Source of the DNA: Acarospora socialis
Lineage: Eukaryota > Ascomycota > Lecanoromycetes > Acarosporales > Acarosporaceae
Direction of reading: 5' to 3'
Assembly (NCBI GenBank): GCA_025617375.2
Contig: JAMYGW020000013.1
Coordinates: 914,196-978,195, forward strand
DNA length: 64,000 bases
A program made the translations under genes and the position numbers. Below, one piece after another: positions 1 through 64,000 of the stretch (the first letter of the stretch is position 1; every line of letters begins with the position of its first letter). The notes under the pieces are model-generated. The model worked only from the letters and a program-made list of their open reading frames with translations, ran no database searches and had not been told where the DNA came from.

Positions 1-1
1 G

Positions 2-598
2 CAAGCTTTCAAGAACCCAGATCAGGACGATCTCCTTACAGGTGTTGGTAGTCTGGCAGTCACGGAACCCACCATGACCTGGGGTACGGAAGCTTCTGCG
101 AAGCTGTTCCCTGATGCACCGAAGACGCCAGCGACCGTCGACTGGTCTGCCAAAGCGCTGACGGAGAAGGATCCGAATACCGAACTGTTCCATCCCAAGT
201 CGAAGAGCTGGAATCCGGAGATGTTCCGTGTCGCTGCGACTGGGAAGTACCAGTGTCCTTGGAACGCTTGCGGGTGAGAGCTTTCCGCTTCCAAACCCAT
301 ATCAGAAAGCTTACATGTCGCGTGAAGGAAAGCTTTCACGAACGTATTCGCCCTCGAGGCGCATCTCCTCTCCCCCGCCCACACGGGCGGCGACTCGCGA
401 TGTCCGTATTGCCTCAAGATCTTCAAGACCACGACGGCTCTGGTCCAGCACGCCGAATCCGCCAGCACGCGCTGCAAGATCCGCGAGACGGTCCATTACG
501 GGCAGGCGATGGATACCTTCACGGGCGGATTAATCGAGACGCAGGGGTATCATGCGGACGGCAGCATCAAGTACAAGGCTGTGGAACCGGATTGGTAG
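2..598 (+). CDS. C2H2 zinc-finger protein, 3' part only
   Basis: The gene is open at the left window edge, so only the C-terminal part is visible. Exon 2-273 is read in the frame starting at base 2. A 54-bp GT-AG intron (274-327) follows, then an exon to the TAG at 596-598. The splice rebuilds a finger: CPWNAC at the exon end joins GKAFTNVFALEAH, with a further histidine downstream. A second finger starts at CPYCLKIF, followed by a histidine and a late cysteine. The two-finger C-terminus suggests a nucleic-acid-binding protein, but nothing shows its target. The tail after the second finger (about 45 residues, ending KAVEPDW) has no motif I recognise. The splice is well supported because it restores the GKAF signature; the function is only a family-level call. 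Confidence 0.75.
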
Positions 599-1320
599 AG
601 AGATGCTGCGAAGGGCGCTCAGGGAACCACATTGCTTGGCTCTGTCAGCTTCATGCCAGAGGCAACTGTATAGTGGCTGATATAGCAACAACAATCGAGC
701 CAAGTCCAAAGGTAGCCAGATAGTAGGGAGCTATCGAATCGAAACCAAGCTCGACTTGCGTCTCGGACCACTACTCGTGCGAATGTGGCCGTATTGACTT
801 CTAGTACGTAGGAGCAGCGAAACATAATCCTGTATCACGCATGCCACGGTGAAAACGAACCTTCGCCGTGATCCAACCTACCATCACACTAAGACATCTC
901 TCATAAGGTAGTCACCAGTACAAAGCGATTGCCGAAATTCTTCGAAGACTTGTTGCCAAACAGCACAAGATCTGTCGGGGATCCTCGACAACCTCGTAAA
1001 ATCGCCTGTGTCGTCGTATGCGTTCACCTTGGTCCAGTCACGTGAGCTTGGGACCTGTTCCCTTAACATCATACCTTGCATTCTCTAAGTTACGGAGTAC
1101 TCGCAAAGCTCGCAACGGCACAAGTCACGCGGAAGCATATGGTACGTGTATCTATCTCAGACAACTCTGGTAACCTGTCAGTCCGCATTTCCTTGGAAGC
1201 GGAGGTGCTACTTCACGTGAATCGCCACCAGACATGACTAGGCCTTACTCGAGGCTTGCAGTTTCTAACGAGCAGAGGCTGGGTTTAAGAATGTAGGTGC
1301 GCGAAGAAGAAGCAAGCTTG

Positions 1321-1346
1321 AAGCTACCGCCCTACCGCGGTAGCTT
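1321..1346. repeat. Perfect inverted repeat (hairpin)
   Basis: AAGCTACCGC at 1321-1330 is followed by a 6-base loop and then the exact reverse complement GCGGTAGCTT at 1337-1346. Function is unknown. Confidence 0.6.
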
Positions 1347-1465
1347 TAAAAATGCTGGTGCAGAATCGTAGCACAATCGATCATGTAGATGACGCGTTAT
1401 TAGTGCCACTTCTATATACCAGCCCCTTCACAATTGTCCATTGCGATCCTAGCAAAGCAAGTGCC

Positions 1466-1487
1466 GAAGCCTGCTCGAGCAGGCTTC
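1466..1487. repeat. Perfect 22-bp palindrome
   Basis: The sequence centred on CTCGAG is identical to its own reverse complement over 22 bp; the core is AGCCTGCTCGAGCAGGCT. It lies 120 bp downstream of the hairpin at 1321. It could form a cruciform or bind a dimeric protein; no function can be assigned. Confidence 0.6.
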
Positions 1488-1732
1488 TCAGACGGATGTA
1501 TTTGACTTCAGCGCTTCCGCCCAAGGTATACTTATAAGCCTCCATTCCTTCCCTCCGCAGGTCAGTCTCTTGCCTTCTCTCACTCCTCTCGCCACTTCCT
1601 TGCATTTCCCCTTGCTTGCCGTGCCTCCCTTCTCCTCCTAGCTGCTTATGAGACCTGAGAAACCGAGCTTCTCCCCATCATATGCCGCTCCTCGAGGTCT
1701 TGGAGTTGCAAATGCAAAGTACATATTCAACC

Positions 1733-3510
1733 TCAGGCCTTATTTTGAGCGTTCTTGCTCATGGCCCGAATCTTGTGACCGTACTTGTACAGCACGAACG
1801 GCACAGGCGCCATGAACGTAGCGATGATGGCCACGATCGTCAGCGACCAGTGCGGGCCCAGGTTGTCGTACATCTTGACCGAGGCTGGCGTCAGCGCGCC
1901 GGAGATGACGTAGCGCGTAAAGGTCATGAAGCCTAGGGCCGAGGCCGCGTATTGCCTGTATACGAATATGATATACTGGTATGACCTACGCCAGAAGGAG
2001 AGTGTCAGCTATCACTGTCTTCAGATGGCTAAGACTAACGGCGTCACTTACGTGGTGAAGATGCAGACCAAGGCGTAGCCGAAGACGCTGGAGGCTAGAA
2101 TGGGTGACCAGATGCTAATGCTGGGCTGGAGACACCAATGTTAGCGCTGGAAGGAGGAGGAAGTAAAGGGTTCCGTTCACGTACATAGCAGGTCCACGCC
2201 ATCCAGAAGAGTGAGATGGGCATGAGGATGGATGCACCGGCCATGGCCCAGTACAAGGACACCTCTGGCTGTATCGGCTTTCCCTCGGCCATAGACTTGG
2301 CAGCAGACTGTTTGGTCAGAGAGTATACGTATGGGATCATGGCCATGGCGATGAATACGCCCGGTAACATGGCGACCCAGATGATGTAGGTCAAGCTCGT
2401 AGAGATGCCGTACGTCCGAGTGAAGATCACTTCATAGCCGCTCAAGAAGGTGAAGAGAACAAAGTACAGCAATACCAGGTAAAAGGTGAAGACAAGGATG
2501 ATCGGCTCGGTCCAGATCATGACGAAAGGTCGGTACAAGTTGGTCAATAGCCGGGGGCCGAGTGAGCTCACGGACGTATGCTCGGTGCGGTATCGGCTGT
2601 CACCCGTCAGGTCGCGCAGGTGCTTCGCACGCCATTCCAGAAGCAGATGACTATACGTCTCGGGCTGAGCGAGAAGCACAAAGATGATGGTAGCGCCCAT
2701 GACGAGCATGGAGATCCAATCAGCCCACGCGAAGCCGATCTCGGGTGTGTAGGCGCCGACGACAGGACCCAGAATAGGGCCGGAGTAGGCGCAGAAGGTG
2801 GCAAATGGGAGTCCGAAGGGGATCTGGTGCGGCTGCCAGACGTCGCCGATGGTACCACCCGCCACCGTCATCGGGGCAGCAGCGAACAGAGCACATAAAA
2901 AGCGAAAGGCGATGGCAGCGCCGTAGTTGGGCGCGAGAGCTTTGGCCAGGATGAAGAGCATGGCGAGAACCAGAGCGCTGAGGTAAATGACGTTCCGGCC
3001 GAAGGTCTCGGAGAAAGGTCCAGCAAACAGCGAGCCCAGGCCGATACCGATGAGGAAGATCCCGGTGGTCATCGACCCGGCCAAAGGCCCTACGCCATAG
3101 TATGCGTCGAATGCATTTAGCGCTGGACCTTCGACCGACGTCGGCAGCGTCATGGCAATGCCGATCACGCAGCAAGTCACCGTGGCCATCCACTTCCTAG
3201 CCAGTGGCCAATGCTGGGGGTTGTTAGGATCGTTTTCTTTCCAGTTGACGACGAACACGACGCCGTCTTCGCTCTCGTCCATCCGCGTCACTTCCACTCC
3301 GGGAAACAGGGCACGATCGACGGATGGCGTCAATTTCTCCGCCGTTCGGCTCGATTCCGATTGTGCCTCGACGTCTGTCTGTGATGGCGTCTCGAGTTTG
3401 ACTGTCGATGCGGCTGTGAAGGAGCCGTCCGGTCGGTTGGCCTGTTGGGTGCGTAGAATATCATCCTGAACTTCCCGCCGCAGACGACGATACTGAAAAA
3501 GTGACTGCAT
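1733..3510 (-). CDS. MFS transporter, DHA1 (polyamine/drug:H+ antiporter) type
   Basis: Three exons, complement(join(1733..1985,2052..2125,2185..3510)), about 550 aa. The start is the ATG at 3510; the open frame runs further up but only to a GTG. The splice sites rebuild conserved family segments: TCY joins PSISIWSPILASSVFG, and FTT joins SYQYIIFVYRQYAASAL. Residues 1-80 are hydrophilic and cytosolic. The NDPNNPQHW stretch before the first membrane helix is typical of fungal DHA1 transporters. A loop 2-3 motif reads GPFSETFGR, and about twelve hydrophobic segments follow. The C-terminus ends YKYGHKIRAMSKNAQ. Known members export drugs, polyamines or secondary metabolites at the plasma membrane. 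It is 900 bp from the orsD-like gene, so it may serve the polyketide cluster, but that link is inferred from position alone. Confidence 0.88.
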
Positions 3511-4410
3511 AGTTGAGAACAAAGAGGGAGCCACAACGCACTTTACCCGGATGGAATCGTTTTTCTAGATCCAACGTTGAAGTGGCCTGGACCGAGAAGC
3601 ATACATGTACGGCTGAAGGGGAAGAAGTTTCTGAGAAACATGACTGTGCATCGAAAGGCCCTGCAGAGGGGGAGAGGGAACAGAAGTTTGTCAGCCGAAA
3701 TCGGCAAACCAGAACCTCGTATGCGGTTCTGGGTCTTATCTTAGGTATTTGTACCTGAGAATCATTCTGTCGGGACTTGCTATGTTGTAGAAAGCCATAA
3801 GCCAGATGTATTAGAAATGCTCGGACAAGTCCTTGTCTCCACAGTTTGCCCTAACTTACTCTCTTTACAATCGTTCTGAAAAGCGGCATCGTCTACCTTC
3901 TCCTTGTACATAGGTAGTATGGGATGTGTGGGAAGATTCAGTGGTAAGTTATGAATAACTTTCTACAGTAAGGTATTAGCCGAAAGATTGAGCTTGCAAT
4001 AATAACCTGTGCTAAATCAATGCCATTACCTATTATTGACCCGCCTGCATTACCTCAGGGATCATACTGTTCTGATGTGATACTTACACCCCAAGTGAAT
4101 CTTTGGATGTTGACCGCACTATCGTACAACAAAGCACGCCAGTTGAGACATCACATTGAAGCTTCCCGAAGGATTCCTTCAAGCCAGCTATTAGATGGCT
4201 CGGCGCTTGATAGCACCGAGTTCGGTCGTGCTCTCGCGCGTGTTCGGATAGCACAGCTGGACCGGATGCGGATCATCTGCCTTCAGCAGGTTGGAAGCTC
4301 TAGTCTACTTTCACACCCTCGTCATGCTTCCGTATCGGCGGAGATATCTGCATCCGAAGGATCATGTTGACCAGTTGTCAGGTAGGTAGATAGTTGGGCC
4401 TATAACTACC
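3511..4410. other. Intergenic spacer
   Basis: This holds the upstream region of the MFS gene and the downstream region of the orsD-like gene. A 116-codon open frame on the + strand (4020-4370) resembles no family I know and I do not call it. Confidence 0.5.
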
Positions 4411-6033
4411 TCAATCCTTCACAATACCCGTCAGACGTTCAACCAGGCCAAGGACTGCGCGACCGTCTTCGGAAAGTTGTCTCGCAACCTGCAGCACGAT
4501 GATCTTCGCTGTGCCCTTCAAGTACCAGCAGCCAACATGCTCGGCTCGCTTGACCAATATCGCCGCCCAGTGCGCGAGCACCACCAGGGCGCCTGGGTGG
4601 TGGCGCCGAACCATCTGATTGAAGTGATCGGGAACATTGGCCAACCACGTCGCCACACCCTGCCACGCCGCTCCCGCCTCATCGCACGCAAAGCTGATGT
4701 CACAGCACTCAACCAAAGTTGTAATGGCCGACAGCGTAGCGACGACATCTTGGGAACTTTCCGGTCTTCCGAGCCCTTCTACGAGGCGAAAAGGGAGCGC
4801 ACGAAGAAGATTGAGCAGCACAGAAGGCGTGTTCTCGCTGGAAGGATTCGTGTGTGGGTTTTCACCATGTGATGAATTTCTCGTGCGCAGGAACTCCTGG
4901 ACGAACAATTCCCCTTGACGTCCATGGCCATCATTCCGGATGCCGCTGTAATGAAGCGTAGAATCAGGGACGACGCAGCCTCGAACGGTGGACATGATCG
5001 ATAGCAGTTGACTAGGAGCCACCGACTCGTAATCAAGCGTGGCTTCAGCCAACGCCCATTGTGCACAAAGTAGCAAACACCTGATCTGCTCGCCGCTCTG
5101 CTTTGCCTCCTCTTCTATCTCAGCGGCCTCGAGACCTGAATCATATCCTGTCGTCTGCCTCAACCCGGCAGAGAAATCAGAAGAGAATTGCGCCTCTTGC
5201 TCGTGATGAATTCCCTTGGTCATTGTGTCGTCCGCAAGCGCGGCCAAATGATGCGCAGAGATGGCCAGCAGACCACACATCAGCCAACGCCGCCGCAGGG
5301 CTCGGAGAACAACGTGCATCTGCCAGTAATGTTTTGCGGATTGTGGATCCTCGGCACCAGGTAGCGTGAGACAAGTTATGGTGATGAAATGGTGAAAATA
5401 GGTCAGCGTTTCCAGGTTGAAGTCGGCTGGAGAAAGGCCGTGAGCGGTCCCTGGAGGGGCTGGCACGCGTGGTGGTGGGGTCGCTGTCATAGCATCGTGG
5501 TCTTCCTCCTCACGTCCTTCATGATCGTCATCGCCGTCATCACCGTCATCATCACCGCCATCACCATCGTCATCAGTGTTGACCAGCGGCGCCGTGGGCG
5601 AAGCGACCTCGAAATACCTGACTTTGGTGCCGCGGAAGAATGTCTGCAGCTTCACCGGACGAGCGAAGGAGGACGAAAGAGGAACAGACCCACCAAGACC
5701 GTGGATTCCGCTCCAATGGCGTTGCATGCGCTTGGAACTGGCAGTGAGATGTCGACATCCCGCCGCCGTGCAGCGGTAGCCGGAGAGGATGGGAAGGGCA
5801 TCGACGGGCGGCGAACCGGGAGCGGGCAGGGGCACATGATCAGGCTCGAGAAGGTCGAGTTGAGCGATGGAGGACAGCAGACGTTGTCTGTCGCCGCGAT
5901 AGATTTTGTGTCGAAGCAAGTGGCTCTCGAGCGCGTTCTTCTGAATGGCATACTGGCATTCGCGGCAGATCAACAGGCGGTATTTGGAATTGTATTCGAG
6001 CAGATCACCTGCGCCCAACCTGATGGCCGGCAT
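4411..6033 (-). CDS. orsD: OrsD-like C2H2/DUF3505 protein, possible cluster regulator
   Basis: Single exon, 540 aa, ATG at 6033. The N-terminus carries two zinc-finger-like units: C23/C26/H38/H42 (LICRECQYAI...) and C88/C93/H106/H111 (YRCTAAGC...). This arrangement matches the DUF3505 family that includes OrsD of the A. nidulans orsellinate cluster. An acidic Asp/Gly/Glu-rich linker lies at about residues 152-178. The C-terminal two thirds look like the helical region of fungal regulators (for example ETLTYFHHFITITCLTLPG and a late ALVVLAHWAAIL segment). It is divergent from the orsE-like gene over a 468-bp shared promoter. The OrsD function is not established, so a regulatory role is inference from domain type and position. 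The reading frame is intact. Confidence 0.82.
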   Translation of the reverse strand: MPAIRLGAGDLLEYNSKYRLLICRECQYAIQKNALESHLLRHKIYRGDRQRLLSSIAQLDLLEPDHVPLPAPGSPPVDALPILSGYRCTAAGCRHLTASSKRMQRHWSGIHGLGGSVPLSSSFARPVKLQTFFRGTKVRYFEVASPTAPLVNTDDDGDGGDDDGDDGDDDHEGREEEDHDAMTATPPPRVPAPPGTAHGLSPADFNLETLTYFHHFITITCLTLPGAEDPQSAKHYWQMHVVLRALRRRWLMCGLLAISAHHLAALADDTMTKGIHHEQEAQFSSDFSAGLRQTTGYDSGLEAAEIEEEAKQSGEQIRCLLLCAQWALAEATLDYESVAPSQLLSIMSTVRGCVVPDSTLHYSGIRNDGHGRQGELFVQEFLRTRNSSHGENPHTNPSSENTPSVLLNLLRALPFRLVEGLGRPESSQDVVATLSAITTLVECCDISFACDEAGAAWQGVATWLANVPDHFNQMVRRHHPGALVVLAHWAAILVKRAEHVGCWYLKGTAKIIVLQVARQLSEDGRAVLGLVERLTGIVKD

Positions 6034-6501
6034 GATTCATGACCGACAGTAACCCCGAGGACCATCCTCATCTTCCTGTCTGACGGAAAGAAGGTGATGG
6101 ACAGACGTTCCAAGGCAGAACGGCACCTGCCGGCTCACACAGACACAAGAATGCCATATGGCGTTCCGGGTAGGGGAACACCACATGATGTTCTGTGAGT
6201 CAGCAGCGGCTGAGTCAGCAACGGCGTATGCGGTTCCAGGGTCCTTCCCGCCGCTAGCCTAAAACGTACCTTAACTCAATGCTCAATGTTCTGCATCTAC
6301 TGTTCGCTTGGAAAGCACGATGTCGCTGGTTGCAAATATGCCCCGGTTGCTTTATTCAGCTGGAAATGCGGACATATACATATATCAGGTCGAGTGGTCT
6401 TCGCCCAACAACCTCATCCCTTCGTCTTCAACTCCACACTTGATCTCGTCCATCTACCCTTCCCAGCTCACCACCAACAGACCAAAACAAAGCACGAAAA
6501 C
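6034..6501. promoter_or_regulatory. Divergent promoter region orsD-like/orsE-like
   Basis: The 468-bp spacer separates two genes transcribed away from each other. It holds two TGAGTCA sites (6196-6202 and 6211-6217) and a TATA-like stretch (acatatacatatatca, about 6372-6387) upstream of the + strand gene. Shared regulation is likely but not shown. Confidence 0.5.
6196..6217. promoter_or_regulatory. Paired TGAGTCA (AP-1/Gcn4-type bZIP) sites
   Basis: Two TGAGTCA heptamers start 15 bp apart, both inside a repeated TGAGTCAGCA decamer. TGAGTCA is the established binding site of Gcn4/CpcA and related fungal bZIP factors. Confidence 0.45.
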
Positions 6502-7613
6502 ATGTCAGCACCAAAGAACCAAGCCGCATGGCTTCAGAAGGCCGGCACCCCTCTGGAGGTCGCCGACGCTCCATTGCCCAAGGCTGGCGCTGGGGAAATT
6601 GTTGTGAAGAACGCCGCCGTCGCCATCAACCCGCTCGACTGTCACATGCAGGACTCCGGCGTCTTTGTCCAACAGTGGCCCACCGTCTTTGGCTGCGACG
6701 TCGCCGGCGAGGTGTATGAGGTCGGTTCCAGCGTGGATCGCTTTAAGAAAGGAGATCGTGTCATTGGGTAAGTGGTGCGGCGTGGTTTCTCTCTGGCATG
6801 TACTGATATTGTTCCCACATCAGCCACTGCATCAACTTGGTCACTGGTCGCCCTTCAGACGGCGCTTACGCTCTGTACACCGTCGTCCCCGCCGACAAGG
6901 CGGCCATCCTTCCTGATGACATCTCCTTCACCGACGGCGTCGTCGTGCCCTTTGCCGTCGAGGCGGCCACTTGCGCGCTGTCCGTCAAGGAGCCTGGCCC
7001 GTGCATGCCTGGCGTCTTCACCCCAGCCCTCGGCCTCCCGTATCCCACTCTGCAGACCCCTGCACCATCTGCGGGCAAGACCATCGTCGTGTACGGCGCT
7101 TCTTCTTCCGTCGGGTCCATGACGACTCAGATCGCTGCGGCCGCTGGAATCAACGTGATTGCCATCGCTGGTGCGCACAACCACGACATGGTCAAACGCT
7201 GCGGAGCTGCACAAGTCTTTGACCACAAGGACTCCTCGGTCGTCGAGAACGTCATCAAGGCCGCCAGGGCGAGCCAATCCGAATTCGTCGGCATCTTCGA
7301 CGCCATCTCCACTCCCGGGACGTACGCCCGCGACCTCGCCATCCTCGAGAAGCTGGGCGGTGGTCACCTCGCCTGCGTGCACCCTCCTCCTGCCGACAAT
7401 GTGCCCTCAAATGTCAAGACTGGCATGATCTTCGCCGTCAGCGACGTTGCGACGCCCGTCTACCGGGACTTCGTGACGCCCGCGCTCCAGAGCGGAAAGC
7501 TCAAGTGCCTCCCGCCGCCAACCGTGGTCGGCAAGGGCTTAGAGCATGTCGACGATGCGCTGAAGAAGTCCAAGGCCGGTGTGAGTGCGACGAAGCTGGT
7601 GGTGGAGTTGTAG
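6502..7613 (+). CDS. orsE: OrsE-like zinc-type alcohol dehydrogenase / enoyl reductase (MDR superfamily)
   Basis: Two exons, join(6502..6767,6824..7613), 351 aa. The 56-bp intron joins DRVIG to HCINLVTG. The N-terminal GroES-like domain carries the AWLQKAG, NAAVAINPLDCHMQ and PTVFGCDVAGEV signatures. The Rossmann fold begins around VVYGASSSVGS (residues 178-187), the NADP-binding glycine motif. The usual structural-zinc cysteine cluster is absent, as in the ToxD/LovC-like trans-enoyl reductases and quinone-reductase-like members, so the enzyme may not bind zinc. It is the counterpart of OrsE in ors clusters. It shares a promoter with the orsD-like gene, and the decayed transposon lies downstream. 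The substrate is probably a cluster intermediate, which is inference. A generic zinc-binding dehydrogenase is the alternative. Confidence 0.85.
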
Positions 7614-8314
7614 GGACATGTATCGAGTGGTCATCTGCGGCAGCGTGGTCAGGACGGCCGAATCGCTGGCACCCTTCACAGAAGCGACATTGCCACTCTA
7701 CAATGTAGCAGTCCAAAAGAAGCCTCTACAGAGATGGTGAACTAGGTGCGCATAGAGAGTATTCATGGTTACGGACATAGATAAAAGTAAAACAGACAGT
7801 ATCTCAAAACAATTTGTCTCGCCCCTTTGTACACTTCCTAACCGCGTATGCCATGTAGTTGTTGACATAGCTGAGCACCCCATTCGACTTCGGAAGTTGA
7901 TGCGAGCCATTTTTCCTTTGTATATGAGGTCGTTGAATGATTGGAATCGGGAATGGACGAGTTTTATACCTCGGCCTCGCGTGGATCACAACCATGAACA
8001 GGTCTTAATACACTGCCTCTCTCTGTTCATGGATGAGAGTTGATCTCCTGTCTGCAGTTACAAACCTGCCAGTGGCGGAAGAGAACGTCGTGCAATGGCA
8101 GGGAGGGTGTCGCATACAGATGAGAGATTCCTGCGAGCCATGCGAAAGCAGTTTCAAATGAGGACTGTCCTTCTGGGCTTCAAACCAGCGTATGGGTTCA
8201 GTTAAATAAATTCTCCACAAGTTTTTCTAGCTGTATATTAGATTCTTTTTTCATGTATGTAGTGCATTATTACTTTATATAATCTCATTATCTTACAACA
8301 CAACGCTGATAACA
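7614..8314. other. Intergenic spacer
   Basis: I see no gene. The composition becomes AT-richer toward the transposon insertion at 8315. Confidence 0.5.
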
Positions 8315-9635
8315 CTCGTAGTGGCCAAAAGTCTCGGTTAAATTTAGAACCTTCCTCCTTAATCATTAAACCATGGATTCTTCACCACCTCGTAACGGCG
8401 ACCATGGTGAATGGACTACTCCAAAAAGGAAGTCAATTAGACTCCTATATCAAAGGGATCATTTGTCAAAAGCAGAAATAGCCCGCGAGCAAGGGGTTCC
8501 GTATACGACGGTCCGTCGCATCATCGACTTCGATTCCTCCCGTCGCAAGCGTCCTGGCCGCACAGGAAGACCATGATTACTCGATGAATGAGACCTCCGA
8601 CGACTTACCCGCGAGATATGTAAGTCAGAGGATGGTAGGCAAGCAACCTACATCCAATTGGCTGCACAGCTTGGAATCCAGGCCTCCCATCAAACAATTT
8701 GTCGCTCCCTTCACGAAATCGGGTTCCACAAATGCGTGACCTGTATACGACCCTTTATCAACGAGACGAACCGTCGGAAACGGCTTAAATTCGCGAAGGA
8801 ACACGCCAATTGGACTGTGGAGGACTGGCAGCGAGTAATCTGGATGGACAAGTCAAGTTTTCAGACAGGTATGAGGGCTAGGACTTGGGTGACAAGACAG
8901 AAGGAGGAAAGATACTGTCCAGACTGTGTTTCTAAGACAAAACACAGTGGGAGGAGCTCAGTAATGGTATGGGGGGCAATATCACATGGATGGGCAAGCG
9001 ATTTGATCGAAATAGAGCCCACAGTCAAGGTCAATGCCCGAGGACAGGAGAAAAAGAGCATTGGGGGGGTGGATTACATAGAACAGGTCCTGGAGCCCCA
9101 ATTGGAGCCTGCTTTTTGAGGTCTTTGGGGTCTAGGACTATGTTCTATCGTCATGGAGGATGGTGCATTCATTCATATCTCAAGGGAGGTTCATTGATGA
9201 AAGAAAGAGATGGATGTGGAAACCCTACCTTGGCCTCCTTGCTCCCCCGACCTAAATCCAGACGAAAAGATGTGGCTAGCCATAAAGGAACGAATCAGAC
9301 GATATCCTCGACTTATTACAAAGCGAAACGACATGCTCGAAGCAACAAAGAGTGAGTGGGAGGCCCTGAAGAAGAGTATGGAGTTCAATGAGTGGATTGA
9401 TTCCATGCCGGAGCGAATTGCGGAGGTTATTGAAAGACGTGGATTTGCAACGTCGTTTTGAGCCATTGGATTCTAAATTTTTTACTAGTAATACATCTAT
9501 ATATAAGCTATTATAATCCTAAATTTCATAGCAATTGACCTTGTTGTTGCTCTAATATGTATAAATTGACATGGTGGACAAATTTTAAGAAATGTGTGCC
9601 TCGGCTAAATAGCCGTCAGTTTTGGCCACTACGAG
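8315..9635 (+). mobile_element. Decayed Tc1/mariner DNA transposon
   Basis: The element is about 1.32 kb. It is bounded by inverted repeats: CTCGTAGTGGCCAAAA at 8315-8330 and its exact reverse complement at 9620-9635. Tc1/mariner elements insert at TA. The right flank is TA (9636-9637), while the left flank is CA, so one target copy may have mutated. The internal region carries one transposase frame on the + strand with five premature TGA codons. It lies between the orsE-like and orsC-like genes and interrupts neither. Confidence 0.85.
8373..9461 (+). pseudogene. Tc1/mariner transposase, inactivated by in-frame TGA codons
   Basis: One frame of about 362 codons runs from the ATG at 8373 to the stop at 9459-9461 without a frameshift. 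It is cut by TGA at 8574, 8589, 9117, 9195 and 9198. An N-terminal helix-turn-helix (KAEIAREQGVPYTTVRRI) is present. The catalytic triad is recognisable: the first Asp in VIWMDKSSF, the second in VMEDGAFIH, and a Glu in SPDLNPDE. The spacing from second Asp to Glu is 34 residues (DD34E). All five stops are TGA, as expected from CGA or TGG transitions. The usual acidic residue after the first Asp is Lys, also a G-to-A change. The protein cannot be made at full length. Confidence 0.85.
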
Positions 9636-9729
9636 TACACAACACCCAAAACACTTCAATGTCCTCTTCAGTCCCTTGTCTAGTCAACGCCTAAGTCCCT
9701 ATTACCTGTGATCTTAACTCTCTTTTCAC

Positions 9730-11149
9730 CTATTCGTAAATATAGCACATCCCATTCTTTGTGGGACTCATCCCCATCTTAATTGGAATGTCCGGCGAGA
9801 AGTCAAAGTGCATAACGTCATCGAGCGTTGCATTTTGGCTGGGCGGCACTATGTGGATTCTGGGTCAGCCATTTCTTCTTCGACCGAGCACCATGCGAGG
9901 GTTGCGTACAATTTAGGAGAGTCAGCGTTCCATCCAAAGCATATTCTCGTGAGGAAAGGTCCAGCGCCTGCCAGATCGAATATATTCTGTCAACTTGTGC
10001 ATGGTGGAACCAGAACAATGGGTCGCCTGGTGAGGTGAAGAGATCGTTGTCGACACCTGAGATAAACGAATGGCCCCTGAGATGCGCAGTTTGGAAGAAA
10101 GTTAGTTGGAAGGTATGAATGCCTGGTACCGGTCAGTCCTCTTCAATTGAGGTCAATAGTACGAGGTTTTGCCTTACTGGTTTGGTTGGTGATCAGCGAT
10201 GTTAAGGCTGTATAAGTGTTGAAGTCCTGAAGGAGAGAATTGTTGAAGTCACGGATGATGTGTCGCGGATTGTATCCGAGGCCGTTTGCACCGGGATTTG
10301 GGTTTACGTGAATGCCGTTCTGTACTGTCTGGTTGTAGTACGGTCCCTAAATAGACGGAATGAGGCGTCAGTCGGTGTCTCGGAAAGGCTTCGATCCTTG
10401 GGTTAGACCTACAAGATGCATCGTCCAGTTCACGAGCGGCCCTTGGTAGATGTAGCCGCCGCCGGTGCCAGGAGGAGTGTACAGCGCCGGAGGATTTGGC
10501 ACCGGGATTGGGAACGGTTGAAGAGTACCATTGCGGTCGGGAATATATTTACCGTTGCCTGAAAGCGACGTCGCAGAACCATCGTACAACGGATTCGATT
10601 CGGTCGGGAGGTCAACCCACCTGGCCCAGTCCCAGTACGGTTGATATCCAGAGTAGCCACATTCTTCGCGGAGGGCGGTCTCGAAGAGTTGCACAAACCA
10701 CCGATGCCAGGCGAAGAAAAGTCCCGTGGCATGAACTAGGTTGGTGTTGATGATGTGTGCTACTTGGAAGTCATCGTATCGCGAACGGGCACCTGGGGCC
10801 TTGGCGGGATCGATCTTGGACGGCAATTTGTGCAGACATTGGATGGCTTGGATGTATTCCAGACGAGTCCGATTCTCCAGATCGCCCCTGCCACCCAGAT
10901 CAGCTGATCGATGATCTGATGATTCCTCATCCTTGGGAAACGAAAAGAGGACAGAGGCAGGGAAGAGGCTTACCACTCCTTGCGCCGGACAATATTGCCC
11001 GTCGTACAGTCGCCATACTGTGGAAGCCGCTGCTTGGTATTTTCCCGGTATTGTCTTACGAGCTTATTCATAAGCTCCGGACTAGCGTCTGCAAAAGTTA
11101 TGCATGATAAGACAGCGATTGTTGCCACGAAGAAAATTGAACGCAACAT
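9730..11149 (-). CDS. orsC: OrsC-like tyrosinase (type-3 copper oxidase)
   Basis: Five exons, complement(join(9730..9848,9910..10122,10178..10346,10413..10887,10974..11149)), about 383 aa. All four introns (55-86 bp) are GT-AG, and each splice restores conserved text: KEW-GDLENRT, MHL-GPYYNQT, NQT-S-IHTFQL and LN-LPPSQNATLDD. Residues 1-22 form a signal peptide (MLRSIFFVATIAVLSCITFA...). CuA ligands are visible as H111 and H120 (HATGLFFAWHRWF), with H78 a further candidate. CuB has H287, H291 and the HH pair at 313-314 (WFHHAQVDR). Tyrosinases oxidise phenols to catechols and quinones; OrsC is the counterpart in the ors cluster. The secretion signal suggests action in the secretory route or outside the cell. 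It diverges from the orsB-like gene. Confidence 0.88.
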
Positions 11150-11651
11150 TGCCGGATCGACGACGTCTGGCGCGAGAAGTAACGAATGTAGCAACGACAG
11201 CGAATCTTCCAGATATCTTCCGTTCGATCGGGCCTTAAGCGATTACCAAAGAGGATGGCATTAAATACATCTTCCTTGAGGCTCCAAGGCTGCGATGGCG
11301 GTGGCGATGTTGGCTGGCCGGCTCCGATCTTTTTCGGGCCAGCTAAGAAGAGACACGGGAAAAGGAAACATAGACACGGGAGACACACTCAGAGGAAACA
11401 CAGACACCCGGAAACGAGACCCTTCACGACCTAGCGCATGGTAGCCTTGTGGCTTGCGGCCCATCCCTTCAGCTGGCATGATTCAGACCCCTTGTTTGAG
11501 TATCGGTACTTGATAGTCAGACTAGCCATGACCTATCAATAGCAAGATCTTCTGCCATCCATCGGCGCACCATTTCTGTTGCACCGGCAGACCAACCCTA
11601 TCCATCTCTTCTTCTACAACACTTGTTTCTCAACCCCACGTCCTACTGAAA
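11150..11651. promoter_or_regulatory. Divergent promoter region orsC-like/orsB-like
   Basis: The 502-bp spacer separates two oppositely transcribed cluster genes. It contains three imperfect copies of a GACACSSG...GGAAAC element between about 11351 and 11422, the only repeated structure I see. No TGAGTCA site is present. Confidence 0.45.
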
Positions 11652-12727
11652 ATGACGCCGCCTCTCATCGCCCTGGAGGAGCACTACTACTCCAACGTCA
11701 TCTTCGAGTCGCTAGGCGAAAAGTTTCAGCGTACCCTACAGGCGGTGCCGGGTCTTGCGGATCAACTGCGAGAAGTCGGAGATGGAAGGCTCGCGGCCAT
11801 GGACCGCGGCCACATCTCGCTCCAGGTCGTGTCGCATGCCTTCACCCCGGGTGAGAGACATTGTCTCAAACCCATTAACGCCTACCTCTCAACCTTGAGG
11901 AACGAACGCTGACCTTGGACGTCTTCGCAGGAGGCCCCAGCGCGGAGAATTGTCGAGCAGGCAATGACCAGCTCGCACGGGCCATTGCCGAAAGCGGACA
12001 GCGGGCTCGCTTCGCGGCTTTTGCCGTCTTGCCCTGCTCGGATGCGGCTGAAAGCGCACGTGAGCTGGAGAGAACCGTGTTATCGCTGGGATTCGTCGGT
12101 GCGCTTATCGACAACCACGCTGACGGGAAACACTTTGACTCGGTCGAATACGATGTCCTGTGGGCCAAGGCCTGCGCACTGGACGTTCCAATCTACCTGC
12201 ATCCTACGTGGCCCTCGGCACGCATGGCCGAGGCGTTCATGGGTGCTTATCCAGAGCCTGTCGGCATCAGCCTGGGCGCGGCCGGATGGGGATGGCACAG
12301 CGACGTTGGGCTCCACGTGCTGAAGCTGTTCTGCGCCAACGTGTTCGACCGCTTTCCCGCACTAAAGATCATCATCGGCCACATGGGTGAGATGCTCCCG
12401 TTCATGCTGGAGCGATGCTACGACATGAGTACCCGTTGGGGCGGCGGTTGGGGCCCCCACGAGCGCCCACTTCGCCAAGTGTGGGACGAGAACATCTGGA
12501 TCACAACGTCTGGTGCATGGAGCCTGGCGCCAATCAAGTGTATTCTGGAAAACACCAAGGTGGAGCGGATCATGTACAGCGTGGACTATCCCTTTGAGTT
12601 CAACGAGAAGGGCCGAGAGTGGTTCGAGCAGCTCGAGAAGAGCGGCTTGCTGACCAGCGAGCAGTTGGAGATGGTTGCCTACGGGAATGCCGAACGCCTG
12701 CTGAAGGTGCAGGCAAGGCGTGATTGA
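11652..12727 (+). CDS. orsB: OrsB-like amidohydrolase-family decarboxylase
   Basis: Two exons, join(11652..11850,11931..12727), 331 aa; the splice gives HAFTPG-GPSAENC. It belongs to the amidohydrolase-2 family of 2,3-dihydroxybenzoate and gamma-resorcylate decarboxylases. The metal-site residues are in place: the LEEH motif (E9, H11), a His in IYLHPTWPS, a His in IIGHMGEM and an Asp in YSVDYPFE. Known members decarboxylate ortho-hydroxybenzoates without a redox cofactor. In ors clusters the gene is orsB, where the obvious substrate is orsellinic acid, giving orcinol; that substrate is inferred here. The length is normal for the family and the frame is intact. It diverges from the tyrosinase gene and converges with the SnoaL-like gene. 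Confidence 0.87.
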
Positions 12728-12960
12728 TTGCTACAAGAGGTGGGCTGGAGAATTCATTAAACTCTGCATCAGCGCTGCAGCAGTGTTGCACCGGTCTTAT
12801 CTAGCAAATACATTCGGTCGGTAGATAAAATATGCAGCGGAGTTCGAATCTTCTATCTACTGGGTGAATCCTGCCTCAGCGCAGGGAAGGTGATTGATTG
12901 CTATGAGAAATCCCGGGAGTTTGAACCTTCTATCTACTAGGTGAATTCTGCCTCAGCGCC
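12720..12960. repeat. Duplicated ends of two convergent genes
   Basis: The last bases of the orsB-like gene plus flank (GTGATTGATTGCTA, 12720-12733) recur at 12890-12903. The last bases of the SnoaL-like gene (12922-12959, containing CTTCTATCTACT.GGTGAAT.CTGCCTCAGCGC) recur at about 12848-12883. The spacer therefore holds one spare copy of each gene end, in the order orsB end, SnoaL-end copy, orsB-end copy, SnoaL end. Confidence 0.6.
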
Positions 12961-13651
12961 ATCGAGAAAGGCACGATTCTGGTCCGATATTCGCCTCACG
13001 TCCTCCGGAGAGTCCTCATGGGGCAGATTCGGTCGCGGCTTCAAGCCTCGTGCCAGCATGACCAGCGCTAGGTGGCGGTAGCTCTTGGGGTACGCTTGAA
13101 CCTCATTGGTCATGACAAGCGGCAAGCTCGTATCGGAGCTCGGGAAGGTGGTGACAAGGCGGTCGCGCACGTAGCTGGACTCCAGGCTAAGAAGGCGCCA
13201 CTCGCTAAGGTCTGATAGCTTCTGCAGGCGGGTGAAGAGACGCATATACGAGGCCAACTCGTAATCAATGGCACCGAGCGTCAGCGAGCTGGTGACGAGG
13301 CAGAATGCCTCGCTGATTGCACGGTTGCCGCGCACGCGAATGTCGACCGGGTCGAATGAGGAGTGGATGATATTGACCTTGCCCTTGTGCATCTGGGCCG
13401 ACTGGCGCAGGAAGTCTTCCACATTGCCTTCGTACCTGAAGGACGAATCCGAGTGCGGTCAGCTTGAGGATCCAAGGAAGGGTACGCTGACGGGCCAGGA
13501 AGGAGACCAACCAGGCGACATTGATGTGTGTTGCAGCTGCATCGGGGTGGAAGGTGACTCGGCACAGGTCCCACTGGGCTGTGTCGCGGTAGAAGCGCTC
13601 GCGCTTGAGGAGATCGGCGATGGCCAGAACGTCAGCGGTGGGGGCCGCCAT
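12937..13651 (-). CDS. SnoaL-like (NTF2-fold) protein
   Basis: Two exons, complement(join(12937..13435,13512..13651)), about 212 aa. The intron joins HINVAW to YEGNVEDFL. The start is the ATG at 13651 (MAAPTADVLAIADLL). The pattern ADLLKRERFYRDTAQWDLCRVTFHPDA, followed by a FL-x-HKGKVNIIHSS segment and VRGNRAISEAF, fits the SnoaL_4/NTF2-like fold of small cyclases, hydratases and non-catalytic binding proteins. No signal peptide is visible. It shares a 1.1-kb divergent promoter with the polyketide synthase and sits inside the cluster, so a role in processing the polyketide is plausible. It is not one of the five A. nidulans ors genes I know. Catalytic residues cannot be assigned with confidence. 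Confidence 0.8.
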
Positions 13652-14761
13652 TGCTTGTGCGTCTAGGGGATGGTGATGGTGCTGTAGGAGTGGGCCAGCA
13701 GGAGATGGGAGTTGGTCGAGACGATTTATAAGGTGTATAAGGTAAGCAATAGGGCTGAGACGGCATGTCCGAAACCAGTATGCCCGGAACAGCATGTTTG
13801 GAACAGTATGCTCGAAACAGCATGTCCGAAACAGCATGTTCGGAACAGCATGCTCGAAACAGCATGTCTGGAACAGCATGTTCGGAACAGTATGCTCGAA
13901 ACAGCATGTCTGGAACGTGGCGGTCGCATGGCTCGTATTTACAAACTCTGTCCCCACAGCGGAAGCACCGCCGAAACAGCCCTGCAAGTCATGCTTGGTA
14001 AGGTAAGTGGGTGAGGGAAATTGTTGCAGTGAGATTATGCATCCGAGCTCGCCTATCGAGTGTCTGTGTGGCTGCATACAACGTAAGGTAAGGTACAAAA
14101 TACATGTACGACTAAAAGGTGCATGAGGTGCTTGCGGGAGCTTCACCACGGGAGCTACCCGGGCCCGCAATCCTACCGGAATCTTCCCGAACGCCTCATA
14201 CATGTATGTACAAGGACAAGGGTCCTTGATAAGGAGGAGCAAGGCTGAAAGTAAGCTGACCGCTATAATAGTGCGTCTGCGTCTTCTTATCTTTATCTAT
14301 TATTATCCGTTCCACGAACGCAGATATTTTACCCCTAACCTTGAACACCTTTCAGCGGGAGCCAACTGCAGGGTTCAATCACGATTCTTATCTCTCAGCG
14401 GCAACAATGTGCCGTCATCCAAGTACGTTTTGGGAGAAAGTCGAGACTGGGGACAGCAGACTTATCGCCCTCGCTGATGATACAGTGCATCTGCAAGCTG
14501 CAAGGTAATCGAGTCCTACCTTGACTTCATCTCATCTACTCAAGGTCTCAGCTGTATGCGTCGGACGTGAGGATGGAATCGTTTGGAGCAGTCTGGAGTG
14601 GAATTCACGCTTTTGAGCCTCTCAAGAAGCTCTATGTGAGTGCTATATAGTGATGAAGCACTCATGGTCTCCGCAACCTTCTTGTCCTCATCGACCATCT
14701 CATCGATTATGACCGCCCTGCTCCATTCGTTCACCCAAGACAGCGCAAGTGTGCCTGAACT
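13652..14761. promoter_or_regulatory. Divergent promoter region SnoaL-like/orsA-like with minisatellite
   Basis: The 1.1-kb spacer separates the SnoaL-like gene (-) from the synthase gene (+). Its left third holds the 14-bp tandem repeat (13765-13918). Open frames across the repeat are artefacts of its periodic sequence. Nothing else recognisable is present. Confidence 0.5.
13765..13918. repeat. 14-bp minisatellite, 11 copies, with 42-bp higher-order pattern
   Basis: Eleven units of consensus ATGYYCGRAACAGC run head to tail; the first has one extra base. From 13808 the variants cycle in threes (ATGCTCGAAACAGC, ATGTCYGRAACAGC, ATGTTCGGAACAGY), giving a 42-bp higher-order repeat. The core TGTTCGGAACA is nearly palindromic. 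It lies 114 bp upstream of the SnoaL-like start and 0.84 kb upstream of the synthase start. Confidence 0.85.
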
Positions 14762-17700
14762 ATGACCATGGCTTCGCCTAGTCATGCCCTACTTTTCCCT
14801 CACGAGCACACAGATGTGTTGGGCGCACTGCACGACCTGAGCGTGCGATCCAAGACGCGTCCTCAGCTCCGCGCCTTCCTCGCTTCATCTTCGGCCGTGG
14901 TCCATGAGCAAGCCGTTGCCGTGGATGGCCCCGAACGCGCGAGCATCGGTTCCTTCGAGGACCTTGTGGAGCTGGCCCAGCGACATGTCAGCCGGCAACG
15001 TCATAATGTGGTCGTCGAAATGGTCCTGTTGACCACGATCCAAATCAGCCAGCTTCTAGTGTAAGTCAAGATGTTCCCCTAGAGAAGCGGATTGAGTTGA
15101 AACTTGGAATGACACGACCTTAGGCTTGCTGAGGACGATCCTTCGATCTTGTCCGACACATCAGTCCCAGTTGGCTTCGGCATTGGTTTGATCGCGGCAG
15201 CAGTAGCTGCCACGGCGAGCAATGCGAATTCGGTCGCCAAATTGGGCCTGGAAGGCGTGGCAGTTGCTTTTCGTCTGGCCGTTGAATCGCAACGAGCAAG
15301 CCGAGACATTGAGGAATCCGACGGCACATGGGCGCGCGTCGTCTCTTCTTGTAAACTGGAAGAAGTTCAGCAGCGTTTGGACAAGGCCAATGTCACGCTA
15401 AGACCACTTTACCAAGCATATGTGGGTCAAGTTTTGCCCGGAAGCCTTGTCGTCTTCGGGCCGCCCTCGACCTTGGACACCCTCGCAAAGATGTCTGACT
15501 TGGCCCGGAGCATTACCAGCACCCCCACACCATCCAAATGTCTTATGTATGGTTCACATCTCCCGCCGGTGGACACCGCCAAGATACTGTGCGTTTCTCC
15601 GGTCCGTGAAGCATGCACCGTCCAACGTTCACTTTACTCTGTGCACTCACCCGCGGGCTCCCTCTCGGCAGGAACATTTGGCGAGCTTCTGCGCCTCACA
15701 GTCTCCGAGATTGCACATAAATCGATGCAGGTCGAGGAGACCTTCCGGACAGTGGCGACTGCCCTTCAAAAGACAGGCAGCTCTGAGGTCGTCCTTATGA
15801 CAGTGGGCTCAACCTGGGATGCGTCCCCCTTGCAAGACATTTTCCATCAACACGATCAAAACGTCCGCATCGGCGAGTTTTCGCCATGCCCAAAACCCTT
15901 TGGCGATGATCTCAGTAGCATCCCATCGGATGCAATCGCCGTCGTCGGGATGTCGGGACGCTTCCCCGAAAGCGACACGCTGGACGAGCTCTGGCGCCTA
16001 CTGGAGACGGGAACGACCACACACCAAGAGATCCCATCATCACGCTTCAACATGGACGACTTCTACGATCTCTCCCGTAAGAAGCACAACGCCCTTGTGT
16101 CGCGCCACGGATGCTTCATAAAGAAGCCTGGAGACTTCGACCACCGTCTGTTCAATATCTCGCCTCGTGAGGCGCTGCAGATGGATCCCGTGCAGCGCAT
16201 GCTGCTTATGACGACCTACGAAGCACTGGAGATGGCCGGCTACGCCGACAACAGCGAGCTGGCCCCGCCGCGGATCGCTACGTATTTTGGCCAGACGGTG
16301 GATGACTGGAAGACGATCCAGGAGCAACAGGGCATTGATACCCATTTCCTGCCGGCTGTCAACCGTGGTTTCGGCCCCGGACGCCTGTGCCATTACTTCA
16401 AATGGGCTGGTGGCTTCTACAGCATCGACACTGGCTGCTCCTCTAGCGCCACGGGCATCTGCATTGCTCGGGATGCCCTCGCCAAGGGTGACTGTGATGC
16501 TGCAGTTGTCGGTGGCGGTACGCTGCTCACTGCGCCAGAGTGGTTTAGCGGGCTGGGCCAAGGGGGTTTCCTTTCACCTACTGGTGCCTGCAAGACCTAC
16601 TCTGACAAGGCCGACGGATACTGTCGTGGGGAGGGCGTCGCCGTCGTGGTGCTCAGGCGCCTAGCAGATGCGGTCCGGGCGAAAGATGACGTCCTCGCCG
16701 TTATCGCGGGCGCAGCGAGGAACACTAATGCCGGCGAGGGTTCCATCACTCATCCCGGCGCCAAAGCCCAGGAAGCCCTGTACCGTCGTGTGTTGCGTCA
16801 GGCAGCAGTACGTCCGGGCGATATCGGTGTCATTGAAATGCATGGCACAGGCACTCAAGCAGGTGACCGCGTCGAAACAACGGCAGTGCAGAACGTCTTC
16901 GCGTCTCCTGCCGAGCCCAAGCGCCCACAGCCACTTATTGTCGGCGCTATCAAGGCCAACATCGGTCACAGCGAGGCCGCTGCTGGCGTGGTGTCTCTGA
17001 TCAAGGCCATTCTGATGCTCCACCGCGACACCATTCCTCCTCAGCCGAATCAGCCCTTCAAGCTCAATCCGTACCTGGTCCCAATCCTTGGACCCGGAAC
17101 CGACGTGCAGCTTGCCAATGGCCAAGCTTGGCCCAAGAACGGAACGAATCCTCGTCACATTTTCGTTAATAACTTCGACGCTGCTGGAGGTAACGTAAGC
17201 GTCCTGATCCATGAGGCTCCGTCCTATGCCCGCCTGTCGCCGCCGTCACGGTCAGATGCACGATCTCACCACGTTGTGGTGACTTCTGGTCGCACTGAAG
17301 CGGCGCAGGCGCAAAACAAAGACCGTCTCCGCGAGTACCTGCTGCAGCACCCAGAAACGCAGCTGGCCAGCCTGGCTTACACGACCACTGCGCGGCGCAT
17401 ACATCACAATCTCCGAGATGCGTACGTGGCGACATCCGTTGCAGAGCTCCTGCATCAGATGGGACAGCCTGCGAAGTCATTGACGCCGGCATCATCTGTT
17501 ATGTTCACCTTCACAGGTCAGGGCAGCCAGTACGTGGGCATGGGTGGTACGCTGTACCGTACTTCACCGACATTCCGGCGCATGCTCGACTTGTACCAGC
17601 GCCTCTGCGACGCTCAGGGACTTGACTGTCAATTCCTAGACACGATTCTCGGATCAGGAGATGCGGCATCGACAGATGCGACGAAAGCCGCCCGTGACAT

Positions 17701-20700
17701 GCAAGTAGCCACCCTTGCGCTCGAAATTGCCCTCGCTCGCTACTGGCAGTCGCTTGGCCTGCGTCCGACTCTGCTGATCGGGCACAGTCTGGGTGAATAT
17801 GCGGCACTCTGCGTCGCCGGCGTACTTTCTGTGGGCGAGGCGCTCACTCTGGCCTACGAACGTGCGAAACTCATCTTTACAAGATGTTCACCTTCGGAGG
17901 CAGGCATGCTGGCTGTCGGCCTCCCCGCGAGCACAGTCCGGTGGCGCATCCGGGATTTACCGGCGACGACGTCGACATGTGAAGTGTGCTGCATCAATGG
18001 CCCCTCCAGCACTGTCGTCGGTGGTCCCGTTGCGGCACTCGATGCTCTTGAGAACTACTTGAAGTCAGATGGGAACGTCACAACTACCCGCCTGCGAGTC
18101 CAACATGCATTCCACACCCGCCAAATGGATCCTCTGCTCGACGATCTCGAGGCGAAAGCATCACATATATCCTTCCAGCCGCCTACGCTTCCGGTGGCAT
18201 CTACGTTGCTCGGCAGGATTGTGCAGCCTGGTGAAAGCGGAGTCTTCAACGCGAACTACTTCCGTCGACAGACTCGCGAGCCGGTAGCCTTCTGCGACGC
18301 AGTACTTGCGAGCGAAGCGGAAGGGCTGATCCAGGATCAATCTTTCGTCGTTGAGGTTGGGCCTCACCCGACGTGCATCAATCTCATGGCCTCTTCCCTC
18401 CAGACGGCAAACCCGAGTCGCTATCCCAGCCTGCGTCGCGGACACAACGACTGGGAGTCAATCTCTCAATGTCTCGCCGCCGCGCATCGCGCGCAGCTGC
18501 CAGTGGCGTGGGCGGAGCTCCACAAGGACCATCTCGATCAAGTCCAATTGATGAGCGGTCTGCCAACGTATGCCTTCGACTGCCAAAGTTTCTGGGTCTC
18601 ATACAAAACTCCAACGGTCTCCCAAACCATTACCGACGCACGGTTGAGCGCCCCGCCCTCGAAACTCTCCTCGACATCTCTGCATTCGGTTGAGCAGCTG
18701 CGCAAGGAAGGATCTAAGCTGCTTGCGACTTTTAAGGCCGACTTGTCTGATAGTCGCCTCGCGGAGGCCATTGGCGGCCATGTCGTTGACGGCGTGGCCA
18801 TCTGCCCGGCGAGCATCTTCATCGATATGGCGTATACTGCTGTGGCATACCTTGAGACAGAGGGCCGCAAAATCTTGAGGGCGACTTTGGCCACGTACGA
18901 GCTCGCCAGCCTGAGTATGGTAAACCCGCTGGTGCTCCGCAAAGATATGGCTATCGATGGACTTCCGCGCGTTTTCTTAGAAGTCGTCCTTGACGAATCT
19001 GCAAACGCCGCGTCTGTCCGATTCTTGTCACACGTAGCAGCAGCAGCCGCCTCTATTGTCGAGCACGGGTCCTGGGTGATTCGACTGGACCAGCCGGACG
19101 GATCGTGCACTCAAGCATGGTCTCGTTTGCAGCCACTGGTGCAAGCACGAGTGCGTACCCTCGAGGCCTCCTCACGTCCAAGACAAGTCCATGCCATGGA
19201 CAGACACCTATTCTACAAGGTCTTTTCCGAGATTGTTGACTACGCTGCTCCCTACCACGCCGTCGAGGAGGCCATTGTGGCGGCGGACTTTCGAGATGCC
19301 GCCTTCGTCTTCCAACTGCCTTCCGCAACTGACCTCGGCGCATTCACTTGCAACCCCTTCGCGGTCGACGCTGCCATCCATGTCGCCGGTTTCTTGCTGA
19401 ATGCGGACGTGCGCAAGCCAAAGAATGACGTCCACATTGCCAACCACATCGGCTGTCTCCGTATACTTGGTGATCTGTCCTTGCATGGACCGTGGCGGGC
19501 CTACGCCACCGTTCGGGATCAAGATGTCAAAGCTGGAACGAGTCTGTGCGATGTGTACGTCACAGACCGCCAGGACAAACTCGTTGCGCTCTGCACGGAC
19601 ATTTGCTTCAAGAAGCTCGACCGCGACTTCTTCTCGTTGCTAACGGGGTCGGCTCGTGCGCTCGCACAGAAGCCTCGCGCAACGGCTAGCCCAAAGCGTG
19701 CCCAGCAACCGATCAGAGCGGCTGAATCGAGCGACATTTCAACAGCAGCTTCATCGATAACCTCCTCGGCGTCGCCAAGCAGCCAATCTGAGGCTGAGGA
19801 TCTCGCAGCGGAGTTACTTTCCGTGGTTGCGGAACGGAGCGGCATCAGCATGGCTGACTTGAAGAAAGCGACGGACACGACATTCACGGACTTTGGCGTT
19901 GACTCTCAAATGAGCATCCAGATTCTTGCCGACTTCCAGAGAGTCACGGCTGTCGAGCTGCCTGCGGCGTTCTTCACCAACTTCCCAACCCCGGCCGCCG
20001 TGGAGAAGGAACTGGGCATACAACAACTCGAATCTCTTAAGGATCTCGAGCCAAGACCCGAACGCATACCTTCAGCTCCACCCAAACATCGGAGCAGGAA
20101 GCAGAGCCCAGCACCTCAGCGGCCGAGCAAGCAGCTTTTCTCGATCGTCGCCGAAGCGCTGGGCCTCGAAGCTAGCGCCTTCACACCGTCTACCACGTTC
20201 GAATCGCTTGGAATGGACAGCATGCTTTCCATCAAGACTCTCTCCGTGTTCCAGCAAGAGACCCAAATCGAACTGCCGGCCGCCTTCTTCACCGAGCATC
20301 AAACAGTGGCGGCCGCACAAAAGGAACTGGACGGACCATTGGAGGAGCCAACGAGGAGTCTGTCTCCCGTGAAGAAGTCGCTAGTTGCTGTCACTCCCAC
20401 AGCAAAGGCGATGAGCCTCTCGCCTCGGCAGCAAAAGATTGAAAACGCCGTCTCCCGATCCGTTCTGATCCAGGGGCAATCCCGGTCCCGCGCCGCGCCA
20501 TAGTTCATGACCACCGACGGCTCAGGAACGGTAGAGTCGTACATCCACCTACGTCCTTTACCTGAGGGCCGCCGTATCTACGCCCTCGAGTCGCCGTTCT
20601 TAGGGGACCCGGACACCTTCGACCTCTCCATCGAGGAAATGGCATCCATCTTCGTCCGGACCATCCGCAGAATCCAACCGCACGGACCGTACCTCATCGG

Positions 20701-21371
20701 CGGATGGTCGGCGGGCTCCATCTACGCGTACGAGGTCGCACACCGCCTGACCAGGGAAGGCGAGACGATCCTCGCGCTCGTCGTCATCGACATGCGCGCC
20801 CCCTCCCTCATCCCGACGGCCATTGTCACTCCGGACTTTGTCGACAAGCTCGGCACCTTTGAGGGCATCAATCGCGCCCGCGACCTACCTGAGGATCTCT
20901 CCGTCAAGAAAAAGGCGCACCTGATGGCGACCTGCCGGGCTCTGTCGAGGTATGATGCCCCCGCTTTCGCGCCTGACCGCCGCCCGCACCACAATGTCGT
21001 CATTTGGGCACGTCTCGGCCTCGACCAGCGAGAGGATGCTCCTGTCGCTGCTATGCTTCGTCCCGGTCTGGATATCGGCAAGCCGCTGGATCAGATGGAG
21101 TTGCCGGAGTTCGAGCGCTACTTCAACTCGTGGTTCTACGGTCGCCGTGAGCAGCTCGGGACCAATGGGTGGGAGACTCTTCTCGGGGATAATATTTCGG
21201 TGTATGATGTGGATGGTGGTGAGTTTATCCCTATCCCTTGACGGACAGAGCGAGGTCACTGGCTTACTGACATTTTTTGCAGATCACTTCTCTATGATGT
21301 GTCCGCCGTTCTCCGACGCTGTTGGGAAAATTGTCGTTGATGCCGTGGCGCGAGCGACCATTGAGGAGTAA
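14762..21371 (+). CDS. orsA: OrsA-like non-reducing polyketide synthase (SAT-KS-AT-PT-ACP-ACP-TE), interrupted by an in-frame TAG
   Basis: Three exons, join(14762..15060,15124..21218,21283..21371); 2,160 codons in one frame. Domains: SAT (about 10-250), with GFGIG (residue 119 Gly) where the catalytic Cys of GxCxG is expected; KS (about 270-690), active Cys538 in DTGCSSS; AT (about 790-1090), Ser988 in GHSLG; PT (about 1290-1590), His1319 in HVVDGVAICP and Asp1515 in FAVDAAIH; ACP1 Ser1694 (GVDSQMS); ACP2 Ser1799 (GMDSMLS); TE Ser1962 (GWSAG). The architecture equals that of orsellinic acid synthases, which make a tetraketide and release it through TE. A TAG at 20501-20503 (codon 1893) lies just after the VLIQGQ motif and before FMTTDGSG, so a normal translation product would be 1,892 aa without TE. 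Either the isolate carries a nonsense mutation, or there is readthrough or a base error. ATG 14768 is an alternative start. Confidence 0.9.
20501..20503 (+). other. Premature TAG between ACP2 and TE of the synthase
   Basis: The TAG is in the same frame as the coding sequence on both sides (the 15149 and 20507 frames agree modulo 3). It replaces the residue before FMTTDGSG, where related enzymes usually have Leu (TTG to TAG needs one change). No intron fits, because the conserved motif LIQG lies 24 bp upstream. Confidence 0.85.
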
Positions 21372-22103
21372 AGAAGATAATCAATAAAGTGATAAGACGT
21401 GACGATGGATCGAGGTAGAATTAGAATTGAAGTCGGGCGCATTTCCCTTTATAGAAAGATATATAGATATATAGTTGAAAGTCTCCTTAGTACATACACA
21501 GATAGAGTTAGAGAATAGAATAGGAAGAAGAGAGACAACAGCCTTTCAGAGTATGGAACACCCAGCTTGTAATAATTCTACTCTATTACAAGATACCTCG
21601 TTGTTGCCGTAACCCAGTCCTCGCCCTACGTTATAAAGCAGACCTCGACGACGTACTTCTCATGCCCGGCACGCTAGGTCCTACACATACATCCTGACTC
21701 CCTTCCATAATATGCAATTGATGCTTAGTACATGTACAAGTAAGCAACAGTTCGTTGGGCAGGGGAAGATCAGCTGATGTGGTCTGGAAAACAAATAATG
21801 GATCACAATGCGTAATCAATAAGATAAGATAAGATCAAGAGGTTCCTTGATGTCATGCTCCAGGATATTTTTCATGAAGCTGCTAATCCTCACAACACGC
21901 TCTGAATTGCTTCAAGGCTTGATGTTACCACAGCCACTTACACAGCTTTTATACCAGAGCGTCACCGCCCGACCATACCTTGCCGTAGCTTCTACTTGTC
22001 CATTGACCATCCGCATCACACCATCCACTAGAAGCATCAACGGCCTCTTGCATAGATAACTGCATTCTCACTTTGCTGGCATAAAACAAAGCACCAAGCC
22101 GCC
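21372..22103. other. Intergenic spacer
   Basis: Marks the right edge of the polyketide cluster. AT-rich simple sequence (atagatatatag) occurs near 21465; I see no gene. Confidence 0.5.
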
Positions 22104-22751
22104 ATGTCCACGCCCTCCACCCAACCCACCGGGCCAGCCTCACCCGCACCCGCATCCACACCCACAGCGCCCCCCTCCTCCAACCAACCCACCTCCCCAC
22201 CAGACGCCTACGCCCGCCTAAAACACACCACCTCGCTCTCCCTCCTCTTCGCCTGCCCCGTCCTCATCTTCCTCCCGCCGCGCAAGCTCGACTTCTACAC
22301 CTTCAGCCTCAGCACCGCGTGGGTCCTCTCCCTAAACCAACTCAGCCGCGAGCGGTCCGGTCACTCGATCCTCGAGCGCGTCGATGCGTGGCGGCCGGCT
22401 GTCATGCGCGATTTGCCGGCTGGGAAGGCGGAGGAGGTGAGGGAGCGACTGAGGAGGGAGAGAGCGATGAGGGAGGGGGAGAGTAATGGTAATGGGGTGA
22501 GGGAGAAGGAGAGGGAAAGGGAGAAAGGGTTGGTTGGGAAGTTGTGGATGGGCAGCGAGGAGGAGGGGTGGAAGGAACGAAGGATAAGGGAGGAGAGGGA
22601 GGCGTTGGAGGAGGGGAGGGGGTATGGGGGGCTGATTATGGATCAGATTTGGGAGGTGTGGAATTGGGGGACGCGGAAGGAGGGAGATGGGGAGGTAGGG
22701 GAGGGGAGAGGAGTTGGTGGGAGTGAGGGTCAGGATGGGAAGCGGAGATGA
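22104..22751 (+). CDS. Small fungal membrane protein (of the type annotated 'rhomboid family')
   Basis: Single exon, 215 aa, ATG at 22104. A Pro/Thr/Ser-rich N-terminus (residues 1-35) is followed by two hydrophobic stretches around LSLLFACPVLIFLPP and FYTFSLSTAWVLSLNQL, with PPRKLDFYTFSL between them. The C-terminal half is highly charged (Glu/Arg-rich, probably helical) and ends in a Gly-rich tail. The PPRKLD-YTFSL pattern is shared by short ascomycete proteins often labelled 'rhomboid family membrane protein'. I see no rhomboid GxSG/His catalytic pair, so that label should not be read as protease activity. The strand is purine-rich in the 3' half. Confidence 0.65.
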   Translation: MSTPSTQPTGPASPAPASTPTAPPSSNQPTSPPDAYARLKHTTSLSLLFACPVLIFLPPRKLDFYTFSLSTAWVLSLNQLSRERSGHSILERVDAWRPAVMRDLPAGKAEEVRERLRRERAMREGESNGNGVREKEREREKGLVGKLWMGSEEEGWKERRIREEREALEEGRGYGGLIMDQIWEVWNWGTRKEGDGEVGEGRGVGGSEGQDGKRR

Positions 22752-23471
22752 AGTGGTTGGTGGAAGGGGTAGAGATTAGTGATTCGGTGCGGATATACTC
22801 TATACATTTGACTCCTATATGCAGCTGGGTTTTGCTGCGTATACGGTCGAGTGACTGTTTCCGATAGATAATTGCCCCTGAATCAGACAGATACCTATTG
22901 TTCGGGGCTGCTGGACTCGCCGCCCTCATGCATAGAGTCTCCATCTGGACTGACAATTTCGAGTCTTAGCAGCTGATTCTATCTCTTCAGAAAACATGTT
23001 AGTAGTCAATAGCTAATAGCAACCTAGCAGGTCAGAAATGAAACTCGGCTACCAGAGCGCTGGAGATCCTATTACTCGTTATCTTGAACGCCTCCTCTCC
23101 AGGCAAGTTCATAGGAGCGGAGAAACCTGCAACATGCGCAACATCGCTTGCACAAGTATGACACTTCCAAGTATTGCTCGAGCCGATTTCAACTTGGGGA
23201 TCATCGACTCTCCCGATACAGACATTGCAGAATTGATGGTCGCACGGTTATATAGTTTTCCGTAGTGGTATGTTAGCATTCTCGGTCGTATGGGCTTGAA
23301 AGGGTGCCAGTACCCAGGGTCACTTACATGCAGTCACAGAGCCTCACCGAGCATTACCTGCACATCTTAGGCTTCAAGGGGTCGAACTCAGGCTCTGTCA
23401 TGAACCCGACCTTCTTGTCCATCTCACTAACAGAAAGAACGTTATCGAACTTGCCTCCATCAAGCCGGTTA
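22752..23471. other. Intergenic spacer
   Basis: Short open frames only, none with recognisable motifs. Confidence 0.45.
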
Positions 23472-24540
23472 TCACGTCCTCTTGATGACGTAAAGAGGGA
23501 GATGAGCATCGGTATAGGTCTTGGCGTCCATGGTTGGCGGTAAAGGAACTATCTGTATGATTTGCTTAAAGTTTGTGGGGTCCAGGATATGTATGTTGAG
23601 CAGGCGAGTCTCTTCTTTGTTCCAGTTACGAGGGACATTGTAATCACGGATAATATCCTGGATTAGTTTGCCGCCTGCGGCAAGACCCGCAGGCTCAATA
23701 TCTGAAGCTCGTGTCTTCGAGACCATGTTGAAGTAGTAGCTGCGCGGTGCATTATTAAAAGTTGAATAAGCTTTGCATTCAAAATCCTAAGCCGGGGCAA
23801 ATAAACAGCCTTCACTTGAGTCTTTTTTGCAGGAAGCTCTGTCAGAAGGTCTGAGACTGTGAATGGGACGTCGTAAGCTGGAGGGTTAGGGTAAGCTCGG
23901 ACCTTGTCTGATGACTTCAGCCCTTCTTCTCTGGTCGTTTGGCACTCGTCTAGTCTCCCAGGATAACCGACTAATATTTCATCATGATTGGCTTTCCCGT
24001 AACCACAGCAATATGCAGACTCTGGCGTACCCACAGGAGGTGTCTGCTCCAATGCTTCAGGTTTGGACGATATGCCAGAATGACTTCGAGTTGGATTCCA
24101 CCGAGCTTCTCCTTACCTGTTATCTGTCCTTCAACAATGTAACCAGGACACACTTCATACATCCGTTTCCTGTTAATCATTCATGTGGCAACCAAGACCA
24201 TGACAGACTCACATGGCGTTGCAACGAACTGACGTACTACACCAGGCGCAACACCAATCCCGTCAATCCATTTCTGTTTCGGAACGACAAGATAATCTTG
24301 CTCTCTCCCAGTGTTGCTCGCCCATAGGCAAGCCCGATATCGCATTTACATTGCCGACAAGTGCTCGCGCCGCATATACTCGGTAAGCCCTTGAAGTGAA
24401 TCCAATCCACATTGCCTCTCGTTGCCACATTGGGAAGAATATTCCGCCTCGCATTTGCCTAAATCTCGATAGCGAGACCCATACTCCTCAACATTGAAGA
24501 GTGGAAATACCCCCAGAGAAGCGGGCAATTGATGCAGCCT
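23472..24540 (-). pseudogene. Broken conserved fungal hypothetical gene
   Basis: Pieces of one protein family lie in order but in different frames. They are LGVFPLFNVEEYGSRYRD (about 24520-24460), GGIFFPMWQREAMWIGF and NVNAISGLPMGEQ (24450-24320), QDYLVVPKQKWIDGIGV with VVRQFVATP (24305-24215), GYIVEGQITGKEKLGGIQLEV (24155-24090), and GLAAGGKLIQDI with VPLPPTMDAKTYTDAHLPLY (23690-23485). These resemble a widespread ascomycete family of unknown function that has the motifs FFPM-QREAMW, WIDG, RQFVA and GGIQ. At least two frame changes (near 24455 and 24305) have no plausible intron, so I read it as a pseudogene. A strongly split gene is the alternative. The C-terminal exon is still open to its stop at 23472. 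Confidence 0.5.
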
Positions 24541-24679
24541 GTTATCATTATCTTGCCATTAAAGAAATTCCCACGTGTTCTTTTACTCTTCTACAGTACA
24601 AGTCTCTATGTTTATTCACAATTGAAGACGAATAATAATAATGGTATTAAGAGCGAAAAGGCTAGTTAAAGACTGTTGT

Positions 24680-26481
24680 TCATAAAGGCGTATTCTCATG
24701 CGTTAGAGATAATTGTGAACTTTTTGCAAATATTGAACCCCGCTGCCGCTTCGTCGCTGCATCCTCTAGTCCTTGCCGAACAGGAGATGCCGGTGGAGAA
24801 ACTCCCTGTTCCCGAGGAGTAGTCTTGACAATCTTCGAAGGTCTGTCAGCACCGTGACTGCTGCCAGCATGATGTGGCGATATAGGCTCATGCTGGGCTG
24901 GGCACAGAGCAAAGAATGAATGGGCCAAAGCCTGGGTTGCAGAGGGACGTTGATAAGCATTCCAGGCAAGCAGTTGTTTCAAAAGATGTGCGAGCAGAGC
25001 ATGGTGTTGGCCGCGAGATGCATACTCTGTGATGGTATTCAGAAGCGCTGTGTGCTGCTCAAGCGATTGGATGCGTTCAAAGACACTCGGGGGAAAGATG
25101 GTATGAAAGCAAGCGAGGCCGAAGCTCCACATGTCAATCTTGCCATCATAGCGCCCGCCATTGACTTCAGGAGCCAGTGTGTAGATAGGTCCAATCTTTG
25201 TGTCGGTCGATGATGGTGCTTGGATTGTCTTCCCGAAGTCCGCCACGACAGCATCAGGCGGTGTCAAGGACTGGATGAGAATGTTCTTCCTGGTGATATC
25301 GCGATGGATGAAGCCTCGAGAATGAAGAGCCTCGATGCCTTGTAGCGGTCCGCGAAGCAGTGACGCAATCTGCGAAAGATCATTGCTTGCCGACCAGTCT
25401 TGTTTTGAGAGGTCACCGTGCGATGCAAGAGAGTAAACCAGGTAGAATCGCTCTTGGGTGCGACAACTTTGGCGGTGTCCATGGTCACAGAAAGCATCAT
25501 GAAGAACCAAAAGACCCGGAAAGCTCTGAAGCAGGTGTCAATTGTTATAGCCAAACAGAGGAAAGACTCTCTCACTTGAAGTTGAACCGAGATTTTGACC
25601 TCCTCATTACATGCTCTGCGCTCTGAGGAGTGCTTAAGATCAAGTTGCTTCACAGCGTATGGATGACCTGTCCTCCGATGAACGCTAGCTTTCACCCACC
25701 CAAATGTCCCGGTTCCCACGGTTTCATGCAAGATGAGATCCCACAGGCGGTCAAAGTTTTGTCGCCAGGGAAGAGCCATGATGTCCTTGCAAGGCGCTGG
25801 AAGATTGTGAGTTGCCAGGAGCGCATCCCGTGCCGAGACCCAGGTAACATATTTGATCGCGTCCATGTCTTCATACTTAAGCAGGAATTCCAGTTTTCCG
25901 AGTTGGAACCGATTTGAACGTTGAAAAAGCACATGACTTTCTCCGGAACTCAGTTGGAGTGGTTCATTGTCCAGGAAGTAGATGACAGGGAATCTCTCGC
26001 TCACAGCTGTAAGCATCAAGACTCCTGAATTTTTGTGAAAGTGGATGAGGGCATGAAACCTCGCCACACTCATGTTGCGTCGCTGCTCATATTGAACAAC
26101 CAGAACATCAACCTTGGGATTCGTATCGGAAGTCTTGGAACCTCCGCCTCCTAATCGCCAACCTGGCAGTTTCTGACTTACACGGCCAAAGTCGAGCTCA
26201 ATACATCCATATCTGCCGTCAAAGCTAGGGGGAGAAAAGGACTCATCCTCCGTACTTTCGTCGTTCTCACCAACAAGGTCTTTTATGCTGTCCCATTTGC
26301 CTGGTTGCGGGGGTGCAGGATCTCGGTCTGGGGGTGCTTGGCATCGCACATAAGCTTTGTAGTGGTCCAAGACTGCGTCGGAGGCTTGAAGATCCTCGAG
26401 TGCTTGCCTGGTGTGCGTGTTTTGAGGGATTAACCGAGCCACCACAGGAGATGGCAGAGATGGATGTGTGAATGTGGACAT
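24680..26481 (-). CDS. Ser/Thr protein kinase with FHA-like domain
   Basis: Two exons, complement(join(24680..25525,25576..26481)), 583 aa. The 50-bp intron joins ISVQLQ to SFPGLLVLHDAF inside the kinase N-lobe. Residues about 85-200 (RYGCIELDFGR, a shortened strand pattern, then LSSGESHVLFQRSNRFQLG) resemble an FHA phosphothreonine-binding domain, though weakly. The kinase domain starts at about residue 260: Gly-loop VGTGTFGWV, AVKQLDLK lysine, HRDITRKN (catalytic Asp378), DFG (Asp398) and an APE motif (420-422). The C-terminal 100 residues are polar and look disordered. The Rad53/Cds1 group combines FHA and kinase domains, but this one is shorter and divergent, so a checkpoint role is not claimed. 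The kinase core appears complete. Confidence 0.82.
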
Positions 26482-26907
26482 GGCAGGCCGCGGGCAGAGC
26501 TATATATGTATACATTTAAGTGTGTGAACGGCATGGCTTGGAGGGAGATGAGATGCGATGATGAGATACGAAATATGTGAATGCAGCGTTCCAGCTGTAC
26601 TTCGTACTGCTGTCCCATATACTAAATTATAATCGTCACCTGAAACAAAACGCATATGTACCTTCCCAATCCAAGAGAATGATGCAAGTTGCTTAGGGCA
26701 ACCTGACAAGCGATATGCATACGTATATGTATAGATAATGGATAGGTAGGCAAGAGATGTTTGCGGGATGTTGGTTTACATTGTGACTTGGGAAGGAGGG
26801 GGCTGCGCTGCGCCCTAGTAGCGTGGAATTTCAGCATGTTCTCTTAAACCGTCCAACTCCGCAAAACCACAACATCAACATCTCCACCTCAACCTCATTC
26901 ACAAATC
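26482..26907. promoter_or_regulatory. Divergent intergenic region
   Basis: It lies between the kinase gene (-) and the hypothetical gene (+), and is rich in tatatgtatac-like steps near 26500 and 26720. No specific site is assignable. Confidence 0.35.
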
Positions 26908-27450
26908 ATGGCCACCACCGCCACCTGGGACTACAGCATCTATAACGTGTCTGGCCTCTCTCAAGACGACGCCTGGAAGAAACTGAGGGATCTGCCTTTG
27001 CCACCAATCAGTGACCAACTTGCGACATATTTTCAGCAACGGGCAGCTCAATCTGCGCACTTCGAAGATGTCGAGACCCTTATTGCGAACAATCATGATG
27101 ATGATGATTCTTCGGATGACGGACATGGACCTCCTTCGCGCGCTAAGACTGGACTGCTGTCTCCCTCACTAAGTCCCAGCTTCGATGCGGCAGCGACTTC
27201 AGTCAGCAAAAACAAATGTGCACTCCACAACCCAGAAGCCATCTCGACATGGACCTCGCATCCGAGTCTCCACGACTGGCCACCCTCACCAAGACCCATC
27301 TCCAAGTCACTGCAATCACCGAAGTCACCCCTCCGCCGCCGCCTGCGGCGACAACCATCAGCCATGACAACCAGGTCTTGTTCTACACCGCGCACCTCTT
27401 TCTTTGCATTGAACAGTAAAGGAAAGCCAGAGTCTGCCTGTGAGCCATAA
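26908..27450 (+). CDS. Hypothetical protein, gene model uncertain
   Basis: Open frame of 180 codons from the ATG at 26908. The first 105 residues look protein-like (WDYSIYNVSGLSQDDAWKKLRDLPLPP, then an acidic DDDDSSDDGHG stretch). The second half in this frame is Ser/Pro/Arg-rich. The +2 frame from about 27215 (DMDLASESPRLATLTKTHLQV...) reads more like protein, and a further open stretch follows at about 27520-27760. An unseen intron or a frameshift is therefore possible. I recognise no family. It is the last gene before the retrotransposon block. Confidence 0.35.
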   Translation: MATTATWDYSIYNVSGLSQDDAWKKLRDLPLPPISDQLATYFQQRAAQSAHFEDVETLIANNHDDDDSSDDGHGPPSRAKTGLLSPSLSPSFDAAATSVSKNKCALHNPEAISTWTSHPSLHDWPPSPRPISKSLQSPKSPLRRRLRRQPSAMTTRSCSTPRTSFFALNSKGKPESACEP

Positions 27451-28035
27451 TATCATCTCCTTGATTGTGTTGTGATACAATAGCAATTTACTGATACATT
27501 CTGCGGCGCTCACAGATTCAATTCCATCGACATCGGCATCGACCTCGCGATCGCCTCGCATCCGTCAAATCGCGAAGAAGAAGGTCGAGAAGTCACGTCG
27601 TCGAGCGTTATAACTTCCTTACATTGGGCTCTACAGGTTGTTGGAGCACTGGCGCACGGATATTTTGGGATGATTGGATGGCAACGAACATTTTCTGTGT
27701 ACCAGTTTTCCCAACAGTATTACTACAACAAAGAAGGGTCAACACACAGACTGGCTTGAACAATGTCACCTGCTAAACACCCTTCACATTTGCATGTATC
27801 ACTTTTGTATCTTGCTGAGCAGAGATGAAGTCTTGACTGCTGTATGTATGGACATGTGAATGAATAGTACTTGTGCATGAGCAAGTCATGCACTTGAACT
27901 CGTCAGTTGAATACTCTCCACACATGCATGTACAACTTTTGCACCTTGCCAAGTAGTTGAAGGATAACAATAGAAGATGACTGTTCAATTCACCAGCAAA
28001 AATCATGAATGACTAAGCCCTTGCCCCCACCTTCA
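27451..28035. other. Spacer up to the retrotransposon boundary
   Basis: Contains an imperfect direct repeat of about 40 bp (around 27790-27835 and 27920-27965; both read GCATGTA..ACTTTTG.A.CTTGC). The host side of the insertion ends with CTTCA (28031-28035), the left target duplication of element A. Confidence 0.5.
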
Positions 28036-28396
28036 TGTTACGACCATACCTAGAGAGGAAGGAACTCGCGGGTCTGTGACCAAGAGTTCACCTGGAGTGC
28101 ATACAAAGGGAACTGCTAGGCAGCAGTCACGTGACAGCATAATGGCTCGACGGCGAGCAGGCAAGCCAAGGGCTCGACCCCTCAACATCAAGACGTCAAG
28201 ACACCAAGAGTACTCAACACAGGGGCATCAAGCACATCCTATATAGTAGAGTTGTTTCCCTTATGAAAATGATCATGTTCAACTTAAGTAACCATCTAAG
28301 AGTTAAAGACCAGAACCATTCCAGACCAGCTGTTATATTCACAAGCATAAATTCTTAGTTCTACATATCTGAGAAAGCTCAGGTTAGAACATTACA
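28036..28396 (+). repeat. 5' LTR of element A (little mutated)
   Basis: 361 bp. It retains CpG and CC/GG dinucleotides, unlike every other LTR in the block, and pairs with 46261-46621. Confidence 0.9.
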
Positions 28397-28424
28397 CTTT
28401 GAACACTCTTGCAATATAACAAGT

Positions 28425-29400
28425 ATGATGTCTGGCACACAGAAGAATGTCTCAACCTTGTTCTTGAGGCAAGTTCAGACAAACCCACCTCTATCATTTA
28501 CTTCAGATAGAATGACAACACAATTAATGATGATGTCAGCTCAAGCAATACAACTATCTCTGAGTGCACTTAAGATACAGATACTGAATATCTTTGGTGA
28601 AGAATGAGAAAAACTGCAAGTCTTTGTGACAAAGCTCAATCTGTATATTGAATTCAACCAACTGAAGTTTCAGACTGATCAAGAAAAGATCTTGTTTGCA
28701 ACAATCTATCTCATGAATGCAGTCTTCAATTGAATTAACTCTAAGCTGCATGAGTTCCTGAGAAAAAGATACAAAGAATGCAACACAGATGTAAAATCTA
28801 TGTTCAATGACTACACACAGTTTAAAAAAGAACTGAGAAAAGTCTTCAGAGTGATTAATGAAGAGAGAACAGCAGAGAAATGAGTTCACATCTTACAGTA
28901 GAGTGAATTGACAACAGTATACATCACAGAGTTTCAGTAATTAGCAACACTTATCAGATGAAATGATGAAGCACTCATCTATCAGTACTATTGTGAGTTG
29001 AGAAAATTCATCAAAGACAAGATAGTTCAAGCAAAACAATCAGACAATCTTCAGAGAATAATCAATCTAAGTATTAATATTGACAGTTGTTAATGAAAAC
29101 AACAGATGAAACAAAAAAAATATTGAATATCATCTATGATAGAAGATCAAGAAGAAAGCTCTCAATTGTAAATCAAGCAATATGTTTCATCAATAAGACA
29201 TAAAAGAACAGACTTCATGAATCTCAATACAATCAAGAAGTGTTGTCAGAAGTCATGAAAGACTAAATGAATAGAGCATGAATGTCAGTTAAAGTGATTT
29301 ACTAAGTCTCAAATGACATCACAAAACAAGATACAAATGTATTATAACTGCAGAAAACCTGAACATCTTGTTTGAGAGTGTAACAGATCTCAGATAAAAA
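28425..29400 (+). pseudogene. gag remnant of element A
   Basis: It begins MMSGTQKNVSTLFLRQ at 28425. A capsid-like helical region is broken by TGA and TAA codons, and a CCHC zinc-knuckle remnant (YNCRKPEHLV..CNRSQ) lies near 29340-29395. Homologous gag remnants in B and C start with the same MSxTQKNVS. Confidence 0.75.
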
Positions 29401-30599
29401 GAAAAAACATTGCAGTGACAGTTAAGAAGAATACACACATAGTGCATGACATTCTCAGCTAAACAGTCTGTTACAATGACATGTGCAGAGTACACATGAG
29501 CACAAAAGATAAAGCTGAATGATATTCTCAGAAGTCAAATAAGAGCATAAAAAACAGACATGACATGACAGATCAGTCAAACTACAAGAAAGAATTAGTT
29601 ACTCTTACAAGAGAAGATATCAAGAAAAAAGTTCTTGATGTCAAGATCAAAGAGACTGATACTCAAGAAATTCAGATACAAGAAGACTACAGTGATAGCA
29701 TCTGACAAGCACTGAATTTAAATGTGAATCAGAAAGAGATCAACAAATAAGAAGTCAACATAAAACTGAAGACAGCATATCAGCATCTTAAGAATCAACA
29801 CTGAGCATTGAAAGAAGAAAAGCTTCAGTTTGAGAAGCAAGAGCTTGAGCAAGAAATGCAAGCTTGAAAATGAGAAGCACAATGCAAAAGTGTGAAAGAA
29901 CAAAAAACATATGATCAGCTAAAGAAGCTGATGATAGCTGTTAAAGATGAATATCTCAATAGTGATGATGTAATATTGTCAAAATTTCTTGTATAAAAAA
30001 CAAAGAGTCACAAGATTGAAATATACTTATCTGAAGAGTATATCATGCAGAATGAAAACAGATGAATCTTCAGTGAAGAATATATTTCACTTAAATTTCT
30101 GCAAAGAGTAAAAATCTTTAAGAGTCAGTTGCAGATGAAATACAATCAGTACAAATCTTAACTACACTTAAAAAAATATATTGAGCAGCATAATCTAAAA
30201 TATGTGAATCTTATGATCAGAAGAGAATCAAGATGATTTTAAGAACTTTGAAGACAAGTCAAACAATTAAGCAAGTCAAAAAACAAAAAGCTTTCTCAAC
30301 AAGACTAGAGAACAAGAAGCTAGCAGCATTTCAAAGACAAGACAATGATCATTAAATATGAACTAAAATCATGATTAATGAACATCAGATCAATGCATTG
30401 ATGAATTTTGAAGTGAATGATAACATTATGAGTTGATGAGTAGTCAACATGTTAAAATTAGTGACACAGTGAGCACACTGTTCATTCAACATACACATGA
30501 CAAATGAAGTCATCAAAAGAATTGACAAGAAGATCTGTGTGAAAGTCTTAATTCTTGAAAACTCACAGAAGATAACATTCAATGTTATGAAATTAATTG

Positions 30600-31282
30600 A
30601 ATATGATGCAGTACTAAAGATGTTCTAGTTGTACAGAAGAAATCTGAAGATTGACTGAGTTATAAAAGAGATATGTGCAGTCAAAAACATATACAAGATT
30701 CTCAAACAATCAGAAATGAGTTTATCAGAGTATAAGTCATGAAATCACAAAATATCACTATTGAATGAGAAGCAACTTAAGTGAATGTCATTATACTCAA
30801 TGAGTGAAAATCAACTCAAGAAAGTAAGAACTTATCTTGACAAGAATTTAAAGAGAGAATTCATAAAATCATCAAAGTCATCAGCAAAATACTCAATCTT
30901 GTTTGTATCAAAGAAGAATGACAGAAAATGACTATGTGTTAACTACAGACAACTCAATGAGATAACTCATCAAAATAGTTATTCTTTACTGTTAATAGAA
31001 GAGTTGCAAGATCAATTAGACAAAACTAAGTGATTCACAAGCTTAAATCTTAAGAATACCTATTACTGAGTTAAAATGAAAAAAGATAAAGAATGAAAAA
31101 CAGCATTCTGAATGCAATATGAACACTATGAGTACACTGTCATGTCATTTAAGTTGAAAAATGCATCAGTCATCTTTCAGAGATTGATCAATGATATGTT
31201 AAAAGAATATCTTGATAATTTTGTGATCATGTATCTTGACAATATTCTGATATACTCAGAAAATCTTGAGAAATACTGCAAA
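30600..31282 (+). pseudogene. pol remnant of element A, first part (reverse transcriptase)
   Basis: RT text is readable despite stops: QLNEITHQNSYSLL, FTSLNLKNTYY, SFKLKNASVIFQRLINDML and YLDNILIYSENLE. The catalytic YxDD has become YLDN, as expected from G-to-A mutation. The frame stops where element B is inserted. Confidence 0.8.
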
Positions 31283-31287
31283 CATGT

Positions 31288-31639
31288 TGTAACATTCTAA
31301 TCTGAGATTTCTCAAGTATGTAGAACTAAGAATTTGTGCTTGTTGATATAATGACTGATCTGAAATGGTTCTGGTCTTTAACTCTTAGATAGTTATTTAA
31401 GTTAAACATGATTCTTTTCATAAGAAAAATGATTGTGACTATATACTGAGCTTGCTTGTTGGTCTTGTTGTTGAGCTCATTGAGATGACTCACTCATGCA
31501 ACTCATTGAGCTTGCTCATCAAGCTCACCATCAAGCATGTCAAGATATCACATGACTACTGTCTAACATTTCTCAAATGTACACTCTTTCTGCATATGCA
31601 TCAGTTTGCTTTAAGCTTCTTTTGACTTTGATCATAACA
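31288..31639 (-). repeat. 3' LTR of element B
   Basis: 352 bp, reverse orientation, TGTAACATTC...ATAACA; pairs with 43295-43646. Confidence 0.85.
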
Positions 31640-31699
31640 CTATTCTCTTCTTCTCAGATGCTAGTTCTCTAGAGTCTATATAAGTGAGAGTATTCACAT

Positions 31700-32128
31700 T
31701 ATTCATTGTCAGTGATGATGCTTTCTAAAAATTTCAATTGTCTAAGAATTGCAAAGAAAATTCAGATTGATGGTGTAACTGCTCTGTTTTCTTGTGACTA
31801 TTGTGCTTGTTGTGACATTGATTGTTTTGTAATGAAATCTTGACTGAAGTGTGATAAGTGTACTCATCATGATTGATCATGTGTCAGTGTGTTGTGAAAG
31901 TCTCTTGACTGAACTTGTCTTTTGCTTCAAAAAGAGATAAGTAAAGCAAATGACAAACTGACAGTCAAGCACACTGAGCTTGCTGCACTTTTCTCAAAAG
32001 TCATGCATCTTCAGAAAATACTAAATCAAATGAATCACTGTGCTTTGCAGAAGACTGACTGTCTTGCTGCTGAACTTAATAGTGATAATGATGAGACTGA
32101 GAATGAAGATTCTCAAACAATGTCATAA
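31700..32128 (+). pseudogene. Cys-rich ORF antisense to element B (copy 1)
   Basis: It begins MMLSKNFNCLRIAKKIQ just inside the LTR and reads on with a C-x2-C-x2-C..C pattern (CDYCACCDIDC, then CDKCTHHD), a coiled-coil-like region and an acidic tail (NSDNDETENEDSQ). Several stops interrupt it. Zinc-cluster-like ORFs antisense at the 3' end are a feature I associate with fungal gypsy elements. Equivalent copies lie in A, C and D. Confidence 0.6.
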
Positions 32129-32159
32129 CTTGTTGACTTGATGTCATCATTTTTCTGAG

Positions 32160-34968
32160 TTAATATTGACTTTTTTTCTCAAAATATTGAAGTGTTCTCA
32201 CACAGTTCTTGAGATTTTCTCTTGATTCTCAGATATTTTCTGAGATGTCATAATCTTTTCACTTGATGAGATAGTGAGCTTCTTCACTAATCATTCTCTT
32301 TTTTAGAATATTCTTGACTTCATATTCTTTGTTGAGTTTGACAGGTGTTTCTGTGATTTGAAGTGGTATGAATTGATCACAGTGTTGTAGCATGAATGTG
32401 TGAAATACTAAGTGTATTCTCATTTCTTCAAGTAAGTCTAGCTCATAGCTTAATTCTTTGATGTCTCATTTGATTCTGAATAGTTCAATGCTTTTGTTCT
32501 TTAACTTTCTGCTTCTTTTCTTGATCTGTATGTTGTCTGTTTTTAAGTATATTTTTTTTTTTTCTTTAAATGATTTTGTCTCTGTCATTCATCTCATCTG
32601 CTGTTCAATCTGTTCTGTTAGATCTCAGTGCAGTTTCTTTATTTGAGTGATGTTCAAAATTACTCTTTGACTTCATGATCTGTGTTCTTTAGAATCTCAT
32701 TATATCTCTGAGTTGTAGTCATAGTTCACATAGAAAGATGTTTCTCTCATGATTTTGTTTCTTGTGTTGTTGTACACAAACTGTGCTGTTAATAACAGTT
32801 GTATTCAGTTGTTCTGACTTTTGTTGACATAGTGTCTCAAGTATGTTTTTACTGTCTGATTCATTCATTTACTTTGCTTATCTATCTGTAAGTAATATAT
32901 CATTGACATTTTATGTTTTATTCTGAGTTCTGCTGTGAGTGTTTCTCAAAACTTACTCATAAATAGCTTGTCTCTATCAGTGATAAATTCTTTTAATAGT
33001 TCATGATTGCTAATCAATTCTTGCAGTATAGTCTGTGTCAATACTGGTGTTGTTGCAGTTTCTTTGAATGAAATGAACATTGTGTACTTGATTAATCTAT
33101 TCACTATTGTTAATATACTGTTGAATCTCACTTCTCATGCTGAATTCTTTGACAGTAGTAGTTTCATAATAAAGTTCATAATAACTGACTTTCATAATGC
33201 ATCTGATGTGTCTAGTTGTGTTACTTTGTCATATTGTTTATTTTGATTGATCTTATTTCTTCAGCATGAGTTGCACACAGCAATCATTCTGATGATTTAA
33301 TTTTTAAAATTGCTAATATTGTGTCTTCTTTGCACTAGATCTTTGATGCATTTAACTTCTAAGTGTTCTCTAGTTCTTCTGTGATGATATATTTTGATGA
33401 GTTCTTTGTTCATCAAGAAAGCTTGCTCTATCTTGTACATCATTGTTAAGTTCTTCATGAGAACTCTGTTGTTGTCTTTGCTTAGAATTTCAACATGTAT
33501 CATTTGTACATCTTCATGGTCAAGTCATCTGCTCAAGACATTTGCTTTATTATTCTCATTACTCTTCTTGTAATGAATTTGAAATTCATAATTCATCAAC
33601 TGCTCTGTTCAACAAACCTGTCATTGATTGAGTTATTTTGTTGTTGTAAAGTTTCTCAGATTTTTGTGATTCATATAAATCTGAATTGACTTGTTCATCT
33701 CTGCAAGATAAGATCTTTAGTTTTGTAGTGCTTTCACTATTGCAAGAAGTTTCTTGTCATAAACCTCATATCTTTTCTTGAGTTCTGATAGTTTTCTAAA
33801 TTGATATGCTATGAGTTTCTGCTGTTTCTCTTCAATCTGATATAAGTATGTGTTTACTGTGAAATCTAAAGCATCAGTTTTCAGTGTCTTCTCACATACT
33901 GAATTGAGTATTCTCAGATGTGTTATTTCACTAAAACTTTTCTTTAATACATGAAATGCATTCTTCTGCTTCTTATTTCAATGTTATTTTTCACTTTTGT
34001 GTGTTAAATGTGTCAGTGATTTCACAATTCTTGCATAGTTTGATACAAACTTTCAATAATAGTTCATCAATTCTAGAAAGACCTGTACTTTCTTGATTCT
34101 TTTTGATGTTGATCAGTTTCTGACTGCTTTCATTTTCTTTGAATTCTTCTTGATTTGTTCAGATCAAATCACATAGTCTAGAAACTTGACTTTCTTGATT
34201 TCAAATCTGTTTTTTGACTTTTTCACATACAGAACTTTCTCATTGAGTCTTGTCAGTATCTTGTGCACATGCTCACAGTGCTCTTTAAGATCTTCTAAAT
34301 ATATCAGAATGTCATTAAGATATGTGATCACAAAATCATTGAGGTATTCTCTCAACATGTCATTGATCAATCTTTGAAAGATGACTGAAACATTCTTTAG
34401 CTCAAATGACATAACAGTGTACTTATAGTATTCATATCTTGTTTAAAATGTCATCTTTCACTCTTCATCTTCTTTCATTTTAACTTGATAGTAGACATCT
34501 TTAAGATCTAAGCTCATAAACTACTTAGTCTTTTCTAATTGATTCTGCAACTCTTTTATCAGCAGTAAGAGATAACTGTCTCAATGAGTTATCTTGTTAA
34601 GTTGTCTATAATTGACACATAGTTGTTTCTTGTCATTCTTCTTTGATACAAACAGAATTGAGTATTCTGCTGATGATTTTAATGATTTTATGAATTCTTT
34701 CTTAAGATTCTTGTCAAGGTAAGTTCTAATTTTCTTGAGTTGATTCTCACTCATTGAGTATAATGACATTCATTTAGATTGCTTTTCATTCAATAGTGAT
34801 ATTTTGTGATCTCATGACTTATGCTCTGATAAGCTCATTTCTGACTGTTTTGAAATCTCATATGTGTCTTTGATTACACATATTTCTTTTGTGACTCAAT
34901 TGATCTGTAAATTTCTTCTGTGTAATCAGAGCATCTTTAGTACTGTATCATATTCAATTGATTTTATA
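32160..34968 (-). pseudogene. pol remnant of element B
   Basis: Read leftward from 34968: RT (MSLYSMSENQLKKIRTYLDKNLKKEF; later YLNDILIYLEDLKEHC), RNase H (about 33980-33690), an integrase HHCC region (33503-33297), an integrase core (NRLIKYTMFISFKE, 33131-32946) and a chromodomain-like tail (about 32500-32160). The RT motif YLDD has become YLND. Many stops are present. Confidence 0.8.
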
Positions 34969-34973
34969 ATGTT

Positions 34974-35334
34974 TGTAATGTTCTAATCTGAGATTTCTCA
35001 AGTATGTAGAGCTAAGAATTTGTGCTTATTAATATAACAGCTGATCTGAAATGATTCTGAACTTTAACTCTTAGATGATTACTTAAGTTGAACATGATCA
35101 TTTTCATAAGAAAAACAACTTTACTATATAGAATATGCTTGACACCTCTGCATTGAGCACTCTTGATGTCTTGATGTCTTGATGTTGAGAGATTGAGTTC
35201 TCAGCTTACTCACTCATCATTGAGCTGTTGCACTGTCACATAACTGCTGTCTAGCAGTTCTTTCTGTACACACTTCAGACAAACTTTTGATCACAGACTC
35301 ATGAGTTTTTTTTCTTCTGAGTATAATTGTAACA
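34974..35334 (-). repeat. 3' LTR of element C
   Basis: 361 bp, reverse orientation; pairs with 40787-41147. Confidence 0.88.
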
Positions 35335-35400
35335 TCATTCTTTCTCTTCAGATGCTAGTTCTCTAGAGTTTATTTAAGTGAGAGTATATAACAATTTTCA

Positions 35401-35804
35401 TTGTCAGCAATGATGCTTTCTAAAAATTTCAATTGTCTAAGAATTGCAAAGAAAATTCAACTCAGTGATAGTCTCATCACATTCTCTTGTGAATTCTGTA
35501 CTGCTTGTGATCTCAATTGCTTTGTCATGATTGATGAAAGATCAAAATGCAATAAGTGTACTTGTCACAATCATTCATGCATTGCAGTTTCATGAAAGTC
35601 TCTCAACAGAACTTGTCTTTCTCTTCAAAAGAAAATAAGTGATGTGAATGCAGTTCTTGATGCTCTTGCTGTCAAGATGATGTGTTTTCAAAAGACTTTG
35701 AATCAAACAGATTGTCATGCTGCACAGAAGACTGACTGTCTTGCTATTGAACTTGATAGTGATAATGATGAAACTGAGAATGAAGATTCTCAAACAATGT
35801 TGTA
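35401..35804 (+). pseudogene. Cys-rich ORF antisense to element C (copy 2)
   Basis: MSAMMLSKNFNCLRIAKKIQ, then CEFCTACDLNCFVMIDERSKC and CNKCTCHNHSC. This is the least broken of the four copies; the first 64 codons are open. The Cys pattern recalls a Zn(II)2Cys6-like cluster, followed by a Leu-rich stretch and an acidic end. Confidence 0.6.
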
Positions 35805-35999
35805 AATTGTTGACTCAATGTTGTCATTCTTCTGAGCTAATATCAACTTTCTTTCTCAAAATGTTGAAGTGTTCTCACACAGTTCTTAAGATTCTTCTTG
35901 AGCTTTCAGGTATTTTCTGAGATATTGTAATCTTTTTATTTTATGAGATAATGAGCTTTCTCACTAATCATTCTCTTTTCTAAAATGTTCTTGACTTCA

Positions 36000-38850
36000 T
36001 ATTCTTTGTTGAGTTTGATAGACATTTTGATGATTTGAAGTGATATGAACTGATTGCAGTGCTGTAGCATGAATGCATGAAATATCAGATGTATTCTCAT
36101 TTTCTTGAGTAAGTCTAGCTCATAACTTAATTCTTTGATGTTTCATATGATCTTGAATGATTCAATGCTCTTGTTCTCTAGCTTCTTGCTTTTTTTCTTT
36201 GTTCATATGTTATCTGTTCTTAAATATATCTTTTCTTCTTTCTCAAATGATTTTGTCTCTGTTGCTTGTTTCATCTGCTGTTTAATTCATTCTGTTAGAT
36301 CTTGATGCAGTTTTTTTATCTGTGCAATATTCAAAATCACTTTTTGACTTCATGATCTGTGTTCTTTAGAATCTCATCATATCTCTGAGTTGTAGTCATA
36401 GTTCATATAGAAAGATGTCTCTTTCATGATCTTGTTTCTTGTGTTGTTGTACACAAACTGTGCTGTTGACAACAGTTGTACTCAGTCATCTTGACTCTTG
36501 TTGACATAGTGTCTCAAGTACATTTTTATCATTTGATTCATTCACTTGCTTTGCTCATTCATCTGTGAGTGATATGCTGTTGACATCTTGTGCTTTATTT
36601 CAAGCTTCACTGTAAGCATTTTTCAAAATCTGCTTGTAAACAGCTTGTCTCTGTTGATGATAAACTTCTTTGATAGTCTGTGATTGCTAATCAATTCTCT
36701 TAGTATTGTGTATGTCAATATTGGTGCTGTTGTGATTTCTCTGAATGAAATGAACATTGTGTACTTGATTAATCTGTTCACTATGATCAATATACTGTTG
36801 AATTTCATTCTTCATGCTGAATTCTTTGACAGTGATAGCTTTGTGATGAAGTCTATGGTAACTGACTCTCATAATGCATTTGATGTATTCAGTTGTGTTA
36901 CTTTATCATATCATCTTTCTCAGTTGATTTTATTTCTTCAGCATGAATTGCACACAGCAATCATTCTGATGATTCAATTTCTAAAATTGTTAATGTTGTG
37001 TCTTCTTCACACTAGATCTTCAGTGCATTTAACTTTCAGATGTTCTTCAGTTCTGCTGTTGTGACATATTTCAATGAGTTCTTCATCTGTCAAGAGAGCT
37101 TGCTTCATCTTGTATGTTGCTGCTAAGTTCTTCATGAGAATTCTATTATTGTCTTTGCTCAGAATTTTGATGTGTACTATCTGTATGTCTTCATGATTGA
37201 GTTGTCTGCTCAAGACATCTGCTTCATCATTCTCATTATTCTTCTTGTAATGAATCTGAAATTCATAATCTGCTAACTGTTCTGCTCAACAAATCTGTTG
37301 TTAATTGAGTTGTTTTGTTGTTACAAAGTTTCTCAGATTCTTGTGATTCATATAGATCTGAATTGACTTGCTGATCTCTGCAAGATAAGATCTTCAGTTT
37401 TGTAGTGCTTTCACTATTGCAAGAAGTTTCTTGTCATGAATCTCATATCTTTTCTTGAATTCTGATAGTTTTCTAAATTGATACACTATGAGTTTCTGTT
37501 GTTTCTTCTCAATCTGGTATAAGTATGCATTTACTGCAAAATTTGAAGTGTCAGTTTTCAGTGTCTTCTCACATGCTGAGTTGAGTATTCTCAGGTGTGT
37601 CATTTCACTAAGACTTTTCTTTAATACATGAAACACATTCTTCTGTTCTTCATTTCAATGCTATTCTTTGCTTTTGTGTGTCAAACATGTTAGTGATTTT
37701 GCAATTTTTGCATAGTTTGATACAAACTTTCAATAATAGTTCATCAATTCTAGAAAGACCTGTACTTTCTTGATTTGTTTTGATGTCAGTCAGTTTCTGA
37801 CTGCTTTCATCTTCTTTAAATTCTTCTCAATTTGTTCAGATTGAATCACATAGTCTAAAAACTTGACTTTCTTGATCTTAAATCTGCTTTTTGATTTTTT
37901 CACATACAGAGCTCTCTCTTTGAGCTTTGCTAGTATCTTGCACATATGCTCACAGTACTCTTCAAGGTTTTCTGAGTATATCAGAATATTGTCAAGATAT
38001 GTGATCACAAAATCATTGAGATATTCTCTCAACATGTCATTAATCAATCTCTGAAAGATGACTGAGATGTTTTTCAGCTCAAATGACATAACAGTATACT
38101 CATAATGTCTGTATCTCATTCAGAATGTCATTTTTCATTCTTTATCTTTCTTCATTCTTACTTGATAGTAGGTGTTCTTAAGGTCTAAGCTCATAAATCA
38201 CTTAGTCTTGTCTAATCAGTCTTGCAACTCTTCTATCAATGGTAGAAAATAACTATCTTGATGAGTTATTTCATTGAGTTGTCTGTAATTAACACATAGT
38301 CATTTTCTGTCATTCTTCTTCAGTATGAACAGAATTGAATATTCTGCTGATGACTTTGATGATTTTATGAATTCTCTCTTAAGATTCTTGTCAAGATAAG
38401 TTCTAACTTTCTTGAGTTGATTCTTGCTCATTGAGTATAATAGTATTCACTTAGATTGCTTCTCATTCAATAGTGATATCTTGTGATTTTATGGCTTATG
38501 CTCTGATAAGCTCATTTTGAGTTGTTTGAAAATCTTGTATGTGTCTTTGACTGCACATATTTCTTTTGTAACTCAATCAATTCATAAATTCTTTTTGTGC
38601 AATCAGAGCATTTCTAGTATCACATCATATTCAATTGATTTCATAATGTCAAACATTGTCTCTTGTGAGTTTTCAAGAATTGAGACTTTCACACAGATTT
38701 TCTCTTCAATTCTTTCAATGACTTCATTTGTCATTTGTATGTTGAATGAACAGTGCACTCACTGTGTCTTCAATCTCAACATGTTGACTATTCATCAACT
38801 CATAATGTTTTCATTCACTTCAGAATTCACCAATGTGTTGATCTGATGTT
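36000..38850 (-). pseudogene. pol remnant of element C
   Basis: Protease region (about 38850-38640), RT (MSFELKNISVIFQRLINDMLREYL, YLDNILIYSENLEEYCEHM; 38119-37790), RNase H (FHVLKKSLSEMTHLRILNSACEK, 37636-37394), integrase HHCC (37213-37007), integrase core (NRLIKYTMFISFREI, 36808-36623) and tail to about 36000. The active-site YLDD reads YLDN. Confidence 0.8.
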
Positions 38851-39789
38851 CATTGATCATGACTTTGATTCATATTCAATGATCATTACTCTGTCTTTGA
38901 GACACTGCTAGCTTCTTATTCTTTAGTTTTGTTGAGAAAGCTTTTTGTTTTTTGACTTACTCAGTCATTTAACTCATCTTCAAAGTTCTTGAAACCATCT
39001 GAGTTCCCTTCTGACCATAAGGTTCATATACTCTAGACTGTACTGCTCAATGCATCTTTCTGAATGTAGTCAAAGTTCATATTGATCATATTTCATCTGT
39101 AACTGACTCTCAAAGACTCTTACTCTTTGCAGAAATTCAGATGATATATATTCTTCATTGAAAATTCATCTGTTCTCATTCTGCATGATATATTCTTCAG
39201 ATAAGTGTATCTTGATTTTGTGACTCTTTGTTTTTTACACAAGAAATTTAGACAATGTCACATCATTGCTGCTGAAACATTCATCTTTAACAGCTATCAT
39301 CAGCTTTTCTAGCTGATCACATGTTTCTTGTGTCTTTGTATTTCTGTGTTGTGTCTTTTTTCTCTGAGCACTTAGATTCTTTTCAATCTTTGTTTAATAC
39401 TCTTTTGAGAGTTCTGTCTTGACATTGTCTGAACTTTCTTCTGTGAGTGTATTGCTGTCAGAGAATATTCATGATTTATCAATCTGAAATTCATGATCAT
39501 CAGTCTCTTCAATGTCATCTTCAAGAGCATCTCTTTCTTTCTCAGCATTAAGAACTCTTTTCTTGATAAGAATAGCTAATTCTTTCTTGTAAATTGATCA
39601 ACTCATTGTGTTGTATCTATTCTTCATGTCTTTGTATAACTTCTGAGAGTATCATCTGACTTTGTTCTTTGCACTCATATGTGCTCAGCACATATTGTCA
39701 TAACAGACTGTTCAACTCAGAGTGTCATGCACTACACTTGATTTCTTTATCTTCATTTTGATCACTATCACTGCAATATTCTTTCTTTT

Positions 39790-40758
39790 CATCTGAGATC
39801 TGTTGCACTCTTGAACAAGATATTCAGATTTTCTGCAGTTGTAATACATTCACATTTTGTTTTGTGATGTTATCTGAGACTTAGTGAATTGCTCTGTTTG
39901 ACATTCAAACTCTATTTATCTAGTTTTTCATGACTTCTGACAGCACTTCTTGATCATATTGAGGTTCATAGAGTCTGTTTTTCTATGTCTTATTGATGAA
40001 ACATATCACTTCACTCATGATCAGAAGCTTTCTTCTTGATCTTCTATCATAGATGGCATTTAATATTCTTTTTGTTTCATTTGTCATTTTTATTGACAAC
40101 TATCAATGTTAATACTCAGATCAATCATTTTCTGAAGATTGTCTGATCATTTTGCTCTGACTATCTTGTCTTTAATGAACTTTCTCAACTCACAATAGTA
40201 CTGATAGATGAGTGCTTCATTATTTTATCTGATGAGTGTCACTAATTGTTGAAACTCTGTGATGTATACTGTTGCTGATTCACTCTGTCACAAGATGTGA
40301 ACTTGTCTCTCTGCTGCTCTCTCTTCATCAATTACTTCAAAGACTTTTTTGAGTTCTTTCTTGAACTTGCTGAAGTTGTTAAACATAGACTTCACATTGA
40401 TGTTGCATTCATCATAACTCTTTTCTAGAAACTCATGTAGCTTGAGATCAACTCAGTCAAAGACTGCATTCACTAGATAGATTGTTGTGAACAATGTCTT
40501 CTCTTGATTGATTTGAAACTTTGATTGATTGAATTCAATATACAGATTGAGCTTAGTCACAAAGACTTGCAGCTTTTCTCATTCTTCATCAAAGATATTG
40601 AGTATCTAAATCTTTGATGCATTCACAGATAGTTGTATTATCTGAGCTGACATCACTGATTGTGCTGTCATTCTATCTGAAGTAGATGATAAAGATGAGT
40701 TTGCTTGAGCTTGCTTCAAAAATAAGATTGAGACATTCTTCTGTGTGTCAGACATCAT
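39790..40758 (-). pseudogene. gag remnant of element C
   Basis: Starts MMSDTQKNVSILFLKQ at 40758, and a CCHC knuckle remnant lies near 39790-39850. Several stops are present. Confidence 0.7.
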
Positions 40759-40786
40759 ACTTGTTATATTGTAAGAATGTTCAAAG

Positions 40787-41147
40787 TGTAACATTCTAAT
40801 CTGAGATTTTCTGAGTATGTAAAACTAAGAGTTTGTGCTTGTTGATATAATAACTGGTCTGAAACAGTTCTGAACTTTAACTCTTAGATGGTTACTTAAG
40901 TTGAACATGATTGTTTTCATAAGAAAAACAACTCTACTATATAGAACATGCTTGACACTTCTGTGTTGAGTACTCTTGATGTCTTGATGTCTTAATATTG
41001 AGAAGTTGAGTTCTCAGCTTGTTCACTCATCATTAAGCTGTCACATCATCACATAACTACTGTTTAGCAGTTCTTTCTGTGCACACTTCAGACAAACTTC
41101 TGATCACAGACTCACAAGTTTCTTTTTTTCTGAGTATGGTTGTAACA
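40787..41147 (-). repeat. 5' LTR of element C
   Basis: 361 bp, reverse orientation, followed by the ATGTT target copy. Confidence 0.88.
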
Positions 41148-42289
41148 ATGTTGAACATTATCTTCTGTGAACTTTCAAGAATTGAGACTTTCACACAGAT
41201 TTTCTCATCAATTCTTTCAATGACTTCATTCATCATTCATATGTTGAATGAACAGCACACTCACTGTGTCTCTAATTCTAACATATCAATTGTTTTTTGA
41301 TTTATGATATTACTGTCTGCTCTGAAATTCATCAATGTGTTGATTTGATGTCTGTTAATTATGATCTTAATTCATATTCAATGATCATTGTTCTTTCTTT
41401 GAGATGTCACTAGCTTCTTATTCTCTAGTCTTGTCAAGAAAGCTCTTCATTTTTTGACTTCTTCAATCATTCAGCTTGTCTTCAAAGCTCTTAAAATCAT
41501 CTTGGTTCTTTTCTGATCATAAGATTCACATACTTTAGACTGTGTTGCTCAATGTGTCTTTTTGAGTGTAGTTAAAATTTATATTGATCATATTTCATCT
41601 GCAATTGACTCTCAATGACTTTTATTCTTTGCAGAAATTCAGATGATATATACTCTTCACTGAAGATTCATTTATCTTCATTCTGCATGATATATTCTTC
41701 AGGTAGACATATTTCAATTTTGTGACTCTTTGTTTTTTAAACAAGAGATTTAGACAATGTTGCATCATTGCTGCTGAGATATTCATCTTTAACAGCTGTC
41801 ATTAGCTTCTCTAGCTGATCATATGTCTTTTGTGTCTTTGCATTCTTGTGTTGTGTCACTTTTCTCTGAGCACTTAGATTCTTTTTGATCTTTGTTCAGT
41901 ACTTTTTCAAGAATTCTGTCTCAGCATTGTTCAAACTTTCTTCTGTGAGTTCATTGCTGTTGAGAAATATTCATGATTTGTCAATCTGAAATTCATGATT
42001 ATCAGTCTTTTTGATGTCATCTTTGAGAACATCTTCTTCTTTCTCAACATCAAGAACTCTTTTCTTGACATCAAGAACTCTTTTCTTGATAAGAATAGCT
42101 AATTCTTTGTAAGTTGATCAACTCTTCACATCATATCTGTTCTTCATGTTCTTGTACAGTTTCTGAGAATATTATCTGACTTCATCTTTTGTGCTTATGT
42201 GTACTCTGCACATGTCATTGTAACAGACTGTTCAGTTAAGAGTGTTGTGCACTATGTGTGTATTTTTCTTGACTGTCATCACAATATTT

Positions 42290-43263
42290 TTTCTTTTCAT
42301 TCAAGATCTGTTGCATTCTCAGACAAGATGTTCAGATTTTCTGCAGTTGTAACATGTTCACATTTCATTTTGTGATGTTATCTGAGACTTATTGAATCAC
42401 TCTGTCTGATGTTCAGACTCTGCTTGTTTAGTCTTTTATGACTTTTGATGATGCTTCTTGATCATATTGAGATTCATAGAGTTTGTCTTTCTATATCTTA
42501 TTGATGAAACATATCACTTTGCTCAAGATCAGAAGCTTTCTTCTTGATCTTTTATCATAGATAACATTCAATATTTTTTTTGTTTCATCTGTTGTTCTCA
42601 CTGACAACTATCAATATTGATGCTCAGATTAATCATTTCTTGAAGATTGTCTGATTGTTTTGCTCAAGCTATTTTGTCTTTGATGAACTTTCTCAACCTA
42701 CAATAATACTGATAGATGAGTGCTTTATCATTTTATCTGATGAGTGTCACTAACTACTGAAACTCTGTGATGTATACTGCTGCTGATTCACTCTGTCACA
42801 AGATGTAAACTTGTCTTTCTGCTGCTCTTTCTTCATTAATTACTCTGAAGACTTTCTTGAGTTTTTCTTTGAACTTGCTGAAGTCATTGAACATGAACTT
42901 CATGTCAGCATTGTATTTGTCATAACTTTTCTCTAGAAATTTGTGTAGCTTAAGATCAACTTAATTGAAGACTGCATTCACTAGATAGATTGTCACAAAC
43001 AATATTTTCTCTTGATTAATCTGAAACTTCAGTTGATTGAATTCAATATACAGATCAAGCTTAGTCACAAAGACTTGCAGCTTTTCTCATTCTTCATCAA
43101 AGATATTGAGTATCTGAATCTTTGATGCATTCATAAATAGTTGTATTATCTAAGCTGACATCACTAATTGTGTCATCATTCTATCTGAAGTAAATAATAA
43201 AGATGAGTTTGTCTGAACTTGTTTCAAGAACAAGATTGAGACATTCTTCTGTGTGTCAGACAT
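42290..43263 (-). pseudogene. gag remnant of element B
   Basis: Collinear with the gag of element C. The start lies at 43263 (MSDTQKNVS) and a zinc-knuckle remnant near 42300-42355. The frame is broken by stops. Confidence 0.7.
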
Positions 43264-43294
43264 TGTACTTGTTATATTGTAAGAGTGTTCAAAG

Positions 43295-43646
43295 TGTAAC
43301 ATTCTAACCTGAGATTTCTCAGGTATGTAGAGCTAAGAGTTTGTGCTTGTTGATATAACAGCTGATCTAAAATGGTTCTGGTCTTTAACTCTTAGATAGT
43401 TACTTAAGTTGAACATGATTCTTTTCATAAGAAAAATGACTGTGACTATATACTGAGTCTGCTTGTCAGTCTTGCTGTTGAGTCTGTCAAGATGACTCAT
43501 TCATGCAATCTGTTGAGCTTGCTCATCAAGCTCACTGTTAAGCATATCAAGATATTATGTGACTGCTGTCTAACATTTCTCAAATGTACACTCTTTCTGC
43601 ATACACATCAGTTTGCTTTAAGCTTCTTCTGACTTTGATTATAACA
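43295..43646 (-). repeat. 5' LTR of element B
   Basis: 352 bp, reverse orientation, followed by CATGT (43647-43651) and then by the resumed RT of element A. Confidence 0.85.
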
Positions 43647-43651
43647 CATGT

Positions 43652-45720
43652 GTGCAAGATATTAGTAAAGCTCAAGAAAAGAGCTTTGTACATAAAAAAG
43701 TCAAAAAGCAGATTTAAGATCAAGAAAGTCAAGTTTCTAAACTATGTAATTCAATCTGAACAAATCAAGAAGAATTTAAAGAAGACAGAAGCAGTCAGAA
43801 ACTGATTAACATCAAAATGAATCAAGAAAGTACAGATCTTTCTAGAATTAACAAACTATTATTGAAAGTTTGTATCAAGCTATGCAAGAATTGTGAAATC
43901 ACTGATGCATTTGACACACAAGAGCAAAGAATAGCACTGAAATCAAGAACAGAAAAATGCATTTCATGTATTAAAGAAAAGTCTTAGTGAAATGACACAT
44001 CTGAGAATACTCAACTCAGCATGCAAGAAAACACTGAAAACTGATGCTTCAGATTTTGCAGTGAGAACATGTCTATATTAGATCAAGAAAAGACAACAAA
44101 GATCTATAGTATATCAATCTAGAAAACTATTAGAACTCAAAGAAAAATATGAGATTCATAACAAGAAACTTCTTATAATAGTGAAAGCACTACAGAACTG
44201 AAGACTCTATCTTGTCAGAACAAGCAAGTCAATTTAGATCTATACAGATTACAAGAATTTGAGAAACTTTGCAATGACAAAACAACTCAATTAATGACAG
44301 ATTTGTTGAATGAAGCAGTTAGCAGATTATGAATTTCAAATTCATTACAAGAAGAATAATGAGAATAATGAAGCAAATGTCTTAAGTAGATGACTCAATC
44401 ATGAAGATATACAGATGATACATGCTGAAATTCTGAACAAAGATAACAAAGAAATTCTCATGAAGAACTTAGCAGCAATGTACAAGATGAAGCAAGTTCT
44501 CTTGATGAATAAAGAACTCATTAAGATGTGTCACTATAACAGAGTCAATGAACATCTAGAAATCAAGTGCACTGAAGATCTAGTGCAGAGAAAATGCAAT
44601 GTTAGTGATTTCAGAAATCAAGTCACTAAAATGATTGCTGTGTGTAACTCATGTCAAAGAAATAAGATCAACTAAGATAAACAATACAACAAAATAACAC
44701 AACTAGATGCATCAGATGCATCATGAGAGTTAGTTACTATGAACTTCATTATGAAGCTATTATTAGCAAAGAACTCAGCATGAGAAGTGAAGTTCAATAA
44801 TATATTGATCATAGTGAACAGATTGATCAAGTACATGATGTTCATTTCATTTCAGAAAACTGCAACAGCACTAGTATTGATGTACATTATACTGTGAAAA
44901 TTGATTAGCAATCATGAACTATCAAAGAAATTTATTATTGATAGAGACAAGCTGTTTATGAGCAAGTTTTGAAAGACACTCACAGCAGAACTCAGAATAA
45001 AACACAAGATATTAATGACATATCATCTACAGACAGACAGACAAAGCAAATGAATGAATTAAATGATAGAAATGTACTTGAGACACTATATCAACAAAAG
45101 TCAAGACAATTGAGTACAACTGTTGTCAACATCACAGTTCACATACAACAACACAAGAAATGAGATCACAGAAAAAATGTCTTTCTATGTGAATTATGAC
45201 TATAATCTGAAGATATAGCAAGATTTCAAAGAACATGAATCACAAAGTCAAAAAGTAATTTTAGATATCACTCAGATAAAGAAACTGCATCAAGATCTAA
45301 CAAGATGAATTGAACAGCAGATGAGACAAACAACAAAGACAAAATCATTTAAAAAGAAAGAAAAGATATATCTGAGAACAGACAACATATGAATCAAAGA
45401 AAAAAGCAAAAAACTGAAAAACAAGAGCATTGAATCATTCAAGATCATATGAAACATCAAAGAGTTAAGTTATGAGTTAAACTTACTCAAGAAAATGAGA
45501 ATACACTCAGTATTTCATGCATTCATGTTACAGCATTGCAATCAGTTCATATCACTTCAAATCACTGAAACATCTGTTAAACTCAAAAAAGAATACAAAG
45601 TTAAGAACATTTTAAAGAAGAAAATGATTAGTGAGAAAGTTCACTATCTCATAAAATGAAAAGATTACAATATCTCAGAAAATATCTGAAAACTCAAAGA
45701 AAGTCTCAAGAACTGCACAA
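43652..45720 (+). pseudogene. pol remnant of element A, second part
   Basis: Resumes exactly at the RT position lost at 31282 (CKILVKLKKRALYIKKSKSRFKIKKVKFL). RNase H (about 43960-44330), integrase HHCC (44415-44675: HYNRVNEHLEIKC, CNSCQRNK), integrase core (about 44720-45000) and a chromodomain-like tail (about 45480-45720) follow. Confidence 0.8.
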
Positions 45721-45789
45721 GAACACTTCAACATTTTAAAAAAAAAAGTTGACATTAGCTCAGAAGAATGACAATATTGAGTTAACAAG

Positions 45790-46194
45790 TTATAACATTG
45801 TTTGAGAATCTTCATTCTCAGTTTCATCATTATCACTATCAAGTTCAGCAGCAAAACAGTCAGTCTTTTGCACAGCATGACAATTTGTTTGATTCAGAGT
45901 TTTTTAAAAACACATTATCTTGACAGCAAGAGCATCAAGAACTGCATTTGCATCACTTATTTTCTTTTAAAGAGAAAGACAAGTTCTGTTGAGAAACTTT
46001 CACAAAACTGCAATGTACAGATGATTACAGCAAGTATACTTATTGCATTTTGATCTTTTATCAATCATAACAAAGCAATTGAGATCATAAGCAGTACAGA
46101 ATTCACAAGAAAACATAATGAAACTATCACTGAGCTGAATTTTCTTTGCAATTCTTAGACAATTGAAATTTTTAAAAAGCATCATTGCTGACAA
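45790..46194 (-). pseudogene. Cys-rich ORF antisense to element A (copy 3)
   Basis: Begins MSAMMLFKNFNCLRIAKKIQ at 46194 with the CEFCTAYDLNC..CNKYTCCNHLC pattern. Two of the cysteines shared with copy 2 are changed to tyrosine. Confidence 0.55.
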
Positions 46195-46260
46195 TAGAAA
46201 TTGTTATATACTCTTACTTAAATAAATTCTAGAGAACTAGCACCTGAAGAAGAAAAATGA

Positions 46261-46621
46261 TGTTATAATCATATTTAAAGAGAAAGAAACTCACAGATCT
46301 GTGATTAAGAGTTTACTTAGAGTGCATACAAAGAAAACTGCTAGACAGCAGTCATATAATGACATAATAGCTCAATGATGAGTAGACAAGCTGAAAACTC
46401 AATTTCTCAATATTAAGACATCAAGACATCAAGAGTACTCAATACAGAGATATTAAGCACATTCTATATAGTAGAGTTGTTTCTTTTATAAAAACAATCA
46501 TGTTCAACTTAAGTAATCATCTAAGAGTTAAAGATCAGAACTGTTTTAAACCAGCTGTTATATTCACAAGCATAAACTCTTAGTTCTACATACTCAAGAA
46601 AGCTCAGGTTAGAATATTACA
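46261..46621 (+). repeat. 3' LTR of element A (heavily mutated)
   Basis: 361 bp, alignable without gaps to 28036-28396. All CpG sites visible in the left copy are lost here. Confidence 0.88.
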
Positions 46622-46626
46622 CTTTA

Positions 46627-48109
46627 TTATTATCTTTTTCAAACTCTTCACTGCTGTTTTCAGAAACAGCTCTGTAGCTCAAATCATTATATTATAAATC
46701 TGAATAAAAAATCTCTTCACTTGCTTCAGAATCATCTCATAACAAGTATTCAAAAGTATCATGTTGAACTGACACTCATCATCTTTAATGACAGTGTAGT
46801 TGACTCAGAGCTCATGATGAAAATCTTTGATGTAGATGATGAAGATGAGTGAAAGTTGTATCTTTAAGAGTGTAAGCAAAACATCAAAATCTCTTGTTGC
46901 ACACTTAATCAGCTCATTCAGCATCATCTGAATCTTCACTTCACAAGCTTTAAGAACTGCAGCTTGATCTGTGCTTTGAAGACTTGTTTATTAGTTGAGT
47001 AACTCTTGCTCTTGAAATCAAGAATTGAGAAGATGAAAGTTAACTTGTGTTGCATGAGCACTATAATCAGTGTCAGTTCTTGCAGACCATCTCACTCACT
47101 CAATATTGTAATGTTCTGAAGCTTTTTGAGAAATTTCTGAGTCTTGATTTTAGTGTAGTTAAAACTTTGCAACAAGAGATAAAAGACAAGAGCAGAGATG
47201 AGAGCTGATTCTTTTATGTCTGTTGTAATGTTGAGATGAAGTATTTTGATTGAGAATGTCTTTTTGACTTTATTTAACTGAGATAACCTGTTGTCTAACA
47301 AAGCATCAAATGAGTTAATCTGAGAATTTTGAGAAAAAACATACAAATGGTTGACAGACTGCTGATGACACTTTGATGATGGTGAAGCTGAGACATCATC
47401 AATTTCTTGTTGCTCAACACTGCTCATGACATTAAAATCTGATAAGAAACTCAAATTTACATCTAACTGATGAATAGTTAACTTAAGCTTTCATCATCAG
47501 TCAGCTTTTTCACAAGAAATGAGATTGTTAGAGCTTATCTCTTCAGCAATAGTGTAAAAAGCATGAACAAAGTTATCTTCATCAGTCACAGCTGAAATCA
47601 TTTTCTTGTATTTCTTTCAGAACTTTTTGACTTTGTTGTGAAGAATAGTGTGATAATTCTTGAGAAACTTAACATTGACAATGTCATCAATAGCAGCTTA
47701 AATGTTGTCAGATGAATCAACATAAATATAAATATTAACATTCTTAAAATACTTATAGCAGTATGTTACAGTCAGAAGTCTGATAAACTAAACTCTGAGC
47801 TTGACAGACAGACTGTTAAGAACTGTGCATAAATGTACATTCAGAAAATGTACAACATAGTATAGAACTCAACAACTTAACAGATCAAGTGATCATCTCA
47901 ACAAATTTGATAGTCAAGTTGAGAAGTTAACTGATTAAGTGATTAACTTGATGTCTGAGAACATTGAGCTTTCTTATTATATAGATAGAATTGTTTTTTT
48001 TATGAAATTAATTATGTTCAACTTCAGTTATCATCTAAGAGTTAAATTCAGAATCTATTATATCATACAAATTATTATATCAACAAGCACAAACTCTTAA
48101 CTCTAACAG
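46627..48109. other. Mutated repeat remnants, unclassified
   Basis: AT-rich sequence with one 120-codon open frame on the - strand (47454-47092, MSFLSDFNVMSSVEQQEIDD...) that I cannot place. From about 47960 the sequence matches the 3' half of an LTR (ATCATCTAAGAGTTAAA, AACAAGCACAAACTCTTA), so a partial LTR ends near 48109. Confidence 0.4.
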
Positions 48110-49140
48110 TGTTACAACTATACTCAAGACTATGCAGAAAGAACATAGAAAGTAAACTGTTAAACAGCACTCATATGACATCTTAACATGCTTGATGATG
48201 AGCTTGATGAGTAAGCTTGATGAATTGCATAAATAAATCATCTCAATGAGCTTAACAGCAAGACTGACAAGCAGACTCACTATATAGTAGAATTGATTTT
48301 CTTAGAAAATTAATCATGTTCAACTTCAAGTTACAATTTAAGTGTTTACTCAGACAATTCTATTGAGAATCTTTATATCAACAAGCACAAATCTTAGTTC
48401 TACATTATTGAGAAAGCTCAGTACTAAAATATAATACTTTGAACATTTTTACAATATAAAGATGTTTACTCAACAGAGAAATGTCTTCTCTGCATTGCTT
48501 GCAGCAAGTTAGATTGAAGTCACTCAACAGACAGACATAACTATTGATATACTTAAGATTAAGACATCTGACAACTTCACTGAAGAGTATGAAAAGCTTT
48601 GATCATTTCTAGCTCAACTAGACTTGTATATTGACTTTAATGTACAAAAGTTTCTCAGCAACACAGAGAAGATTCTGTTTGCAGCATTTTATTTCAGAAA
48701 TATTATATTTGATTGAATAAATTCACTCATGAGAAAGTTCATCAATAAAACTTTCAAAAAGAAGCAAAAAAACATCAAGTTTATGTTCAACAGTTTCTTA
48801 AAATTCAAAGAGAAGATAAGAAAAATTTTTGAGATCATTGATGAGAAATAAGCAGCTAAACAATGCATCTGTATTTTACAACAAGATGAATTAATAGTAC
48901 AATATATGACAGAGTTTTAATGAATAGTGACATTAATAAAATGAGAAAACAATGCTTTAAGTTTCACATTCTATTGAGAATTAAAGAAGTTCATCAAAGA
49001 CAAAATTGTTAGAACTGAGTGATCTATCACTATGTGTAAACAGATCTTTAAAGGATCACAGTAAAAATTTAAGATTTTACTAGCAAAACTTAAAATTTCT
49101 GAATGAATTCATTCAACATGCACTAGTGAAAAAGCATGAG
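48110..49140 (+). mobile_element. Retrotransposon fragment E (LTR plus gag remnant)
   Basis: A TGTTAC-starting LTR of about 327 bp (48110-48436), deleted relative to the others, is followed by a gag remnant from 48462 (MFTQQRNVFSALL) that is homologous to but diverged from the other gags. It fades out near 49140 without pol. Confidence 0.65.
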
Positions 49141-50347
49141 TGAATGTTTCTCATCATTTGAAATGATTTGATTACTAAGCCCTTGATTTTACTATGTGTG
49201 CACAAGTATAAGGCAGTTCTAGCTCTTGTAATGTATTCAGGTAATTTATAAAAATAAATTACAACAATGTGATTTTGTGTAGGGTTAGGGCTAAAAATGA
49301 TAATTTAAGTGTAACATATTGTATTTTTGGTAATTTATTTCCAAGTGCACCGGGGAATTCAGGTGTTTGAGTTAGTAATGAGAAGTGTGAGTGTGATATG
49401 TAATATTCTGTGATGTAATATACAATTTTTATATACATTTATGTATAAAATCATCATTTTATATATAAAAACATATATATCAATCATTATATATATTAAT
49501 CATCAATATAATAGTTATAAGTAATGAAAAACACAATACATCATTATAATCATTGTTTTAACTGATATTAACTTTACAGACTACTTACTATCAATATAAT
49601 TTATATAATAAAACATATAAACAATAAATATATCACTTATCTTGATCACAGTCAAGATCAACAGTTAAAAATATATAATATTTATAATAAAAAGTTAAGT
49701 TTTCAATAATATTTATTATAAAATATATTATAAATGACTGTACACAATTCAATATATTGATTTATTGTTAGTGTTTATAATATTATTCATAATTTTATAT
49801 AGAAAATACATATAGTATTTAGTGTTAAAAAGTGCAGTGTTCTAGCTGCTTTCATAGTTTTAGTTGAAACTAACATCAGAAATTACTCATTATTCAGATA
49901 GTCTGTGTAACAGAGTATGTAAATAGACAATTTTTACAATCAACATTGATTACAGTCAAAATTAATAGTGTATGTTTCACTAAATAGACAGTTAGTCAGC
50001 AGTATAGCACAAGTATTCTTTTTATTTTTCAATAAATTATGAGCTCAGATTAGCAAGAAGCTTCTTAAAGAAAGTGCATACTGTTTTAATGTTTCAGCAG
50101 CTTGATATGAGAACTTAAAGATTGAGCAAAATAAACATTACTGATCATTGATACAGAGCTTTAAGATTGAGCAAAATGATATTCTCAACAGTTTAATACA
50201 GAATCAAAACAAACACTCTCAGCTGTCAATACAGAACTCAAAGATTGAGCAAAATGACATTCTCAACACTCAATATGAGACTTTAAGATTGAGCAAAACA
50301 AGACTTATTGACAACTTAATATGATGCTCAATAATTAAGCAAATAAA
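49141..50347. other. Extremely AT-rich island with degenerate tandem repeat
   Basis: 49420-50000 is almost pure A/T. From about 50095 to 50345, six or so degenerate copies of a roughly 45-55-bp unit containing AAGATTGAGCAAAA can be seen. A telomere-like TAGGGTTAGGG lies at 49280-49290. No coding potential. Confidence 0.5.
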
Positions 50348-50699
50348 TGTAATGTTCTAACCTGAGCTTTCTCAGATATGTAGAGCTAAAAGTTTATGCT
50401 TATTGATATAACAGCTGCTCTGAAATGGTTCTGGTCTTTAACTCTTAAATAGTTATTTAAGTTGAATATGATTTTTTTCATAAGAAAAATGATTGTGACT
50501 ATATACTGAGTCTGCTTGTCAATCTTGTCATTAAGTCTATTGAGATGACTTGTTCATGCAACTCATTGAGCTTGCTTGTCAAGCTCACTATTGAGCATAT
50601 TGAGATATCATGTGACTGCTGTCTAAATATTCTTCAAATATACATCTTCTGCATGTACACATCAGTTTATTTTAAGTTTATTTTGACTTAATTGTAACA
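50348..50699 (-). repeat. LTR of fragment D (B subfamily)
   Basis: 352 bp, the same length and middle sequence as the element B LTRs. Confidence 0.8.
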
Positions 50700-50778
50700 C
50701 TATTCTTTTCTTCTCAGATGCTAGTTTTCTAGAGTCTATATAAGTGAGAATATTCACATTGTTCACTGTCAGTGATGA

Positions 50779-51190
50779 TGCTTTCTAAAAATTTCAATTG
50801 TCTAAGAATTACAAAGAAAATTCAGATCAGTAGTGTGTCTGTTCTGTTTTCTTGTGACTATTGTGTTTGTTGTGACATCAACTGTTTTGTAATGAAATCT
50901 TGATTAAAATGTGATAAATATACTTGTCATGATCATTTGTGTGTCAATGTATTGTGAGAGTCTCTCAATAGAACTCATCTTTTGCTCTGAAAGAAAATCA
51001 GTAAAGTAAACAGTGAATTGACAGTTAAGCACACTGAACTTACTGCACTTTTCTTAAAAGTTGTACATCTTCAGAAAACACTGAATCAGATGAATCACTA
51101 TACTTTGCAAAAGACTGACTGTTTTGTTGTTGAACTTAATAGTGATAATAATGAAACTGAGAATGAAGATTCTCAAACAATATTGTAACT
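50779..51190 (+). pseudogene. Cys-rich ORF antisense to fragment D (copy 4)
   Basis: MMLSKNFNCLRITKKIQ, then CDYCVCCDINCF, closest to the copy in element B; broken by stops. Confidence 0.5.
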
Positions 51191-53038
51191 TGTTAACTCA
51201 ATGTTCTTCTTCTTTTGAATTAATATTGACTTTTTTTCTCAAAATGTTGAAGTGTTCTCACACAGTTCTTGAGATTCTCTCTGAGTTTTCAGATATTTTC
51301 TGAGATATTGTAATCTTTTCATTTTATAAAATAGTGAACTTCTTCACTAATCATTCTCTTCTTTAAAATGTTCTTGACTTCATATTCTTCTTTGAGTTTG
51401 ACAGATGTTTCAGTGATTTGAAGTGATATGAACTGATTGCAATGCTGTAACATGAATGCATAAAATACTGAATGTATTCTCATTTTCTTGAACAAGTCTA
51501 GCTCATAACTTAGTTCTTTGATGTTTCATATGATTTTGAATGATTTAATGCTCTTGTTCTTTAGCTTCTTGCTTTTTTCTTTGATTCATATGTTGTTCAT
51601 TCTCAGATATATTTTCTCTTCTTCTTCAAATAATTTTGTCTTTATTATCTGTTCTGTCTGCTGTTCAATTCATTTTGTTAGATTTTGATGTAGTTTCTTC
51701 ATCTGAGTGATATTCAAAATCACTTTTTAATTTTGTGATTCATGTTTGCTAGAATCTTTTCATACTTCTAAATTATAGTCATAGTTCATATAGAAAGATG
51801 TTTCTCTTGTGATTTTGTTTCTTGCATTATTGTATGCAAACTGTGTCATTAATAACAGTTGTACTCAGTCATTTTGACTTTTGTTGATATAGTGTCTCAA
51901 GTACATCTCTACTGTTTAATTCATCTGTTTGCTTTGCTTGTTCATCTGTGAGTGATATGCTGTCAACATCTTGTGTTTTATTATGAGTTCTGCTGTAAGT
52001 ATTTTTCAAAACTTGCTTGAAAACAGCTTGTCTCTGTCAGTAATAAACTCTTTTAATAGTTCATGATTGCTAATCAGTTTCTGCAGTATGATGTATGTCA
52101 ATATTGATGCTGTTGTGATTTCTTTGAATGAAATGAACATCATGTACTTGATTAATCTGTTCACTATAATCAATATGCTATCAAATTTCACTTTTCATGC
52201 TGAGTTCTTTGACAGTGATAGCTTTGTAATAAAGTTCATGATAACTGACTTTCATGATGCATCTAATGCATTTAATTATGTTATTTTGTTGTATTGTTTA
52301 TTTTAATTAATCTTATTTCTTCAGCATGAGTCACACACAGCAATCATTTTGATGACTTAATTTCTAAAATTGCTAATGTTGTGTCTTCTTTGCACTAGAT
52401 TCTCAGTGCACTTCATTTCTAGATGTTCACTGATTTTGTTATAGTGACATATTTTAATAAGTTCTTTGTTCATCAAGAAAGCTTACTTTATCTTATACAT
52501 TGCTGCTAAGTTCTTCATAAAGACTTCTTTGTTGTCTTTACTTAGAATTTTAACATATATTGTCTGTACATCTTTGTGATCAGATTGTCTACTTAAGATA
52601 TTCACTTCATCATTCTCATTATTCTTCTTGTAATGAATCTGAAATTCATAATCTGTTAACTGCTCTGTTCAATGAATCTGTTGTTGATTGAGTTGCTTCA
52701 TTATTGCAAAGTTTCTCAAGTTCTTGTGATCTGTGTAGATCTGAATTGACTTGCTCATTTTTGCAAGATAAAATCTTCAGTCTTGTAGTGCTTTCACTAT
52801 TGCAAGAAGTTTCTTATCATGAATCTCATATCTTTTCTTGAATTCTGATAGTTTTCTAAATTGATATGTTATGAGTTTTTGTTGTTCATTCTCAATCTAA
52901 TATAGACATGTTTTTACTGCAAAATTTGAAGCATCAGTTTTCAGTGTTTTCTTGTATACTGAGTTGAGTATTCTCAGATGTGCTGTTTTACTAAAACTTT
53001 TCTTTAATATGTAAAATGCATTCTTCTGTTCTTTGGGG

Positions 53039-53134
53039 TTAGGGTTAGGGTTAGGGTTAGGGTTAGGGTTAGGGTTAGGGTTAGGGTTAGGGTTAGGGTT
53101 AGGGTTAGGGTTAGGGTTAGGGTTAGGGTTAGGG
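53039..53134 (+). repeat. Telomeric repeat array, 16 x TTAGGG, at an interstitial position
   Basis: Sixteen perfect TTAGGG units (96 bp) without variants. The G-rich strand runs left to right, the orientation of a right-hand chromosome end for the DNA to its left. The left neighbour is retrotransposon D, cut mid-gene. The right neighbour is intron sequence of the MTHFR gene. Open frames reading (PN)n here come only from the repeat. Confidence 0.97.
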
Positions 53135-53151
53135 TAACATTCTGATATCAG

Positions 53152-55118
53152 GGTGTTCAAAATCTCTACGATCGTGAGTTCAGCCCATTCGAACGAGTTG
53201 ACTTCTGCCCTTCTGTATCCTAACGTCTTATACAGGTATGGATCGCATGCACGGACTTGGACCAGCATTCATAGACATCACTTGGGGGGCGGGTGGACGG
53301 CTGTCTCATCTGACCTGCGAGATGGTTAATGTCGCTCAGACCGTCTACGGCCTCGAGACTTGTATGCACTTGACTTGCACTGATATGGAAAAGTCTAAGG
53401 TGGACGATGCACTGAGGGAAGCATACAAAGCTGGCTGTACTAATATCCTTGCGCTTAGAGGTGATCCTCCGAGAGAGACAGAAAAATGGGTGGCAACAGA
53501 AGGTGGCTTCCGGTACGCAAAAGACCTGGTAAAGTATATCAAGGAACAGTATGGTGATCACTTCGATATCGGCGTTGCCGGATATCCTGAAGGCTGTGAC
53601 GACCAGCAGGACCCCGAAATCCTGATGCAACACCTTAAGGAGAAGATCGACGCTGGCGGAACCTTTGTGGTCACCCAAATGTTCTACGACGTGGATAACT
53701 TCTTGGCGTGGGTGGACAAGTGCCGTAAGCGTGGCATAACTGTACCCATCGTCCCCGGCATCATGCCTATCCAGACGCATGCGGCGTTTCTGAGAAGGGC
53801 GAATTGGTCTCATTGTCGCATTCCACCAAAGTGGACAGAAGCCTTAGAACCAGTGAAGAATGACGATGCCGCTGTCAGGGAGGTTGGAAAAGGGCTTGTG
53901 GCCGAAATGTGTCAGAAGATCATCGACGCGGGGATCATGCAATTACACTTGTAAGTGCTCTCTTCACGTTCCAGTATGGCCGTAGCTGAGGATGCCTAGT
54001 TATACAATGAACCTCGCGCAAGCGACGCGCATGGTGCTGGATGAACTCGGCCTTATTTCTTCCGAAGGGACCCCTTCGAAGAAGCCTCTGCCTTGGAGGC
54101 AGTCGCTGGGGCTGCACCGGCGGGATGAGGACGTCCGGCCTATCTTCTGGAAGAACCGAAACAAGTCATACGTAGTTCGAACTCAAGACTGGGACGAGTT
54201 TCCGAACGGCCGATGGGGAGACGCAAGGTCGCCAGCCTTTGGAGAACTGGATGCGTATGGTATAGGTCTCAAGGGCACAAACGAGCAAAACATCAAACTG
54301 TGGGGCCAGCCCCGGTCAGTGAGGGACGTTGCTGGCATCTTCATTAGATTCCTTCAAAAAGATCTCGAAAGCTTACCTTGGAGTGAATCACCTATCACCG
54401 GTGAATCCGACGTTATCAAACCACAGTTGATCGACATCAATCGTCGTGGCTTACTGACAATCAACTCCCAACCTGCAGTCAATGGAATGAAGTCATCCGA
54501 TCCCACATATGGCTGGGGTCCGCCAAACGGATACGTATATCAAAAGGCATATCTGGAGCTCCTCATCTCTCCGGATATCATACCAGAGTTGATTGCACGG
54601 ATCAACCGGCAGCCAGAGCTAACCTTCTACGCCGTCAACAAGCAGGGCGATTTGAAGACAAATGCTCCGGGAGATGGACCCAACGCAGTGACTTGGGGGG
54701 TTTTTCCAGGTAAGGAAATCGTGCAACCCACGATCGTGGAGACCATCAGCTTCCTCGCATGGAAGGATGAGGCATACCGACTAGGGGATGACTGGGCGCG
54801 CTGCCACCCCAGTTTGAGTCCGAGCCGACGCCTTATTGAGCACATTATGGGAACATGGTATCTTGTAAATATCGGTAAGGCCTTTTAAACCAGTGTGCTC
54901 TATGCTGTGAGCAAATTGACTCAATCCTCGCAGTCAACAATGATTTTCACGAAACTCACAACATATTCTCCTTGTTCGACGGCTTAGAAGTGAAGGACAT
55001 AGATAAGCCATATCCCTCCGAAACAGCCATCAACGGTACTCACGCAATCACCGATCGGACACATAACGGGGTGAACGGCACGCAATCAAATGGGATACCC
55101 GCTTCGGTCTCCCACTGA
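53152..55118 (+). CDS. Methylenetetrahydrofolate reductase, 5' end lost at the telomeric array
   Basis: Exons visible: 53152-53173, 53236-53950, 54000-54874 and 54934-55118. The splices rebuild [43 protein letters not shown] and VNI-VNNDFHETHN. The N-terminal TIM-barrel domain binds FAD and folate (ITWGAGG, LRGDPP, TQMFYD, PGIMPI). The C-terminal domain is the eukaryotic regulatory type (FPNGRWGDARSPAFGELDAYG; ending NNDFHETHNIFSLF). The enzyme reduces methylene-THF to methyl-THF for methionine synthesis. The first exon, which should hold the FEFFPPK motif with the catalytic Glu, is absent; the sequence before 53152 is an intron end (CTGATATCAG) and then TTAGGG. An internal ATG at 53238 could start a shortened protein, but without the catalytic Glu it should be inactive. 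Confidence 0.9.
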
Positions 55119-56808
55119 GTACCTAACCAGCTCGATTTCCCTCCCCCCGCCGGTTCAATCTATTTCAACATACACAAAAGCGTTCTGGTGGTAGAGCATA
55201 ATCTGTTGCGGCAAGCCCAACAGCTTGGGTGTTTGAGAGATCCTTCAACGGTCTCGGGTACGGCGTTCAAGGCAATCAGAATCTTCCTTTGCATCGCGGC
55301 AGGCGTCATCAACTCGACGACTTATGGCGGCATGATTGACGCAGCGTATTAGGCTCTGGTCGCGGGGCCTAAACTTTCTTGCGTAGAGGAACCTTCAACG
55401 GTGTCCACAACATAGCGTTTTGTTCGAAGAAGGACCACCACTCTTATAACCTTGATTGCCTTAGTCTTTAGATTTGAGTTGTAGTAGCGTGACAGGACGG
55501 GTGGGCCACTGCTTAGGAAGAATAGACGCTCTACTATGTACACACTTGGATGTTATTGGTTGAATGGTGACTTGCTCTGTGCTGGACGAGGATGTGCTGT
55601 ATAGAACCTTGGCTGGTTCTCCAGAAGCTCAATTATTTTCTCTGGGTGTGCTAAGAGGAAGCAAGGGTCAAACGGTTACCTAACTACGGAATACTGGGTA
55701 GGCTTGGCTCCAGGTGGTTCGGAGACGGAGGGTGCTGACTTTAGGCCGAAACTCTTATCCAATTCTTGCCTGCCCAGTCAAGCCTCTTGGGCCTTTAGCA
55801 CTGAGCGGACTAGACTTCCTCCCACTTCGAACGATAATCCAAAGGAAACTTAGAGGATAACAAAACGCGGTAAAAGCGAACGACCACATCTTGTTAGACG
55901 AACTCTGTATACATACACAGTAGTACCTACTCTCCTTCGTACTGTATGTAGGGTCCCGGAAGCCTTGCACCAGCTGCACCCAACCCAGCCCGCTTCACGC
56001 TGGCACGTTGCACACCTCCGCCCCCACGCTTTCCAGGTGGTCTGTTCTTTCGGGTCCGTGGGACTTTCATCCCAGCTTTCTCCACACTTTTGGCACCTTC
56101 GTGATACAATCATTGAGTCCATGCTGGATCGCCAGTCACTGTCGCCATCGCCGCCCATTCCATACGTGTGACGAGAAGATTCAGTCACTCGAGTCAACCC
56201 CACAATCCTGCACGAGATTATTCTGGGAATATGCTTATGCCTGACTAATTAAGGAATCTATCTACCTACCTTACTCGTGCTGTACTCTGCATCATCAAAC
56301 ATCAGTTGCACTACAGGAACGATCGCTTGGCACCAGCATAGTGCATTGCACGCTCCGAGGAAGGGTGCCACAGTTACGTCTTTAGGAGAGGTTCCCAATG
56401 TCTTTTTGAAAAGCCATCGTCATCCTCTTGGCTGTTGATACGTCTCGGGGAAGCTCAAGCTACATACATCCTGTCGTGGCACGGCGGATAATTTCCCTTG
56501 TACGACTCTTTGCGACAGCCCAGCTATTCGTCCTATCTTTGCAGTCTCCTACGTACGTTCAAGAATCATCTCCACCAACGAGACACCTCTGATGATGCCT
56601 TATCTAACAGATTGTGCATCTTCTCAGCTCGGAGCCCTTGCTCGCGATCCTAAAATTCCTACCTTTGCCACCTCCCGTGCTTCACCGGTCGCTTTTCGAC
56701 TACACAGCCAGATCAATGTACATTTACATGTCATTGTCGAAGCAACTCCCTGTACATCATCTTAGGATTGAATTAAGTGGTGGCACATACTAGGAGGAGG
56801 ATGTGGTG
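55119..56808. other. Long intergenic spacer
   Basis: 1.7 kb without a recognisable gene. The right half is probably the promoter and leader of the regulator starting at 56809. Confidence 0.5.
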
Positions 56809-59800
56809 ATGGGCTCGCAAATGGCGCCTGTGCAGACAGTGGACAAAGGCGCTCATCCGATTGCCGCTCCGCGGGAGGAAAGGCGCATACCATTCCGTAC
56901 AGAGAACCATGAACATGCTTCGGAGGAGAGGGGTCGGAGTCGAAAGCGCCGGCGAGGCGGAGACGACCGTGAACGTCGCAACGATGAGGAAGGAAACAAC
57001 AGCGGGACTGTAGAGGGTTCGCCAACCGGCGGCACACCACGTAAAAGAAGGAGGAGTAGGAAAGGGCTCGATAAGAAATTTGACTGTCCTCACGAAAATT
57101 GCGGCAAGAGTTATTCCAGAGCTGAGCATCTCTATCGGCACCAGCTGAACCGTAAGCATTACGGGCATGATATTTGTCAAGCGGTGCTGACCCTATTGCA
57201 GATTCGCCCAAGACACTCTACTATTGTGATTTCCCTGACTGCAGTCGGGTTTTTGTACGCCAAGATCTCTGTACTCGCCACCGTGACCGGCACACTGCTC
57301 GAGGCTCGCAATTGCAGAGGAAAGACGTCTTTCCACAGCCTGCCAGCATGCGTTCACCGCCATCTAATGTTGGGGCGAAGCGTGCAAGCATCTCGGCAGC
57401 GGCACCTGGCGAGCGGAGTTTCAACGTCGATATGACTACTATCCCGAACCGGAAAAATAGCGCGCCAGATCAACCAAATGCACATCCCGCTCCAGCACCT
57501 CGACGTGTCGCCAGCGGCAGCTCTGTAACCTCGTCCATGACACCCGTTGCAACAGGCTTATCTGATGCTCCTGCAGCCATCGACCCTCAATTGCAGTCCG
57601 GCTCCCAATACGTTCATGAGCATTCTTCTATCGTACCTATACCATTACACAGATCGAGTAGTGATGGGAATTATCGCACAGAACCCGCAATACGAAGCTA
57701 TGATTCTCCTGGGAGTTCACGAACTGTGTCTGTGGGGACGTTGAATGAGATGCAGCGCCACGCCAGTTTTGGATCTATCGATGCAGTACGCTATGCCACA
57801 CCCGCCAATGACCGGGTCGACTTTACCCGTCCACCGCAGCAGACCCCACTCGGGCCTCCAAGCAGTCGCTCTGTGCCGCAGCCAGCGTCCTATAACCACG
57901 TTGTGCCGCAAGCATACGCCGGGCAACAGGGAGCCGGCATGCCTGGTAGTTCTCATGGTACTTATATGGCACATCATCATTTTCCACCCTTGTCGAGTTT
58001 GCCGCCGCCTGGGTTTCCGACAATGAGCCAGACAACATCATCGGCGCTCTCCGACTCCAATTTTGCAACCTCACCTCCCACGAGCTTGAGCTCAATAGAC
58101 CAAACTCCTGGACTTCCTATCAACCGCCCGGTCTCAGAAGCTAGCTTGATGGATCAAATGGCTGGTTCATACACCATGCCAGTCTTTGGCGGAGAAGGTT
58201 ATAATCGGTCTCCTTTCGCGATGGCCGATGACTTTACAGCATGGCTGTTCAATGACCCTCACTTCGGCAATGGCGCGTCAGCGGGACGACAAGCGATGTC
58301 AGGTACAGTCCCAGGTTTCGTCGACGGTTCCGGCGCCCAGTTTCAAGCCGCCTTTTTCCAGAGCCCCATTTCAGTGGACACAAGTCACATTCCTGCTATA
58401 CCGGCACAACACCCCATGGCCGTCACCAGTATCGTCGATACCAGCCCGCCTGAAACAATTCTATCCGAAGAAAAGCGACAAGAGCTGCTTTATCTCATCG
58501 AGATGCGATTTAATGAAACCAGCCATGCACCGGTGATGAAGAATAAGGCATCCTTATTGGAAGGTGATCGAGATGAAGATAGCCATGTTCTTAGTCTACG
58601 GATGATGCAAAAGTATATTGCATCTTACTGGTGTAACTTTCACCCGCAAATGCCGATACTGCATAAGCCCACTTTTGCTGCGGACAAAGCGCAGAACCTG
58701 CTCTTGATCGCCATCATGACCCTGGGCGCGTCCAGCCTCAACAAGCCGCATGGCATTCCTTTGACTCAAGCGTGTTCAGAACTGGCCAACTTTCTGGCCT
58801 GGCATTTGAGATGGGAGGTCTTCATGGACAGCGACTTCAGCCCGCCTGCAAAGCTATGGATCTTCCAGACCTTGTTGTTGCTCGAGATCTACGAAAAGAT
58901 GTACTCTACCCGTGCGCTACATGAGCGCGCCCATATCCACCACGCCACTACACTCACTTTGATGCGAAGAGGAAGCTCCTTGCTCGGAAGATCTGCGCTT
59001 GACTCACCTCCAAGCGTCCGTGACGACAAACATGGCCATTCAGCGAACAGTTCCAGCCACGCTTCGGGTACCACGACGCCCGACGAATGGTGGAATCATT
59101 GGATCATCAACGAGGAGACTCGAAGAGCGGCATTCGCGGCATTCGTTATAGATTCAATTCACGCCACTATGTTCGGACATTCGGCGGTCATGGTAGCTCA
59201 CGAGATGCGGCTACCTTTGCCTTGTGACGAGGCGTTGTGGTCCGCAACGAGCAGCGCAGAGGTGGGCAGGGTCGAGTCAAATCTGCATAACAATGGCATC
59301 AAGCCAACAACATTCCTCGACGGGTTGAAGAAGACTCTGAACGGGCAAAATGTGCGAACGAACTCATTTGGACGCACTATCTTAATGTCCGGCCTCCTCA
59401 GCGTAAGCTGGCACATGAACCAGCGAGATCTGCAAATCCACACCCTCGGCGTCATGCAAACTCTCGGTGGTCGGGATAGATGGCGAGGCCCATTGACGCG
59501 TGCCTTCGACGTCTGGCGTCGTGACTTCGACGAGACGCTGGCCCAGTCTCCGCAAGCCGTCCAACAGCTCAACCCGACCCCATACACTTTCTCCACCAAG
59601 ATGGACGAGGAGAACATCTTTGAGAGCCGCACGGTTCTCCACCATCTCGCGCACATGGCCATGCACGTCGACATCGTCGACTGCCAGATCTTCGCCCGTG
59701 CCAACCGTCTCCTCGGCCGCAGCATCACGCCGCAAGACTACAACGGCGCGCAGCGCCGCATGAAAGCCGCTTGGGCCCCAACCGCCCGGGCTCGCGACGC

Positions 59801-60254
59801 CACCTTCTACGCCCTGCGCTTCCTCTCCCACGTTCTGATCATCGACGAAGGCTTCGCATACGACCAGCGGCCCACAGGAACAGCTGTCATATCCACCGTG
59901 GGTGGTGGTCTCGAATACTCCGCCCGCGACGACTCCCTTCTCCACCGACCTTGGGTGCTCTACTTCGCCGCGCTCATCGTCTGGTCATACGGCTACGCCC
60001 TCGACGGTCCCATCTCGCCGCCCGTCTCCGATCTCAAGACGTCGGCGCAAATGGTCGCCGACATGCGTCGCTTCCTGGAGCGGACAGCGAGCTTGATGAC
60101 CCCGGACGATTTGTCTTCTTTCCACGGAAAGAACGAGTGCTTGGGCGTGTTGATGGTGCTAAGAGAGACGTTCCGGAAAACTCGGTGGGAATTATTGCAT
60201 GAGGCGGCCAATTTGTTGACCAACTGTGTGGAGTTATTGACGGGAACTGTCTGA
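56809..60254 (+). CDS. C2H2 / fungal_trans transcription factor
   Basis: Two exons, join(56809..57151,57202..60254), about 1,131 aa. The start is the ATG at 56809 (MGSQMAPV); the frame is open further up but only from GTG. The 50-bp intron joins HLYRHQLN to H-SPKTLYYCDFPDC and so completes the first finger. Finger 1 is FDCPHENCGKSYSRAEHLYRH (first Cys about residue 93) and finger 2 is YCDFPDCSRVFVRQDLCTRHRDRH. A basic stretch (RSRKRRRGGDDRER, RKRRRSRKG) precedes them. A long Ser/Pro/Gln-rich region follows, then a fungal_trans-type helical domain from about residue 530 (YWCNFHPQMPILHKPTF; WNHWIINEETRRAAFAAFVIDS). The combination is typical of ascomycete nuclear regulators. The target is unknown; the frame is intact. 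Confidence 0.9.
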
Positions 60255-61861
60255 TTAACATGCTCGTCACTTTGATCGAATTGGACCGAATTGGACTGGG
60301 GTCTTGGACGGACTTTGTGCGGTGGTATACGGTGGACATCTCTATCCTAGTTTATCTGCGGGTTGGAATTCGTGCGGCGTTCATTTGGGGTGGGGTCTTT
60401 GTTGTCTGTAATGAGGGATGGCAGCGTGTTTTTCGTATATACCATGGTTGGTGTCGTTGTTAATGTAGGAATACTCGTTACTGGGAGGCGGGACGTTTGC
60501 TATGGATGTAGGTAGCTGTAGTACGGAGTATGTTATGTATATGCCAGATGTTGTCAATGATGTGACAATGTGCGAGCCTTTGAGCTGTGTAATTTGATCA
60601 GTGCCCTTCATGGGACGACTTTTTCTTATGCCACATCACTCTTGCACTGCGCATTGTGTGTCACCATCATAACATCGAGCTGTCTGCAGTATATACAACG
60701 CTCGAACTATTCCCGTCGAGGCTCCATAACCTACCTTATCACGACGAGCACCGTATTCCGTTGGCAGTTGCATCCGAGATCCATACTCGTACATCCGTGC
60801 AAAGTCGAATTTGCTCAAGCATTCAGGCATTCGCATCGTCGGATCGTTCAACTGTTCCAGCACATACCTATTCCCAGTATCGTATCGACGCATCGCGGTG
60901 ACGATACTGACTTCCCACGGAGTAGATCGACTCTGAACAAGCTAGAAGTGTCCCTCCTCTCCTCTGCCCTCAAAACCATCCTCTCGCAGCCCTCGGCGTA
61001 TAAGCTTCGAACGAAAATGCCGAACACGTACGGCCTCCCCGGTCTCACCAAACCCAACCTACCTAACCCAACCTCTCTTCTTTCTTCCTTTCTTTCTTCT
61101 GCCAAGATTTCGTCCTCGTAACAAATCAAGTAAGCTAAGCCAACAAGCAGCTGAACCCCTCGCTCCCACCCCAGCCCTGCTATTATTATTTTCGTGTGCG
61201 CTCTTTCCATCGTTGTGGTTACGGAGCTGCAGGTGGTTAGACGTAAGCCACATAAGCTTAATCACGCTGTGGCGGCGTGGGCTGGTCCAATGAGGAGTGT
61301 TGTTCTTTGAGGCTAACTCCGAACTAGACAGCTGTCAGCCCGTTTGGGGCGGTGGTTCGTTTAGTAGTACGGATTCCTCTGGGTAAGTAGGATGCTGGAA
61401 GGTTTGTTTACGGATTTTGGTGGTGAGGAGCGTGCGTTTGGTGAGGTAAGGCTGAGGAGAGCGAGTGGCTGTAGGTAGTACGGAGTATCTACCTAAGGTA
61501 CGGCGTAGTTGTAGGGGAGCTGCGCTAGAAGGGGCTGGGTTACGAGGGAGCTGGCTGGGATGCGGTGGTGAGGTGATGTTGTTGTTGGAGTTGGGATATA
61601 AGTACTCGAGCGTCTTACTCCGTATGATGGTGTTTTTGGTTGCTGAGAACAGGTGCTCTAGTGTACTTGTATAATCTATCGTCTCTTGCTTCGTCCCCTC
61701 TTTCATAGTTGAAAGGATTGTTGTATATAGTGCTATTCACCTACTCGTCCTTGCACTCGCTCATCTTTCCTCTCGCTCACGCTCACGCTCACGCTCATAC
61801 ACCCTCACTTCTTCATCCAACTCGCTCGCTCAACAGTAATAACAACAAGACCGCCAACACA
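60255..61861. other. Long intergenic spacer with TACGGAGTA motifs
   Basis: 1.6 kb without a convincing gene. TACGGAGTA occurs at 60522-60530 and 61479-61487 and its reverse complement at 61616-61624. A 183-codon open frame (60570-61121) has no motif and low-complexity ends, so it is not called. Confidence 0.5.
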
Positions 61862-62684
61862 ATGAAGTCCATTACTTTCTCCCTCCCCCTCTCCTTCCTC
61901 TTCGCTACCACTTCCGTCCTCGCGCAGTCGGACATGGTCCCCATGCCAGCATGTCTCGTAAGTGCTCTTCCCCCCTTCTCTCCATCACCATACACCCGCC
62001 TCTAAGTCCGTATTAACAAATCCCAACAGACAACCTGTTTGCGCACCCAAGCCAGCGGCTCCTGCACGCCGAACTTCATCGCTGACGTCAACGCTTGTAT
62101 ACCGACGACGTGCGCGCCCAAAGACCAGACTTGTATGTTTCCCCTTCCTCCCTGGTCCCCCTTTCTTTGACCATCTCGCCTGCCATGTCCTTGCTGGGTT
62201 TTGTTGGGGCCATTGCTGATGAGACTTCGACGGTAAAGACGTCCGAGCCTATTTCAATTCTTACTGCACGGCGGACAATAAGTCCAACGCAACGGCCTCC
62301 GTGATTACGCCTGTCGTTCCTTCCACCTCCTCTTTGGTGACGATCATCGGTACCGGGACGGTGGCATCGACAGCCTATCCGACGGCGTATCCGACAGCCT
62401 ATCCAACGGCTGGTGCATCGTCGGGGACGGGAGGCGCTGTTGCGAACGGGAACGGAACGGTGATGAATTCGAATCTGACGTCGACGGCGTATCCGACAGC
62501 CTATCCAACGGCTGGTGCATCGTCGGGGACGGGAGGCGCTGTTGCGAACGGGAACGGAACGGTGGTGAATTCGAATCCGACGCCGACGGCGCCAGTATTC
62601 GAGGGTGCGGCAGTGACGAGCGGTAGGGCGGGATGGTGGTTTGGGACGGGCATTGTGGGGCTAGCGGTTTTGTTGACATTGTAG
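61862..62684 (+). CDS. Secreted, probably GPI-anchored Cys-rich protein with internal repeats
   Basis: Three exons, join(61862..61957,62030..62132,62239..62684), 214 aa. Signal peptide MKSITFSLPLSFLFATTSVLA (1-21). Six cysteines (PACLTTC, GSC, NAC, TTC, SYC) lie in residues 31-85 in a CFEM-like arrangement, but the CLC core of true CFEM domains is missing. A Ser/Thr/Gly/Asn-rich stalk contains two copies of a 34-residue unit (TAYPTAYPTAGASSGTGGA...). The C-terminus is hydrophobic (FGTGIVGLAVLLTL), as expected for a GPI-anchor signal. The likely location is the cell wall or plasma membrane surface. The second intron (106 bp) is the least certain splice. Confidence 0.75.
62381..62584 (+). repeat. 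Two-copy 102-bp coding tandem repeat
   Basis: GACGGCGTATCCGACAGCCT starts at 62381 and again at 62483. The two units are nearly identical (34 codons, in frame) and differ mainly in the last ten codons. Confidence 0.85.
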
Positions 62685-64000
62685 GAGTATGGGTATGTTG
62701 GTGATGGTGATAATGAGGGTACGGGAGTACAGTAATGCATTGGAGACGGAGTTGGTGGTTTGAGAGACTGGTTCTTCGGGCTAAGGACCTTGGTTGACGC
62801 ATGACATAAGAATTAGACGTAAATAGATGAGCTAATAAATAATATCACATCATGAAGTTCAGCAAAATCCAGCAAACGTGGGATGTGTGCATTGTCGCCA
62901 CTGCGCTTGCACGGATGTGTGATGCTTTGTCAATAACCGGCTCCAGACGTCGATGTAAGTGGTGTCAAAGATGGAAAGAAATCGAGCACCTTGAGATGAC
63001 GAGACTGCCTTGATTAGCCTTCAATTAAGTCAGTGAGCAAGTGCCTAAATATTCTAACACGAGTTGTCCAACTTATGCCCTCTTTGGGAGTACTGACCAT
63101 CACCACTCTCAGACCACCGGGTTCGAAGCTGTCAGCAATTCAATAAATTGGGTATAGATGAATATCTTCCTGTTGGCTGGAAAGCCTGAGGCTGATCTGT
63201 TTGCAAATCTGCCGTAAGAGTGTTGTATTTTGCAACGGTCACATCCAGGGCCAGAAGATACCGAAAGGAGTCGTTGATGAAGCTACTCTCTTGCAAGCTG
63301 ACGCCCTTGACGATCCACCTAGCACCGGCACTGGCGAGGGTTCAGATGGATTGAGTAGCTTAAGCCAACCATTTGACATGTGAGAAGCGCCGGTAGAGTA
63401 CAACCTCGAGAGAGCAGCCTGTCTGGAACGCGGCTGGACCGTCTACACTAGGAAAGACTAGACAGTACTGAATAGAAGAAATAATGAGGCTCTGGATAAT
63501 GGCAAATCAGACACGAAATGTTGCACGACAGAATGAAATGGCCCAAGAACGAATGGCTTCCAGGTCCAGACTTGAGCGAAATGGAAATCTAACAGAACTT
63601 TGTAGATCATCAGGCTCAGGCCCAGCGATCCATCAATCATATTGTAGTAATCGAGAGCCTCAGAAACTTCGATGTAATGTTTGACACAGACACCTGGAGA
63701 TTTTCACAGCAGCTTGTCGATCACCAGAGCCTGAAGCGTGTGTTTAAGCCTAACGGCCCAGGGGCAGAGTGTAGATCGTCGCCCTCTTCGGGAGATAATA
63801 CTGTCCCAATTCTGCGGTAGATGTCTTGATCACTGGACGCATGAATCAAGGGCCGGCGACTTGTCCGCTTTTATTCCGTTCTCAGGCAGTGAGGCAGTGA
63901 AAGGCGAATGGATCGGGCATCGAAGGTAGCATTGAGGGTTCACAGCCAGTGAATGACAGTCAACCCCTGTCAGAAGAGTCCCGTCATTCCTCGTTTAATC
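62685..64000. other. Terminal spacer
   Basis: No gene I can support. Several 60-codon open frames on both strands lack motifs and overlap each other. A gene reaching in from beyond the right edge cannot be excluded. Confidence 0.45.

Follow-up and report, generated by a model that had tools for sequence, protein, structure and literature searches.

The window, by which we mean the whole stretch of 64,000 nucleotides analysed here (C13:914196-978195, C13 being contig JAMYGW020000013.1 of the Acarospora socialis assembly), comprises the last 64 kb of a contig of 978,195 bases. It holds, from left to right, a polyketide synthase gene (15113-20503), which is of the non-reducing type as judged by its domains (SAT, KS, AT and two ACP), a long AT-rich block of decayed repeats that ends in the relic of a retroelement, an array of TTAGGG units, and a further segment bearing an incomplete MTHFR gene and an open reading frame with a transcription factor domain (Table 1). 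The first-pass annotation, made from the letters of the window, had placed the array in the middle of the sequence. This holds for the window, but not for the contig: because the window's right edge is the last base of C13, the array lies 10.9 kb from the contig's end. Contig ends are named below by contig and side, so that C13R denotes the right-hand end of C13.

Table 1. Features around the TTAGGG array (window positions)
Feature	Position	Strand	Remark
AT-rich subtelomeric block of decayed repeats	28300..53035		GC in 1-kb steps; left edge approximate
Gypsy-like LTR retroelement relic, RNase H then integrase zinc-binding region	51900..53035	-	Pfam; cut in RNase H by the array
Telomere of the C13 right-hand end	53036..53135	+	16 perfect TTAGGG units at 53039-53134
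Join between array and tail	53134..53135		1 bp (T at 53135) common to array and C7 sequence; no insert
Post-telomeric tail, 10,866 bp	53135..64000	+	0 mismatches, 0 gaps against C7:293398-304263
MTHFR gene without exon 1	53152..54888	+	MTHFR and MTHFR_C domains; first base of the small exon placed by eye
Copied open frame, 1,027 aa, fungal-specific transcription factor domain	57171..60254	+	Pfam; inside the tail

The array and its two flanks

The sixteen perfect units (96 bp) can be read directly from the window, and Tandem Repeats Finder reports a perfect period-6 tract of 16.7 copies with 100% matches and a score of 200, which confirms the earlier description of a complete, telomere-sized array. 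A chance origin is excluded, since at 50% GC a given 96-mer is expected at any one position with a probability of about 10^-58. TTAGGG points outwards on the plus strand, in agreement with the other 12 right-hand arrays of the assembly, and the array is thus indeed oriented as a genuine right-hand end would be for the polyketide synthase side. The array is a single uninterrupted tract running in one direction; it is not head-to-head, as had also been noted from the letters, and a fusion of two telomeres is thereby ruled out.

The block to the left of the array has a GC content of about 31% and is nearly devoid of CpG, CpC and GpG. Within 24.5 kb of it (28500-53030), we counted 1 CpG, 26 CpC and 49 GpG, with CpA (1911) and CpT (1881) being common and TpA being low (observed/expected 0.58; TpA/ApT 0.65). 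This decay looks as if C had been lost where G or C followed it, unlike the usual CpA-type RIP. Because the block lacks the signature of classical CpA-to-TpA RIP (TpA/ApT 0.65), we abandoned the idea of dating the duplicate by it. The same dinucleotide loss is seen at C1L (1,394 bp with 0 CG and 1 CC), and C7L fits the pattern less well (9,860 bp with 65 CG and 75 CC). A mutation context of CpG plus CpC in fungi was not named in the literature searched, at the level of titles and abstract openings.

At its inner edge the array meets a retroelement. With stops read as X, the minus strand of 51900-53038 matches the Pfam families RT_RNaseH (1.3e-19), RT_RNaseH_2 (1.3e-15) and Integrase_H2C2 (1.4e-6), an arrangement, RNase H followed by the H2C2 domain, that is typical of gypsy-type elements. 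Members of the family are scattered over many contigs, with 40 matches scoring at least 87% out of 326 first-look candidates. All 10 of the other copies compared continue past the point where the C13R copy meets the array, and the earlier statement that the element is cut inside RNase H therefore stands. We set 23 telomere flanks (C6R and C12R left out, the window's own flank included) against ten element loci and the AT-rich block of the window, and eight of these flanks matched the family or the block: C3R, C4L, C4R, C7L, C8L, C8R, C13R and C14R. The seams between element and telomere lie at differing points and in both orientations, C4L being opposite to C13R and C8R, and such scatter would be expected if telomeres had been added to ends left by chance breaks. 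What is real at the right end of C13 is biologically modest: a telomere placed straight onto a broken member of a dispersed family.

At the left end of C13 (L021 190-600), a GC-rich, minisatellite-like sequence lies directly inside the telomere, most other ends compared being AT-rich; in the left subtelomere of C9 (L048 796-900), the telomere grades into long TTTGAC repeats interleaved with CCCTGA units, forming a telomere-like variant array.

On the outer side of the array, the tail agrees with C7 at 10,866 of 10,866 bases, and a base-by-base walk gave the same limits. No telomere was found at its outer end, where window position 64000 is the last base of C13. The gene with which the tail begins matches the Pfam families MTHFR (3e-95) and MTHFR_C (1.9e-85). 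As the first-pass annotation had it, the gene is cut inside an intron: the join falls within intron 1 of MTHFR, judged against the C7 copy with splice sites placed by eye. The C7 gene itself is uninterrupted, with exon 1 and its start codon (exon limits by eye) ahead of the intron within which the C13 copy starts. An intact MTHFR gene elsewhere had been named beforehand as one of two signs of misassembly, and it is this gene on C7. In the assembly as a whole, MTHFR matches occur at three places, namely on C13, on C7 with an equal score, and on C9 in a differing copy. We found no telomere-like seed at the C7 source, the 60 kb examined there containing no tract of even two units. On the reading proposed below, the MTHFR fragment is a bystander.

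Telomere arrays and tails in the assembly

We took a census of arrays with at least four perfect units over the 38 contigs (31.1 Mb) of the assembly. Searching with a four-unit pattern yielded 254 matches in forward and 235 in reverse orientation, and these belong to 25 arrays, at C1L, C1R, C2L, C2R, C3L, C3R, C4L, C4R, C5L, C6R, C7L, C8L, C8R, C9L, C9R, C10R, C11L, C11R, C12L, C12R, C13L, C13R, C14R, C18L and C34R. The unit numbers of these arrays sum exactly to the two match counts, the 24 units of C6R being implied by its start and the end of the contig as well as by the remainder of the count. As the matches are fully covered by the 25 arrays, every array of at least four perfect units in the sequence searched is located less than 11 kb from a contig end.

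Sixteen of the arrays are flush with the contig end, and the remaining nine have a tail of 0.47-10.9 kb on their outside (Table 2). Every tail reaches the end of its contig, and at none of the nine tailed ends was a second array (of at least four units) found outside the first one. The longest perfect runs comprise 18-25 units in flush arrays (C6R included, with its run derived as above) and 19-42 in the other tailed arrays, as against 16 full units at C13R, which is the shortest of the 25. C13L, which we counted as flush, carries 56 bases ahead of its CCCTAA array (L021 1-56), consisting of about 50 G followed by AGATA; this G-rich leader is probably technical.

Table 2. Tailed arrays and the matches of their tails
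End	Tail length (kb)	Match	Identical bases	Bases common to array and source
C1L	~3.47	C38 (taken as mitochondrial)	100% over 1,480 of ~3,470	1
C4L	5.68	C12	1,678 of 1,680 compared, of 5,680	2
C9L	0.66	C38 (taken as mitochondrial)	100% over ~250	1
C12L	0.47	C38 (taken as mitochondrial)	100% over ~250	0
C1R	6.42	C4	250 of 250 compared	1
C3R	5.03	C11	250 of 250 compared	0
C8R	4.27
C10R	4.43	C4	4,432 of 4,432, whole length	2
C13R	10.87	C7	10,866 of 10,866, whole length	1

Five tails match nuclear interiors and four are mitochondrial. The comparison covered the whole length of the C13R and C10R tails and part of the length of the other seven; the source loci of C4L and C1L are on the other strand. 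At C8R, no exact source was found in the assembly, the first 250-base probe matching only itself, and 3,001 of the 4,273 bases of this tail match C15 and C33 at 95% (best). It contains two open frames under translation table 4, matching Proton_antipo_M (8.9e-56) and Oxidored_q4 (complex I chain 3; 1.2e-26), and the tail is, by this predicted content, mitochondrial.

The overlaps between array and source were counted at eight of the nine joins, all but C8R, with the counts for C4L and C1L allowing for an irregular last unit. They total 8 bases, compared with 5.3 expected by chance (P of 8 or more, 0.20). Joining driven by homology was rejected for these joins, the overlap of 0-2 bp per join being no greater than chance. 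Eight of the nine joins were examined and are base-tight, and there are no Ns at the C13R join.

Origin of the sequence beyond the array

We propose, with a probability of about 0.95, that the sequence represents the native right telomere of C13 followed by a tail which would stem from a chimeric molecule, read or join. The window up to position 53135 would accordingly be the true end of the right arm of C13, an AT-rich subtelomere of decayed retroelements with the TTAGGG cap placed directly on it; the sequence and orientation of the array are established, and telomerase would have added it to a broken copy of the element. The part from 53135 to 64000 would not be contiguous with C13 in the living genome, and this second copy of the C7 interior would exist in the assembly only. 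The gene beyond the array would thus almost certainly be a stray DNA copy from another chromosome, joined by a sequencing or assembly error. Weighing against this proposal are the shortness of the C13R array, the absence of an exact C8R match in the assembly and the occurrence of long interstitial arrays in some fungi.

As to how such a tail could arise, a chromosome end might act as a natural blunt stop for reads. In library preparation or sequencing, this end may have become randomly joined to a different molecule, or two molecules may have been read as one. Elsewhere in the genome, genuine spanning reads would outnumber and override chimeras; as no true read should exist past a telomere, the assembler might there extend the contig along the chimera. 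Random fusion combined with a greedy assembler is suggested by the fact that the copies are perfect, the partners are one-off and unrelated, much of the DNA is mitochondrial, the joins lack homology, and the tails are read-like in length, end without a telomere and occur only outside telomeres. Mitochondrial DNA is abundant in extracts and would be favored by random joining. From the letters alone, a wrong join made by the assembler and a chimeric molecule give the same picture.

The C13R array resembles native fungal TTAGGG telomeres in being a perfect repeat with the G-rich strand outwards and AT-rich decayed repeats inside, and differs from them in that the assembly continues beyond it with 10.9 kb from another chromosome. 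Artefacts of the latter kind have been described: sections of one report present HiFi chimeras without homology at the breakpoints, none of eight tested being confirmed by PCR, and ascribe them to random blunt-end ligation, for which a 2018 preprint on PacBio blunt-end ligation is cited there (PMC13288022), and sections of another present false contigs arising from single chimeric reads, as well as an assembler that fused contigs at telomeric repeats (PMC7500977). The likeness to these cases, as far as those sections go, lies in the exact copy of an unrelated locus, the homology-free join, the one-off partners and the frequent mitochondrial DNA; the difference is that our tails, known here from the assembly, are confined to the outside of telomeres, 9 of the 25 arrays having one. 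Tails beyond telomeres or interstitial telomeres of this pattern were not found at telomeres in the literature searched, at the level of titles and abstract openings.

Of the three possibilities raised by the first-pass annotation, a false assembly join is the one in line with the proposed reading. A recent biological event, be it a subtelomere fused to a broken locus or telomere capture during break repair, is not supported: the C7 locus is unbroken, the tail is a perfect copy ending without a telomere, and unrelated tails occur on eight other telomeres, four of the nine tails being mitochondrial. A real event could still be imagined in which an uncapped C13 telomere copied the C7 segment by break-induced replication (BIR), or was joined to it, with the outcome that a recent segmental duplication adjoins a telomere that has become interstitial. 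The perfect 10.9-kb copy is oriented as an extension of the chromosome end; Pyricularia strains are known to carry long interstitial arrays flanked by subtelomeric repeats, in the account given by parts of PMC8381367, and breakage and BIR at such arrays are described in parts of PMC7367193. However, BIR starting from C7:293398 should run on for about 1.7 Mb to the end of C7 and gain its telomere, and the copy stops at the end of C13 without one; moreover, the C13R join lacks homology (1 bp), there are zero sequence differences between the two copies, and the event would need independent repeats at 9 of 25 ends, four of them with mitochondrial DNA. We thus regard such an event as very improbable. 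The Pyricularia tracts do share with C13R a telomere-length TTAGGG array with sequence on both sides, but, in the parts of these papers that describe them (PMC7367193, PMC8381367), they lie between subtelomeric repeats or elements, whereas at C13R one interior locus makes up the outer side, and no telomere closes the contig. According to those same parts, internal tracts of more than 4 units are extremely rare in P. oryzae, strain US71 having eight, of 6-34 units (PMC8381367), and 19 of 24 telomere healing events used seeds of 1-4 bases (PMC7367193). Equally little credence can be given to the idea that chromosome ends truly capture nuclear and mitochondrial fragments without homology, a third of these ends bearing such DNA on the outer side of the telomere; were the tails genuine, capture of this kind at telomeres would be recorded directly in them.

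A mistake of the assembler or scaffolder alone, in which two correct contigs were abutted without any chimeric molecule, is unlikely, even though Flye has been seen to fuse contigs at telomeric repeats. The case presented in sections of PMC7500977 left 100 Ns, which are absent from C13R, the joins at 8 of 9 ends being base-tight; in addition, the tail duplicates sequence that C7 already contains and has the size of a read, and a chimeric read would account for this more readily than an abutted contig. It is, finally, barely conceivable that a telomere-seeking retroelement, similar to the MoTeR elements of Pyricularia, internalised telomere repeats. A retroelement does abut the array, and the C8R and C4L flanks belong to the same family, yet the element is on the centromere side of the array, in the place of an ordinary subtelomere, and beyond the array there is single-locus C7 DNA with no element. 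The family is, furthermore, dispersed on many contigs, its telomere seams lie at varied points, and its orientation is not constant, that of C4L being the reverse of C13R and C8R.

Reading C13R as a native telomere with a false tail would remove a false rearrangement, together with a false duplication and truncation of MTHFR, from the Acarospora socialis genome. It also offers a simple check for long-read assemblies, namely to trim contigs at the outer edge of the terminal array and to search for identical second copies of the sequence beyond it; in the present assembly such trimming would affect 9 of the 25 arrays.

Putative mitochondrial contigs

As the C1L and C12L source loci on C38 are AT-rich and contain tRNA genes, we infer that C38 is the mitochondrial genome. 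It may be incomplete, since the complex I genes of the C8R tail (C8:1928701-1932263, L066) are nearly absent from it, with one 51-base match. More than one mitochondrial genome seems to be present, which might point to a second organism or mitotype, or else to an incomplete C38. C38 has 67.8 kb, and C15, of 247.5 kb, contains two copies of a unit about 131 kb apart, which are 87-99% like C38 where compared. Mitochondria-like matches also occur on C16 and C33.
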